From assembly GCA_024663395.1 (NCBI GenBank), contig JANFAH010000020.1, positions 682,001 through 746,000 of the forward strand: a stretch of DNA of 64,000 nucleotides, read 5' to 3'. A program made the translations under genes and the position numbers. The stretch comes from Pisolithus tinctorius (taxonomy: Eukaryota > Basidiomycota > Agaricomycetes > Boletales > Pisolithaceae). Below, piece by piece: positions 1 through 64,000 of the stretch (the first letter of the stretch is position 1; each line of letters begins with the position of its first letter). Under the pieces are notes generated by a model. That model did no database searches and was not told the DNA's origin. It saw only the letters and a program-made list of their open reading frames with translations.

Positions 1-3000
1 CTGTGGCGTAATCTACACGTGGTACACGAAACCCAGGGCCAGCAGTCCATCGCCGCTATTAGGCGCGAGATCTATGGCCTCAAGGCGCAGGAGGACACGG
101 ACCTCCCCGATCATATCACTAGACTACGTGACTTGCAGAACCGGCTGTATGAAATGGGTGACGTCATGCCTGATCCCCAGTTCCAAGCCGTATTGCTGTC
201 GTCACTCCCTACCTCGTGGGATAGCTATACCTCCGGCTTCCTCGGAGGGTCGCACTCACAAACAACAAAGATATCTACGCAAGAGATAATATCGCTACTC
301 CGCACCGAGTGGGAACGCCGCAAGCGTGAAGGCGGAGAGAGTGGGCATTACGCCAAGAGCGGCGGGAGCAATAAACGAAAGGCCGATCATCTGGGCCCGT
401 GTGACATATGCGGTCGCACCAATCACAAAACCTCCGAGTGCCGCTTCAAGAATAAACCTAAATGCGGACACTGCCGACGGTTTGGCCACACCACTCAGGA
501 GTGTTGGACCAACCCGGATAACAAAGATAAACGGCGAAGACAGAGATCTAGAGACCGGGACAGAGACCGGGATAGAGATCGGGATAGGAAGCGGTCTAGT
601 AAACGCTCCGGACGATCAGATAAGGCGCATCGCGTGGTGGAGAATACGGACTCCAAAGACGATGTAGCATTCTCCTCTACCGAAAGTGTAGATACAAAAT
701 CCCCCAAATCAGAGGCTTATTCTGCGTACGTGTGGTTGGCTGATAGCGCTACAACATCGCACATCTGCGCTCATCGCGAAGCATTCACTACCTACAAGGT
801 ACTATCGGATAAAACAGTCTCCGGAATAGGTACCAAGCCAGCTGCCGTACCCGGACGAGGCACAGTCACGGTGAATAGCCAAATAGGTGACCGGACAGTC
901 ACTGTTAATTTACGCGATGTGTTACATGTGCCGTCATCGCCTAACAACCTATTTTCAATTGGCCGCTTAGACGCACAAGGTGGCCGCTCCATCAGTGGAG
1001 GAGGCCAGATCGAGTTGCGCAACTCCTCAGGGGATGTCATCGCACTGGGGAAGCGGAAAAACCATTTATACGAACTACAATTTACAGTACCTACGAGGAG
1101 CGAGCAAACCAGTCTCGCTGGTGAAACAACCTCGTGGAAAACATGGCATAAACGCTTTGGCCATATTGGGATAAGCGGACTGCGCCGCCTGTTCCATAAA
1201 AAGTTAGTGAAAGGGTTCGAAGTCGATCCGAACTCGCCCGATTTCAATTGCGAGGCGTGCACTGCCGCTAAACAGACACGCGAACCTCACCCATCCGAGG
1301 CAACCCATCGGGCCTCGGCAGCGGGAGAATTAACTCATACGGACGTATGGGGGCCGTCACGTACGACGTCCATACACGGTCATCGATACTATATATCATT
1401 TATCGATGATGCAACAAGGTACGCTATGAGGTACTACATGAAACAAAAGGGGGAAGCAACAGAACGCGTGAAAGAATACGTGCAGATGTTGGAAAGACAG
1501 AAAGACATACTCCCTAAACGAATCAGATGCGATAATGGGACCGAATACATCAACAACGCACTGATAACATGGTGCAAAGAAAAAGGAATACTGTTAGAAC
1601 CTACGGCACCGTACTCGCCATCCCAGAACGGCGTAGCTGAGCGATTCAATCGCACTGTCGTAGAGCTTGGACGAGCGATGCTACTGGCAAGAGACATGCC
1701 GAAATTCCTGTGGTGCGAAGCCATAAGTCATGCAGTTTATGTGCGCAATCACGCATGGACACGCACCTATGAAAGAACGCCCTATGAGGGATGGTATGGG
1801 CAAGAGCCCGACGTATCACACTTGCAAGAGTTTGGAACACGCGTGTGGATCCTCGACGAGCACCAAACGATCTCCAAACTGGATGCGAGATCGCACGCGC
1901 ACCCATTTGTGGGCTTCCTAGATGGCCCGCGCGCTGTTCAGTACTTCGACACACGCACAAGACAAATACGTACCTCGAGAAATTATCGATTCCACCCAGA
2001 AATCAACCCGCCTCCTCGAGACCTGCCGCTTGCAGGGGGACACACTGGAGGCGAGGGAGAAAGGACCGTCAGCGATAAGGCGGAATCAAAACGGAAACAA
2101 ACAGAGTCACCTGACGAGCCCATGAGGCGAAGCAAAAGGATCCGGACGTCACACGATTATAACGTGTTGAACGATCCATTACCCGATTTGGACGAATTGC
2201 TAAACGATGATCAAACATCGGAGAATCGCGAACTCTCGTCAGCGGAACGAGTATACTTAGCATTCAATGAAAGCACACTGGGGGAAGGCGACCCCAAAAC
2301 ACTACAAGAGGCTAAAGCCTCACCTGAGTGGCCGGAATGGCAAAAGGCCATAGAGGCCGAATTACAACAATTGCGAGAAAAAGGGACATGGATATTAGTA
2401 GATCCACCAGAGGGGCGTAAGCCCGTATCAAATAAATGGGTGTTTACCCGAAAATATGACAGGGACGGGGCACTCCAGAAATACAAGGCGAGATTAGTCG
2501 CCAGGGGGTATTCCCAGGTCCCGGGAATGGATTACAACGATACCTATTCCCCAGTCGTTAGACTAGAAACAATACGCCTTATCTTATCATTGGCCAACGC
2601 CCAAAACTGGGAAATCCAACAAATGGATGTAAAGGGCGCATACTTAAATGGTAAATTAAAAGAAGAAATATATATGGAACAGCCCGAGGGTTTCGACGAC
2701 GAAACCGGACGCTTATGCAAATTAATTAAAACATTATACGGATTGAAACAATCCGGACGAGAGTGGAACGAAGAGCTGAATGGCCAGTTACAAACCGTCA
2801 GCTTCGCTCGACTCCACTCCGATCCGTGTGTATACATAAGAAAAACCTCGACTACGATCGAGATCATTACGGTATGGGTAGACGACCTAGTACTCGTCAC
2901 CAACACTGCCGAACTTATGACTAAATTAAAATTACAACTACAAAATATATTCGAGGTAACAGACCTCGGAGACCCAAGTAAACTAGTTGGGATTGAGATC

Positions 3001-3840
3001 ACACGAAATCGCACCAGTGGAACAATTACCCTCGGCCAAACACGCTATATCGAGGGACTACTACAAAAATATGGAATGACCGACGCAAACCCAGTCAAAA
3101 CTCCACTCGATCCGGGCACGCGGCTAAGTCCACGTGACACCGAGACCGAAGGTGTACCTAACGGCAATTACGCGACACTCATAGGGCACCTAATGTATGC
3201 ATCAGTGGCCACGAGGCCCGATATAACGTATGCGGTCAATAGACTCGCATCCTTCACGGCAAATCCCGACTTGTCCCATTGGACAGCAGCAAAAAGAGTA
3301 CTAAGATATCTAGCGGGAACTAAAAACTATGGGATCACCTATAAAGCCGATCCAACTCATCCCGAACATAATAAATTAATCATGTATTCAGATGCCGACT
3401 TCGCTAACGACGATGATCGGATATCAATCTCAGGATACATATCCGCCCTCAACCAGGGCGCGATCACGTGGTACTCAAAGAAACAAAATCACGTGGCTCT
3501 CTCCACGGCAGAAGCCGAATACATATCGATGGCGAACGCAACACGCGAAATCATATGGCTACGAAGCCTGCTAAGTGAGCTAGATCGCCCACAATTAGAG
3601 GCCACAACGCTATACGGCGACAATCAATCAGCGCTAGCAATCGCGAAAAATGCGCAATACCACCAAAGATCAAAACACTTTGATACTAAAAACCATTTTA
3701 TTCGTGACTGCGCGAAGAGAGAAATAATTGACTTAAAATATTGCCCTACGGTCGAAATGACGGCCGATATCTTCACTAAAGCATTAACCAGACCGAAACA
3801 CGAACATAACAGAGAAGCCTTGGGTATGACCCCGGCTTGA
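1..3840 (+). CDS. Ty1/Copia Gag-Pol polyprotein, 5' end outside the window (Copia-A)
   Basis: A single open frame runs from base 1 to the TGA at 3838-3840, about 1,279 codons. It is open at the window edge, so the true start lies outside. In order it shows a UBN2-type gag core; two CCHC-like knuckles around 390-510 (CDICGRTNHKTSEC, CGHCRRFGHTTQEC); an Arg-Asp repeat tail (541-600); an aspartic protease (DSATTSH, about 740); a GAG-pre-integrase HHCC region (about 1140-1260); the integrase core with DNGTEY (about 1530) and a downstream Glu (GVAERFN, about 1630); RT with WVDDLVL (about 2875); and RNase H with SDADF and STAEAEY (about 3385-3520). This gag-PR-INT-RT-RH order defines Copia. No stop or frameshift is visible, so the element may be recent and active. 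Confidence 0.95.
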   Translation: MWRNLHVVHETQGQQSIAAIRREIYGLKAQEDTDLPDHITRLRDLQNRLYEMGDVMPDPQFQAVLLSSLPTSWDSYTSGFLGGSHSQTTKISTQEIISLLRTEWERRKREGGESGHYAKSGGSNKRKADHLGPCDICGRTNHKTSECRFKNKPKCGHCRRFGHTTQECWTNPDNKDKRRRQRSRDRDRDRDRDRDRKRSSKRSGRSDKAHRVVENTDSKDDVAFSSTESVDTKSPKSEAYSAYVWLADSATTSHICAHREAFTTYKVLSDKTVSGIGTKPAAVPGRGTVTVNSQIGDRTVTVNLRDVLHVPSSPNNLFSIGRLDAQGGRSISGGGQIELRNSSGDVIALGKRKNHLYELQFTVPTRSEQTSLAGETTSWKTWHKRFGHIGISGLRRLFHKKLVKGFEVDPNSPDFNCEACTAAKQTREPHPSEATHRASAAGELTHTDVWGPSRTTSIHGHRYYISFIDDATRYAMRYYMKQKGEATERVKEYVQMLERQKDILPKRIRCDNGTEYINNALITWCKEKGILLEPTAPYSPSQNGVAERFNRTVVELGRAMLLARDMPKFLWCEAISHAVYVRNHAWTRTYERTPYEGWYGQEPDVSHLQEFGTRVWILDEHQTISKLDARSHAHPFVGFLDGPRAVQYFDTRTRQIRTSRNYRFHPEINPPPRDLPLAGGHTGGEGERTVSDKAESKRKQTESPDEPMRRSKRIRTSHDYNVLNDPLPDLDELLNDDQTSENRELSSAERVYLAFNESTLGEGDPKTLQEAKASPEWPEWQKAIEAELQQLREKGTWILVDPPEGRKPVSNKWVFTRKYDRDGALQKYKARLVARGYSQVPGMDYNDTYSPVVRLETIRLILSLANAQNWEIQQMDVKGAYLNGKLKEEIYMEQPEGFDDETGRLCKLIKTLYGLKQSGREWNEELNGQLQTVSFARLHSDPCVYIRKTSTTIEIITVWVDDLVLVTNTAELMTKLKLQLQNIFEVTDLGDPSKLVGIEITRNRTSGTITLGQTRYIEGLLQKYGMTDANPVKTPLDPGTRLSPRDTETEGVPNGNYATLIGHLMYASVATRPDITYAVNRLASFTANPDLSHWTAAKRVLRYLAGTKNYGITYKADPTHPEHNKLIMYSDADFANDDDRISISGYISALNQGAITWYSKKQNHVALSTAEAEYISMANATREIIWLRSLLSELDRPQLEATTLYGDNQSALAIAKNAQYHQRSKHFDTKNHFIRDCAKREIIDLKYCPTVEMTADIFTKALTRPKHEHNREALGMTPA

Positions 3841-3847
3841 GGGGGAG

Positions 3848-4187
3848 TGTGGGAATACCAATCCGCCGTCACACCCAAATAAGGAAACGATGACGCGCAG
3901 AGAGCGCGGGAGATATGTCATAACCCCAAGAAGGGGACAAACGAAGCAAAAAAATACAAAGGCGGGAGTAGGGGTGGACGCGCCCCAACAGACGAGATAT
4001 CAAATATACGACGTAGATATAAGGTAGCTACCGCAGGGGATAGAATCCCCATGAGACGAGAACGTCACCTCGTCGATCCGCATCCCTGCCTGAGCACGCT
4101 GAGTCTTAAACCGAGCACCCTCTTGCACAACCTCGCCTGTACCTAATCACTCCAACATCAGTTACCGCGCACGCAACATTTCTAACA
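3848..4187 (+). repeat. 3' LTR of Copia-A
   Basis: The pol stop is followed at once by a purine tract (GAGGGGGAG, 3839-3847), the expected polypurine primer, and then by TGTGGGAATACC, a standard TG start. The CpG-rich, non-coding stretch ends in TCTAACA at 4187, where the sequence changes abruptly to foldback FB1. The length is about 340 bp. The 5' LTR is outside the window, so the right boundary rests on the TG...CA rule and on FB1 resuming there. Confidence 0.75.
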
Positions 4188-5010
4188 AAACCTGCTGCCA
4201 GTCAATCCCTGCACTGTTTCCCCACCCATGCCTGATGTATTGTGGGACTAATCAATGCTTGGAAGGCTGAGAATGTTATGGAGGTCAATCTGGCACTTCA
4301 GAACATGATGGACAAACCAATCCCCTCTTAACCAATGCATTGCTGGCCCAGGGACACTGGTATGGAGATTAGGGCATGACAAAACCTCCTTGTGCTCCAA
4401 GCACCCTAAGAGGGTTCACTAGATCTTGCTCTAATCTGAACTTTGGATGACTGGGGAAGGGATATTTGGTCACATGTGACCAAAGGCAATAATCAGGGCC
4501 AGATGGAAGCACAGGAATCTGCTCCATGGCCACTCAGTGGCACATCCTTCTGATGACACCCAAGGGTAAAGAGGATTTTGTCTTGCCCTAACCTTCATAT
4601 CAGTGTCCCTGTGGCAGAAATGCATTGGTTAAGGGGGGATTGGTTTGTCCATCATGTTCTGAAGTGCCAGATTGACCTCCATAACATTCTCAGCCTTCCA
4701 AGCATTGATTAGTCCCACAATACATCAGGCATGGGTGGGGAAACAGTGCAGGGATTGACTGGCAGCAGGTTTTTTAAGGGACCAATGGTCCTGAGAGCAT
4801 GTGGTACTGATGGTACAGTAGTGGGCACCAGTATTTGATAATATTTCCCTGAGAAAATGACCATGTGAGCCAGAGAGATGATTTCATGAGTTGTGGTAAA
4901 AGAGGGAGGTTTAATGGTACAAATTCAATGTTTGTCATTGTTTACATGCTGACAAATCATCTGGAAGATCATGTGGTTTATTATGTAATCATATTTTTCC
5001 CATCTCTCCT
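4188..5010. mobile_element. Foldback element FB1, left end cut by Copia-A
   Basis: The stretch 4190-4330 reappears as its near-perfect reverse complement at about 4610-4770. The two arms surround a roughly 220-bp centre that holds a perfect palindrome at 4468-4487 (TTTGGTCACATGTGACCAAA). The arms match the inner arms of FB2 (24273-25845), and the unique central part lies in the opposite orientation there. The left outer arm is replaced by the Copia LTR. The right arm can be followed to about 5010 and lacks the terminal 217-bp unit seen in FB2. No transposase is present, so this is a non-autonomous relic. Confidence 0.8.
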
Positions 5011-5261
5011 GAGATCTCAGCTTCTGGTTCTCCAAATACCCTTTTCAATTCAAATGTGAAAAAACCCTTTCAATGGTATTGCAGTTTTAAATCAACAATA
5101 TCTCCACTGCCTGTCAGCCAAATCATGTGACAAAGGTACCATTCTGTAGCCAAGAGTGAGTACTACATTTGGTCCTAGAGATGCGAAGCAAAATTCCCAC
5201 CCCTTTTCACACTACACTTCACACACTCCATTTTGAGCAAACATTGACAGGATTTTTGGAG
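5011..5261. other. Spacer without a recognised feature
   Basis: AT-rich sequence nearly devoid of CG lies between the end of similarity to FB2 and the CACTA remnant. I see no coding potential or repeat partner here. Confidence 0.5.
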
Positions 5262-6241
5262 TCACTGTACCTTGTCGATACCATTTGCAGTAGGAAAGTT
5301 TTGAATCATCAACTGGCAAACTTTTTCATATGTCTCCTGTGATGAATGCTCTGTAGCAAGATATATGGATATGCTGTGCCAGTGGCCAGGATTATGGATT
5401 GACATGGGAAGGTGGGGTGGATTATGAAGGCATATCAACGACTCTGCACTCAGCTTCACAATAGGATCTTCTAAAGTCACTTGGGAAAGAGCTGTGATGA
5501 AATGGAGTGTGTCCTTTAGTATCCAAAGAATGGATTTCTCCTGCAATTCTGCAAGGTTGATTATGGGGCATGGGTGATGTTCATAGTGGATTTCGACCTG
5601 CATGGGATGCAGAGGTGAATTGGGCATATTTTCATCAGGAAAATGAGGAGGTGAATCAGGCATATTTTCATCAGGAAAATGAGAAGGCAAAGCCAGCCTA
5701 TCACCATCAGGCAGGTGGAGATTCTGAAATGGTAGAAGTTACATTGTTGAATCAGTAAGTTGATGATAAGACATACCTCAAGTTCTGTATTGTTTTCCAA
5801 ATGCACCTGGGCATTTTTGGCACGCTTGTGCCATCCTATGAAAAGGTTAGGGTCCTTGTTTTCCTTGGCTCATTTGGCTAGTCCACAGTGCACCTCAGCC
5901 CTATGAACACTGGGGGGCACAGAATCATCAAAAGCCTGTGGTGAGTCTGGTGTGCCTGGGGCAGCCAGTATATTGGAAACACACTCCCCCAAGAGTCTTG
6001 CCAAATGTATACACTGCCTTTCTTCATCTGTTGGTGCTTCATTGAGATGTTGTAGCCACATAGTATGGGTGGACACCTTATGCAAGTGCCTGAAGCCATA
6101 TTTCATGCAGACACAATTGTATTGGTCCATAGCAAGTACAACAGTTGGTGGAAAGTTGCAGAGGAAAAGGCAAAGAAAAGCTTTGCATGCATGCAAAGTA
6201 AAGCTAGTAAAGCATTGCATTGCTTTTTTGCTAGCAATCAT
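5262..6241 (-). pseudogene. N-terminal remnant of a fungal CACTA (Tnp2-type) transposase
   Basis: Two minus-strand open pieces, 6241-5870 and 5690-5262, match by recall the N-terminal part of basidiomycete Tnp2/En-Spm-like transposases. The first has a Cys-rich start followed by HKVSTHT...HL..A...EERQ, as in the usual VS-x-x-T-x-x-x-H segment. The second has a proline-rich linker, a stretch like LRNPP, then SISIYLA...SQETYEKV, which corresponds to the family motif L-x-x-Y-L-x-x-x-x-x-S-E-E-T-Y. The catalytic part is missing and the two pieces are not in one frame. The sequence is almost free of CG. The call rests on motif memory, not on an alignment. Confidence 0.5.
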
Positions 6242-6476
6242 TGCATCAATGCAGACTTTGCATCACAAAAAAGTTGCATTATCAGATCGAGTAACAAAAA
6301 CTAAGAATGGGTAATAGTCCTAAATAGGAAATTCATAACGCCCGGACATGTCGAGTTTTCACTGGGAATCAACCATGGTACTAATGACAACGGCGGGCAC
6401 GGTCCGGTGTATATTGACTCGCCCAAGCGATTTATAAGTGACACCTTTCATACAGACTACAAATTGTGAAGCACAG
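6242..6476. other. Intergenic spacer and likely 3' flank of the helical gene
   Basis: The low-complexity run of tgca repeats around 6180-6260 fades out here, and the CpG-rich block that carries the next two genes begins near 6310. No gene is visible. Confidence 0.4.
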
Positions 6477-8082
6477 TTAGTCACATCGCACGGCAACATT
6501 CTTGATATGAACGTTGGTCTCAAACTCGTAAAGAGCGTCCGCAAGTGCGGTATATGTGGATAACATCGTCTTCAGTCTGATGCGGAACTGTGGATGGCAA
6601 GTTAGCCAGCATCCTCTGCGCTGACGACGATACGAACCAAGCTGGGGCAGGCACTCTTCGTTGCAGATGTAAGGTCAGTTTCAATCGCATTGATGTCCGC
6701 ATGGATCTGGCCATGCAATGAGCCGAACGTCGCCGTACTGTCAGAGGGCACCCACGAGCTGCCAAATTTTTCCAAACACTACCAGCTTTTCCTTGATCAG
6801 CTCCATGTCGGATTTCAGAGGGTCAATGATAGTGTGAGCTCTACGCATTCCCCCCAAGGATCTTTCCCATTCCACCAATAGCTCTTTCTGCTGCTTCAAC
6901 TCCTCTTTTTTCACTATAGCAGAATTTTTGAAGTGAGGGACTGTTGGAAGTAGAAGGAAGACTTACCGTCCATGTCCCGGACACCAGAAGCTTTTCCCTC
7001 GCGCTTGGTATTGAACAGAGCGGGGCAGATTACACTAAGTGCAAAGATGCCTGCTCCAGCTGTACTAAGGCCTGCCTGGGAACTGGAGCTGAGGAAAGCC
7101 TTGAACGAGGTTAGCGTCGTCTCCGTCGCACCAGCCAATATAATCAAATGAACATACCTTTGTGAGTCTGTTAGGGAAAGTCAGTCCGATCAGTCACATA
7201 AATTTATGGAGAAACGAACTCAGAGATCTCTCGTGTAAGGTCGCTGATGTTCGCCACTATCTCTTGGACTTCCTGTTCTAGTGCTTGACCAGACGCCACC
7301 AAGCCCATCAAATCGTCCTGAAACTGCTTCACAGCTTCTCGCAGATCATAAAATCTCTGGGAAAGATCTGCAGACTGCTTTACCTCTTGCTGCAGGTACT
7401 ACATCATGAGGAGTATAAGCGGGGTGCGCAGAATGGACGCTAGCCAGTGCTGTCACCTGCCGATACACCTCGATCTCTTTCTTCTTTTCATCAAGTGTGC
7501 AATCAGTTACAGCCATCATGGACACGAAATTGCCGGAGAAATCTAGTACGATAAATAAGATATCAAAGAGGGTCATTGGAAATTCTCCAACTACCTTTCG
7601 CAGTCACACGGGCAACACCGGCCACACGGCGTGAGTCCCAAAGAAGGTCATTGTAAGTCTGTATACCACGATAGGAGATGCATGAATTCAACGGAGCCGT
7701 TCAGCATACGTACCTTGTGATGAACGGACCATTCTGCAATGAATCTCCTCAAATCTTGTGCTTGCGCTGCAGTGACTTCTCTCAGGGCCTCCTCTAGGCC
7801 TTTGGCGATGTTCTTGAAACATACTTCTATCGAATATGCAGAGTCTCCCATATCTTTGACCGCCGTTCGGAGTTCTGACTTGGCCTGGGGAGAGTTGAGG
7901 ATGTCATTGATTATCGTCAGTGCTTCATGTTCAGTTAGATAAGGGGGAACGGGATCGTGGTCTTCGATTGCAAGCTCTTCCGGTTCAAAAGAGGAAATGG
8001 CTTGCTTCTTCGGGTGTCCGGTATCAAACGCAAGGGTTTCACCGTAAAGTTGTAGGCCACAGTCAAAGATGTCGGTAGACAT
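6477..8082 (-). CDS. Nine-exon helical protein with one central hydrophobic segment (about 392 aa)
   Basis: ATG at 8082. Exons that keep frame: 8082-7714, 7658-7595, 7542-7457, 7389-7220, 7167-7158 (10 bp), 7099-6967, 6913-6778, 6737-6638, 6587-6477. The introns are 40-67 bp; most have ordinary GT donors and a CTAAC/CTGAC-like branch point. The product is almost entirely heptad-like helix (for example SADLSQRF, ALEQEV, ELKQQKELL). It is broken only by one hydrophobic, Gly/Ala-rich stretch in the 7099-6967 exon (GLSTAGAGIFALSVICPAL). This layout, long helices around a single hydrophobic hairpin, resembles alpha-helical pore-forming proteins (HBL/XaxA/Cry6A type); that is inference from architecture only. 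One junction is uncertain: 6777-6738 is either a 40-nt intron with a weak GTTTGG donor or a one-base frameshift. Without a splice there the frame ends at the TGA at 6741. Confidence 0.6.
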
Positions 8083-8189
8083 AGTGAGCAGAGTGGAGGG
8101 ACGGGTGACCAAATTGACGACCCGCTTCGACAGCCTGAGTGATTTAAAGGCTGGTACGCAGAAGGGAGAAGCACAGCCGCATATGCATA

Positions 8190-8950
8190 TCATGTGGATG
8201 GACCCCGGGTACACCACGTATTTCCAATATCACGACATAGAATGCTGCCGCATACACACGCTGCATTGTGTGGCAGAGATCGCCCGACTAGTGCAGGGCA
8301 GATCATGCCATCTCGAACTCCGTATGGAATTACAGACCCTGAGGAAATATATGCACCGCAGTCATCGGAAGCTGCCAGTCCTCGTTCGTTCCTAAACATC
8401 AACTTAATATCAAGATCACTTAGCGTTTGGGCATTGCCCACGAGGTATAGTGGCAGCAAGAATAGTTGCTTCCCCTTCTCTTCGTCGCGCAGGACGAAGA
8501 TGCTGCCTGACTGGAAGTATTTGCCAGTTCCTGTGCCCACGGAATCATCCGGATCATGTATTACTGTCGATCCGGCGCCCTTAAAAACCCTTGGACTCTT
8601 TGTTCAATAGAACCCGGAGCTCCGTCCCACCGCACCAGGGATCGGAAACATGCTTGACCGTCAAGGTACATCCGATTGTCCAAATGTTACCGAGATCGTC
8701 TTCGCAACTTTGTAGAAGCCTGCAGATTGCATCGTTTTCAGTACATAAAAAATACCCAAAACACATGTCAGATGCAAGTGACGTACCAATACAGTAACCA
8801 CTCCATGCAGCCCTCGAGTGACTCCCGGCACATAGACACGAGTTGTCCCCTCAGGATGTGAAGGGGGGACTCGACGTTCCTCAGCAGAAGGAAGTGGGAG
8901 TGTCCGAACATGCGTCCTGACTTCTGATTCCCATTGGACGCACTAGCCAT
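8190..8950 (-). pseudogene. Unrecognised two-exon gene with a one-base frameshift
   Basis: ATG at 8950. Exon 1 is 8950-8787 and a 67-bp GTACGT...GCAG intron (8786-8720) joins it in frame to exon 2. Reading stops at a TAA at 8583-8581, inside a run of five T on the minus strand. Removing one T would restore a single frame through KGF-KGAGSTVIHDPDD to the stop at 8190, a coherent 220-230-residue product. The downstream half has alternating hydrophobic strands (SGSIFVLRDEE, LFLLPLYLVGN) and conserved-looking Gly/Asp turns, and it ends near IPYGVRDG. I do not recognise the family. It lies 107 bp upstream of the helical gene on the same strand and could be its partner. A homopolymer sequencing error would make it intact. 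Confidence 0.5.
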
Positions 8951-9490
8951 TAGACGCTCAGGATACGAGGTGCAAGTTTCCTATCGCTCCTAGCCAAAGG
9001 AAATGAGGGTTGTCCGAACATTTGTCCTCGATCGTGTGCTGCGTTGCATTTAAGTGGTCTCGTTCAATTCCCATTAGAAATTCGGCATGCCTATGTAGGT
9101 ATCAGGATGTGGAGGGTAAGTGGGTTGAGGGTTTCCGATCATCGTACTCGGGAACAGCCGGTAGTATCACGTGACAACATCATTTGGTAATTCCCAGTAG
9201 TGGAGGCACATACATCACTGAAAACGGGTCTTTGCGGTTCGTTCGCGCTCGAGGGGTGAGAGTGACAAGTGATCTAATATATTGTGTGGGATGTAGTAGC
9301 TATGTGCACGAGTGGGTATCGAGTCTACGCTGAATGGGCGAAAGTGTGCAGCACTTTCCGGCTGCGGGACTATGAAGCTGGCGGATGAGCGTCAGCTGCG
9401 GATCCCATTGGCTATTAGTCGCCCGACGCGCCGACCTGACGGTCGAACGCCCAGCTGGTAGGAGGGTAGACTCACGCGGGCATGCTTGGT
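8951..9490. other. Intergenic region and 3' untranslated part of DIRS-1
   Basis: About 540 bases with no supported gene. The right part, from about 9240, is CpG-rich and probably belongs to the 3' end of the DIRS element. I could not identify the split or inverted terminal repeats typical of DIRS elements. The left part should hold the promoter of the minus-strand gene that starts at 8950. Confidence 0.4.
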
Positions 9491-11164
9491 TTATGGTCTG
9501 ACAGGGGGCATCGCTAGCCTTGTGAATTCTGACACGGTGCTGGGGGGCATGGCTTGTATGTATGGGGCTAGGATCTGATTGTGCTTGCATAGGTAAAGTT
9601 GAAATGTGTCACTTGCCCATCTTCCTTTGACTTTCATCATGTCGAAGGGCACGCCTCTGAGTAGGTATTCCAGTGTGGCTCCAATTCTGATGCTGTGCCC
9701 ATGGATTGCTTCGCAGCCCGCTGCTTTGGCCGCCGACTTCAACCGTCGCAGGAACGTGGAGCATGTGAGTGGTTTGTGTTTGTGGCTCTCCTTGTAAGCG
9801 AAAAGGGGGCTGTCGATGGGAGGGGAGTTTGTTCGCAGATGAGCTTCACAGGCTGCTTGTGGGTCTGAAGTACCGTTCTGTTGTGCCCATTGGACTTCCT
9901 CGCCTGATAGGCTGGCTTTGGTCTGTGGTAAGGTGAATACAGTGGTTTGAAAGCTGTTGCGGTCTGTTTCTGTGCGAATGCCCTTGGGGGTGATGTGTTC
10001 GGCTGGGTTGAAGGCGTCTTTTCGTCGAAGGGTGAACTCTCCTACCCGCGCTGCGGTGTAGAAGAGTGTGGTTAGACATGCGTAGAAGGCTATGTCGAGC
10101 GGGTTGTCTGGCGAGAGTTTCAGGTGTATGGCAGTGATGGTTTCCACGGTTACGGGACGATGGAGGTCTTGCTTGGTGGAAGGGGAAGTGAGCTTGGCTG
10201 CGCCCTTAAGCATGGCCACTATCTGGTCTTCATGCAGAGTCCACGGGAGTCCGTTGAGTGTGTGCCACGCTCATATCCCGTAAATGTAACCTTGGATTGT
10301 CTGACCTGAGTATGTCCCTGCCAGGCAGGAAATGAAATGGGATATTAAGGTGGACGTTGCTGGTGCTCTATTCTGGTCTGGGATGTCATTGTTATCACAG
10401 AAGATGTGGTAGACCAGCAAGCCTGCTCCGTAGGCTGTCCGGGTCATCTCAGCCCATGCGTGTAGGGTTACTGCATGTATTCTCTCATGCGTGTCTGTGG
10501 AAATTTCGGGGCTGATGGATGCTAGGGCTTCTGGGTGAGGTAGCCACATCGCTATGTGATCTCGTGTGCTGCACTCGGGGCGTAGCTCTGATGGTTTGGG
10601 CTTTAGGTTCGACGGGTAGCGGTGTGCGTTGCTTGACTTAGCGTTATTGTTGGATGGCAGCAATGGAGGGGGGGGGAGTTGTTTGAAGTCGATTCTTGAT
10701 GCTGAGGTGCTAGTCGATGTCTGGGGGGTTCTGGATGAACTTTCGGAGCTCGTTGGGGATCGTGATGGGCAGCAGTGTAGCGTAGGCAGAGGTATACCAG
10801 CTGCGTGATGGTCCATCTGCAGGGTTGTGTTCGCTAGGGATGTACCTGGTGAAGACTTGGCGATGGGGGGATTGGAGTAGGGTAAACACCCTCCAAAACG
10901 ATGTGTTGGTGGACTTGTTCTTGCTACGTCCTCCGGCCCAAGCTTTGACGACCCCTTGGTTGTCTCCATAAACCGTAAACGATAGGCTGGAACTGTGTGT
11001 GATGAGTAGGGTGCAGACAAGGAACTCAAAGCCGATGCTTTCAGCCCACCCGATGTCTCTATCGTCCGTGTTCCATCCCGGCTGTAGCTTCCAAGCCCTC
11101 CATCTTCCTGCGATGACGATAGCGATGCCAAAGGAGGTGCTGGCATCAGAGAAGGCGCCGACAT
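9491..11164 (-). pseudogene. DIRS-1 tyrosine recombinase, one in-frame TGA
   Basis: The frame is open from 11164, but the part overlapping the RT ORF (11164-10710) is probably not translated. Recombinase similarity starts near 10,600 with a SAM-like N-terminal helical domain (AWAEMTRTAYGAGL). At 10273-10271 the frame hits TGA between YGI and AWHTLNGLPW, where the family normally has Arg; the frame is otherwise continuous to 9491. Catalytic residues are present: Arg in AARVGEF, the HxxR pair in HSIRIG, and the nucleophile Tyr in DTFQLYL. Repair of one codon would give a complete recombinase. The protein would integrate the circular DNA intermediate of the element. Confidence 0.8.
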
Positions 11165-13004
11165 CCATGGTAGAGATTGGGTGGGGAATGGGGATAGGGA
11201 TTGGGTTGCTGAGGGCTTCTAACCACCAGCGTAAGTCTTCTGTGGTGGCTCGAGGCTGCGTGCGTGGCATGAATGGTTTGTCAGCGAACATTCCCAGCAT
11301 GGTTTGTAGTGACATTAGGTATGCGTTCCCGGCTGGTATGACTAATGCTGCGTGTGACAGTTTTCCAAAGAGTTTCTCTGCCTCTTCGAGGGTATGCCGT
11401 GTGGATTTTAGCCAGTCGTGGATAGCGTCGATGTACTTTTGGCGTTTGGGTTCTGTCAGGTGGACGGTTTTGTTCGTGAGGTCCCACTCGAACCCCATGT
11501 AGATCGGCTTGAATGAGAAAGGGGTATCCTTGGTCGGTTCCCAGGGGATACCCAGTTGGGAAGATATACTATCTATGTGCTCGAAACCATATGCAAATGG
11601 TTGGTCATCGGTATTAGCTTCTGTGGTGTGAAACTCACGCAGAGGTCTGGAGCAGTCTTCTGTGAAGTCTTCGAAGGAACCGTCCATTAGTTCACTTCCT
11701 TTGAACCAGGTGCGACATCCAGCACGGTGTTGTCCGCCGTTCTTGGCAATTTGTTGGGCTTTCTTTCGCCGGAACTCGTTATAGCTTGCTAGAGAATGTT
11801 TGGGTAATCTGAGGAATAGGTGGTCATCTACCCATGCTATAGTCGGGCCTATGCCCTCTGCTCTCAAGATTTCTAAACCTGCATCTCTGAGGTGTCCGTA
11901 GACACCTGCTGAGGGTCCGAAGCCGAAGCATAGAGCTGTGTCTACAGCAAAGGTGGGGGGGTCATCTCGCACTCTTACGACTAAACTGGCCCACTGTGAG
12001 CAATGTAGTGGTATTGTTCTGTATGCATCTGCTACATCTCGGGTGGCTCCCTGAGTGCCTACTGGTACGGAGGCTATCAACGTGCAGGTGGCAGTGAACG
12101 TTCCCCATGTGCAAGGGAAGTCATGCGAGTCGACCCACACGTTTATCGAGAGGGGTCCATGGGGAAGGGGTTTGTGGGGGTGGGAGAGGTTCTGTATGAG
12201 ACGGAATTTACCTGGTTTCCTGGGCTTGGGTATGATGGATAGTGGTGAAGTCTGGAAAGGCCCAAGTAAGTGTTCCACTTCCTGGGGGGTAAACGGGCCT
12301 AGGTATCGTCCTTTCTGCAACTCTTTGTCGATTAGTTGTTGGAAGGCTGGGTAATGTAACAATGTTGAAGGGTGATTGGGTGGGGTGAAAGTTGATGATA
12401 TGGGTGGGGCATTCACAATGAATCCATTAGCGAGCGAGTGTGGTATGTGGCGGTATTTACTGTCTATGTTATGTGACTTGATGAGGGAATGCCATGCTGC
12501 TGGATGGTATGGGGTCGGGGATCTATTGGGTGGGGGGTTTCTTGGCAGGTTGAGCACATGGGCACTCGTGCGCTCCGTGCTGCTTGTTGCCGCATCCCGA
12601 GCATTCGTGCCTGTGGTTCCTACTGGAGCAGCCCCCTGGACGTCGGTAGTCCCAGCATAGGGTTTGGCCGTTCTTGTTGACGATGCTCCCATGCTGGTTC
12701 CAAGCGGAAACTGTACTGGCTGATTTATCCCATAACTCTCCGGCCTTACAGGGGATTTCATGTTCTTCACGGGAGAGGCAAATGGGGCAGGGGGCTCTGC
12801 CTTGGGCTCGAAACCGTCACGTCTTCCGTGGGGATCTGGACCTGCATCTGGTGGAGCTCGATCGGCTACGCGCAGGACGCGGTCCCTTTCCGAAGCGAGG
12901 CCTGCCACGTCGTGTGTCTGGGGATGGGGGTTCTCGCGATCTGGACTGCGATGCGGTTCGTCTGAAGTGACGCCCATTGTGGGCTCTGCCTCGCGACTGG
13001 TCAT
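10710..13004 (-). CDS. DIRS-1 reverse transcriptase/RNase H (764 aa)
   Basis: An uninterrupted frame from ATG at 13004. A proline-rich N-terminal 250 residues precedes an RT domain with SIIPKPRKPGKFRLIQNLS, RDVADAYRTIPL and the catalytic AWVDDHLF (about 11,820-11,840; VDD rather than YxDD, normal for DIRS). The connection (YMGFEWDLTNKTV) is followed by a DIRS-type RNase H with FSDASTSFGIAI and YGDNQGVVKAW, and it ends with HNPADGPSR. The C-terminal coding part overlaps the recombinase frame, which is usual for DIRS. An in-frame TAG lies just upstream at the region of the start, so translation needs a separate start, a splice or frameshifting from the gag ORF. Confidence 0.9.
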   Translation of the reverse strand: MTSREAEPTMGVTSDEPHRSPDRENPHPQTHDVAGLASERDRVLRVADRAPPDAGPDPHGRRDGFEPKAEPPAPFASPVKNMKSPVRPESYGINQPVQFPLGTSMGASSTRTAKPYAGTTDVQGAAPVGTTGTNARDAATSSTERTSAHVLNLPRNPPPNRSPTPYHPAAWHSLIKSHNIDSKYRHIPHSLANGFIVNAPPISSTFTPPNHPSTLLHYPAFQQLIDKELQKGRYLGPFTPQEVEHLLGPFQTSPLSIIPKPRKPGKFRLIQNLSHPHKPLPHGPLSINVWVDSHDFPCTWGTFTATCTLIASVPVGTQGATRDVADAYRTIPLHCSQWASLVVRVRDDPPTFAVDTALCFGFGPSAGVYGHLRDAGLEILRAEGIGPTIAWVDDHLFLRLPKHSLASYNEFRRKKAQQIAKNGGQHRAGCRTWFKGSELMDGSFEDFTEDCSRPLREFHTTEANTDDQPFAYGFEHIDSISSQLGIPWEPTKDTPFSFKPIYMGFEWDLTNKTVHLTEPKRQKYIDAIHDWLKSTRHTLEEAEKLFGKLSHAALVIPAGNAYLMSLQTMLGMFADKPFMPRTQPRATTEDLRWWLEALSNPIPIPIPHPISTMDVGAFSDASTSFGIAIVIAGRWRAWKLQPGWNTDDRDIGWAESIGFEFLVCTLLITHSSSLSFTVYGDNQGVVKAWAGGRSKNKSTNTSFWRVFTLLQSPHRQVFTRYIPSEHNPADGPSRSWYTSAYATLLPITIPNELRKFIQNPPDID

Positions 13005-13200
13005 ACCCAGAGGAGCCGCCTAGGCACAGAGATTGGTCTATGCTATTTATGCAACGCTGGTGTGTATGCACGCACGCACACAGGGAACGCAAGCACGTGA
13101 AGGTGTTAACGCATATGCGGAGGGGGCGGGGTGGGTAGAGAGGTAGTGGGGAGGAGAAGGAGCGAGTCAGCCTGTGGTCAGTCTCGTCTTGAGGGAACAC

Positions 13201-14112
13201 TTACCGGTCTATTCCCTTTCCTATGTCCCTGGAGTTCAGCTCTTGTGCTATGTAGTTCAGTAGCATCTCGTTGATGGTGGCGATATTGAAACGCTCGGCA
13301 GCAGGGGTGTCATGCCAGTCTGCTCTCACCTGGCTAGCATAGTGAAGTAGTACCCTTTCCCCCCGGTCACCTTGTTGCCTGAATACGTGCGTCTCGATGT
13401 TGAAAAAGAACCAGTTGAAGGAGTCTACGACCTTCGGCGACCACTTCGCCCATTCGATGTGGAGAAGGAAGCCATTTCTGGCAAAGAGGAAGTTGTTAAA
13501 GGAGAGGTCGTGGTCGTATCTGGCCTGTTTCGATGCTGCTACTGATAAGGTAGGCTGCAGGGTTATGCTGCCCTCACCCTCGCACATGAGTGCTAGAGAC
13601 TCCTTGGCATCGTCTTGTCATAGTAGTCTGGTCGCGTCTTCTATGCCTTCTCGCGTGAAGTACCACAGGGGGACATACTTAAAGGTTTCGAGTCGTTTGA
13701 TGGCGTATTCAGAGGGACGCATCTGGATTGTCAAGGGGACTGGTTTGTTTGGGTTGAAATCGAGTGGGTCGGTTGATTGATCGTCTGCTGGGGGAGGATC
13801 TCTGGGAGGGGATTGGGGTCGGGGTGGGGGGGGCAGGTCTCGAGGATGGTTGCCTGGGACGTCCGCTGCTGGGTGGCGTTGCCGCTGATCCTCTGGGGGG
13901 TCGCGATGTCCTTCGTCCGGCTGATGGTTTTGCTCTCCTTGGCCCTGGTGGTTTTGTTGCCGCTCTAGTCCCTGTCTCTGTTGATCTTCCCATCGTCTTT
14001 GCAGCTCAGCTGTGGCTTCGTCGGGTTGCAGGTTCGGGTTGTCGATTAGTGCCTGCACTAGAGCCCTGAAGTTGGGTTGTGCGGGGTCCCGTCTAGGGTT
14101 CTCTGGTTCCAT
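13201..14112 (-). pseudogene. DIRS-1 gag-like ORF with one in-frame TGA
   Basis: ATG at 14112. The frame encodes a Gln/Pro/Asp-rich N-terminal region and then MRPSEYAIKRLETFKYVPLWYF. It meets TGA at 13620-13618 and continues in the same frame through QDDAKESLALMCEGEG to TAA at 13201. The second half (RYDHDLSFNNFL, WAKWSPKVVDSFNWFF) is the conserved part found upstream of RT in fungal DIRS elements. The position of the TGA fits a former CGA. The final codons overlap a good 5' splice site (CGGTAAGT at the stop), so splicing towards the RT ORF is possible. I could not find an acceptor in the right frame. Confidence 0.7.
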
Positions 14113-14816
14113 AGGGCTCTGCGAGAGCGCTCGGGTGTAAGGGAGCGTATCTAGTTGGTTAGTTTAGCGAAAAAGGAGTGTAAGGAGCTGCGAATCCCGA
14201 CGAGAGACTGGGACGGCTGTTGGCATCGAGAGCAAGAGACGATGCCTCGCTTCGGCCATTCCTGCAAAGACATTATTCTATCGCTACATCGTGCCTCCTT
14301 ACGTGATAGAATCTCAAATGTTATGATTTCACAGGAATCTATATGCAGATCTCAGTTGGGCATGCATAGTGGCAAACATCTAAGGTAATGGCATGAGTGT
14401 GCATACATATGTAGATATGAACAAAGGACACTATACCCACCTCAGTCAAGCACACATACCAACAGCCCTCTGGGTGCTCCTGCATGCCACAAGTATAAAC
14501 ATGAGTAGAGAAGTAGCTTCATGAGAGATAACCCTGCATCATGTTACAGGAGGCTATGTATATGGCTAGAGAAAGAGGTAGTAATGGTGTGCACTGCTGT
14601 CCATGTCCCATGCACCACTGTGATTCAGGCATGAGATGAACCCAAATAAGTCAGCTGCCCCCCACAACTTTCAGACCTGGTAAGTTGGTACACATCAAAT
14701 GAAAATTTCTAAAGACTAGAAATGCAGCATCTATAGATGATCATGACATGATGTTGGTGGTGTTTTAGGTTTTAGGCAGAGTAAAGTTCAATTTTGTGAA
14801 CATCTGAGGGAGTTGA
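14113..14816. other. DIRS-1 5' leader, then CpG-poor unannotated DNA
   Basis: CG dinucleotides stay frequent until about 14,303 and then nearly vanish, which probably marks the left-hand boundary of DIRS-1 in host or older repeat DNA. From there to 14,816 I see no gene or recognisable repeat. Confidence 0.45.
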
Positions 14817-15375
14817 TGTCATGACCATGTCTAGACCACCCTAGACTGGCTCTACCCCAGTCTCAACCAGTCTCATCCAACCCTTGCCCTGGTCCTGGCC
14901 TTGACACCTCAACCCAGAAACATGTTAGCTTGTGAGGCACTGCAAGGCAGTGCCCAATCAAGTTGTTCACTCAGTTGAGACCAGACTGGCATAATACCCA
15001 GCCCCATCACTAGTCCTGCCTCAGTTCCTGGTAATCCTCTGTTCATACTTTGCTTGATAATATTCTTTGTAACATCTTACTTACCAATCTGTTTACCAAT
15101 CATTGCTGTACCAGTGCTATGTTACACTTAGTTTACCTCTAGTATTTAAGCTGTAGGAACATTTGTTTAGCCTCAGTCTGAAATCAATCAAGTCTTGTCT
15201 AACCTGGTCCCCTCTGTCTTCTGTCTCTCAACTGGACTATGGCCAATGCAAGGGAATAGCACTGCTACCCAGTCACTAAGTGCAATAGTTGAAACCCCCC
15301 AGTATCTTGTATTCCCCTCTGACCTCCAACCAGACTCTGGACTGGCTTTGGACCAGTGATGAACTGGACTTAACA
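14817..15375 (+). repeat. Decayed 5' LTR, gypsy-1 family
   Basis: It is colinear with the gypsy-1 LTR (51064-51590). It shares the segments CTTACCAATC, the weakened TATA region CTAGTATTTAAG (TATATAAA in gypsy-1), GTCTGAAATCAA, CAAGGGAATAGC and the end ACTTAACA. It is followed by the same leader start, GTATTTCAGACTC. Most CG of gypsy-1 are TG or CA here. Confidence 0.75.
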
Positions 15376-15725
15376 GTATTTCAGACTCACACTTGTGTGG
15401 GTCACTACCCTTCTATCCAAACCAACACACCCTTGGCATGCTTACCCAGACCAGAACCCAAGCAGCATGGGTACATGCTACCACCAATCCAGAATCTGCC
15501 TCAGCTGTCAACTTGCTCTGCACTGCCACCCTGGTGTCCTTAGGGACAGCCAGAAGGTCACCTGGTGAAGTCAATAATTTCAGGGGCTTCTCAGCCTGCA
15601 AATCTACTACACCCACTCCTAGTTGACCTCCTGCACCTACTAATGATCTGGATGATGAACTGGACCCAGATGAACCAGATGACTTTAATCCTGGTGGTGA
15701 TGACCCTGGTGATGATGGTCCTGAG
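15376..15725 (+). pseudogene. Leader and N-terminal gag fragment of the ancient Ty3 element
   Basis: After the leader, broken frames match gypsy-1 Gag: compare FRGFSACKSTTPTP with FRGFSACTSNTPTP, and GTARRSPGEV with GTTRRSPDPV, then an Asp-rich acidic tract (DDELDPDEPDD). An in-frame TGA follows the TPTP motif. The fragment stops where the TCAAGTC-type LTR fragment begins. Confidence 0.7.
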
Positions 15726-16225
15726 GTCAAGTCTGGGCCTACTCCGACCAACTCTGACACTGTATAAGGTCTAGAGAGTGGTTCGGAAGCAAGTCCGACA
15801 CAGGGAAGTGGAACTCCGACTAGCAGAGTGTTGGCAGGAACAAAGACCACCGAGACAAAGGTGGAGTGGAGTGAGGGCATCGGGTTTAGCTCGTGTGCTA
15901 CCCCCTTGCACGATCTCAGCCCTCGTATTTCAGAGGGAGAGTACAGACAGAGAGTTGGAGATAACTCCGACAGGCAGAAGTCAGAGACAGAAGGAGTAGG
16001 AACTAAGTTGATATTCGTACTGAGGAACGGCAGAGTATGATACATGCTTTTATACTACTACGGAGGTACAGTAACTGGAATTGGAACTGACATATGGAGA
16101 CCCAGAAATTTTCAAGTAAAAACTTCCTAGACGATGAATGAAGGGTAGACAGAGGACATACGAGCAGGTAACATAGAACATCCAGAAAAGGAAACAGTCC
16201 AGATGCTGGACCATGTGGTGCATGC
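15726..16225 (+). repeat. 5' part of an LTR of the TGTCAAGTC family, truncated
   Basis: It matches the first 500 bp of the solo LTRs at 46304-47038 and 61781-62493, including ACTCCGACCAACTC, TTGCACGATCTCAGCCCTC and TTATACTACTACGGAGGTAC. Here the first bases read GGTCAAG instead of TGTCAAG. The copy ends abruptly at the edge of the gypsy-3 LTR. Confidence 0.75.
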
Positions 16226-16893
16226 TGTAGGAATAAGTCCAAGTAGCTGTACAATACGAGCTAAATGGCTTAGATAACAACAATAAAAATGAAGGGAATG
16301 AAATGTTTGTCCCAAGGGATTCTGGACTGTTGAGACTAGAAGGTGAGACCCAGTGCTTGGTAGCAGTAGTGGTTCATGACGTGCATGGCGTGGTCCGCAG
16401 AGTAGTACTGGTGATGTGAGTGGTGTGAGTGGTATACATAGTGCGTGCGCAGCAGAATGTGAGACGTGCGGTGTAGACAAAGTGCAAAGGAAACTTGTGG
16501 TGACCTTCTGAGAGCCAAAAGGTCTGTTTCTGTACCTAAGTACAGGGCTTTATAGTCTGGGCAAACCCGGAACCTAAGTAAGACAAGGCACAGTAAGGGA
16601 AAACCATGTGACAGCGCATAGACACAAGACAGGATGGGCCAGAACAGAGGCCAAGGGTATACTACCAACCAAAAGGGAACAGTGACTGTGTTAAAAGAAA
16701 GGGTCCGAAGGAAGGAGAAGCAGCTGCAGGTATAGCCTTGTGCGAGAGGGAGTGAGGGCATGGGAAGGTAGCGAGGTAGGCAGGAAGACAGCATGTGAAC
16801 ATTGGTGGATGTGAGAGGGGAGCGGACATAATAGTAGTCATGGAACGGTTAATGATAGGGGCTTATGCATCCAGGGAATGCGGATTCCTCACA
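16226..16893 (-). repeat. Probable 3' LTR of gypsy-3
   Basis: On the minus strand the stretch starts TGTGAGGAATCC right after a polypurine/hairpin segment, and ends ATTCCTACA, where the interrupted TGTCAAG-family LTR resumes. The length is 668 bp and it has TG...CA ends. No second copy exists in the window, so the boundaries are inferred. Confidence 0.5.
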
Positions 16894-16930
16894 CCTGCAG
16901 GGGACTTAGATGCTGACTGTCCCCGGTCAG
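16894..16930. repeat. 37-bp direct repeat, copy a (partner at 18905-18942)
   Basis: CCTGCAGGGGACTTAGATGC followed by TGACTGTCCCCGGTCAG recurs at 18905-18942 with a handful of differences. On the gypsy-3 strand it looks like the polypurine region before the 3' LTR and contains a GGGGAC...GTCCCC hairpin. The two copies bracket the Zn2Cys6-type gene. Confidence 0.7.
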
Positions 16931-17203
16931 CCATGTGGCATGGAGGACATAATCAGCTTGCCACATGGTGATGGCAACAGTGTGGTGCCAAGGGTTCGAG
17001 AACACCAGTGAGTTCCACATAGAAGTGAAGGAAGCATAGAGCTGAGGAACATGAGAAGGCTGTTGAATACCACGTATAGGTGTCTGGACCAATGACATAA
17101 GTGCCTCATGGCTGCTAAGTATATAATTGTTAGTGCGTGGCTCAAACCTTCACATCGATTTGATTCTTCCCCCCCATCGTCAATCCCCTCTATTGCTCTC
17201 ATC

Positions 17204-18203
17204 ATGTCTGCTAGCCATGCCCCTCAACTGTCCCAACTCATTCGTGCATCGACCCCCAACCCGATCAAAGCGGGGAAGACCGCTCTAAGGGGAAAGTTCA
17301 TTGCTGCATCTGCAGCTCTGGTTGCTGAGGCAAAGTGCATGCCAGACGACAGGGAGAAGTGTTCCCCCTCGTCGAGCGTGGGCAAGAGCTGGGGATCGAC
17401 ACCAAGATAGATGCTGCGGATGGGCCCACGGTGGCAGAGGCCGACGAGGCCTATGAGAAGTGGGTGGCCAAGGAGATTGCACGCAGAAGGACCGATGAGG
17501 ACATGCAGATGGAAGAGGTGGTCATGCAGGCTGCCATTGAGCAAGGTGCTAGTGCTGAGGTGCCAGCAGCGACAGAGAAAATGTCGCACATCGAAGTGGT
17601 GTCCCATCCGGTTTGGAAGGTAAGTGCACAATCTGGACAGTGTGGTAGTGGCTGACACTGAAGTCCTAAGCGATCATGGCAAATGGTGGTAGAGAGCGAA
17701 GACGAGGACGAGCCCAAGATCACCATCCCACCTGGCTCAATTCTCCACAAGGTGCCCTGCATGCGCTGCACGGTCAAGAATACTGCATGCATAGGTCCGA
17801 TCAGGCGCACATGCAATGGCTGCACGCAGATGAAGCAGGGGTGTGAAAAGTCGACAAAGGCCACAGGAAAGAAGGTGCAGACAGGCACACCTGTCAGTAA
17901 GTGGTGACTTTACCTCAGGAGGGTTCCAGCTGACGTTGAGTAGCGCAGTCCTCAAGGGCTGCGAAGGCTGGCCCCTCCAAGAGGGCCGCAGACAATGACA
18001 AGGTGGAAGTGGTCGAGAGCTACACACGCGCAAAGGGGAAGGCACCGGTGTGCAGTCAGCTCGATCCCAAGGTCGCAGCCGACCTCTTGCAGTTGTTGAG
18101 GCTGTTGCACATGGAGGCCATGGAGTCGCACGCTGCCTACCTTCAACTCCAGGTGCGCATGGATCAGCTCGCCAAGGCACTGGAGAAGATTGGGGTGGAG
18201 TAG
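17204..18203 (+). pseudogene. Zn2Cys6-type coiled-coil gene antisense within gypsy-3
   Basis: ATG at 17204 (MSASHAPQL). Reading shifts by one base near 17,330 into the frame of ARRQGEVFPLVERG. A 75-nt intron (about 17620-17694, GTAAGT donor) leads to SEDEDEPKI and then a cysteine cluster of spacing CX2CX6CX7CX2CX6C (CMRC...C...CNGC...C, 17758-17850), the Gal4-like binuclear zinc pattern. A second intron near 17,890-17,955 (GTCAGT or GTAAGT donor, GCGCAG acceptor) joins to a C-terminal leucine-rich helix (DLLQLLRLLHMEAM, QLAKALEKIGVE) ending at 18203. It lies on the strand opposite to gypsy-3 pol, between pol and the 3' LTR, exactly like the gene at 56920-57975. The role is unknown; DNA binding is an inference from the Cys spacing. 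One frameshift suggests decay. Confidence 0.6.
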
Positions 18204-18904
18204 AAACATCTGTAGTTAGTTTAGACCCATTGCATTGTCCATCCCACATGTCAGTGCACATCGCGCTGAATATACTGCCTTTCTTGCTTCCGTGCGAAGT
18301 TGTGAACAACTCGAAGTGCTTGAAGATGTTCTGCAGGACAGTGCGGCTGCAGTAGGATATGATGCGCAGGGTACCGCCCGACTTGTCTTCTTCATGCGAC
18401 TTTTGACTTCTCTCAACAGTAAGTCCTCATGAAATGATCTTGATGGTAGGATGTGACGGAATGGTGGAGAGAGAGCGAAGGGACTGTTTATTGGGTAACT
18501 GTGATGGTCTTTGGGTATTAATTGTAAGGAAGCGGGAGGAGAATTGAAAGAAAAATAGATTAAGGGGCGCATGCTGACTGTGCGATTGAAGAAGAAATGC
18601 GCAGGGTGGTTGCAAGTATCTGCAGTATAGAGTGGCCAAGGACGGCATCAGCGAGACTAGTAAGAGAGATCGGAGAGACGTTGTTTTGGCTATATACTTA
18701 TTTGGTGTTTTGTTATTTTTCTGGACAGTTTTGGACTTTTTGTAAGTGGTTTTTATGTTTTTTGAGCGAGGACTAGCTATTAGTAGAATCACCAGATGAA
18801 TCCCAGGGTGGAATAGAGGTCTCCAGACGAAACCCGGGGTGAAACAGATAAGAGGAAATGAACTATGTCTGATATTGGGTGGAGTGAGTGGTATGCTGGT
18901 CACC
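18204..18904. other. gypsy-3 untranslated region between the antisense gene and pol
   Basis: No convincing gene. A short plus-strand frame at 18235-18432 has reasonable composition (EQLEVLEDVLQ) but nothing I recognise. A T-rich tract lies at about 18,690-18,760. Confidence 0.4.
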
Positions 18905-18942
18905 CCTGCAGGGGACTTTGAATGCTGACTGTCCCCAGTCAG
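18905..18942. repeat. 37-bp direct repeat, copy b
   Basis: CCTGCAGGGGACTTTGAATG followed by CTGACTGTCCCCAGTCAG; the partner is at 16894-16930. It sits 140 bp past the gypsy-3 pol stop, where a polypurine tract and LTR start would normally be expected. Confidence 0.7.
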
Positions 18943-19083
18943 TATGGGAGAAGGAATGAGGGTAGCAGAAGAAGCTGTGGGGAGGCGGGCGAGGCCATGG
19001 ATGGAGGTATGGGTATTGTGGGAGCAGGGGGTATGGGGGAATAGTGCGATGGAGAAACTGTGGATACTGTAAAGGATGGATAG

Positions 19084-20901
19084 TCAGCTGTCTGTGGCAA
19101 AAGCCTCTATATCATCATCAGTGGGATCTTCCTCAGCTTCCTCAAGAAGGCAGTCAAGTTCTTCATCATCCAACCCAGTAATGTGAGTCATGGTTGCATG
19201 GGTCTGAGACTGTGGGTGGTAGGGAAGTAAATGGAATGCAGCGAAGCAGAGTTTGGAGATAGAGCCATCCAACTCAGCCAGCAGGTACGAACCCCCAGTG
19301 GTCCAATGAAGGATGACCATGGGACCAGTGTACTGTGGCTTTGTCTTCTGGTTCAGTTCTTTTTCTATGTGGGAGTTGCAGACAAGCATGAGGGTGCCAG
19401 GAGCGAAGTTATGGTCTTTAATGCGATGCTGAAAGGTGGTTTCAAACTGCTGGATAGACTGGAAGTGTGCACAGAGGACATTGCTGCAGACCTGGTCTAA
19501 GTCATCTTGGCACTTCTGTAACTGGCGGGCGCACCAAGCAATCAGTTCTGTGGTAGTCAGCGGTGTTGCATCATCATGGGATAGGGGCAAAAGGAAAGTA
19601 TCCTTGGCAAGGTTGAATGGGAACAGTGGTTCAACACTGTGTACCATGAAGTAAGGGGATAGACCCATGGATTTCAAGATGGTGACCTGCTCGGCCCAGA
19701 ACACAGAGTGTGCAACAGTGTGCCAGCGGTGGTTGTCATTTTCGCAGCTCTTCTTGATAGCCTTGCGAACATCATAGTGCTGATGCTCTACAATGCTGTT
19801 AGCCTGAGAGTTGTAAGGAGAGATACGGATGTGACGGATATGATATTGCGTGGCTAGGGCATCTAAGGCTTGGACGAACGTGGGACCATTGTCAGTGACA
19901 ATTTCGGTGAGTGGAGCCCAGTGACATAGAATGTCCTTGAAGATGAAGGATGTGAGTGCAGTACTATTTTCTGCCCACAACATGCGCCATTCAGGATATG
20001 AGGTGAGCGTGCAACGAGCCTGCACTATGTAGTGGTAGCTGCCAGCTTTGGGCATTAGCATCGTGTCAATGTGAGCTTTATGAAACAGGCCCCCTATCAT
20101 GGGTACAGTGGGGGGGATATGAAGCTTCTTCATCTGGTGGATCTGGCATTCATGACAAGTGCGGACATACCACTTCACATCCTCAACAAGAAGAGGCCAC
20201 CAGAAGCGAAGGAGAAGGCACATACAGACCGTAAAGACACCCTTGTGCCTGAGGTCGTCATGCACTTCTTTGATGAGACGATACTGCTTGGATTTGTTGA
20301 TGACCAGCTGGTGCCATCCATGTGGTTCCCTACGCCATAGATTACCATCTAGGAGGAAAAAGTGGCTAGCTGAACTGAAGAAAGATGAGTACTGTGCATC
20401 AGTAAGGTCAGGAGGTCGCTCGCGGGTCACAAGGAATGCGCGGATCATTTCTATCTTCGCTTCACGTGCCCAAGCTTTTGTGGACTGCAGAATAGCAGGG
20501 TCGTCAGGGGTATTGGAAGAGTTATAAGCATCAGCAGTCACAGAGAATGCGAGATAGAAGGATGGAGGCAGTGGGAGGCTCACCTGGTGATAAGTGGGAG
20601 GTGGTAAGGAATGATGTTTGTGACTGAAAAGGGATGTAGGAGGTGGGCAGTCATTGAAAGCCTCTGTAGAGAATGAGTAAAAACGGTCTAGCCAATCCTC
20701 ATGGTCGTCATCCTCAGGCAGGTCGAGCTCTGACTGCGGACGGTGGGACAAGCCATCAGGGCCAGCATGCCTGTCCGCAGGAATGTGAATGAGTTTGAAC
20801 GAGAAGAGGAGGATGCCAGCGATCCAGCAATTGATCATCGTGTTAGGCTGCAGATCTGGGTTATTTATCATGCCCTTAATATACTTTGCATCTACCTCCA
20901 C
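19084..20901 (-). CDS. gypsy-3 pol, RNase H end and integrase (605 aa open frame)
   Basis: The frame opens with EVDAKYIKGMINNP, the end of a Ty3 RNase H, and continues HAGPDGLSHR into integrase. The zinc-binding HHCC module is complete (H..H in HDDLRHKG, CHEC). The catalytic core has D in HIDTM, VTDNGPTF and the Glu in NSIVEHQHYDVRKA, so all three acidic residues are present. The C-terminal part carries a GPY/F-like segment (PQYTGPMVILHW) and a long acidic tail (EELDCLLEEAEED) with no chromodomain. There is no stop for 605 codons. The upstream RT part is broken, so this is a preserved half of a dead element. Confidence 0.9.
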   Translation of the reverse strand: MEVDAKYIKGMINNPDLQPNTMINCWIAGILLFSFKLIHIPADRHAGPDGLSHRPQSELDLPEDDDHEDWLDRFYSFSTEAFNDCPPPTSLFSHKHHSLPPPTYHQVSLPLPPSFYLAFSVTADAYNSSNTPDDPAILQSTKAWAREAKIEMIRAFLVTRERPPDLTDAQYSSFFSSASHFFLLDGNLWRREPHGWHQLVINKSKQYRLIKEVHDDLRHKGVFTVCMCLLLRFWWPLLVEDVKWYVRTCHECQIHQMKKLHIPPTVPMIGGLFHKAHIDTMLMPKAGSYHYIVQARCTLTSYPEWRMLWAENSTALTSFIFKDILCHWAPLTEIVTDNGPTFVQALDALATQYHIRHIRISPYNSQANSIVEHQHYDVRKAIKKSCENDNHRWHTVAHSVFWAEQVTILKSMGLSPYFMVHSVEPLFPFNLAKDTFLLPLSHDDATPLTTTELIAWCARQLQKCQDDLDQVCSNVLCAHFQSIQQFETTFQHRIKDHNFAPGTLMLVCNSHIEKELNQKTKPQYTGPMVILHWTTGGSYLLAELDGSISKLCFAAFHLLPYHPQSQTHATMTHITGLDDEELDCLLEEAEEDPTDDDIEAFATDS

Positions 20902-21040
20902 AGTGAAGTTAGTGAGACCAAAGATGTATATGCGTGGAAGAGACCGTACAGCTCAAGCTTGGCCTGGGAGTAATGGCTTTCCACTTCGTTGAGGTGATGG
21001 ATCTGAAACGACTTGGGTACCATCTGCCATCTTCACCAAG

Positions 21041-21950
21041 CTAGTAGAGGATGTAGCCAACTGCGATGACCGATGTGTCAACTGCTAAAATTACTTCGCG
21101 ACCGCACTCGTAGTCAATCCTTTGGAGTGTGGGGGACTTTACAATTTCATCCTTGAGTCGTTGCATGGCAGTGCATTGCGGTTCATCCCACGTGAATGGT
21201 ACGTCTTTCCACGTGAGCGCGACTAGCGGCCATGCAATCTTGGTGAAGTCTTTGATGAAGATGCATAGCACACTGCAGACACCAAGGAAACTGTGAACCT
21301 GTGTCAGGTTGCAGCACTCGGGCCAGTCATGGATCTTCTGCACTTTGCTCTCTTCTGGAATGCGACCTTCAAAGGTGCACTTGTGGCCAACGATCACAGC
21401 AGATGGAGTGGCTAGCACGAACTTCTTTGCCGAGACAGTGGCTCCGACGTTCTGCAAACGCTGAAGGATATGGTTAACGACTATACAGTGATTCCAGATA
21501 AATCTCCGAATCCCAGGATTCTCCAGGATAGTCTCATAGGAGCCATCTGTGCACTGATAGCGGGTGGTCTTGGATTTTACGGGGATGTCATCTATGAAGG
21601 GCAGGGTATGATGCGGGATCTCATCCTGGAGAACAAATGCAGTATCTCCCTGGTATACCTGTACCGCATTCACATGACCTTGTGGCAGAGTAGTAAGCCA
21701 ATGTGGTCCAAGGGGGGTACTGAAGGTGGTGAGGTCATGGGAATCGATGTGGAGTGTGCGCTGGTCATACCCGGAGTAGAGGTCCATCATCACATACACT
21801 GCATATCCAGCAAAGGATTCTGCAAGATGTTCTATGAAGGGTAGAATGGACGCATCGTGGATGGTCACTCCATTCAGGGGCTGTAAGTCATGCACAAAAC
21901 GCTTCTTGACTCCACTCCACGTGGCACCCTGACAAGGACCCCGAAAGAAA
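21041..21950 (-). pseudogene. gypsy-3 reverse transcriptase, 5' truncated, with stop and frameshifts
   Basis: From about 21950 the frame reads VKKRFVHDLQPLNGVTI, then DLYSGYDQRTLH, and the catalytic FIDDIPVKS (about 21,590), followed by the thumb and tether (NPGIRRFIWNH, KIHDWPECCN, FLGVCSVLCIFIKDF) and the RNase H start (AVDTSVIAVGYILY). It stops at TAG 21041, where family members have Gln (CAG). A frameshift separates it from the integrase frame at 20901. Protease and gag are missing; the sequence is replaced at about 21,950 by the LINE leader. Confidence 0.8.
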
Positions 21951-22164
21951 TTTTTTCTTCGACCCTCTCACCCCAGCCAGGACTAGCTGAGCCCGTCGCA
22001 GGACATTGCGATGTACAGTAGTGTTCCTATAGAACCATACTCACAAGAGTAAATGCTAAATCGACCCCCACAACACCAACCCGCCCCATTTTATGACCTT
22101 GACAGGACAAACGTCCTCGAGGTCACATTCCCATGCCATGCCAGGCCCCCCACCAGGACCCTGA
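21951..22164 (+). other. Probable 5' leader of the LINE
   Basis: C-rich sequence without an open frame leads into the LINE ORF1 ATG at 22165. It is taken as the LINE 5' untranslated region; its start marks the truncation of gypsy-3. Confidence 0.4.
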
Positions 22165-23939
22165 ATGTTGAATCCCACTCAACTTGGCAAAACTACCAGA
22201 AGTAGCAGACTATCACTCAAAGAAATCATCAACGACCCAGAAGCCAAAATCAAGGATGCAACAACAGCAAGAACATTCCTGGATCAGCTCTACACTATAC
22301 CAGGGGAACCAGCAACACTGGAACACATATTGCAGACCAAGGGGGTAAACAACACCTTATGCTGGGCAATCCAAGCCACGGCTTACCTGGTCAGAGACCT
22401 CACTACATCAGAAATGACTGATACCATTATCACAGCAATCTCAAGCAAAGTAGAAAACTCAGTCATAGCCGCCATATCTCCTCAAGTCACCAACATCCTC
22501 ACAGCAGCCAAAAACCTGGAGAAAACCAATGAGAACATGAAGATCGTCAACAACAACACCATCAAGAAGATTGAATCAATCACCAGCCCCTCTACCCACA
22601 TGGATACCACCCAACTGGAGACCCACGTAAGAAACCTAATCGGGGAAATGGATGCAGTGAAAACAGCACTAGCAGACATGAAGAACCACCTCAAAACCCA
22701 GCCCCACACACTCCCCACTCCATACAAAGACACGCTAGCATTGGCACCACCCAACCCGAACCACATCCCGCTAGGAAAGCAACTAGACCCAGAATACGCT
22801 AAGGCCCACACAGCTATTAAGGAAAGGCAACTACTGATCGACCCTAACAGCAACCACCCAACCCTGAACAACACTGCAATGAGGGAATCCACCATCGACC
22901 ACACCAAACAAGCCTTGGAAACAGTGGACCGAGTTGACAGCCCCAATATGCAATTAAGATCAATCGCTCGACTATGCAACAATGGAATCCTCCTCAAGTT
23001 CAACAGCCAAGAAGCGGTAGCGTGGATCAAAGAACTGGCCAACAAAATGGCCTTCCTCGAGAGACTGGGAGGAGAAGTAGCGATAAAAGACAGGCATTTC
23101 AACATAGTAATCCCTTTCCTTCCAATCACGACAGCGACTGACAATCCAGACACCCTCTGCGAAATGGAAATCGAGAACAACATCCTGCAAGGGTCAATCG
23201 CCAAGATCAAATAGATCAAAGACCCAGCCAAACACACCCCCAATCAGCGAGTAGCCCACACACTCACATCCATCACCTCCCCCGAGATTGCTAACCAACT
23301 CCTTAGAGACAGACTATACTGGGGACTAGACAGACTCTGCCTGCACAAGGACAAAAGAGAACCGATCAGATGCCTCAAATGCCAGTGCATTGGTCACCTC
23401 GCTAGGGACGCAAACAGACAACTGACATGTGTGGCATATGCACCCTACCACATCGCACACAAGATTGTAACACCCCTTCCCCCACCCCTTACTGCGTCAA
23501 CTGCAAGAATAACACCCATGCAAGTGAAGATAGAAACTGCCCAGACCTCATCAGAAGACACAACACAATGGACAAACGCACACCTGAAAATTGCATGCCC
23601 TACTTCCCCACATCGGAAGAATGGACACACATCGAGCTCCTGGCCCAGTCAACAGCCCCCATCATCCCCACAAGACCCCCAGCCATGACACCCACCACCA
23701 ATGGATCACTCAGACAAATAACATTAGGGGAAGCGATGACCCTGCGAACCAGCCCACCAAGCCACAGTCAGTTCAACAGAATACATGGAGGCAGAGGCAG
23801 ACTGCGCATACACTACAATATGCTACACTATGCCCCACCAACGTCCACACCCACCCTACCCCCAACCCTTCCCCCCCCTCAGGAAATGGAAACCCAGTCA
23901 GAGGACCCAAACTCAACACCTCCATCAATCAATGCCTGA
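22165..23939 (+). pseudogene. LINE (Tad/L1-like) ORF1 gag-like protein, broken
   Basis: An ATG at 22165 opens a 349-codon frame with long helical, coiled-coil sequence (KNLEKTNENMKIVNN, IKKIESIT) and an RRM-like half (NGILLKFNSQEAVAWIKELA). A TAG at 23212-23214 then lies in IK-stop-IKDPAK, where Trp (TGG) is expected. The frame continues NQRVAHTLTSITSPEIANQLLRD and shifts near 23,420 into a frame with CCHC-like knuckles (CLKCQCIGHLARD; CGICTLPHRTQDC; CVNCKNNTHASEDRNC) ending at 23939. This RNA-binding ORF1 with C-terminal knuckles is typical of fungal LINEs. Confidence 0.75.
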
Positions 23940-23940
23940 A

Positions 23941-24272
23941 GACCCAATGCAAACCAATGCGCTAACCAAACTCTGCATATGGCAACAAAACCTAAACACC
24001 TCTCACATAGCCCTACATTCGCTAATAAACAGCCAACTATCAAACGATTGGGACATAATCACCCTACAAGAACCACCAATAGACCAACTCAGCAACATGT
24101 GAGCCAACACCCACTGGAGGGTAGTCTACCCCATGAAGAAAATGACGCAGAATACCAGACCATGAGCAGTAACCCTAGTTAACTCCAGAATCAGTACTAA
24201 CACTTGGGAACAGGTCAATTTTCCCTCCACAGACATCGTCATAACGTGGCTAAGGACTACTAAGGGCACATA
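23941..24272 (+). pseudogene. LINE ORF2, start of the apurinic endonuclease domain
   Basis: After ORF1 the frame reads LCIWQQNLNTSHIALHSLI, WDIITLQEPPID, a TGA (24100-24102), ANTHWRVVYPMKK, a second TGA (24163-24165), AVTLVNSRIS. This is the N-terminus of an AP endonuclease (N in QNLN, E in QEPPID). Both TGA codons stand where the reading suggests Arg. The copy ends at the TA where FB2 starts; RT is absent. Confidence 0.75.
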
Positions 24273-25845
24273 CAGTGAGGGACAAAAGCGTTGCAATGTT
24301 TGTGAGGTGTGACTTGTTGCTGATGTAGCTCAGGATATTCTGCACAGATAATCATGATAACTATACCATTGGAAAGGGGTGACTCTAAGCTTTCCAAAGC
24401 ACTAAGGTTCAGTCCAAACAAAGCAATACATGCTGAGATACACCCTATTCTTTCTGAAAAGTGCATTGCAACGCTTTTGTCCCTGACTGGTGAAATCATG
24501 AAATGTGACCTTTTGATGGGATTGAGGGCATGGAGGATGGGAAAAAATGATTACATAATAAACCACATGATCATCCAGATGATTTGTCAGCATGTAAACA
24601 ATGACAAACATTGGACTTGTACCATTAATCCTCCCTCTTTTACCACAACTCATGAAATCATCTCTCTAGCTCACATGGTCATTTTCTCAAGGAATTCTTA
24701 TCAAATAATGGTGGCCACCACAGTGCCATCAGTATAACATGCTCTCAGAACCATCAGTCCCTTAAAAAACCTGCTGTCAGTCATTTCCTGGACTGTTTCC
24801 TCCCCCATGCCTGATGTATTCTGGGACTAATCAGTACTTGGAGGGCTGAAAATGTTATGGAGGTCAATCTGGCACTTCAGAACATGATGTACAAACCAGT
24901 CCCCTCTCAACCAATGCATTTCTAGCACAGGGACAGTGGTATGGAAGTTAGGGCAAGACAAAATCCTCTTTACCCCTGGGTGTCATCAGAAGGATATGCT
25001 ACTGAACTGCCATGGAGCAGAATCCTGTGCTTCCATCTGGCCCTGAATATTGCCTTTGGTCACATATGACCAAATAATCCTTCCCCAGTCATCTACAGTT
25101 CAGATCAGAGCAAGATCTAGTGAACCCTCTTATGGTGCTCAGAGCACAAGGAGGTTTTGTCTCACCCCAACTTCCATATCAGTGTTCCTGTGCCAGAAAT
25201 GCATTGGTTGAGAGGGGACTGGTTTGTACATCATGTTCTGAAGTGCCAGATTGACCTCCATAACATTTTCAGCCCTCCAAGTACTGATTAGTCCCAGAAT
25301 ACATCAGGCATGGGGGAGGAAACAGTCCAGGAAATGACTGACAGCAGGTTTTTTAAGGGACTGATGGTTCTGAGAGCATGTTATACTGATGGCACTGTGG
25401 TGGCCACCATTATTTGATAAGAATTCCTTGAGAAAATGACCATGTGAGCTAGAGAGATGATTTCATGAGTTGTGGTAAAAGAGGGAGGATTAATGGTACA
25501 AGTCCAATGTTTGTCATTGTTTACATGCTGACAAATCATCTGGATGATCATGTGGTTTATTATGTAATCATTTTTTCCCATCCTCCATGCCCTCAATCCC
25601 ATCAAAAGGTCACATTTCATGATTTCACCAGTCAGGGACAAAAGCGTTGCAATGCACTTTGCAGAAAGAATAGGGTGTATCTCAGCATGTATTGCTTTGT
25701 TTGGACTGAACCTTAGTGCTTTGGAAAGCTTAGAGTCACCCCTTTCCAATGGTATAGTTATCATGATTATCTGTGCAGAATATCCTGAGCTACATCAGCA
25801 ACAAGTCACACCTCACAAACATTGCAACGCTTTTGTCCCTCACTG
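24273..25845. mobile_element. FB2, complete 1,573-bp palindromic foldback element with TA target site
   Basis: The ends are exact inverted copies beginning CAGTGAGGGACAAAAGCG, flanked by TA on both sides (24271-24272, 25846-25847), the pattern of Tc1/mariner-pogo type elements. The two arms (24273 to about 24965, and about 25155 to 25845) are near-perfect reverse complements of about 690 bp. The centre is about 190 bp with a perfect 20-bp palindrome at 25055-25074. Each arm itself starts with a 217-bp unit (24273-24489; 25629-25845) that has the same inverted ends (CAGTcAGGGACAAAAG inside). No transposase is encoded, so it depends on a mariner-like enzyme supplied in trans. Confidence 0.9.
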
Positions 25846-25847
25846 TA

Positions 25848-26850
25848 GAACAGTCAAAGGAGGATGCTTTTGGTTTGCTGGCACTCCCCTCCCAGATGGG
25901 CAAACAGAAGAACACAATGAGGACTATACCCAACCCATCAAGGACCTAACAACATCATCCTCAAGATCAGCAGAAGACCACCAGTTCAAGTACCTAGGAA
26001 TCCCATGGGAAATCTCCAAAGACATACCCTTCTCCATGAGACCCACATTCATAGGATTCACCTGGGACCTAGCCAACCACACTGTCCAACTAGGTGAACC
26101 AAAGCACTCAAGTACCTCCTTGTGATTGACATGTGGAACTCCAAGCACACACACATCCTAAAAGAAGTACAGACACTACACAGCAAGCTCATACATGCAA
26201 CCTTAGTATATCCTGAAGGATAACTGTACATAATAAACATTGAGGCAATGCTAGGCATCTTCAGAGACAAACCTTTCAAGCCCAGAACTCCACCCAGCAG
26301 CACTGCAGATGACTTAATATGGTGGCATGCCAAACTAAGCTCCCCAACCATCCCACGACCCATCAAGGACTTCCTCGCATTCTCCAATGCAAGTTCATCC
26401 ACAGGGATTGGAATCATGCTACAAGGTTGATGGAGAGCATGGATCCTCAGACCCAATTGGAAATCTGATGGGTGTGATATTGGCTGGGCAGAAGCCATCA
26501 GTCTCAAACTGCTCACCCTCACAATCCTCAACACCAGAGCCTCCAACATTCATTTCCAGGTTCATGGAGACAATCAGGGAGTCATCAAAAGTTGGAAGTG
26601 TGGCAGAAGCCACAACCATCCTACAAACGAATCCTTCAAGTGCATCCATCATGCCCTGGGCCTCGCAAAATGCACCTTACATACCCAATACTTACCAAGT
26701 GACCACAACCCAGCCAATCCTATTTCATGCAGACTATATTGCTCCTTTCATTCTCTCCTCCCCCCAATCTCAGTTCCCCCACCCATCTGGCACCTCATCA
26801 TTGACATTGACCAACACTCAACAATCTAATCCTCCCACCAAACCCCCTTG
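25848..26850 (+). pseudogene. DIRS-2, decayed RT C-terminal part and RNase H
   Basis: Broken plus-strand frames align with DIRS-1: KYLGIPWEISKDIPFSMRP against LGIPWEPTKDTPFSFKP, GFTWDLANHTV against GFEWDLTNKTV, WRAW and DIGWAEAIS against DIGWAESIG, VHGDNQGVIKSW against VYGDNQGVVKAW, and LPSDHNPAN against IPSEHNPAD. Stops (26221, 26428) and frameshifts interrupt it. The catalytic RT part lies beyond the FB2 edge and is lost. Confidence 0.85.
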
Positions 26851-27977
26851 CCCCACTTGACTATCCTCCCTTCCCAAATACACCCAACCTCCAATGCCCC
26901 CTCCTCTATCATCCCCCTTCTACCCCTAGCCATAATCATTCCCCATTCTCACCCAGATCCACCCTCTATTCCAATCAATCTTCCCTGCCCCCAATGTCCC
27001 ACCAAGGAATGTTTAATGGCATGGAAACCCCTCAACCACTGCACCCCATCTCTCCTGTTCTCCACAACAGACACACAGCACATCTATGATGTCATCACAC
27101 ATGCCTGGTCCGACTCCACCAGAGAGACATATGGTTTGGGTCTTCTAGCCTTTCACACATTCTGCAATGCCAAAGGCATTCCAGAAGATCAACACACCCC
27201 AGCTTCCTCAGAGCTCATTTCATTCTTCATCTCAACCATGGCCAGTCTCTATGTGAACACAATGATAGTTAACTACCTCAACAGTGTGTGCACATGGCAC
27301 ATCATACATGGCATACCATGGACTCTCAATGCAATTGAAACCAACACCCTACTCAAGGCTTCCAAATCCCTTTCACCCCCCACATCCAAATGTCCCCCAT
27401 GTGAACCTTACATGGTCAAGGTCATGGCAAAGATTCACACCAACCTAGACCTCAACCTGCCTCTCAATGTGGCCATCTTCACTTGTCTAACCACCATTTT
27501 CTTCACTACTGCATGCACTGGCAAATTCACTGTAGCCAATCTCAAAGTGTTTAACCCTTCAGTGCACATCACTCACCAGAACGTCAGCATTCAGTGTGAT
27601 TGACAGGCCAAGAAGTAACTAACTTCCACATTCCCCACACCAAAACCACACCCCTTGGTGAAGATGTCAGTTGGGCCAAACAAGACAGTCCCATCGACCC
27701 CCAGACAGCCCTAGAGAGGCACTTCGAAATCAACAATCCCCCCCAGTTTGGCCACCTATTCACCTATCACACCAAGAATGGCCATCACCATTTAACCAGA
27801 CACACTTTCCTAAAGATGCTGGAATCAACTCTCAAGAAAGCAGGATTGCCCCCCCTCAAAGGGCATGGTATACACATAGGATCAACCCTAGAATACCTCC
27901 TCAGAAATGTACCATTTGACATCATCAAGGTGAAGGGATGTTGGGCAAGTGACACATTCCTCATATATCTCCATTGA
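26848..27977 (+). pseudogene. DIRS-2 tyrosine recombinase with both catalytic arginines lost
   Basis: Two frames, 26848-27603 and 27600-27977, together cover the recombinase: AWSDSTRETYGLGLLAFHTFCN, LNSVCTWHIIHGIPWTL, NLPLNVAIFTCLTTIFFTT. Against DIRS-1, AARVGEF reads ACTGKF (Arg to Cys) and HSIRIGATLEYL reads HGIHIGSTLEYL (second Arg to His). The nucleophile Tyr survives in DTFLIYL. Both Arg losses need only one transition at a CpG codon (CGC to TGC or CAC). It also carries a frameshift near 27,600, so it cannot be active. Confidence 0.85.
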
Positions 27978-28340
27978 CATGCCCAGATCCTTGCCCCATA
28001 CTTACAATCTGAGCCCAAACTACACAAGGATTTTCTCCAATACACATTGCCTCCAGTATGCTAACAACTTGGTAAGCATCACCCTCCTCCTAAGCCATGG
28101 GTAACAGTGCTCACTGCATGTGTTGTCAGTCATACCACTCCTACAACCTGGGGATTCACAGCTCACACCTGCCAGCAGGTCAGTGCTGCCATTGGGGGCT
28201 GGAAAGCGCTTCATGCTTCCCCCAGTCACTATACTTCCCTACACTGCACATAGTATTAGTTCCCTCTTTACATCCACCCCCTGTACCTACTCACATAGCT
28301 ACTCCACCCTTACTTCATAGCTGCATAACCTGAGCAATGT
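27978..28340. other. Probable 3' end of DIRS-2, no gene
   Basis: The coding similarity to DIRS-1 continues a few codons past the stop (HAQILAPYLQS) and then fades. No gene or repeat is recognised before the LTR remnant. Confidence 0.4.
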
Positions 28341-28737
28341 CCAAAGACCAGCATAATACCCAGCCCCATCACTAGTCCTGCCCCAGTTCCTTGTAATCCT
28401 TTGTTCATACTTTGCTTGATAATATTCTTTGTAACATCTTACTTACCAATCTGTTTACCAATCATTGCTGTACTGGTGCTACATTACACTTAGTTTACCT
28501 CTAGTATTTAAGCCATAGGAACATTTGTTTAGCCTCAGTCTGAAATCAATCAAGTCTTGTCTAACCTGGTCCCCTCTGTCTTCTGTCTCTCAACCAGACT
28601 ATGGCCCACACAAGGGAATAGTGCTGCTACCCAGTTGCTAAGTCCAATAGTCCAAACCCCCTAGAATCTCATATTCCCATCTGACCCCTGACTGGACTCC
28701 AGACCAGCTTTGGACTGGTGATGAACCAGACTTAACA
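28341..28737 (+). repeat. Decayed, 5'-truncated LTR of the gypsy-1 family
   Basis: It matches 14,990-15,375 closely (CATAATACCCAGCCCCATCA, TTTGCTTGATAATATTC, CTTACTTACCAATCTG, GTCTGAAATCAATCAAG) and ends CTTAACA at 28737, followed by GTTGA. It is read as the 3' LTR partner of 14817-15375. Confidence 0.7.
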
Positions 28738-28776
28738 GTTGATTGTGGTGGTTACACAAGGAAGACTCATGATTTG

Positions 28777-29655
28777 TCAACTTTTACATGCAATTCTGGT
28801 GGGAGATATGCAGCATTGGAACTGTGGATGAGACCCCCAAGTGTCTACTGTACATTGATTATGCCAGATCTCAGGAAGGTGTGGCCTGGCATGCAGGTTT
28901 GATATGGTAGGTGGTTGAAGTCCAACCATAGACATCCACTGTTGTTGATTGATCAAGTGCTGATTTTGCATTGTGTATACTGGTGTTTGGTGTCTGTACA
29001 AGAGATGAAGCAAAACCCACACTCTTGATATTTGCACAATACTGGAATGGTGCTGGGTGAAAAAGACCCATTGTACAGTCCATTGGGGCTGACCATAGAG
29101 GGGGCATGCAACATTAGATTGGGGTAAGTGCAGAAGATACTGTATGCAGATATGAAGTTCATTACACAGGTGTTGTGGAACTGGAAGATATGTAGGTGAT
29201 AGTGCTTGTGTATGAGTTGGAGACAATGACATCAATCAGGTGCATGTTGTTCTCAAAGGTAATGACACTCAGGATGCTGGAAGGTGTGTACATGTTTTCA
29301 TTTGGGGGGTGCTCACACAAGATGTGGTAACCTTCCTTTTGTAAGAGGATGGAAAGGTGTGTGAATGACACTTTGGGACATAAATGTCAAGGTTACTGGC
29401 AGTCCAAGTGGTCAACATCTCAGGGAGAAGCATGGATAATGCAGTGGATTTGGAGATGATGGCATCACAGGAAGCAAGGATGTTAGGTATGTTTTGGGGT
29501 AATTGAAAGAACTTGTGGTAAACAGATAGTAGGCAGGAGGTTAGATACTCTTTGACAAGTGTGGCACTGGTGGATGAAGTGCATGCATAGGAGAAGAGGT
29601 CACTCACATTGCAATGGTGAAGAATTTCATCAGTGACATCAAAGTTGAGGGGCAT
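28777..29655 (-). pseudogene. Remnant of a mushroom-wide family with a nucleotidyltransferase-like DLDxYV motif
   Basis: ATG at 29655 (MPLNFDVTDEIL) opens an F-box-like start, then KSTALSMLLPEM and NLDIYVPKCHSHTF. After frame changes it reads EGYHILCEHPPN, VITFENNMHLIDVIVSN, TTPVMNFISAYSIFCTYPNLML and LCKYQECGFCFI. I know this order (SGS..AL..F, DLDLYV, hydrophobic strand with V-x-V-I, HSTxVMNxIS, KYxxRGW) from very common multi-copy basidiomycete proteins. The GS..DxD spacing resembles nucleotidyltransferases; function is unknown. Several frame breaks make this copy dead. CG is almost absent. Confidence 0.55.
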
Positions 29656-30189
29656 GGTGGTTCATTGCTTTGTGAAAGATGGTTAGTTGCCCTTTTATAA
29701 TGACAGGACATCTTTCATGGTTGGATCACAGACAGGATGGGACATAGGATAGAGGTCAGAAAGATGGGTAAGCAGGAACTTGTTGGGTTGTGGCACAGAT
29801 GTTATGGAAGAGGTGGGCCAGTACTCACCAGGTTGTCATGCAGGTGTTAGAGTTGGGTCCATGGGTACTCACCAGGTTGTCATGTGGGGTGGGTGGATAG
29901 GGGCAAGATAATGGTTGTGGTGATTGTCTAAGATTGTCCAAATGGCACAGTGTGGTCTACAGGGTCTGTGGTACATTGCTCATCTGTGTGTAGTATGTTA
30001 TGGAAAGATTCAAATGTCAATTTTAATCTGAGGGGTTGGTGTTGATGATTAATAGGAAGTGTTCATCAAGGCTATGTTGGCATGAGACATGGTTGCCATG
30101 GGAGCAGAAAAGCAGTGCTTACACAGCAAGGACATCCAAAATGTCATTGATGTCATTCTCTGGCCAGATGTCCACAGCTCTGGCAGGAT
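29656..30189. other. CpG-poor spacer
   Basis: No convincing gene. A short direct duplication occurs (CTCACCAGGTTGTCATG at about 29,826 and 29,868). The upstream region of the minus-strand remnant at 28777-29655 would fall here. Confidence 0.35.
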
Positions 30190-31784
30190 TTAGCATGTGG
30201 ATGATGAAGTAGGAGGTGCTTGCCTACTGATGACAATCCCAATCAAAAGAGATGTGATAGATGGTGTTGTTGATGTGAATGTGGGTCCATGTGACATTTG
30301 TATTGGGTGGGAATAGAGAGCAGTCAAACATGACCTGGGTATGTGCTCTACAATGGCATACAAATATGAGGTGGGGGCCTGTGTTACCCCCATGAGTGAG
30401 GAACCAGCCAAGGACTGTGTAAGGAGATGAGTGGGACATGGCAGTAAATTGAGAGGGTTGAGACTCACCTGGGCATTGTTAATGGCTGGCAAGTGGGAGC
30501 TTGGAGAATCCACATTGGGGATGTTCTCTCTCTTTTTGGGCAGTTGTAGCTGATGAGAGGCTTATGAAGCAGATGTAAGTTTGTGTTGTTTGATGTGGTG
30601 CAAACCAGCACAGGGTTTTATGTGATGTGGTAAATGCACTGTAAATTCTGCATCCATCATAATCTACACACAAGGAGGATGATAATATGTGGTAGCAATG
30701 GTAGTTTTTAGGATGGGCTTCATTGTATCTCATGGGCATGAGACCCCTAACATAAAGAAAGCAGACTCTATGGTGGTTCAGAGGTGGGGATGAAATAGAG
30801 TGTCAGTGTCTGATGCATGTTTGCTTTGAATTGTGATTCCTGTCTTGGATGATTTAAATAGTGAGCCCACTGATTTCTGTGGCATGATCAGAATTCCTGG
30901 TGTCTCTGGTGAAGGAGGCCTTGTGCAGGAGGTGGATTGCCTGAAGCTTGAATTGTGCATGGAATAAGGTCCAGTGACCATTGTTGTCTTTCTGTCAATA
31001 CCAGATAATGTGACACTCCAATGAGAGCAGGCTGTGTTTGCTGAGATCAGTTGGGTCATATTTTTCCATTGCACTTTTGGCCTGTAGAAGTTCTCAGGCA
31101 TTGAATGTGGAGTTGAAGAGTGTGGGCTATGTGTCAAGTGAGTTTGGCAATGGTGGTGCTTAGGAGCTGCATACTTTGCCCCCTTGCTTGGGTGTTTGCC
31201 ATCACATGGCACATATCAATGAGGACTCAATGTCTGTAATAGCTGATGAAACAGTGTAAGGTGGTGAAGTTGAATCTAGCATTAGAAAACATACACAGGG
31301 ATGGAGTACACAAATGGGACATCAATTCTGCAGCATATTGACCGATAGCTTTGGACAGTGGAAGGATGGTGGTAGAGCATTCATGGTCTGGAATCCCATT
31401 TTTCATGAACCAAACATTGGTGACATGCCCTGGAACCCAGACAGTGACAGGTTGGATAGTGAGAGGATCACAAAGTTGTTTACTGTGGTTGTCATAGGGG
31501 TCAGGCTTTCCCCATGTGAGCATGGTTGGTAGAAGGCTAAGAGTGTATGTGTTGGCCTGTGCATTACTGAATGTGGACAGTTTTTGTAGGCAGCTTGGAA
31601 ACAGAGGTGATGACATGGAATGCTGATGATGGATGTGCTTACCTAAGCAGTGGAGGTTGGTAGCTCTTGACACTTTCCTTGTCAATAAGGTTGCTAATGG
31701 CAGTGGACACAATGCTGTTTGAAGAGGGGTTAGGTGGGGGTAGGGTGTTGGTTGGCACGGCAGACATTTTCCCTGAGATGTCAT
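30190..31784 (-). pseudogene. Minus-strand ORF cluster of unknown function
   Basis: Open minus-strand pieces at 30739-30479, 30513-30190, 31212-30778 and 31784-31227 have biased, proline/serine/histidine-rich composition. Short stretches look like real protein (VWVPGHVTNVWFMKNGIPDHEC; TVLGWFLTHGGNTGPHLIFV; YHCYHILSSSLCVDYDGCRIY). They do not form one frame and I do not recognise the family. They probably form one decayed multi-exon gene read from right to left. CG is almost absent. Confidence 0.3.
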
Positions 31785-32762
31785 CCTTGCAGAAGTCTTT
31801 TACTGGGAGTGGGGGGTTTTCAGGAGTCTGTGTGGTAGCTGATGTTGGGGTGTTTTGGTGGGCTTCACCATTATCACTGTTGGAGAGTGTTCCCACAGAT
31901 GCAGAGGAGACACAGGATTGGTTGCCTGGGGTTTGAAGTGGTACTGCCTCCATCACAGCAGGCACATCAGACAGAAGGGGTCCCAGGTAGGTAGGTGCTA
32001 ATGCATGCTGATGCTTTGTGGGTGGTGGCTCTTTAGCAGTGGATGCATTGCATTTGGGTGGCATTGTCTGATTCTTACAGGGCTCACAAATGATATCAAA
32101 GGGCACCTTTTATGTGATTGTGGATGGTACATTTGATTAGGAGTGCAGATGCACAGATCACTGGATTTTCAGATGAAATGTGTGGGTGGTGGCAAAACAC
32201 ACCAGAGCAGATGGCAAATTTAGATTCTATGAATGAATAAGACATTGCAAGCTACTCCCTTGGGCCAAGGATCAAGGTCTATTGGGGTAGAGATCTGGAG
32301 GATGTAGCTAAGTGACATGCAGTCATTGAGAAATGGGGTTCTATAAGGCATGGTTTGAAACATGGTGAGACATGGTTAATGAGGCTTTGGTGCCTGCACA
32401 GTGGCATGGTGGTTAATATGCTTGAGGGACTTCATGGGGTTTGTGCAGCTGAGGGGCAATGTTGGTGGGAGGGCATTGTCAGTCATTGCCTTGAAAGTGT
32501 GGACATGCTTTACTGGTGTTGGAGATCCAGTCTGGCATCCAATGAGCTTGTTATATGCTAATATTGTTGACATGCTTACATGTGTTGAGTGTGCAGTTGG
32601 TGTTTCATTGTCAGAGGCAGGTTGTAGACAGAGCACCTGCTTGCAAGACAGGAACACTTGAAGGTGCTTGAAACCAGCATGACCCTGCCCTATGACCAGA
32701 TCAAACTCTGCATCAACTTCAACAGGATCACCTGATGCAAGCAATATTTCATGAATGGGCAT
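31639..32762 (-). CDS. Hypothetical minus-strand protein(s) downstream of the R1 repeat
   Basis: An ATG at 32762 starts immediately at the edge of R1 copy C and opens 128 codons (MPIHEILLASGDPVEVDAEF) that look like folded protein for the first 50 residues. A second open piece, 32106-31639, is rich in Thr/Pro/Ser with MPPKCNAS and a Cys pair (CEPCKN). They may be exons of one gene with introns between 32376 and 32106. No family is recognised. Confidence 0.3.
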
Positions 32763-33582
32763 TGTGAGTCAAAGTGTGGTTCAGTGGTGGAAACCAACCA
32801 AAACCAACACAAAAGACAATTAGAGTGAGTGGTGGTGTGCCTATGTGGTACCTAGATGGTGGAACCTTTTATTTGGGTGGTTTTTATGAGCTACAACACT
32901 CAAAGATGAGTGCTGAGGGTTGGGGGTGCTCCTGATGAAGTGGGAGCAAGAATGCAAGAGAATGCAATGGAGTAGACTGCTGTCAGCCTACAGAAGGATG
33001 AATGAAGACTTAATTTGATGCTCAGAGGTGCACTGAGCTCAGGGAGGACTTGGAGTGAAGTATATTGATGACAGATGATGATATGTGAAGTAGATGATAG
33101 TTAGACCCTTAATAAAGTCTCAACTATTGAACCTGCTGAATGAATTACTGAGAGATGATAAATTGTGAGCAAGAGGGGCTCTCTGATGTCTTCTTCTTAT
33201 TCAGCTATCTAAGTACAGTGATTTATATACAGTACAGGGGTGTTGCCTATGGAAAACAAGGTGCAAACACTTGGTAAGTGATTGGTAACTGATAAGCAAG
33301 GAATGTAAGTGGTGGGTAATCATCTTAGAAAGCATTGGTGAGCATTGGTAAGGATAAGTAAGCCAAAAAGCGAAGAATCAGTAAGCAAAGTCAAAAGATG
33401 GGTAAGTATTGGCAATAGGTGAGTCAAGGACAGTCAGAATGTCAAAGTATGAGTCAAGTAATGTCAGGAACTTGGAAAGCACACTGGAATTGCATTAGGG
33501 GGAGGCTGTGCATGTCACATCTTGAAGAGATCACTTCCAGGCCAAGGTGGGATGACAGAGAGGCAGCACCAATCTGATGCCA
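32763..33582 (-). repeat. R1 repeat, copy C (820 bp)
   Basis: On the minus strand it begins TGGCATCAGATTGG and ends TTTGACTCACA; it is nearly colinear with 44629-45449 (821 bp). It contains an array of ACTTACCAAT-like words, a TATA region (TATATAAAT), and a block around TTTATTAAGGGTCTAACTATC. TG...CA ends, a promoter-like middle and fixed length suggest an LTR, but I found no flanking duplication. The 3' edge abuts the ATG at 32762. Confidence 0.7.
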
Positions 33583-33719
33583 ATATGCAGTGGCTCACAA
33601 AATTGTCTCAATGTTTGCATGTTCTTCATTAATTGTGGTGTAGCAAGTGAGCTATCATTATTGAGTCAAGGTATTTGTGGATGGATTAAAGCAGCTGGTC
33701 ATGGCTCTCTGATGAGCCA

Positions 33720-34170
33720 TATTACATAATGTTTGGATAGAAACTGATGACAGAATACCCAAATGAAAATGTGAGCTCATTGGGACAATTATGTAACTTT
33801 GTGATATACTGGTGATGTAGTCCTTGGGAACACATATAAAACATGGTGAGATGCTCACCAATGCTTACATAATGTATTACATGGTCTACTGAATGATTTG
33901 TCAACAAACAAAGAATGCCAAACAGTGATTTTGCACCCCTAAGCCTCCTTGCTGTAACACAAGTCAAGAAATCGCCATTCTGGCTCATCAGGGACATTCT
34001 GTCAGGGCAACCTCAGCAAATTCTGGTGTACACTATAGTATAATCAATATAATATGCTATCAGCACCATTGGTCTCTTCAGAAACCTGCTGGATGTCATC
34101 TCCTGCACTGTTTCCCTACCAATTCCCCATGTGTCCTGGAACTAATCAGTACTCTCCAATACTGCAATGG
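33720..34170. mobile_element. FB3, diverged fragment of the foldback family
   Basis: It is alignable with FB2 24,540-24,850: ATGATTTGTCAACAAACAAAGAATG against ATGATTTGTCAGC...AAACATTGG, then ATGCTATCAGCACCATTGGTC against ATGCTCTCAGAACCATCAGTC, AACCTGCTGGATGTCA and GGAACTAATCAGTACT. Only one arm is found; the copy is older than FB1 and FB2. Confidence 0.65.
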
Positions 34171-34403
34171 CATTCATATCACTAGATCACCACTTGCCAT
34201 CCTGTGCCATGCACACTAATCCCACTTATGGCCATGCTCCACTGTAGTCACAGTTGCCACTGGTCATAGGGCTTCCAGCATTCCAGTAATCCTACCAGCA
34301 TTCAGTGGATTGTGGTTGTGCCTTATGCTGCTGTATGTATGACCAGACATACCATGTAGTTATGTCAGGCTGCACTATGTACAGGATGCCAATCTAACCT
34401 AGG
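34171..34403. other. CpG-poor spacer
   Basis: No gene or known repeat seen. Confidence 0.35.
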
Positions 34404-35747
34404 CTATGCCATGTATGTCCCTATCACATGGTGATATTCTATTTGAACCCTCTCCATGTGACACCTAAAGATATAATTGCAGCCAATTCCTCTGTCACAT
34501 ATAATTGTAGCTGATCCTGAATGCCACATGACCACATAAGTACAGCCAATCCCTACATTTTGGTGACAACTCATAGATCGGCTCAACCTCTGCTGGCCTG
34601 TTTCACATGGCCAATTGTCAACCTCTGCTGGCTGTGTCACACAGCCTAACTATGTACATGGGCTCAAAAAAGACAATGTAAAACCTCCCACCAACTTCCA
34701 CTTGAGTTGTCAACATGTCCACATCTGCAGTGAACAGGTACTGAGTACCCAAGATCCAGATGTTATCATTCCCAGACATGTGAACACTCAAACAGTGGGG
34801 GCCAGATGTGGGGCCAAACAAGAAGCCCCAAACTTCATAACATGTGCCATTCACATCCTCTCCAGCAAGTGAGCTCATGACAACCTGTACACAATCTCAG
34901 TAATGTTGGCCATGCATGTGCAAGGAGAGATGGCACAACATATGTGTACATGGATGATTTTCAGACACAGCAAATGTAGTGAAGTGATCATAGGTAGAAG
35001 AGCAATGCAAAATAGGAGATCATGCTCTTGTCCCAGTAGGGGCCCCCCTTGACAGAATCACATGTGCCCACACCAGACAGAATACCCCAAGGCAACAATG
35101 GCAGGAACCCCAGCAATGAGATGCATCCACTGATTGTACACCACATGTGGTCCAGGAGAAATGTGAAGCAATAGCACTCATGAGATAGTGAATATGCACA
35201 GCCCCAGTCTATCTTGCCCCTCATGTACCTGCAAGGGATCTGTATAGAGACATGGTTGTTAGCAGGAATGGAAATCAATGGTTGAAAGAGTTCACACAGC
35301 AGCAGCTCACAGTTCTTATAAATCCATGTACTGCCACCCCATGTAAACTCACCACCTCTAGGGACGAGCACAGTCATCACACACAACATATATTTACATG
35401 CTCAAACTACTTTAGTTAATGGCACCATAGTGAAATTGTCCCTTGGGACACCAAGCAGTGCCTTGTGGATTACTCCTGGGAGTGGGAGGACAGTCAGATC
35501 AGAATGACCCTGTGTGCAAGTGCAGGAGCCTTACCAGGCAAGACTTCTTGTTACCTGGATTGGAGCTCAGCACACACTGACATGCACATTTGAGGGGGTT
35601 GACAGGACCACACTGTGGGGTATGCAGCATGTGCATCTCATGACAAGAGGTTGTAAAAATCAACTTCCTATCACCTTTGATAAAGAAGTTTAACAAGGCG
35701 AAATGCACCCAAGTGACAGCACCACTTAACAGCCAGAGGTAGTCAAC
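34404..35747 (-). pseudogene. 3' half of an unknown gene split by gypsy-2
   Basis: Open minus-strand pieces lie at 35747-35499, 35389-34988 and 34878-34618. The first continues, without a shift, the frame that ends at 41607 on the other side of gypsy-2: ...TPIQPVD joins YLWLLSGAVTWVHFA once the element and one target copy are removed. Downstream pieces contain VPRGGEFTWGGSTWIYKNC and GPTSGPHCLSVHM. Introns probably separate them. I do not recognise the family. Confidence 0.45.
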
Positions 35748-36141
35748 TGTTACGATACGTACTCTTTTCCTCTCTTCTCCTTTCTCTTCATCTTATCTAG
35801 TCTTGTCGTCTTATCTTATCTCTTGGCCTTGGTCTGGACTCCGGCCTGGACCTCGCCTCACCTCTGCCTTGCTTTCTCCTTCTAGTACGTTCCGCTCCAC
35901 TATGATATCATTATGACATCTCCATGATGTCATGGACCTCATGTATGCCTCACCGTTACCTCATGTACTATAGTATAAGTACCGTTGCTCAATCACCCAA
36001 CTAGCTCTAAGCTAGTTCATTTGGGTTTTTGAGTCCTAAATCTGCCTGCTTCCAAGCCGCTTCCCTTTCCTTCTCTTTACTCTTCTTTGTTGGTTCTTGG
36101 TGCGAGCCTACAACAAACCCTGTTGTTTAGGTCTCATCACA
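35748..36141 (+). repeat. gypsy-2 5' LTR (394 bp)
   Basis: TGTTACG...TCATCACA. It contains a TATA-like ACTATAGTATAAGTACC near 35,965 and a pyrimidine-rich tail before the leader. Confidence 0.9.
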
Positions 36142-36448
36142 CTTGAACTAGCTTGTTACTGTTGTACCCTCGCACCCGCCGTCACCATTCCTCGTTTCCT
36201 TCACGAAGGCTCGTGGGTGTACTCGCCAAGTCCCCCAGCCTCAGAACCCGACCCCAACCTCTTCGTCCCATACATCCCTGAGCGACGGTCGCTCACTCCG
36301 CTCTTCGACCACAATCTCTACTCTCTTCCTCCACCCCCCTCTTACCCCTTTTCCATCGAATCTGTCTTTCCTTGCTCGCTCCCTGCTGAACCACAGCAGC
36401 CCCGATACAACCTCCGCCCCTGTCACACCCTAAGACGTCCAGATCGCT

Positions 36449-37507
36449 ATGGAAGGCATCCAGGACCAGCTTACCGAGCTCTGCGACACCCTCGACGCTC
36501 TTCAAGATGAAAACTACAGACTGAGCAATGAGCTAAGGGACGCTCAAGGAACCATCACAGCCATCGAGGGCCAGCATAATCAGTGGAATGCCCTCCCCGC
36601 AGATGTTATCCAAAGAAGGATAGAGGTGATGGCCGACCTGGGGCAGTATGCCGGAGATCGTGCCAAGTTTTCAGAATGGTGGGTGAAGATGAAGGTGTGG
36701 GTCGCGCAGAATAGGACCGCCCTACCGACTGCCCAAGATAAGTGTACTGCAGTGTGGTCCTGCATGACAGGCCCTGTAGCTGGGAGATTCGCTCAGGCCA
36801 AGTTCTCCCTCGCCATCGTCACCAGAGTATGGCCTGATACGGCCGAGATGATCGAGGACATCGACAGATTCTTCGCCCCTCAAACGGATGTAGAGTGGGC
36901 CAAAGCTCAGATGCGCACTATGCGCCAGGGGAACTCTCAGTACGAGGAGTTCTACGCGAAATTCGAGTCCTTGAAGGTCCAGGGACGAGTCACTGACGAA
37001 ACTGCCAGCTTCCTTTTGGAGAACGCCATTCATCCCGCCATAGTTAAGGAGGCCCTAAGGAGGGGATATACCCAGGGCAACTACCTTCAGATGACCGTTG
37101 CCTTCCGGGAAGCTGCCCTTGCTAGGGACCATTTCAAGTTACTCTACAATCATTACCCCGATGAACCCGCCCCCCGCTCCTCTTATAACCGCCCCTCATA
37201 CTCTCCCCGTTTTACTCCTACCAGAACTCAACCCAGTCATGGCGCCCCTATGGAGGTTGGCGCCGCTCGCTTCGCTCCTCGCCCCATCCCCTCCCACATC
37301 AAATGCTTCGACTGCCAGGGGAACCATTACAAGTGTGATTGCCCCCGTGCCAAAGGGAAGGGTCCTGCTAGACCCAACGTACGGGAGGTAACATGGGAAG
37401 CACAAGAGACCGCTCTCCGTCAGATGTCGTTCAAAGAAATGCAGGCCTTCTTCTATGACAAACAGATCAACGAGATGAAGAGCCAGGGAAAAGAGTTCGG
37501 CCAGTAG
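36449..37507 (+). CDS. gypsy-2 Gag (352 aa)
   Basis: ATG at 36449 (MEGIQDQLTEL). A coiled-coil start is followed by a Ty3 retrotransposon gag core (FSEWWVKMKVWVAQN, DIDRFFAPQTDVEWAKAQM, YEEFYAKFESLKVQGRV) and a C-terminal zinc knuckle CFDCQGNHYKCDC. The knuckle has lost one residue relative to CX2CX4HX4C (CX2CX3H), which may impair RNA packaging. The frame is intact to TAG 37507. Beyond it, an overlapping frame (PVEDWVSTGYVYNKFSV) runs to 37650, so the gag-pol junction was once longer. Confidence 0.9.
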   Translation: MEGIQDQLTELCDTLDALQDENYRLSNELRDAQGTITAIEGQHNQWNALPADVIQRRIEVMADLGQYAGDRAKFSEWWVKMKVWVAQNRTALPTAQDKCTAVWSCMTGPVAGRFAQAKFSLAIVTRVWPDTAEMIEDIDRFFAPQTDVEWAKAQMRTMRQGNSQYEEFYAKFESLKVQGRVTDETASFLLENAIHPAIVKEALRRGYTQGNYLQMTVAFREAALARDHFKLLYNHYPDEPAPRSSYNRPSYSPRFTPTRTQPSHGAPMEVGAARFAPRPIPSHIKCFDCQGNHYKCDCPRAKGKGPARPNVREVTWEAQETALRQMSFKEMQAFFYDKQINEMKSQGKEFGQ

Positions 37508-37657
37508 AGGATTGGGTCTCCACTGGCTACGTTTACAATAAGTTTTCTGTCTTAGGCGTTGACGATTTCTCTACCAAGCAGGATATATTTAACTCAGAGA
37601 CTACTGTACCATCTGAAGAGGCGACCCCAGTGGGCGCGGCCGCAGATGTAAAAACTA

Positions 37658-40600
37658 TTGGTGCTTAATTCCTCTTGTGACAAAAATAAAAACATGCCTA
37701 CCCAGAAAACAAAAGAAACCCCGAAAATAAGGACAGCAGATCTGAAGGCTGAGTTGGAGTTGGAAGTGGTGTTGGAAGGACGAGAAAAGAAGTGGAGTGT
37801 AAAAGCACTGGTAGATTCAGGAGCCAACGATACCTTCTTGGACAAGAAGTGGGCAGATGAAAATGACGTCCCTTTGATCAAGCTTGGTCGACCTGTTGCT
37901 GTCCTCAATGTTGATGGAACTCCTAATGTGGCAGGTAACATCACACATGTCGCCTCCCTCGTTATGAACTACCAAGGACACCGAGAGTCTGTCTGGGCTC
38001 AAGTCACCACACTTGGCACGCATCCCCTCATACTTGGCTACACCTGGCTACGAACACACAACCCAGAGGTGTGTTGGGAAACCAAGCAGGTGAAGTTGTC
38101 CCGTTGTCCTCGTGAGTGTCATGATCTGGCTCCAAGGACGAGAGCAGAAAGGATAGCGGAAGAACAGGAAGCACAGGACATGGAGTACCTCTATCCGAAG
38201 CTTCGTTCCACCAGAGTTCAAGCTGGAACCACTGAAGAACTTGTCCCGAAGGAATATCACCAGTATCTAAAGGTGTTCTCGAAGGAAGAATTGGAAAGGA
38301 TGCCACTTCGTAAACCATGGGATCATGCCATCGACCTTAAAGAAACCTTCGCTCCCAAATGCGGTCGTCTTATCCCACTCTCCATAGAGGAACAGAAGGA
38401 GGTGTCGGACTTCCTTGAGGACCAACTACGTAAAGGCTACATCCGCCCCTCGAAGTCACCCCAGACCTCCCCTGTTTTCTTCGTTCCAAAGAAAGATGGA
38501 AAGAAGTGCATGGTACAAGACTACCGGTATCTTAATGAACATACAGTTAAGAATGCATACCCTCTCCCTCTCATTTCTCAGCTCGTCGATAAACTCAAAG
38601 GCTGTAAGCTCTTCACCAAGATGGATCTCCGATGGGGATACAACAATGTTCATGTAAAGGAAGGAGACAAGTGGAAAGCTGCCTTCGTTACCCATAAGGG
38701 GGCTTACGAACCACTGGTCATGTACTTCGGTCTCTGCAACTCGCTGTCTACCTTCCAGAACATGATGAACGACATCTTTGGGGATATGGAGGACGTCCTC
38801 GTGGTTTATATTGATGATCTGATGATCTTCACGAAGACAGAAGATGAAAAGGAGCATGACAGGATTGTCTTGGAGGTGTTAAGAAGGCTAGAGGAAAACG
38901 ACCTGTTTGTCAAGCCAGAGAAATGCTTCTTCAAAACAGAAGCAGGTAGAGTTCTTGGGCATGGTGGTGGGAACTGAAGGGGGTTAGCATGGATGAGAAC
39001 AAGGTAAAAGCCATTACCGAGTGGCCGGTTCCTACGAAGGTCTGCTTGGTGCGAGCCTTCTTAGGCCTAGCGAACTTCTATCGCCGCTTCATCAAGGACT
39101 TTGCACAGATCGCTCGTCCCCTCAACGACCTCACAAGGAAGGATCAACTCTGGACCTGGGGATCTCGAGAACAACAGGCCCTTCGACACCTTGAAACTCG
39201 CCTTCACCACTGCCCCTGTTCTTGCATTCCCAGATCAGGACAGGGAGTTCTGTCTAGAAACCGATGCTCGGACTTTGCCACCGGTGCTGTCCTCTCCGTG
39301 AAATGTGAAGATGACCTCTGGCGACCCGTTGCCTTTTATTCCCACTCTATGTCCCCCCCCTGAACGAAATTATCAGGTCTTTGATAAAGAGATGTTAGCC
39401 ATAATTTGTGCTCTGGAGACATGGCAACATTATCTCGAAGCCACCCCTTACCAGTTTGAAATCTGGACTGATCACGCTAACCTCCAGTATTTCATGAAGG
39501 CACAAAATCTGGACCGCCGCCAGGCATGCTGGGCCCAGTATCTCTCTCGCTTCAACTACAAGCTGGTGTACAAACCCGGGTCTTCGATGGCTAAGGCTGA
39601 TGCCCTTTCTAGGAGGGAGGATCATGAACCAGGGAAAGGGACGGATAACCAGGGAGTCACGTTGATCGACCCCTCTAGAGTGGCAACCACCTTGGTGGTA
39701 GGAGAGGATGCTGATCTCATCCTTGCTCTGAAGTCTGCCTCCTCAGTAACTCTGCAACCAGAAGGCTCTGTCCTTAGGGAAGGGCTGTACGTTTGCCAAG
39801 GAAAGGTCTATGTTCTGCCCGCTGTCAGGGTTCACTGCCTTGAAAAGCACCACGATACCCCGCTTGCAGGACACCCTGGATGGAAGAAAACTCTGGAACT
39901 CGTCTCCCACAACTATGTTTGGCCTGGAATGACTGCCACTGTTAGAGATTACGTCTCAGCCTGTCACCGCTGCCAAATGGCTAAGAGTTCTAGAACTCCT
40001 CCCACAGGAAAACTCCTTCCAAATCCCGTTCCCGAACGCCCCTGGACTGACATCTCGGTTGACTTCATGGAACTACCAGAGGCACAGGGCTTTGACAATG
40101 TCATGGTGGTGGTAGACAGGTTTTTGAAGGAGGTGGTCTTTGCCCCCACTACCAAGGAGGTTTCCTCGCTTCAAACTGCGGAACTCTTTCGGAATCATGT
40201 GTGGACCCAGCACGGACTACCTTCCTCCGTCATCTCCAATCAGGGTCCCCAGTTCGCCAGTGCCTTCACTACTGAGCTTTGCAAAATGCTTGGGGTCAAA
40301 CCCAGGCTCTCCACCGCCTTCCATCCTCAGACAGACGGCCAGACAGAATGTCTTAACCAGGATCTGCAGCAGTATCTCTGCCTTTTTGTCAACGACCAGC
40401 AGGATTCTTGGCCTTCTTGGCTCAAGGTCGCCCAGTTCTCCTATAATAACAAGCAACAGGAGTCTACTGGCAAGAGTCCCTTCTCGGTTACTCGTTCCAA
40501 CACCCCCAGAATGGGCGTGGAACCCTTCCTTTCCAGGGCAGAAGCAGCCACAGATCACGCCGTCGACCTCGCTAAGGTTTTGGAAGACACGAAGAAGGCC

Positions 40601-41199
40601 TTAGACAAAGCTGCAGAACAGATGAAGGTGTCTGCAGACGTGTCTTGCTCTGATGCCCCCCCTACTCAGTTGGTGACATGGTTTGGTTGGAAACCTCCTG
40701 CATCTCCCTCTCTGGTCGCCCTTCCAGAAAACTCACGGAACGATGGATCGGTCCCTATAAGGTTGTCTCACTCAAGCCCAATGTGGTAGAGTTGAAACTT
40801 CTGAAAACCCTCAAAATCCATCCCATCATTAACGTCTCTCAGGTCAAGCCGTACAAGGGACCTTTGGAGGGCCAAACCGTCACTCGTCCAGGACCGGTGG
40901 TAGGGCACGAGGGTGACGAGGAGTTTGAGGTGGACTACGTCGCCGATTCTCGCCTAAAAAGGAACAGGCTTGAGTACCTCGTCCATTGGAAGGGGTATCA
41001 TGATGAGGATCGCACTTGTGAACCTGAGTCCGCCTTGAAGTCTGCCCCTGGTGCTGTCAGGGACTTCCATCGTCGCAACCCTTCTGCCCCTCGAAAACTC
41101 CGGGGCATGGACTCCTCCCTCTTCTCCTCCCTCTTCAGGCCCTTAGAGAACTTCACTGACACCGTCCCTACCTTCAATCGCCTGGAAGTCGATTTCTAA
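37658..41199 (+). pseudogene. gypsy-2 Pol: protease, RT, RNase H, integrase, chromodomain, with frameshifts
   Basis: Segments: 37658-38977 with protease ([12 protein letters not shown]) and RT ([31 protein letters not shown] at about 38,805); 38989-39363 with SMDENKVKAITEWPVP and FLGLANFYRRF; 39305-40789 with RNase H (YQVFDKEMLAI, WTDHANLQYF), the integrase zinc module (H...CHRCQMAK) and core (VDFMELP, VISNQGPQF, QTDGQTECLNQ); and 40678-41199 with the C-terminal domain (ERWIGPYKVVSL) and a chromodomain (EVDYVADSRL...YLVHWKGY). Frame breaks lie near 38,950, 39,185, 39,270, 39,355 (C8 run) and 40,690. Integrase DDE is partly altered (SNQGPQF for SDRGPQF), and the chromodomain TWEPE reads TCEPE. 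Confidence 0.9.
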
Positions 41200-41210
41200 G
41201 GAGGGGATAG

Positions 41211-41601
41211 TGTTACGATACGTACTCTTTTCCTCTCTTCTCCTTTCTCTTCATCTTATCTAGTCTTGTCGTCTTATCTTATCTGTTGGCCTCGGTCTGG
41301 ACTCCAGCCTGGACCTCACCTCACCTCTGCCTTGCTTTCTCCTTCTAGTACGTTCCGCTCCACTATGATATCATTATGACATCACCATGATGTCATGGAC
41401 CTCATGTATGCCTCACCGTTACCTCATGTACTATAGTATAAGTACCATTGCTCATCACCCAACTAGCTCTAAGCTAGTTCATTTGGGTTTTTGAGTCCTA
41501 AATCTGCCTGCTTCTAAGCCGCTTCCCTTCCTTCTCTTTACTCTTCTTTGTTGGTTCTTGGTGCGAGCCTACAACAACCCTGTTGTTTAGGTCTTGTCAC
41601 A
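41211..41601 (+). repeat. gypsy-2 3' LTR (391 bp)
   Basis: It follows the polypurine tract CTAAGGAGGGGATAG (41196-41210). Compared with the 5' LTR it has CpG transitions (CCGG/CCAG, TCGCC/TCACC, CCGTT/CCATT), a few single-base indels, and one site where one LTR reads CA and the other TG. Confidence 0.9.
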
Positions 41602-41606
41602 TCAAC

Positions 41607-42503
41607 AGGCTGGATGGGTGTGCCATCAATGTCAAATGCTGGGAGGGGTGAAATGTTGTGAGTGCAAGCAGCACAATGGAGCATGTCCTTGATGTTGTCT
41701 GGCACAGGCCATGCTGTGGTAGCCTCCTCTGACACATGCACATGAGATCTGAAACATTGAAAGAAAGGGACATGCTCATCATTGTGGGCAATGCTGCCAG
41801 GGTCATCATCATTGTCCTTTTTCTATGATTGAGATGGTGTCATGAATACATCCAAGCGATGGCTGTAGTTTGCAAGTAGATGTACAGTGAACAATGCATG
41901 GCTGAGGTGAATGCACAGCATCCCATGGCTCTCACACATGCACAAGAGCAAGGTCTCTCCCTTTTTCAAGGGCATGAGCTTCTCCAATGCCCTGATATTT
42001 GAGATGATCAGGGGGAAATCCTGCTGCATGAAGCCATATACTGCATCACACTGCACAGCCAGAAGGTTACACATCAGCTTGGTCTCAGAAGATTCATGGC
42101 TGAATGCATTCTTTGGGTTGAAACCACCATTGGGAGCAATGAACAATCCTTGACAGTCGATTTCAAAGACCCCACTGAGTACCAACTCTGTCACATCCTC
42201 AGAGTCACCTTTCAGAATGGTGACATTGCTGGAGGTATCCCCAAAAAACAACTTGGCATGGCTGGCCAAATTCATTGTGGCAGCATAAATTGCCAATGTA
42301 CTCTCTTTCAGAGTGTCCACAACAGACACAGACAACAGAGGAGAGTTGCTGCTAGTGATCAATGCCAACACATCAGCAGGAGCTGTGGAGGATGCATTAA
42401 TGTCTTTGATCATGGAAGAGTGAGCAGGATTCGAAGCAGACATGAGTGCTGATGGAGGGTCAGTGCAATGAGGGGATACAAACCCCTTAAGAGCATGCAG
42501 CAC
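41607..42503 (-). pseudogene. 5' half of the unknown gene split by gypsy-2
   Basis: ATG at 42503 opens a 226-codon frame (MLHALKGFVSPHC) to 41823 with protein-like composition (KLFFGDTSSNVTILKGDSEDV, LVLSGVFEIDCQGLF, MCNLLAVQCDAVYGFMQQDFPL, KKGETLLLCMCESHG). A further piece, 41812-41607, reads HVSEEATTAWPVPDNIKDM and is carried over gypsy-2 into 35747. Introns or frame breaks lie near 41,820. I do not recognise it; the repeated acidic/hydrophobic pattern argues for a once-functional protein. Confidence 0.5.
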
Positions 42504-42505
42504 AT

Positions 42506-43637
42506 TTAAAGCTTTAACAATAGGGGTCCATGTGATGGAGGCAGCATAATCAGGAGAGCATCAAAGGACATTACCAACTGCAATACCTGTGAGTGAAGTT
42601 GCCAGGAACATGTCCAACATCTGGGGCCAGTTAACAGGACAGGAATCGTACAACTGCCTTCCTGCAGGCACACTGCCCAACTATTTGCAAACATGGGCAC
42701 AACTGCATCCCACCATTCATGAGTTGCCACCCAATGTGCATGACCTGATTCAAGTGACAGCTAGCACAAAAGAAGGAGCCACTGTTGAGCTCAAGCATAA
42801 AGCAAAAGAGATGTGACAGGAATGATGGTGTAGCAAACAGTGCCACAAAATGGAAGAGGACACAGACAGGGCAGTGAAGGCAAAGTGCTGGAGTCAGTTC
42901 ATGATATGACCATGCAATATATACAGTTGCCTACAGCCAAACAACACCAACATTGCATAGCAGCATTCATCAATACCACTGATAATGACATGCTTGCTTC
43001 CAGCATGGGTGTGATCTGCATGCAGGAGCTACCATGTCAAGCAGGTAAGCCAGGGGATGTGATGAAAAAAACTCACAACTGATGGCATCAGCAGCCGACT
43101 TGGTGGTTATCAATGACATCCCCAACCTTTGATGTCACCTGATCCCAGTGGATGCACATCTGGCATGCAAGCTGTGGGATGGACTTCTCATTGACAGCTC
43201 ATGTATAGTGGAAGATGGGAAAGGCTGGGTGTGTCATGAATGTCACAGAACTATGTGTGCAGATTGGATGCCCAAATACACACAGAACAACAACCTGTGG
43301 ATTGGCAAGGGACCATTGGCACTGCATAAGTTGAACTTTGTGGAGACCTTATTAGTCACACATCATGATCCACAGTGCTATGTATTCAATTTATATCCAA
43401 GAGAGGCCCATCACTCACAAAACCCACACCATCTCCAATGTGCCATGGCAGGGAACATGACATTGAATGAGATTAACATTAACACAGTTGTGGATATGCT
43501 TGAAGGGAGAGTGATGCCACAGACCATTGAGACATTGAGTAGTATCTTGGAAATTACTTTGGTGAGAATGAAGCAACTGCCTACAGACTGGCTCTCTCAC
43601 ACATTCTGGGTTCAACGGGATAAAGTATTTGAAGTGC
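42506..43637 (+). pseudogene. Helitron helicase N-terminal remnant
   Basis: The frame 43148-43637 contains HLACKLWDGLLID, GWVCHECHRTM, NNLWIGKGPLAL, LLVTHHDPQCYVFNLYP, MAGNMTLNEININTVVDML, MPQTIETLSSILEITLVRMKQLPTDWL and VQRDKVFEVL. By recall this matches, in order, the N-terminal region of fungal Helitron proteins (CxxC..L, LANNLWIG, G-N-V-T-x-x-x-x-N, LP..WL...F.VRR.KV.EAL.WLK). It stops where WLK is expected; there element X begins. Upstream plus-strand pieces (42589-43082) are weaker and broken. The Rep and helicase motifs are absent. Confidence 0.55.
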
Positions 43638-43822
43638 TGTCACACACCAAAGGTGTTTGGTGAGGTGGACATGGATACAGCTGATGAATGGAGATGAAGA
43701 CCATAGCCCTCATGTGAAGAAGGACATCCAGAAATGTTGGCAGTCATCCCTTGCACAAGAACAAGTTGTCAATGCCAAAGAAAAAGAAAGGAAGCAAGTT
43801 AGGCTCCAGTTAAAATTCTTAA

Positions 43823-44510
43823 GTGCCTGTGTATGGCATTCCAGTATTTGACATATCTCCACCAATTCTGCAGATACTGACACCATTCCCACACTCACTT
43901 ATAGTGCTCAGCCATGCAATCCTACCTTCCAAAATTGGAAAGGATTTGCACACTCCACATGTGTCTACAGCACTCCCTCCAAAAGATGCTCATTTTGCTA
44001 ATTCTTCTGATATGGCCACCTCCACATCAATCATTTCGCTTGTCCCCTTTGCTAGGGACCATGGCTATGTATATCTACCAGGAGTTCCTACCAGCTTCTG
44101 CCCTGAAGCATCCTGGTACATCCCATCCTCATCTTCCCCCTCTCAGCCCATCCAGCTTGGACAGCACATTCTTTTCATCAGTATGACCTCTAGGAGGATG
44201 TTCTTTGGTTGCCCCAGGTCTGTCATTCACTTGAAAAGGTCTTATGTGGTTGTTTTAGTCTCTCCAGTCCAAGAAGCATATGGATCCTTCCTCCCTGCTC
44301 CCTGCAACGTCTTCATACCAGTCTCATCCATCATTCTTCCAAAATTGTGACAGCTACAGTATAATCTACTGTTCTCCACTCTCCCTGATCACACCCATGA
44401 TGCATATGTTGCACATCTTGCCTCCTTATTGCAAGATACAGCAGAAGATGCTCCCCCTTTGTCCTCTCTTCCAACAGAGCCTCATTCATGAAGTTTTTAT
44501 TTGCTTCACT
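43823..44510 (+). pseudogene. Element X protein, copy A, one TGA
   Basis: The frame (MPVYGIPVFDISPP) carries DHGYVYLPGVPTSF, LGQHILFISMTSRRMFFG, SYVVVLVSPVQEAYGSFLPA and VFIPVSSIIL. It hits TGA at 44348-44350 and continues QLQYNLLFSTLPDHTHDAYV to a final stop near 44,490. In copy B the same codon is CGA (63005-63007). The protein family is not recognised. Confidence 0.6.
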
Positions 44511-44628
44511 GAGAGGACAGTTAGGGGGGGAAAGTTGCAATCCCCTATGCTCCTGTCACCCCACAGACCCCAAAGCTTGACCCCTGTTGACATCTGACTC
44601 ACCCTGTCCACTTTTGGATGTACTATAT

Positions 44629-45449
44629 TGGCATCAGATCAGCACTGCCTCTCTGTCATCCCACTTTGGCCCAGAAGTGATCTCTTCAAGATGTGACATG
44701 CACAGCCTCCCCCTAATGCAATTCCAGTGTGCTTTCCCAGTTCCTGACATTACTTGACTCATACTTTGACATTCTGACTGTCCTTGACTCACCTATTGCC
44801 AATACTTACCAATCTTTTGACTTTGCTTACTGATTCTTCCCCTTTTGGCTTACTGACCCTGACAAATACTTACCAATGCTTTCTAAGACAATTACCCATC
44901 ACTTACATTCCTTACTTATTACTTACCAATCACTTACCAAGCATTTGTACCTTGTTTTCCATAGGCAATGCCCCTGTACTGTATATAAATCACTGTACTT
45001 AGATAGCTAAAAAAAAAAGATGATGTCAGAGAGCCCCTCTTGCTTGCAATTCATCATCTCTCAGTAATTCATTCATCAGCTTCAATAGTTGAGACTTTAT
45101 TAAGGGTCTAACTATTGTCTACTTCACTTATCATCATCTATCATCAATATACTTTGCTCCAAGTCTTTCCTGAGCTCAGTGCAGCTTAGGACATTGATTT
45201 AAGTCATCATCCATCCTTCTGTAGGCTGATAGCAGTCTACCCTATCGCTTCCTCTTGCATTCCCACTCCTTCTTCATCAGAAGCACCCCCAACCATCAGC
45301 ACTTGTCTTTCAGTGTTGTAGCTCACAGAAACCACCCAAACAAAAGGTTCCACCATCTAGGTACCACATAGACACACCACCACTCACTCTTATTGTCTTT
45401 TGTGTTGGTTTTGGTTGGTTTTCACCACTGAACCACACTTTGACTCACA
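44629..45449 (+). repeat. R1 repeat, copy A (821 bp)
   Basis: TGGCATCAGATCAG...TTTGACTCACA, colinear with copy C (32763-33582). It holds many ACTTACC words, TATATAAATCACTG near 44,980, and an A9 run at about 45,010. A plus-strand gene starts 15 bp downstream at 45464. Confidence 0.7.
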
Positions 45450-45463
45450 CTGGGACATTGGCT

Positions 45464-47570
45464 ATGATCAAACACTATCAGCTGGCCATTCAGAAGGTAG
45501 TCCAGTCATTGACCAAAGCTGAATTGGACTGGGCAGCCTGTTTGGTGAAAGAGTGGAATGAGAGAAAGCTGCCACCCAAAGCCCAGGCAGAGTAAGCATC
45601 CAAGTTCTCACATGGGCAATACTAACTTGCATGCAGAGTGGCAACAAGTAAGGGCCAAAAGTATGCAAAACAGTTTGCATATGACATGTGAAAGCAGTGT
45701 GGGATGAGAGTGGTGATCATGTCAGCATGGAAGGATAAGGATGGTGAAGTGATGGTTGGAGTGTCAGTGCTTTCCTGACAGGCTTCACTGTATCTGACTG
45801 GTGTAGGAATGACTTCAATGATGAGCTGGGAGATGGAGAGCTCTATTCAGATTGGGAAGACCTTCATGGAAAGTGGTCAGCCTATGCAAAGAAGGCCTTT
45901 GGGGTCAATGGTATGGAGGATGGCAGTGGAGATGAGGCTGGTCACACCACAGTAAAAGCATGGAAAGGAAAGAAGCAGTCTCAATTCTCCCTGTCCACCA
46001 ATGATGATGGCATGACCATTCTTCCAAATCTCTTGGACTTACAGACACTGGAATGAAAGGACATCATGAGGGTGTTCATAACTGGCCATTATTGTATGTG
46101 CCAATTTCCATGGCCAATGAGTTACTAACATCTAAACACAGGCTTGGCTTGTGGGAAGATGAATGCCAGCATACCTTGGGCTGCAATAGCTGACAACCAG
46201 GCATCCTATGTGTCTTCTAAGTATCTTCCTCCCAATATCCTGTTCAAAGAGCCCACCAGGCTGACACATCATGAACTAATTGAAACCTTGGAGTTCTGGA
46301 AGGTGTCAAGTCTGGGCCTACTCCAACCAACTCTGACACTTGATAAGGTCTGGAGAGAGGTTCAGAAGCAAGTCTGACTCAAAGGGACAGAACTCTGACT
46401 GGCGGAGTGTTGGCAGGAATGAAGTCCACCAAGATGAAGGCAGAGCAGAGTGAGGGCATTGGGTTTAGCTTGTGCACTACCCCCTTGCATGATCTCAGCC
46501 CTCATATTTCAGAGGGAGAGCACAGATGGAAAGTTGGAGGTAACTCCAACAGGCAGAAGATGGAGACAGAAGGAATAGGAACTAAGTTGATATTCATACT
46601 GAAGAACAGCAGAGTACAATACATGCTTTTATACTACTACAGAGGTACAGTAACTGGAATCGGAACTGACAAACAGAGACTCATAAATTTTCAAGTAAAA
46701 CTTCCTAGATGATGAATGAAGGGTAGACAGAGGACATATGAATGGGTAACATAGTACATCCAAAAAAGGGAACAGTCCAGGTGCTGGACCATGCAGTGCG
46801 TGTGCTGCAGAGTACCTGACTGTGCGCTGTCAGGGAGAAGTCCGAAGGGTGGTCACATGACTCCTCAGAGAATGGTCTGCATGGCCCAGTAGGAGAGCAG
46901 GACAAGTCTGACAGCAGTCAGAGTGGAGATGACTCATAAATGTCAGGGGGCAGGTGGAGTTGGTGCAGAGTGAGTGAATGGTTGGCAGAAAGGGGTGCAG
47001 AGTGAGTGAGGACCTTGGATGAATGCATGATCATGACAGAAGGAGCAACAGCAGGGGCACCCAGACAATGTCTTCCAGTTCCAAAGGTGGAGATCTCAGG
47101 ACAGTTCCCTGGAGGAGCCAGTCACCAAACACCAACACCAGTCAGAAAAAGCCAAAGGGAAGAGACCCAGGACTGGCAATTCAACTGCAAGGCTGCCCAA
47201 GCCCAAGCCAAGAATCAGATCCAATGGTCAGTTTCCATGCACACTTGGTTAATCCTCTCAATACAGCATTCTACAGCAGCCCAGAATGATAAGATGGCCA
47301 TATCCAAGTCCCACCATGGAAATGGTGGCAGTGGGGAAGGGCCAACACCTAATGATCATAGGTATACATCCATCACACAATTACACACACTTATCTATGT
47401 CAGGAGTTGATCCAGTGGGTAGGAATTTGAATGCCAGGCCTAGAGGCCATGCCATGGACAGGGAAGATAGCCTGTCAGATCAAGCAGAAGAGGATGGTGT
47501 GGCTTATTTCCCAGAGCAGAATTGTAAGCCCCCACATGGCCAGATGATAATTATCCTACCCAAACCATGA
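45464..47570 (+). pseudogene. Mushroom-type hypothetical protein (AWKD family), split by a solo LTR
   Basis: ATG at 45464 (MIKHYQLAIQKVV) with LVKEWNERKLPPKAQ, then, after stops, KYAKQFAYDM, CGMRVVIMSAWKDKDGEVMVGV, WEDLHGKWSAYAKKAFG and LLDLQTLE. A 48-bp intron (46094-46141, GTATGT...ACAG) joins ITGHY to CLACGKMNASIPWAAIADNQ. LETLEFWK at 46,290 then continues in frame as EQQQGHPDNVF at 47044 once the LTR and one GAAGG are removed, through KRPRTGN and PKPKPRI. I recall a large basidiomycete family with the order EWN, Y...FA..MW..CG.RV...AWKD..G, PW..IA; its function is unknown. This copy has several TGA stops. Confidence 0.55.
46304..47038 (+). repeat. Solo LTR of the TGTCAAGTC family, TSD GAAGG
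   Basis: TGTCAAGTCTGGG...ATCATGACA, 735 bp, flanked by GAAGG at 46299-46303 and 47039-47043. It is homologous along its whole length to the solo LTR at 61781-62493. No internal region is present. Confidence 0.92.
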
Positions 47571-47844
47571 GGAGGCGAAGGTAGAATTGAGGCTGGTACC
47601 TAATGTTGTCACATAGACTTGCAACAAACATATATAATGGTATGGTACACAGTGCAAGAATTGCTGGTGAATTACCAGCCCCATAGCTACCATGTACAAT
47701 AACCCACTGTTGCAATCCAATCCTGGCCAATTTGTGATGATGGTGATGATATTGTATTGCCACAACTATTGGACTCCCCAGAACATCACCACTTCTCCAA
47801 TTCCATTCAACATAATGTTCATTGAAATGAGTTAAATATACAAA

Positions 47845-48920
47845 TTATAGCTGGTCTGGTTTAAGACAGTAGCCTCCACCTGCTGGCTCTTCCTCCTGAA
47901 GATCTGCTAACTGTTGCTGGAATCTGGTGAGCATGGCATGCTGCTCAACATGTGATTGCCACTCCCTGGTTGCATCCACCAGGGTATTGGCATAATACCT
48001 ATATGTGGTGATCAGATTGGCATCATGTGTGGCATTGATGTCTGGCTGACACACCCCACTCCTAGCCATGATACTGGAGATCCACCTTGACATATGAACT
48101 GGTAGACATGTTTAGCTATGGTTGTGTAGGAATTTCTGGACTTACACTTGGTTTGTGGAGTATCAACTCCCGGCTGTATGGTGAACTCCTGGGAGACTGC
48201 AAAAAGTTCCAAATGTGACAACAGGATTGGCACTTGTGATGGGGATCTAGCCAGTGGTATTGACATGGAGCTGAATGATGCAGAAGTGTCTGAACAGTCC
48301 ATAGGTTGATGAGGACCAGGGAAATCACTGCCAGGTGATGCAAATGTTGTTGGGCTGGGAACCAGGATAGGATTGCAATGGGCTGGTGACACAGAGGGAG
48401 TTAAGGACTGAAATTGGGGCTCATGCAATAGGATGAACAGTCATGATGATTAGCCAGCTGCCTGAGTTGGGTAGATGTAAGCTGATGATCTTGTGGCAGC
48501 AGGCAACTGAAATGCCAGTTCTTGTAAAGGACTGACTGGTGGGGACTGACATGGTGGGGGGGACCCCCAAGCTGGCTTGTGCAATGGAGTAGCTGGGGCA
48601 ACAGGTGGTGGTGATTTGTCCCATGCCAGCTCAAGTAATGGAGTGCTGTCAAAGAGGCATGTTGATATGGAGTCCCAAGGAAGCTCAACCAATGGGCTGC
48701 TAGAGGAGGGAGACAGTGCTGATGACTCCCATGCTGGCTCTATCAAAGGTGATCTGGGCAAACCAGGGGACTGGAAGGATGGTTCTGGTTCAGTTGTGCA
48801 TGTTGTTTGAGGGAGGGACAGCTCGAAAGGTGGCTCATGTAATGGGGATGATGGTGTGTCCAGCAGGCCATCTTCAGTAAACATTTCCTCATCCTCATCA
48901 AGAGATGTGAGCTGCTGCAT
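47845..48920 (-). CDS. Proline-rich repeat protein with C-terminal helix
   Basis: ATG at 48920 (MQQLTSLDEDEEMF). The frame to 48450 holds at least six imperfect repeats of about 20 residues built on SPL-x-E-P-x-W-E-S-S-P-P (SPLHEPPFEL, SPLIEPAWES, SPLVELPWDS, TPLLELAWDK, TPLHKPAWGS, SPLQELAFQL). Later minus-strand pieces (48428-48012, 48093-47845) continue the Ser/Pro style (LLHEPQFQSL) and end with a helical domain (DATREWQSHVEQHAMLTRFQQQLADLQEEE). The pieces are in different frames, so either short introns or frameshifts intervene. No family is assigned. Confidence 0.4.
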
Positions 48921-49397
48921 ATCATGGCATGACAGAATTACTGCACACAGTCATTAGAAGTAATGGTCCTTGGACTGGTCAACTTAAGGAATTTATCTGG
49001 ACTGCCACAACTGAATCTAACATTTCTGGGAGCCATATGAAAGTTCAAAACATTGTAGGCACAATGGGGATTACACTGATGTTTGAGAATGATTTCAGTA
49101 CCAGTGATAAGATTGTATTACATAATATTTTTTTCACCAGTCATCATGCAAGATGTGCAAGTGCATACATAATGTAAATGGGCACTTAGTGGAATGACTG
49201 TCAACTGCCATACATTACTCCCACCAAAATATGTTCAATGGTTAAACCAGTACATTGAATATTGTAAATCATAGCATCACCAGAGTGAGCATTTGTATTG
49301 TGCTTATGTAAGCCTGTTGAATGGTGTATTGCTAGCTGGAAAATTCACCACTCCACTCAAGCACTCACCACCTGCACACCTAAGCTTTAACAGCACT
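48921..49397. other. CpG-poor spacer
   Basis: No gene recognised. It would contain the divergent upstream regions of the minus-strand gene at 48920 and the plus-strand gene at 49398. Confidence 0.35.
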
Positions 49398-50436
49398 ATG
49401 TCTACCACCAACACCAGCACCTTCATCCCAGCACAATCAACTGACAACATCTGGCCAGTCATCACCACTGAAAATGCCAAGCAGATGGTCAAGGAAGCTG
49501 CCACAGTTACCATGCAGGCACTGAAAGGGCTTTGGGGCCAGGATGCTAGGCACTGTAGGAAAGTGGCTGAGCTTGTGTGGGCCCAGCTGGTAAATGAAAT
49601 CACAGCCATGATATCTGTTCCTGACATCTATGTATGTAGGGCATGGTCTGCATGGTTGTTGATCATCTACCCCTGGCATTTGAGGTGCCTTGGCATCTTA
49701 ATGCCATCGATATGCTCATGATTGACCTGGTAATGATCTTTTCCATGCAGAAGTGGCTGCCTTTCAACCAGATGATGATGGCATGGGGGGCTGATGTGAA
49801 GGATCATGCATGGTATCACCTTCACCACCAGCCCAAGTCTCACCCAAATTACAAGGTCATGGAGGAGCTTACCTGGCCTTCATTGAGGGCCAAGCACCAG
49901 GCACAGCCCATGGATAAGGGGAAGGGGAAAGAATTGGGTAGGGATGAGGCTCAAGGGATTCAGCTTCCAGGTGAGCACTAATTCTGAGGATGGCACTTGG
50001 GTGGACCACTGATATGGGATCTGAAGATGCACCCACAGACACTACAGCTAGGACCAGTGGAGTTGCAATGCAGAAGCTGGGAAATGAGGAGGATCAGAGC
50101 AGGGAGAAGGCACAGGGCCATAGCCAGTCAAGACATGGCTGGCCAGTGGCCAAGCCTGTCAATACTGGTGATCAGACCAGTAGAGGCCAGAGCCAGTCAA
50201 GGAGACCAACAAGGAAGGTGAAATCAGCAGTTGATGAGGATGTGCAGGACTGGCAAGACATCAACAACCCTCCTGAGTTCTGGGAGGTAGTGCTGGAAGC
50301 TGAGTGGTGTGTGAGATGCCAGGAAAGGAGTTGGCCCTGTAAAGTTCTAGCTGGCAGGGCATGCTGGCAATGCCACTGTACCAAATACTCATGCAGCTTG
50401 TTCAAGGGGAGGGGAGACAAGTCCAAGATGCAATGA
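49398..50436 (+). pseudogene. Third Zn2Cys6-type gene, decayed
   Basis: ATG at 49398 (MSTTNTSTF). Pieces 49398-49721, 49643-49981 and 49990-50436 lie in different frames with possible introns between them. The last has a basic Ser/Gln/Arg-rich region, EDVQDWQDINNPPEFWE, then CVRCQERSWPC...CWQCHCTKYSC, with the spacing CX2CX6CX7CX2CX6C (50310-50397). This is the same Cys pattern as at 17758-17850 and in the gypsy-1 antisense gene. It is CpG-poor. No LTR element can be tied to it with confidence. Confidence 0.5.
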
Positions 50437-50502
50437 AAAGCCTGCCATTCAAGGCCTCACCAGCAACAATCCTCAGAAGACATCGCTGGCCATCCCACCA
50501 CT

Positions 50503-51058
50503 TCAATGCTTTAGGATGTCCAAGCCTGTGTGCATGAAGAAAACACCCCAGTCAGCTTCAGCATGACACATACTGAGTGTAGTGAGTGCAGTGCACAGCT
50601 GCTTGTACCACTTCAATGCTCCTTGCTTTGATCCATAAAGCACTACATGCAGTTGGGCAACAGGATTTTTATATTTGCTGTTAACTGAGAGTCCAGGTGG
50701 CAGTTGCATGTAGATTACTTCATTGTCATCCAACTTCCATTTAGGAAAGTGCTCTGGAAGTTGAAAACATCAACATCCCAGTCATTCTGTGCTGCAACAG
50801 CAAGGATGGTGCAGATAGATGCCATGCATGCAATGGGTGCATAGTTATCATAGTAGTTGATGCCATGGACCTGCAAGTAGCCTTTTGCTACAAGTCACAC
50901 CTTGTACTTTTCAATTTCTCCCTCTGTGTTTCATTTGATATGAAATACCCATTTACAGCTGACCACATTGACTCCTTGTGGTCTATCAATGACACTCCAC
51001 AATTGTGCTTCATCCAATGAGGTAAGTTCTTATTATTTGCTTCCTCCCACTTTGACCA
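50503..51058 (-). pseudogene. Copia-B reverse transcriptase remnant, downstream of the gypsy-1 insertion
   Basis: Reading minus from 51058 with frame changes gives VVSCKWVFHIK, a TGA, NTEGEIEKYKV, a TGA (50897-50895), LVAKGYLQVHGINYYDNYAPIA, ILAVAAQNDWDV, FNFQSTFLNG, then 50733-50503 IYMQLPPGLS and LYGSKQGALKWYKQL. This is a Ty1/Copia RT (consensus KARLVAKGY, YAPV, FLNG, LYGLKQ). The YVDD part and RNase H are missing. It continues the element at 58628-61371. Confidence 0.8.
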
Positions 51059-51063
51059 ATCAG

Positions 51064-51590
51064 TGTCATAGTCATGCCTCGACTCTGGCCGGACTCAGCC
51101 TCGCACTCACTCAGTCCGGCCTCGGCCTCACTTGTCCCGTATCTCCAGTTGGTCTAGCACAGTAGACACTGCTTTGCAGTGTCTGTCATTTCGGTTAAGT
51201 CCTGTCCCCAGTCTTGTCCCCGGTCCACTCTGTCCCGGTCTCCATTACCTTAGTCATACGTTACTAATACCTGTCTTACCAATCCTCTTAGCAATCCTTG
51301 CGAGACCGGTATTACCGGTCTCCGTACTATAGTTACTTCTAGTATATAAACTCGTAGATACTCGGCCTGTAGACCCTAGTCTGAAATCAACTAAGTCACC
51401 TCTGATAACTCCGTCTCAGCCTCAGACTCGGACTGAGACCCATGCAAGGGAATAGCGCTGTACCCTCAGTCGCTAAGTCCAAACAGTCCACCCACCCATG
51501 CCTTCGTCTTTACCTCTGATCCCAACCCCTCGGCCTCACGCCCGCCTCGGTCTCCGGTCCGGTCTCAACCCGGACATCCCGTACTTGACA
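51064..51590 (+). repeat. gypsy-1 5' LTR
   Basis: TGTCATAGTC...GTACTTGACA. It carries a TATA box in CTAGTATATAAACTC at about 51,343 and CTTACCAATC-type words upstream. Seven of the nine differences from the 3' LTR are CG in the 3' copy and TG or CA here. Confidence 0.97.
51342..51350 (+). promoter_or_regulatory. TATA box of the gypsy-1 LTR promoter
   Basis: GTATATAAA lies about two thirds into the LTR, the normal place for the U3/R border. The 3' LTR has the same word near 58,375. Confidence 0.6.
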
Positions 51591-51628
51591 GTATTTCAGA
51601 CTCTCCACTTGTGTGGGTCTAATACATC

Positions 51629-53020
51629 ATGGCAACCAAGACTCGCTTCCAACCTCCCCGTGGCCGTTCTGCCACCAATCCCAACTCCGCTTCAGCCAGT
51701 GGGGCTCGCCGCGAAACAGCTCTAGCTGCGTTGGGCACCACTAGGCGCTCTCCAGATCCCGTTAGTCCCTTCAGGGGCTTCTCAGCCTGCACTTCTAATA
51801 CCCCCACCCCACGTCATCCCACTGCTCCCATCCCTGAGGGTGACCCTGGCGATGATGGGCCAGGCGATGATGATGATAATAACCCAGATAATGATGACCC
51901 CGGCAACGGTCCCGGCGATGATGGGCCCAGTGACGATAATCCGGATGAGGATGATCCAGAGGACGAACTGAACTTCCCAGACCCGGACACCGAACCCGTG
52001 GTCGTGGTCTTCGACAGCCTCGCGAAGGCCATCAAGCTGTTGGCTCGCAACGCCCGTACTAGTCCTGAGTCCTCAAGCAGGACCAAGCTACGCGAGCCCG
52101 ATACCTTTGATGGTACCGACCCCAAGAAGCTTCGCGCATTCTTCATCCAGTGCGAACTTAACTTCCAAGACCGACCCCGGGCTTTTAGGACCGACCGCGC
52201 CAAGGTCATCTTCGCCCAATCATACCTCAAGGGCATGGCTCTTGAGTGGTTCGAGCCGGACTTGCTCGGGCTCGACGACCCCAATGATCGGCCTCTCTGG
52301 ATGGACTCCTGGAGGGAGTTCGTCCTGGAGCTACAAACCACCTTCGGACCCCATGACCCGGTTGCTGATGCCGAAAGTCAACTCGACCACTTGCACATGA
52401 AAGATAGCCAGCGCATCAATAAATACATAGTCGACTTCAATCGGCTTGCCTCGCAAGTCCGAGGCTACGGCGATGGTGCGCTGCACCACCACTTCTACTC
52501 CAGACTCCCAGACCGGATTAAGGACGAAGTTTGTCGAGTTGGCAAACCCCGGACACTTCACGAGCTCCGCCACCTCACCCAGGAGATAGATGCGCGCTAT
52601 TGGGAGTGCAAGGAAGAAGTCCAGTGGGCGAATAAGCACCAGGGCTCGTCCAACTCTGGTAACAACAAGTCCGGTGGCTCCGGCAACAATAGTCAGCCCA
52701 AGACCGGCCAAGACAAATCCAAGGCCGGCAACAACAACAACTCCGGATCTTCTCCCAAGCTGGCTTCATCGAAGCTGGGCAATAATAATAACAGCAATTC
52801 GTCCAAGCCCGAGCCTAGCAAACTCGGCAAAGATGGAAAGCTTACCCCTGAGGAACACAAGCGTCGCATAGACGGAAACCTCTGCATGTTCTGCGGAGGG
52901 TCCGGTCACTTCGCTGACAAATGCCCCAAGAAGACTGGAAAGGCCAAAGCTCGCGCTGCGGCTACCACTGAGGCCGCACCGGCCTCGGGCTCGGGTACTA
53001 CCCCCAAGACAAAAAAATAG
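51629..53020 (+). CDS. gypsy-1 Gag (463 aa)
   Basis: ATG at 51629 is the first ATG of the frame, 38 bp after the LTR. A very acidic Asp-rich low-complexity stretch (residues about 70-120) is followed by the Ty3 gag core (FDGTDPKKLRAFFIQCELNF, YLKGMALEWFEPDLL, RINKYIVDFNRLASQV, LHELRHLTQEIDARYWE). Next comes a Ser/Asn/Gly-rich linker and a complete zinc knuckle CMFCGGSGHFADKC (CX2CX4HX4C). The end is Lys-rich; TAG at 53018-53020 follows a run of seven A that forms the frameshift site. The frame is intact. Confidence 0.95.
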   Translation: MATKTRFQPPRGRSATNPNSASASGARRETALAALGTTRRSPDPVSPFRGFSACTSNTPTPRHPTAPIPEGDPGDDGPGDDDDNNPDNDDPGNGPGDDGPSDDNPDEDDPEDELNFPDPDTEPVVVVFDSLAKAIKLLARNARTSPESSSRTKLREPDTFDGTDPKKLRAFFIQCELNFQDRPRAFRTDRAKVIFAQSYLKGMALEWFEPDLLGLDDPNDRPLWMDSWREFVLELQTTFGPHDPVADAESQLDHLHMKDSQRINKYIVDFNRLASQVRGYGDGALHHHFYSRLPDRIKDEVCRVGKPRTLHELRHLTQEIDARYWECKEEVQWANKHQGSSNSGNNKSGGSGNNSQPKTGQDKSKAGNNNNSGSSPKLASSKLGNNNNSNSSKPEPSKLGKDGKLTPEEHKRRIDGNLCMFCGGSGHFADKCPKKTGKAKARAAATTEAAPASGSGTTPKTKK

Positions 53021-53058
53021 GTAGCGGCTCCCAGGACTCTGCACAATCTGGGAGCTGC
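53011..53058 (+). promoter_or_regulatory. Programmed -1 ribosomal frameshift signal between gag and pol
   Basis: In the gag frame the last codons are ACA AAA AAA TAG, so A-AAA-AAA at 53011-53017 is a canonical X-XXY-YYZ heptamer touching the stop. Six bases later an 11-bp stem can form: 53024-53034 (GCGGCTCCCAG) with 53048-53058 (CTGGGAGCTGC), one G-U pair, loop 13 nt. Pol is open in the -1 frame straight through the site (ATA GGT AGC GGC...). Slippery site, spacer and stem all have textbook geometry; function is not tested. Confidence 0.8.
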
Positions 53059-56000
53059 ATTGACTCCGGTTGTGCAAACTTGGAGGCTCGTCTCAACACG
53101 TCTGCTCTTTCCAGTCCGAACTCTTTAACCCCATATGTCACCATAGAAAACCCAGAAATACCTCGGCTTCGTACTTTAGTGGACTCCGGCTCCACCCATT
53201 GTTTTATAGATAATCAGTTTGTTAATCAACACTCGTTTACCCCTTACTCGGTCTCACCAATCCGACTCCGGCTCTTCGATGGAACGTCCACCTTCACCAT
53301 AACCCAAGCAGTAGATGTCAATATCCGCTTCGCATCCGGCGATGTCACCCCAGTAACCCTGTATTTAGCCCCGTTGGATTCTGAGTGTAGAATAGTCCTC
53401 GGACATGACTGGCTCACCCGCTACAATCCGTTGATTGATTGGGTATTGGGCAGTCTAACATTCCGGACTCCTGCACAAGGAATGCCAACCCCGTCAACAC
53501 CCCCTGTAAGCCCGGTCTCCACCGGCCTTCCTGACCCCGGTCCTAGTGACCAACCCGGCCTCGCGCCATCTGTACCGGTCTCCAACTCCCCAGCTCGCAC
53601 CCCTCTGAAAGCCCCTCTTGTTTCCCTGATCAACACAGCTGCCTTTGTGCGCGCCTGCAAACTAGAAGGGTCCGTCCAATTCCAACTTCAGCTCCGCCCC
53701 TCGGACTCAGCTCAAGCCCGATTGGCCTCGGCTTCCCCTTCTCCGGCCTTACCCAATGTACCGGAGGAGTACCACGACTTCGCTGATGTATTCAGCAAGG
53801 CCAAGGCCTCGGCACTCCCACCACACCGGGAGTACGACCTGAAAATAGAGCTTGAAGAAGGAACGACCCCGCCTCTTGGCACCATCTACTCGCTGTCTCC
53901 GGTCGAGCTGCAAGCTCTCCGGACCTTCATCGATGAAAACCTTACTACCGGATTCATTCGGCCTACTTCCTCCCCTTATGCTGCACCGGTCCTCTTTGTC
54001 AAAAAGAAGGACGGCTCCCTCCGGCTTTGCGTAGACTTCTGCGGTCTGAACAAAATCACTAAGAAGGATCGCTACCCACTCCCGCTCATCTCCGACCTGT
54101 TAGATTCACCAAGCCGAGCCAAGATCTACACTAAGATTGACCTTTGGCATGCCTACCATCTCGTCTGGATTGCCCCGGGCGATGAATGGAAGACCGCATT
54201 CCGGACTCGGTATGGATCTTACGAGTGGTTAGTAATGCCCTTCGGCCTCACCAATGCCCCAGCCGCCTTCCAACGCTTTGTGAATACCATCTTCGCGGAT
54301 ATGTTGGATGTCTGCGTAGTCGTCTACTTAGATGACATCTTAATCTACTCCAGAGATAAGGAGTCTCACAAGCAGCATGTCCGAGAAGTCCTCTGCCGGC
54401 TTCGGCTTCACGGCCTTTATGCGAAGCCGGAGAAATGTGAGTTCCACTCGGACTCGGTCGAATACCTCGGATTCCACCTCTCCCCTGCCGGCCTCACGAT
54501 GTCCAAGGAAAAGGTCCAGACCATCTGCGACTGGCCTGAGCCTCACAAGGTCAAGGACATCCAATCCTTCCTCGGCTTCGCCAATTTCTACCACCGCTTT
54601 ATCTTTAATTACTCGGACATCGTCGTACCGCTGACTCGGCTTACCCGCAAGGGGGCTCCTTGGAACTTCTCTGAGGAGTGCCGCCGATCATTCAACAACC
54701 TCATGGCCGCCTTCACCACCGCACCGGTCTTAACTCATTTCATCCCCGGGGTCCCTATCACCGTCGAGACCGACGCATCGGACTACGCCATCGCCGGCAT
54801 TCTGTCTATTACTTGTGGCGACGGCCAGATACATCCAGTCGCATTCTACTCCCAGACTCTGACGGCCCCAGAATTGAATTATGATACTCACGACAAGGAA
54901 TTGCTTGCTATATTCGAAGCATTCCAGACCTGGCACCACTACCTTGAGGGCTCGGCCTCACCGGTCGACATTGTAACCGACCACAAGAACCTCGAGTACT
55001 TCTCTACCTCTAAAGTACTCACCTGCCGCCAAGCTTGCTGGTCGGAATTCCTTTCTCAGTTTAATATGATCATCAGGTTCAGGCCCGGTAAGCTCGGGGC
55101 TAAGCCCGACGCCCTAACTAGACAATGGGACGTCTACCCCAAAGAGGGGGATAGCGGCTATGCCCGAGTGAACCTGCAAAATCTGAGACTGGTCTTCACC
55201 CAGGAGCAACTAGCAGTCTCCCTCCGCACAACTTACCTAGAGTACCCGGTCTTACGAGCAGTTGCCTTAATGGATGTCGAGAAACTTCATAATGATATCC
55301 TGACCGCACTGCTGGACGACCCAGTCTCACAAATCCGTCTGTCCGACATGTCTGACCCCCGGTGGTCGGTAGATGACACCGGTTTCCTTCGCCTCGATGG
55401 AAGGATCTATGTGCCGGACTCAAACGACCTTCGCCTTAGGGTCTTGCGCCTCAAGCATGACCACCCCCTGTCTGGCCACTTCGGCCAAAATCGCACACTG
55501 GAACTCATTCAGCATGAGTACACCTGGCCCGGCCTCAGGACCTTCGTCAAGGACTATGTCTGGTCTTGCACGGCCTGCACTTGGGCTAAGGTTCCCTGCC
55601 ATCGGCCTTACGGCCTCCTCAAGCAACTTCCGGTGCCAGAGAAGCCATGGAACTCCATATCTATGGACTTCATTGAGCAACTCCCGGCCTCAACTGGCTT
55701 CACGGCCATCCTCGTTGTAGTTGACCGGCTTTCCAAGCAGGCCATATTCATCCCCACCCACGACACCATCACGGCCCCAGAACTTGCCAGGTTATTCCTA
55801 CTCCATGTCTTCTCGAAGCACGGAGTACCAGCCCATGTAACCTCAGACTGAGGTTCGGAGTTCGTGTCTCACTTCTTCCAGTCACTTGGTAAGGCCTTGG
55901 ATATGCGCTTACATTTCACCTCGGGCTACCACCCCGAAGGTGATGGCCAGACCGAAAGGACCAACCAGACCCTAGAACAATACCTCCGAGTGTACTGCAA

Positions 56001-56737
56001 CTACCAGCAGGACAACTGGGCCGACCTATTACCCTTGGCCAAGTTCGCTTATAACAATGCCCCTAGTGCTACTACCGGTGTTTCACCCTTCTTCGCCAAT
56101 AAGGGCTATCACCCTAACATCTCGGTATACCCAGAGCGCGATCTCACCTCCACTCGGGCTCGCGATTATGCAGTCGACCTAGACTCACTGCACCAGTTCC
56201 TACGTGAGGAGATGACCCTCGCACAACAGCGCTACCAAGGACCGGCCGATGCCAAACGCATGCTGGCTCCGGACTTCAAGGTCGGTGACCAAGTATATGT
56301 CAAAGCTAAATACTTCTGGTCTACTCGGCCTTCCAAGAAGCTCTCGGAAAAAAATCTTGGGACCGTACCCGGTCATAGCTCAGGCCGGTACCCACTCATT
56401 CACACTGTGCCTGCCAGACTCAATGTGCACGGTACATCCGGTCTTCCACGTCTCCCAACTCGAACCGGCCGTCCCTAATACCATCCCGAACCGGACTCAA
56501 CCACCACCCCCACCAGTCGAAGTTGATGGTGACCTAGAGTTCGAGGTAGCAGAGATCCTCGACTCTAAGGTCGACCAGCATCGCCGGTGTTGGCTTCAAT
56601 ACTTAGTCCGGTGGACCGGCTACGAGGGGACCGATGAAGAAACTACTTGGGTACTTGCCACTGAACTAGACAATGCCTCTGAACTCGTACAAGAGTTCCA
56701 CTCCCGCTACCCCGCTAAACCCGGCCCATACCAGTGA
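53017..56737 (+). pseudogene. gypsy-1 Pol: protease, RT, RNase H, integrase, chromodomain; one TGA and one frameshift
   Basis: The -1 frame runs from the slip site. Protease: LVDSGSTHCFIDN. RT: PVLFVKKKDGSLRLC, KIDLWHAYHLV, VVYLDDILIYS (about 54,325). RNase H: VETDASDYAIAGIL, YDTHDKELLAI, VTDHKNLEYF. Integrase: zinc module H-H-C-C (HFGQNRTLELIQHEY...CTACTWAK), SMDFIEQL, VTSD, then TGA at 55849-55851 where Arg (SDRGSEF) is expected, GSEFVSHFF and GDGQTERTNQTLEQYL with the Glu. At an A7 run (56348-56354) the frame shifts by one base into ILGPYPVIAQAGTHSF and FHVSQLEPAV, then a chromodomain (FEVAEILDSKVDQHRRCWLQYLVRWTGY) ending at 56737. Two small repairs would restore it, so it is nearly intact. 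Confidence 0.92.
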
Positions 56738-56919
56738 GGACCGGTCTCAACCGGCCTCGATTTTCTGTTCTGTTCTCTATCGGTATATAGTTCCTCTTGA
56801 TTTCTTACTTACTTTGTTTTCTCGTTCTTGTCTTCTCTTACTGTACTATAGAGGACCGGACACCGGACACCGGACGTGACAATTCACAGGAAGAACAACA
56901 AAGGCACTACGCTACGATC

Positions 56920-57975
56920 CTACTCGGCCATATTCTCATCCTCCCCCTCGGACTCCTCCTCCTCATTTTTGCTGTGGGCCTTCATCCACTCGGCCTCCTC
57001 GTGCAACTCATCGGAGTCGAGCTCGGATGAGCCCGAGTCTGAGGGCGAGACTGCCACACCAAAGCCGTACGACTCGAGAGCGTCGGCGATGCGGCCTGAG
57101 TTTTCGACCGCGGTCTCGTGAAGTTCGAAGAGGCTGGCCAAATTGTTGGCAATCAGCCCCGCGGCCTCGATCAGTCGCTCGAGCTTGTTTTCCAAACCCG
57201 AGTACCTTTCGGTGCCGGCCTCCCTCAGCCCACTCCCTCCGGCCTCGGGCTCGTTGATCTCCAACACCTCAACCGCTTTCGACTTTGCCCGCTTCTTCTG
57301 GCTCGGCCCGGGCTCTGGCGTCTCTTCGTCAGCCTTCCGCTTCTTCCCTTTGTCGGCCTTGATCTTGGGACCGGCCTCGGTGTCCTTCCCATCTCCTGGC
57401 CACCGGCACTTGCCCTTCGATAGGTTGCACCGCACACAGGCAACGCGCTTCTTGTTGCCATCTACGACAAACTCGCAGACGACTTGAGCGTGGGCGCAGC
57501 GAGTACAGCTGAAAAGGAGGTTAGAAGACAAACGCGCACCAGATCAAAAATATACTCACCCGGGGACCATTACCACCCGTTTCACTTCACCCCCGGCCTC
57601 ACCACTAGCACCGGCCTCATCACCCTTGCTGGTCGTGGCCTTACGCTTACGCTCGGCCTCCCGTTTCTCCTCCTCTTCGTGCACCTTCTTCTCCTCGGCC
57701 TCCCTCTCTGTTCTCTCGGCCTCAGCTCTCTCCCGCGCTGCCCTCTCGGCTTCGGCCTGCTCCCTCGCCGCCCTCTCGGCCTCAAGCCACGCCTGTTCCA
57801 CCCGCCGGGCTTGTTCAGCCGCCTTTCGTCTCTTCCTTTCTTTCGCCTTCGCTCTCATCACCTCCTCCTCATCGTCGGTGTCGTATCTGATGTTGTCATC
57901 AGGGACTTGGGCCCAGTCGACGACGACTTGGCCTTCGCTGTTGTTGGCGGCGTCGATCGGTCTGGAGTCGGACAT
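56920..57975 (-). CDS. Antisense Zn2Cys6-type coiled-coil protein carried by gypsy-1 (334 aa)
   Basis: ATG at 57975 (MSDSRPIDAANN). Exon 1 is 57975-57560; a 51-bp intron (57559-57509, GTGAGT...TTTCAG) joins it in frame to exon 2, 57508-56920. Exon 1 encodes an Asp-rich start and a long Ala/Glu/Arg coiled coil (about residues 40-115). The splice falls just before a cysteine cluster CTRCAHAQVVC...CVRCNLSKGKC with spacing CX2CX6CX12CX2CX6C, the Gal4-type binuclear zinc pattern. Then follow a Lys/Arg-rich nuclear-localisation-like stretch (KKRAKSKAV), a leucine-rich helix (LENKLERLIEAAGLIANNLASLFELHE) and an acidic C-terminus. No damage is seen although pol is broken. It is transcribed against pol, between pol and the 3' LTR. 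A DNA-binding regulator is an inference. Confidence 0.8.
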
Positions 57976-58095
57976 GATGAAAAGAATGAGAATGAAAGAT
58001 GCAAAGAGCTTAGCGGGCCACAAGTATCAATTTTTCGAACTCAGCCTGCCACTCTCGCAGGGGTCTCATGGGTTCGACCCCTAAGAGGGGGATAC

Positions 58096-58622
58096 TGTCA
58101 TAGTCATGCCTCGACTCCGGCCGGACTCGGCCTCGCACTCACTCAGTCCGGCCTCGGCCTCACTTGTCCCGTATCTCCAGTTGGTCTAGCACAGTAGACA
58201 CTGCTTTGCAGTGTCTGTCATTTCGGTTAAGTCCTGTCCCCAGTCTTGTCCCCGGTCCACTCTGTCCCGGTCTCCATTACCTTAGTCATACGTTACTAAT
58301 ACCTGTCTTACCAATCCTCTTAGCAATCCTTGCGAGACCGGTATTACCGGTCTCCGTACTATAGTTACTTCTAGTATATAAACTCGTAGGTACTCGGCCT
58401 GTAGACCCTAGTCTGAAATCAACTAAGTCACCTCTGATAACTCCGTCTCGGCCTCGGACTCAGACTGAGACCCACGCAAGGGAATAGCGCTGTACCCTCA
58501 GTCGCTAAGTCCAAACAGTCCACCCACCCGTGCCTTCGTCTTTACCTCTGATCCCGACCCCTCGGCCTCACGCCCGCCTCGGTCTCCGGTCCGGTCTCAA
58601 CCCGGACATCCCGTACTTGACA
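58096..58622 (+). repeat. gypsy-1 3' LTR
   Basis: 527 bp, same ends as the 5' LTR. Its upstream neighbour is the polypurine tract AAGAGGGGGATAC. It retains more CG than the 5' LTR. Confidence 0.97.
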
Positions 58623-58627
58623 ATCAG

Positions 58628-61371
58628 GTCTTGCACAAGCATCTTTGATCATGATGGGATCTGTCCCTTCTAGCTCTGCAGTCCCAGCAACCAAGGCAAA
58701 AACTTCTTTGTCATCTTCATCCATCACCCCCATCATGCCCAGGTTTGCTGTCTCTCTATTCTCCTCTTGTTGTGAGCCTGGTTGTATTCCTCAAGGTAGT
58801 GGTAGTGTAGGTAGTGAGATTTGTCCATTGTATGTACCCTCACCCTCATGCAGATGCCATACATATGCTGACTCGATGCATGTTCGACCAGAGTGACAGG
58901 TGAGTGCTGCAGGTTCAAACCTTAGTCCAAGGTGGTCAATTTGTGTACTTGGTGTCATAGGTGCACTTTCTGTGGTTTGTATGGCATGTTGATTGCTTTT
59001 ACCAGGTACAGGTGAGGTGGATGATGCTCCCTCATCATCTGTGATGTATTTCTCCCCCTCAAGCTGCATGCCAATGGGAATGGTGACCTCTTGCGAGCTG
59101 AATCGGACATCTTGTTCGACACCCACATGTTGTGAGTCCTCAAAATAAATTCTGTGCACATTTGTGTCCTTATCGAAGCCCACCCAGCAACCATCTTTTG
59201 CATGCATGTCTAGTTTCAAACCATCTGCTGTGTGGAGTTTGATATGGCAGCCCCAGATTGGTAGATTAGATAGATCTGGTTTCTTTTTATACAGCATTTT
59301 GCAGGGTGTTGTTTTGTCAAGTGCATGGGTAGAGGTTTGGTTCTTTAACCAGTTCACATGCATTATGGCTTCTCCCCATAGCAACTTTGGGAGGCTGCTT
59401 TCATTTAGCATGGCATGTACACATTCAACAAGTGTGTGGTTCAGCCTTTCAGCAACACCATTATGCTGTGGTGTATCATGCACTGTGAGCTTCCTCTCTG
59501 TTCCTCTTAGCCCAAGATGACATGAAAACTCTTTGCTTAGGAATTCCCCACCCTGGTCCAAGTGAAGCCTTTTAACCTTTGTGTTGAACTGTGTCAGCAG
59601 CCAGGCTTCATACTTCTGGTAGGACTTAAAGGTTTTGTCCTTTGACTTCAAGAGGTACAGGCTTGTAAAGCAAGTATGGTCATCAGTGTATGACATGAAA
59701 TACTGACTCCTTGCATTTGTTTGGACAGGGGATGGTCCCCATAAGTCCATATGGGTTTCATCACCAGCCTTGTCTCAGCATGGGGGGTCTTGGATTTTTC
59801 CTATTGGTTTTTGGGTTGCCTTGGCATACTCATATGCATCGCAAGATTCAATTGTTGCATGGGAAGGGTCTAGGCTTATTCTGGTTACAATGCCATCCTT
59901 TAGCATTTGTTTAATAGTGTCTGGTGATATATGGCCAAGCCACACATGGATATCTTCCATGGTAAGGGTTACTCTTGAGTTGGCCAAGCCCATGTAAACC
60001 TTCTGTGTGGCTTTGGTTGTATAGAGGCCACTGCTGACTGGTACTTCCCCAAGGAATTTCTTTTGTCTGTTAAAGATCTTGCAGCACGAGTCACAGAAGA
60101 GTATGGCATATCCACTTGCATCCAGGCAGCTAATGGATACCAGGGTCATGCCAATCTTACATGTATGCAGAACATCCTTCAAGAGGATACAAGTGGGCAA
60201 GTTGCCATTTGGTAGGGCTATGTACACATCTCCTTTTCCAATGGCTTCAAAGGTTCATTTGTCCACTGCAGTAATGGGTTTGGGAGTGATGGGCTTATAG
60301 TTGACAAAGTTTTCCTTGTATGACAACATGTGATGAGAGGCTCTGGAGTTGTATAGTGTAGTGTAGCTCAGGTGGTCTCATGTACACACTAGTAGTGAAT
60401 GTCTCTGGGGATGGTTGAGCTTTGTCAGCCTCAGCTTCATAGCTGTCATTGATATGTGCAAGCCATACCCCATCTGGGTCATTCCTGCTGTTGTCCTTAG
60501 CCACCACTGCACACTCTTTTTGCTTCCCTTTGTTTGGAGACTTCCCTCCACTTTGTGAGTCATCCCCACTTGACCTGCATTCATGAGCTTGGTGCCCACA
60601 TTTTCCCCATTTGTAGCAAGTTCCAGAAAACTTCTTCTGCTTTCCTCCAGCTGAGTATGCTGCATCATCTGCATCACTAGACTTCTTCTGCTTTGTGGCA
60701 TGGCAGTCATACTCATCTTGTACTGCATCCATGAGAGTCACAGTTGTTAGGGAAGTGGAGGTGGAAACTTTTGCAAGTGTGGACATTGCTCCAATGACAG
60801 AGTCATAAGAGCTTGGGAGGGATGTCATGACCATAGCCATGTAGCTTTTGTCTGTTGGGGCTTGGCCCATTGAGGCAAGTTGTTTGTTTAGTTGCTGCAT
60901 TTTGTCAAAGTGTTCCCTGACATTTCCCTTCTCCATGCATCTTATAGTTTGGAGCTTCTTCAGCAGTTCAACCAATACAACACAAGAGCACTTCGCAAAG
61001 TGATTGGATAGGTATGTCCAGATGTCAAGTGCAGTAGCCAGACTCTGTATTTGGATGAATAGTGTATCAGGGATTGTGCCAGCAATTTGTTGCTTGATGA
61101 TGGCTTGGCCAAGCCTCCATTCTTTTAGGGTAGCTTGGAAGTTTGTCACTTCCCTTTTCTCCTCTGTGGAGATAGGTATCCAGCTTTTGCTCCAGTTTGC
61201 TAGTGTCTTGGGGTTGACTGGCATTGTCTCAGTACCATCTATGTACCCAAGCAGCCCACAAGCATCCAAAGACCAAATTAGCCTGTCCTTGTATGTTACC
61301 CAGTTCTCTCCATCTGCCAAGAGCTTTGGGACCTTAAGGAAATCATCTCTGAGCTTGGATGTGAACAACAT
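58628..61371 (-). pseudogene. Copia-B gag, protease remnant and integrase, split by gypsy-1
   Basis: ATG at 61371. Gag (61371-60295) has LLADGENWVTYKDRLIWSLDACGLLGYIDGT, YLSNHFAK, KLQTIRCMEKGNVREHFDKM, LPSSYDSVIGAM and a knuckle CYKWGKCGHQAHEC whose second Cys is Trp. The frame breaks near 60,300. A TGA at 60257-60255 precedes TFEAIGKGDVYIALPNG (protease end). Piece 60227-59775 carries GAG-pre-integrase (HVWLGHISPDTIKQML). It ends at TGA 59775 but continues in the same frame as KAGDETHMDLWGP with integrase residues DDHT, LDQGGEF and NGVAERLNHTLVE (59750-58791). Sequence then runs into the gypsy-1 insertion at 58627. CG content is low. Confidence 0.85.
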
Positions 61372-61547
61372 GTTGCTACAAGTTCCCAGTTAGTGAGCAC
61401 TGGGGCTCATAACCTGTAGAATATATACTACAGGACTATTATGTGAAGTACAGGTTTACCCTTGGGTGACCAGGCTTCAAGACCAGGTGACAGGGGCTTA
61501 AGTCCGAGTGGCTAAAGTCAAGGCCAGGAGACAGGGGCCAAGTCCGG
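61372..61547 (-). other. Copia-B leader and possible LTR stump
   Basis: Sequence upstream of the Copia-B ATG; the direct word AAGTC(C)-GAG/AAGGCCAGG...GACAGGGGC is repeated twice (61,480-61,545). The LTR itself seems removed or replaced by element X at 61548. Confidence 0.35.
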
Positions 61548-61780
61548 TGTCACACACCAAAGGTGTTGTGGACATGGTTACAGTTGACTCTGCCTAACTT
61601 GTCAATGAGTTGCGCACAATGCCCAAGCATGCAGATGAAGACTAAAGGCCTCATGTGTAGAAAGACTGTTGGACGTTAACAGTCATCCTTCGCACAAGAA
61701 TGAGTCATCAATGCTAAAGAGAAAAGAGGAAGTGAGTTAAGCACACGTTAAAGGTTTTTAGCGCCCATGTACGGCATTCC

Positions 61781-62493
61781 TGTCAAGTCCGGGCCTACTC
61801 CGACCAACTCCGACGCTATATAAGGTCTAGAGAGGGGTTCAGAAGCAAGTCCGACACAGAAGAACAGAACTCCGACTAGCAGAGTGTCGGCAGGAACGAA
61901 GACCGCCGAGACAAAGGTGGAGCGGAGTGAGGGCGTCAGGTTTAGCTCATGCGCTACCCCCTTGCACGATCTCAGCCCTCGTATTTCAGAGGGAGAGTAC
62001 AGATGGAGAGTCAGAGACAAGTCCGACAGACAGAAGACGGAGTCAGGAGGAGTAGGAACTAAGTTGATATTCATACTAAAGAACAGCGGAGTACAGTACA
62101 TGCTTTTATACTGTTATGGAGGTACAGTAATCGGAATCGGAACTGACATACAGAGACTCATAAATTTTCAAGTAAAATTTCCTGGACAATGAATGAAGGG
62201 TAGACAGAGGACATACGAACGGGTAACACAGAACATCCAGAAAAGGAAATAGTCCAGGCGCTGGACCATGCGGTGAGCGCGCTGCAGAGTACCTGACTGT
62301 GAAGGTAGTCACATGCCCCTCAGAGAACGGACCGCTCAGTCCGGTAGGAGAGTAACACAAGTCCGACAGCAGTCGGAGCAGAGATGGTTCGTAAACAGCA
62401 GACATTGGGCGGAGTTGGTGCGGAGTGAGTGAACAACCGGTGGAGTAGGGTGCAGAGTGTATAGGGACTTATAATGAACGCACGGTTGTGACA
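61781..62493 (+). repeat. Solo LTR of the TGTCAAGTC family, TSD ATTCC
   Basis: TGTCAAGTCCGGG...GGTTGTGACA, 713 bp, flanked by ATTCC at 61776-61780 and 62494-62498. Copy A of element X (43,838-43,850) shows the empty site GTATGGCATTCCAGTATTTG. It contains a TATA-like GCTATATAAGG at about 61,816. Confidence 0.95.
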
Positions 62494-62668
62494 ATTCCGG
62501 TTTTCGTCATATCTCCACCGTTTCCAAAGATATTGACTCCATTCCCACACTTGCTTAAAGTGCTCAGCCCCACGATTCTTCCTTCCAGGTTTGGAGAGGA
62601 TCCTCGCACCCTGCGCATTTCTACAGCACTCCATCCATCAGATGCTCATTTTGCTAAGTCCATCAATC

Positions 62669-63148
62669 ATGACCACCTCTTCATCAGTCATCTCACTTGT
62701 CTCATTTGCCAGAGACAATGGCTACATATATCTGCCAGGTGTTCCCACCAGCTTCCATCCTGAAGCCCCATGGTTCATCCCGTCATTGTCAGCCCCATCT
62801 CATCCCATGCAGCTTGGTCAGCATGTTCTCCTTGTCAGTATGACTTCCAGAAGGACATTCTTTGGTCACCTCAGGTCTGTCACTCAGTTAGAAAGGTCTT
62901 ATGTGGTCGTTTCAGTCTCCCTGGTTGATGAAGCATATGGATCGTTCCTCCCTGCTCCCTGCACTGTCTTTATTCCAGTCTCATCCATCATTCTTCCTGC
63001 ATTGCGACAGCTGCAGTATAATCTACTGTCCTCCAGCCTCCCTGATCACATTCATGATGAGTATGACATGCATCTTGCCTTCTTACTGCAAGATTCAGCA
63101 GAAGACGTCCCCCCTTCTCCTCCTCCTCCATCAGAGCCCTGCCCATGA
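62669..63148 (+). CDS. Element X protein, copy B (about 160 aa)
   Basis: ATG at 62669 (MTTSSSVISLVSFARDNGY) is chosen because conservation with copy A is in this frame from here. The open frame upstream starts at 62591 but is not shared. It encodes YIYLPGVPTSFHPEAPWFIP, LGQHVLLVSMTSRRTFFGHL, LERSYVVVSVSLVDEAYGSFLPA, VFIPVSSIILPALRQLQYNLL and a Pro-rich end (EDVPPSPPPPSEPCP). Intact to 63148. It is a mix of beta-like strands and one C-terminal helix. No family recognised; it could be an accessory protein of element X. Confidence 0.5.
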   Translation: MTTSSSVISLVSFARDNGYIYLPGVPTSFHPEAPWFIPSLSAPSHPMQLGQHVLLVSMTSRRTFFGHLRSVTQLERSYVVVSVSLVDEAYGSFLPAPCTVFIPVSSIILPALRQLQYNLLSSSLPDHIHDEYDMHLAFLLQDSAEDVPPSPPPPSEPCP

Positions 63149-64000
63149 AGTTTTTGTTAACTTTGCTGAGAGGACGAAAGGGTGGGAGATGCGATCGCAT
63201 ATGCTCTCATTGCCCCACAGACCCCCAACGCCCTAGCCCCCTTTGACACCTGACTCATGCCCTTCAATTCTGGAGTTAATACTTCCCTATCTGGAAACAC
63301 CATCCATCTGTCATGCCATCTTTGGATCTAGAGATGTCTCCACTGAGATCTAACTTGCATCGCCACCCCCTAATGTGATATCAGTGCACTTACTCAGTTT
63401 CTGATTCTATTTGACTCATTTTGTGATATTTTGACTATCCCTGACTTGTTCATTGCCAATACTTACCAATCTTCTTTGCTTGCTTACTTTTCATTTCTCG
63501 CTTACTCATCATGATTACTCAGTCCTTACTCATTACTTACCAAGTGTTTGTGCCTTGTTTGTCACAAGCTATGCTCCCCCCACAGTATATAAACCCCCAT
63601 GTACTTAGCTACCAAGAAGCAATCAGAAGCAGTCCAGCAGTCAGTTCAGTGCCTATCTCGTCATTGACAGTTGAGGCTCATTTGGGAGAGTCTATCTGTC
63701 TTCATTCGTATCATTGGTAGTTGAGGCTCCATCAATGGTCTATCTACCTTCATTCATTCATCTGAAGTATCATCTGTGCTCTGTCAGCACACCTGCTTAG
63801 TCATCCATCCACTCCTGCATAACTTGTCATTGACTTGTGCCAGGAGCACATCCAAAAGATCATCATGCCAGAGTACTTTCAGCTGAATACCTTCACTCTA
63901 TTCAGCATCCCCCATCTAGACATCACTTGCTTATCTACTCCTGTGTAACTCGTCGACAACTTGTGCCAGGAGCACTCTACTTGAAGTCCCTCCCCCCACA

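Follow-up and report, generated by a model that had tools for sequence, protein, structure and literature searches.

A conserved, intron-bearing antisense gene between pol and the 3' LTR of a Ty3 retrotransposon family in Pisolithus tinctorius

We analysed a window of 64,000 nucleotides from Pisolithus tinctorius, an ectomycorrhizal fungus of the Boletales, together with its genome (221 contigs, 92.5 Mb). On the plus strand of this window, at 51064..58622, lies the LTR retrotransposon gypsy-1 (7,559 bp), bounded by two LTRs of 527 bp (51064..51590 and 58096..58622) with 98.3% identity and flanked on both sides by the 5 bp target-site repeat ATCAG, as read from the alignment. Its gag gene (51629..53020, plus strand) has Pfam matches to Ty3_capsid and Retrotrans_gag and a zinc knuckle scoring under the curated cut-off, and is followed on the same strand by pol (53080..56737), in which Pfam recognizes the PR-RT-RH-IN domains and a terminal chromodomain (Chromo, 1.3e-11). 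The LTRs, gag, domain order and chromodomain identify gypsy-1 as a Ty3/gypsy chromovirus. It is inserted into a minus-strand Copia-type element, of which gag, pre-integrase and integrase matches remain at 58791-61371, with Copia-type RT residues read from the alignment. Pol is interrupted in the window copy, its longest stop-free stretch being 959 codons compared with 1156-1272 codons in 13 of 20 other copies. Elsewhere in the window, an ORF at 43148-43663 matches DUF6570 (3.6e-21), a family frequent in repeats, and inverted or dispersed repeats of 0.2-0.8 kb with 89-99% identity lie at 4183-5009, at 24271-25847 and at 32763-33586 with 44625-45449. Three genes with six-cysteine clusters are discussed below: T1, the antisense gene of gypsy-1; T2, the antisense gene of gypsy-3; and T3, a third six-Cys gene. 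The locus is found again on contig C144, which matches the window at 100% identity over T1, T3 and the RT piece used below as a query, and which probably represents a second haplotype or a duplicate.

The initial annotation placed a two-exon gene on the opposite strand between the chromodomain and the 3' end of gypsy-1, and the exons, the intron and a product of 334 amino acids were all verified. T1 occupies 57975..56920 on the minus strand, between the chromodomain and the 3' LTR. Exon 1 (57560..57975, 416 nt) encodes the N-terminus and a long helix and is followed by a 51 nt intron (57509..57559) with the borders GTGAGT..CAG; exon 2 (56920..57508, 589 nt) encodes the six-Cys cluster, a basic linker, a C-terminal helix and an acidic tail. 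The cluster has the spacing originally reported, CX2CX6CX12CX2CX6C. The predicted protein is 100% identical with P. tinctorius M404DRAFT_28837, and the annotated proteins P0001 and P0121 match the spliced translations made here. Between the start codon of T1 and the 3' LTR there is a gap (57976..58095), which contains the polypurine tract and, read on the minus strand, probably the antisense promoter or 5' leader; it is conserved, with a p-distance of 0.063 compared with 0.17 in the T1 exons. Two motifs were observed in this gap, a tRNA B-box-like GGTTCGACCCC close to the polypurine tract and a GGCTGAGTYYGAAAA-like motif, of which the window has one and several copies among L030-L044 have two.

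The occurrence of T1 in other gypsy-1 copies was determined in a set selected, in order to avoid circularity, by the RT piece only: 887 candidates were found, 40 were scored and 20 were taken; the other 20 of the 40 comprise the window locus, its duplicate on C144 and 18 further copies. T1 was considered intact when its spliced frame exceeded 250 amino acids and contained the exact cluster. These data show that T1 belongs to the family, as it is present at the same place and on the same strand in 20 of 20 copies and is intact in 16 of them. All 13 copies with a pol of at least 1150 codons have an intact T1, compared with three of the seven with a shorter pol (hypergeometric p 0.007, computed by hand). 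L012 and L014 come from different contigs but share 99.98% identity along all 7.9 kb, and may for that reason be one locus counted twice; without L014, T1 is intact in 15 of 19 copies and in 12 of 12 long-pol copies (p 0.009, by hand). This pair, like that of the window and C144, suggests that some contigs of the assembly are probably duplicates or haplotypes. In L027 and L028, which have identical LTRs, gag, pol and T1 are all open. The initial annotation had drawn attention to the broken pol and undamaged T1 frame of the window copy; both facts hold, but the contrast is not special, since T1 decays with its element and fares like the rest of it, so that the contrast is a matter of chance in one copy. 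Searches of the genome with T1 itself gave 304 first-look candidates by DNA and 507 by protein, of which 40 and 150 respectively were scored, and no stop interrupts the matched stretch in 131 of the 150 scored protein matches, as counted by eye under a scoring that favours open copies. The RT-picked set, and not these similarity-picked matches, is the unbiased test of T1 retention.

Selection on T1 was assessed from mean pairwise dN/dS values in the 20 RT-picked copies plus the window. Exon 1 gave 0.18 and exon 2 0.135, and the same copies gave 0.125 for gag, 0.19 for the chromodomain and 0.07 for RT. For each T1 exon, four of the five other reading frames had values above 1, the remaining, third-position-linked reverse frame having 0.26-0.39. 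When 15 intact copies and the window were compared by region, every part of the protein was constrained (0.09-0.22), with values of 0.17 for the N-terminus, 0.22 for the long helix, 0.13 for the linker, 0.10 for the cluster, 0.22 for the second linker, 0.10 for the C-terminal helix and 0.09 for the acidic tail. Stop codons tell the same story: with the substitutions of each copy placed at random over the aligned codons, indels set aside, 32 stops were expected in exon 2 and 22 in exon 1 of the RT-picked copies, and one and none were found (1 compared with 54 in all). Two outcomes that the initial annotation had named as refuting it, absence of the gene from other gypsy-1 copies and lack of purifying selection, are thus both contradicted. 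Among 20 older copies picked by the gene itself, exon 2 has two stops (57 expected) and exon 1 has 14 (43 expected, 17 copies), indicating that older T1 copies are decaying. In exon 2 of older copies (L029-L048) we observed many codon changes of the C-to-T type, from R to W, Q, H or C, as expected of CpG methylation decay.

Of 40 copies, 37 (19/20 RT-picked, 18/20 gene-picked) have splice signals where they are expected, with the donor GTGAGT in 36 and GTGAGC in one and the acceptor YAG. The intron varies from 48 to 58 nt, with all three remainders modulo 3, and none of the other named stretches measured is as diverged (p 0.32 for the intron). At the level of sequence, such conserved signals and variable length are the behaviour of a spliced intron. 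These observations bear on a counter-defence function, in which the T1 protein, or antisense transcription itself, would block host silencing by RNAi or methylation. Antisense transcription would give double-stranded RNA over the T1 region, and the C-to-T changes in older copies imply that the host probably methylates or mutates them; however, neither selection at the protein level nor conservation of splice signals is expected if the antisense RNA alone were active, and we regard counter-defence as decidedly improbable. Selection close to that on gag, together with retention of T1 in every long-pol copy examined, argues that its product would favour propagation of the element.

Zn(II)2Cys6 proteins have the spacing CX2CX6CX5-12CX2CX6-8C, into which all three genes fall, with X12 in T1 and X7 in T2 and T3; the full cluster is present in 39 of 40 T1 and 20 of 29 T2 database proteins. 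The Pfam model of the family, PF00172 (Zn_clus), gave T1 only 7.4 bits against a gathering score of 21, and at E up to 1 it matched 8 of 40 T1 proteins (best 0.026) and 1 of 29 T2 proteins (best 0.09). In classical Zn2Cys6 proteins, the loop joining Cys 2 to Cys 3 is strongly basic and contacts CGG. In T1 this six-residue loop has no R, K or H in 17 proteins, one in 21 and two in one (n=39), and in T2 none in one, one in 15 and two in four (n=20), so that it is strongly basic in neither. The assignment to the Zn2Cys6 type made in the initial annotation is therefore upheld by the six-Cys spacing, but with a score of 7.4 bits against the cut-off of 21 it has to be weakened to Zn2Cys6-like. Compared with the GAL4-type factors, T1 and T2 are alike in cysteine spacing followed by a linker and helix, and differ in living inside a retroelement; T1 also differs in its sub-cut-off Pfam score, in the position of the cluster in mid-protein behind a long helix and in a first loop poor in basic residues.

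The AlphaFold2 model of T1 predicts an 80-residue helix with a core pLDDT of 89-98, a cluster and linkers of low confidence and a C-terminal helix, and that of T2 predicts three N-terminal helices, two short helices in a low-confidence cluster and a C-terminal helix; pLDDT within the cluster is about 40-57 in both. Foldseek with the T2 model gave no match at E up to 0.001, the PDB sequence search gave no relevant match, the Pfam scans of T1 proteins gave no match to a bZIP domain, and TRP28 (PF04195) was absent from the Pfam matches of 40 T1 and 29 T2 proteins at E up to 1. Judged from the models, such a product looks like a nuclear, dimeric, nucleic-acid-binding protein, and the T1 cluster may bind zinc. 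T1 and T2 may or may not be homologous: hhalign aligned them over the cluster only (E 8e-4, probability 24.6%).

Relatives of these proteins were sought in databases. The first search with T1 scored 7995 candidates, and the matches listed (120 of 184) were all from P. tinctorius, although other species could be hidden among the rest. A 152-aa piece of T1 used as query gave 27 relatives, again all P. tinctorius and all short proteins of 156-266 aa. Altogether at least 145 different P. tinctorius proteins are related to T1 (120 of the 184 plus 25 further), and UniProt labels many matches of both T1 and T2 as 'Zn(2)-C6 fungal-type'. T2 had 119 matches, 103 from P. tinctorius and 16 from Pisolithus orientalis (counted by eye). 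No relatives outside Pisolithus were among the matches listed with T1, the T1 piece or T2. The proposal that a host gene was captured repeatedly thus finds no backing in these matches. A captured host gene carried as a passenger could account for an intron and a Zn-cluster-like module, as in host regulators, but it sits poorly with the presence of T1 in 20/20 RT-picked copies, with constraint about as strong as on gag and with the restriction of listed matches to P. tinctorius (T1) or Pisolithus (T2), and we consider it very improbable. A regular accessory gene, working for the element, remains our preferred reading.

A second antisense gene is found in gypsy-3, whose pol (RT and IN, 19084..21895) lies on the minus strand and whose RT is 25% identical with that of gypsy-1. 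The probable 3' LTR is at 16229..16898 (minus strand), three related copies ceasing to align at 16223-16226; a 5' LTR partner was looked for and not found. T2 (17204..18203, plus strand) lies between pol and the putative 3' LTR, antisense to pol, and its cluster has the spacing CX2CX6CX7CX2CX6C. An intact copy, L052, has four exons separated by introns of 47, 51 and 47 nt and encodes 318 aa, identical with annotated P0121. By comparison with it, the damaged window copy consists of the pieces 17204-17352, 17353-17619, 17671-17896 and 17944-18203, with introns at 17620-17670 and 17897-17943; about 100 nt are missing from it, namely intron 1 with its donor and the last part of exon 1, with 58 nt of coding sequence unaligned, and its frame is broken as a result. 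Another copy, L050, has two stops and 4 nt unaligned, with all splice signals kept. In 22 copies picked by similarity, leaving out L050 and the window copy, dN/dS was 0.20 (0.92-1.48 in the other frames, 0.32 in the third-position-linked frame), donors read GTRAGT in 65 of 66 cases and acceptors AG in 66 of 66, and five stops were found compared with 72 expected. A TATA-like TATATAAT was read about 85 nt upstream of the T2 ATG. What the initial annotation said of this gene applies to its place and antisense orientation, but its Cys spacing is CX7 rather than CX12, it has four exons and its window frame is broken. These data support T2 as a second, different antisense gene travelling with the distant gypsy-3 lineage.

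T2 also bears on the possibility that T1 acts with the chromodomain integrase as an integration or chromatin tether, or as a nuclear-import factor, rather than on transcription. Such a role would be in line with the protein's basic stretches, its module resembling a DNA-binding domain and its dimer-type helix, with the position of T1 next to the chromodomain and with selection close to that on gag; against it, gypsy-3 has an analogous gene and no chromodomain match in its two pol ORFs. We consider a tether unlikely and return to a regulator of transcription below. An antisense gene is not a general Ty3 feature here, since gypsy-2 (LTRs 35748-36141 and 41211-41601, 97% identical; RT 44% identical with that of gypsy-1) has no room for one, its integrase ORF and 3' LTR being only some 0.4 kb apart, and provides a natural contrast without the gene. 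The third gene, T3 (49398..50436, plus strand), had been described as a third decayed copy. It is indeed decayed, with a CX7-spaced six-Cys cluster, but it belongs to a separate repeat family with 45 candidates in the genome: its alignment to two other copies (L055 and L056) ends at about 50510, where the window copy is cut off adjoining the Copia-type RT, no Ty3 context was found around it, and six ORFs in the flanks of two copies contained no Pfam domain. Beyond the point of cut-off, L056 has a coiled-coil-like stretch.

The silent sites of T1 set it apart from the rest of gypsy-1. Mean pairwise distance per tile is 0.04-0.11 from the 5' LTR to 56563, rises to 0.14-0.21 across T1 and falls again, to the value given above, in the 120 bp gap that separates its ATG from the LTR. 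By the Nei-Gojobori count, dS is 0.70-0.77 in T1 compared with 0.24 in RT, 0.25 in the chromodomain and 0.34 in gag. Transversions at four-fold sites (16 sequences, 120 pairs) amount to 0.143 in exon 2 and 0.127 in exon 1 compared with 0.037 in RT, 0.042 in gag and 0.049 in the chromodomain, a 2.6-3.9-fold excess. Three technical or mutational causes were considered and rejected. Picking by RT does not account for low RT divergence, as the 12 of 20 gene-picked copies that have a full RT (it is partial in three and missing from five) also gave 0.140 for exon 2 compared with 0.059 for RT, 2.4 times as many transversions, although four-fold transitions there were nearly equal (0.233 and 0.201 respectively). 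Codon bias is not the cause either, four-fold C being alike in gag, RT and exon 2 (0.47-0.48), although four-fold G is higher in T1 (0.32 compared with 0.15-0.21). As for CpG decay, the excess stays in transversions and at CpG-incapable sites, compared for exon 2 alone as exon 1 has too few (0.162 compared with 0.035-0.051).

In AU tests of the 16 sequences, the gag, RT and T1 data reject one another's trees, and T1 exon 1 and exon 2 reject each other's. The silent excess and these conflicts indicate that T1 recombines as a module and that its variants are older than those of the other parts of gypsy-1. Its protein is not diversifying, as dN/dS does not exceed 0.39 in any window of 20 codons. 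The hotspot would be compatible with balancing selection and also with gag-pol sweeping across old T1 variants. A self-limiting repressor or immunity factor, repressing the LTR in trans as phage repressors do while elements diversify to escape, would agree with the raised four-fold transversions in both copy sets and with free recombination, as expected of old allelic variants kept circulating. However, amino-acid divergence is not raised over silent divergence in any part of the protein, and T1 is kept in copies that should gain from loss of a repressor, so that we think a repressor unlikely. The preferred reading, a regulator that favours the element, raises the matter of its target.

CGG triplets are binding sites of Zn2Cys6 proteins, and the gypsy-1 LTR (3' LTR, 58096..58622) contains 35 CGG/CCG triplets compared with 18.7 expected (sd 3.0) and 10 CGG..CCG pairs compared with 1.9, an excess missing from the LTRs of gypsy-3 and of gypsy-2, which has no antisense gene. 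This suggests the LTR as a candidate target of T1. However, in the 3' LTR CpGs of the CGG type are no better conserved than other CpGs (0.79 compared with 0.81), so a role as binding sites is unsupported, and the excess may have another cause, since the word CGGCC is also frequent inside the T1 gene (16 compared with 2.7 expected). An operator built of CGG sites was accordingly dropped as a hypothesis and is kept only as a lead. Strong enrichment of the words CGGCC and GGCCTC was seen both in the LTR and across the T1 coding sequence, but not in gag.

The explanation that we favour, to which we would give an even chance, is that the T1 product is a nuclear DNA-binding regulator of transcription from its own LTR that favours propagation. 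T1 is a regular accessory gene of the gypsy-1 family, placed antisense between pol and the 3' LTR, with its own promoter probably just inward of the 3' LTR, between LTR and gene. Its intron would be invisible to splicing of the sense genomic RNA and would survive retrotransposition because an antisense intron cannot be spliced from that RNA, whereas a sense intron would be lost on reverse transcription. The spliced mRNA would then give a protein of roughly 330 aa in which a long helix precedes the zinc-cluster-like module, with basic stretches and, at the C-terminus, a helix of dimer type; in the nucleus this protein would bind DNA and act, presumably positively, on the element's own LTR.

Antisense regulators are known from other retroelements. 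HBZ of HTLV-1 is an antisense, spliced, nuclear regulator of coiled-coil type near the 3' LTR, a bZIP protein started inside that LTR. T1 is similarly antisense, intron-bearing and close to the 3' LTR, but it has no bZIP match and its promoter is likely to lie between LTR and gene. Some fungal chromoviruses likewise have accessory coding capacity, in the form of a dUTPase, which is described as part of Pol, or of an 'additional ORF', which may overlap with T1. The closest known kind, by analogy, is that of the Retand Ty3/gypsy elements of flowering plants, for which PMC11963269 describes, in the interval from pol to the 3' LTR, an antisense coding region with TRP28 (PF04195) in 97% of clusters of recently active elements and a product predicted to bind DNA and proposed as an element regulator; antisense retroviral genes are mentioned there as well. 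Gypsy-1 is alike in the position of an antisense ORF in recent copies. Retand, however, is a non-chromovirus plant lineage with TRP28, whereas gypsy-1 is fungal, bears a chromodomain and has in T1 a six-Cys cluster with no TRP28 match; the word 'intron' is absent from the main text of that paper, whereas the fungal introns of T1 and T2 are conserved, and for the fungal gene dN/dS, splice and recombination evidence is given here. In a survey of fungal LTR elements (PMC3248453), a term count did not find 'antisense' in the main text, and the titles and abstract openings of the mostly non-subscription literature consulted contained no report of an LTR element with an antisense Zn-cluster gene in fungi. 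The impression of novelty in the initial annotation thus holds for the fungal host, the protein, the lineage and the conserved introns, but not for antisense, possibly DNA-binding ORFs at this place as such, which plants have (PMC11963269).

More speculatively, and in our estimation improbably, each Ty3 lineage might encode its own spliced antisense DNA-binding regulator recognizing its own LTR family, with old variants kept and reshuffled by recombination as elements compete for each other's regulators or escape them. Such genes would have arisen, or been acquired, on two or more occasions in fungal Ty3 lineages that are very distant from each other; this would be a retrotransposon counterpart of phage immunity. 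The silent-diversity hotspot of T1 makes allele-specific regulation directly testable. For annotation, our results mean that fungal proteins labelled 'Zn(2)-C6 fungal-type' can be transposon genes. A fungal Ty3 family can have a fixed, intron-bearing antisense extra gene under selection about as strong as that on gag, and two lineages whose RTs share only 25% identity each have such a gene. Together with Retand and HBZ, this suggests that an opposite-strand regulator beside the 3' LTR may be a recurrent solution among retroelements.
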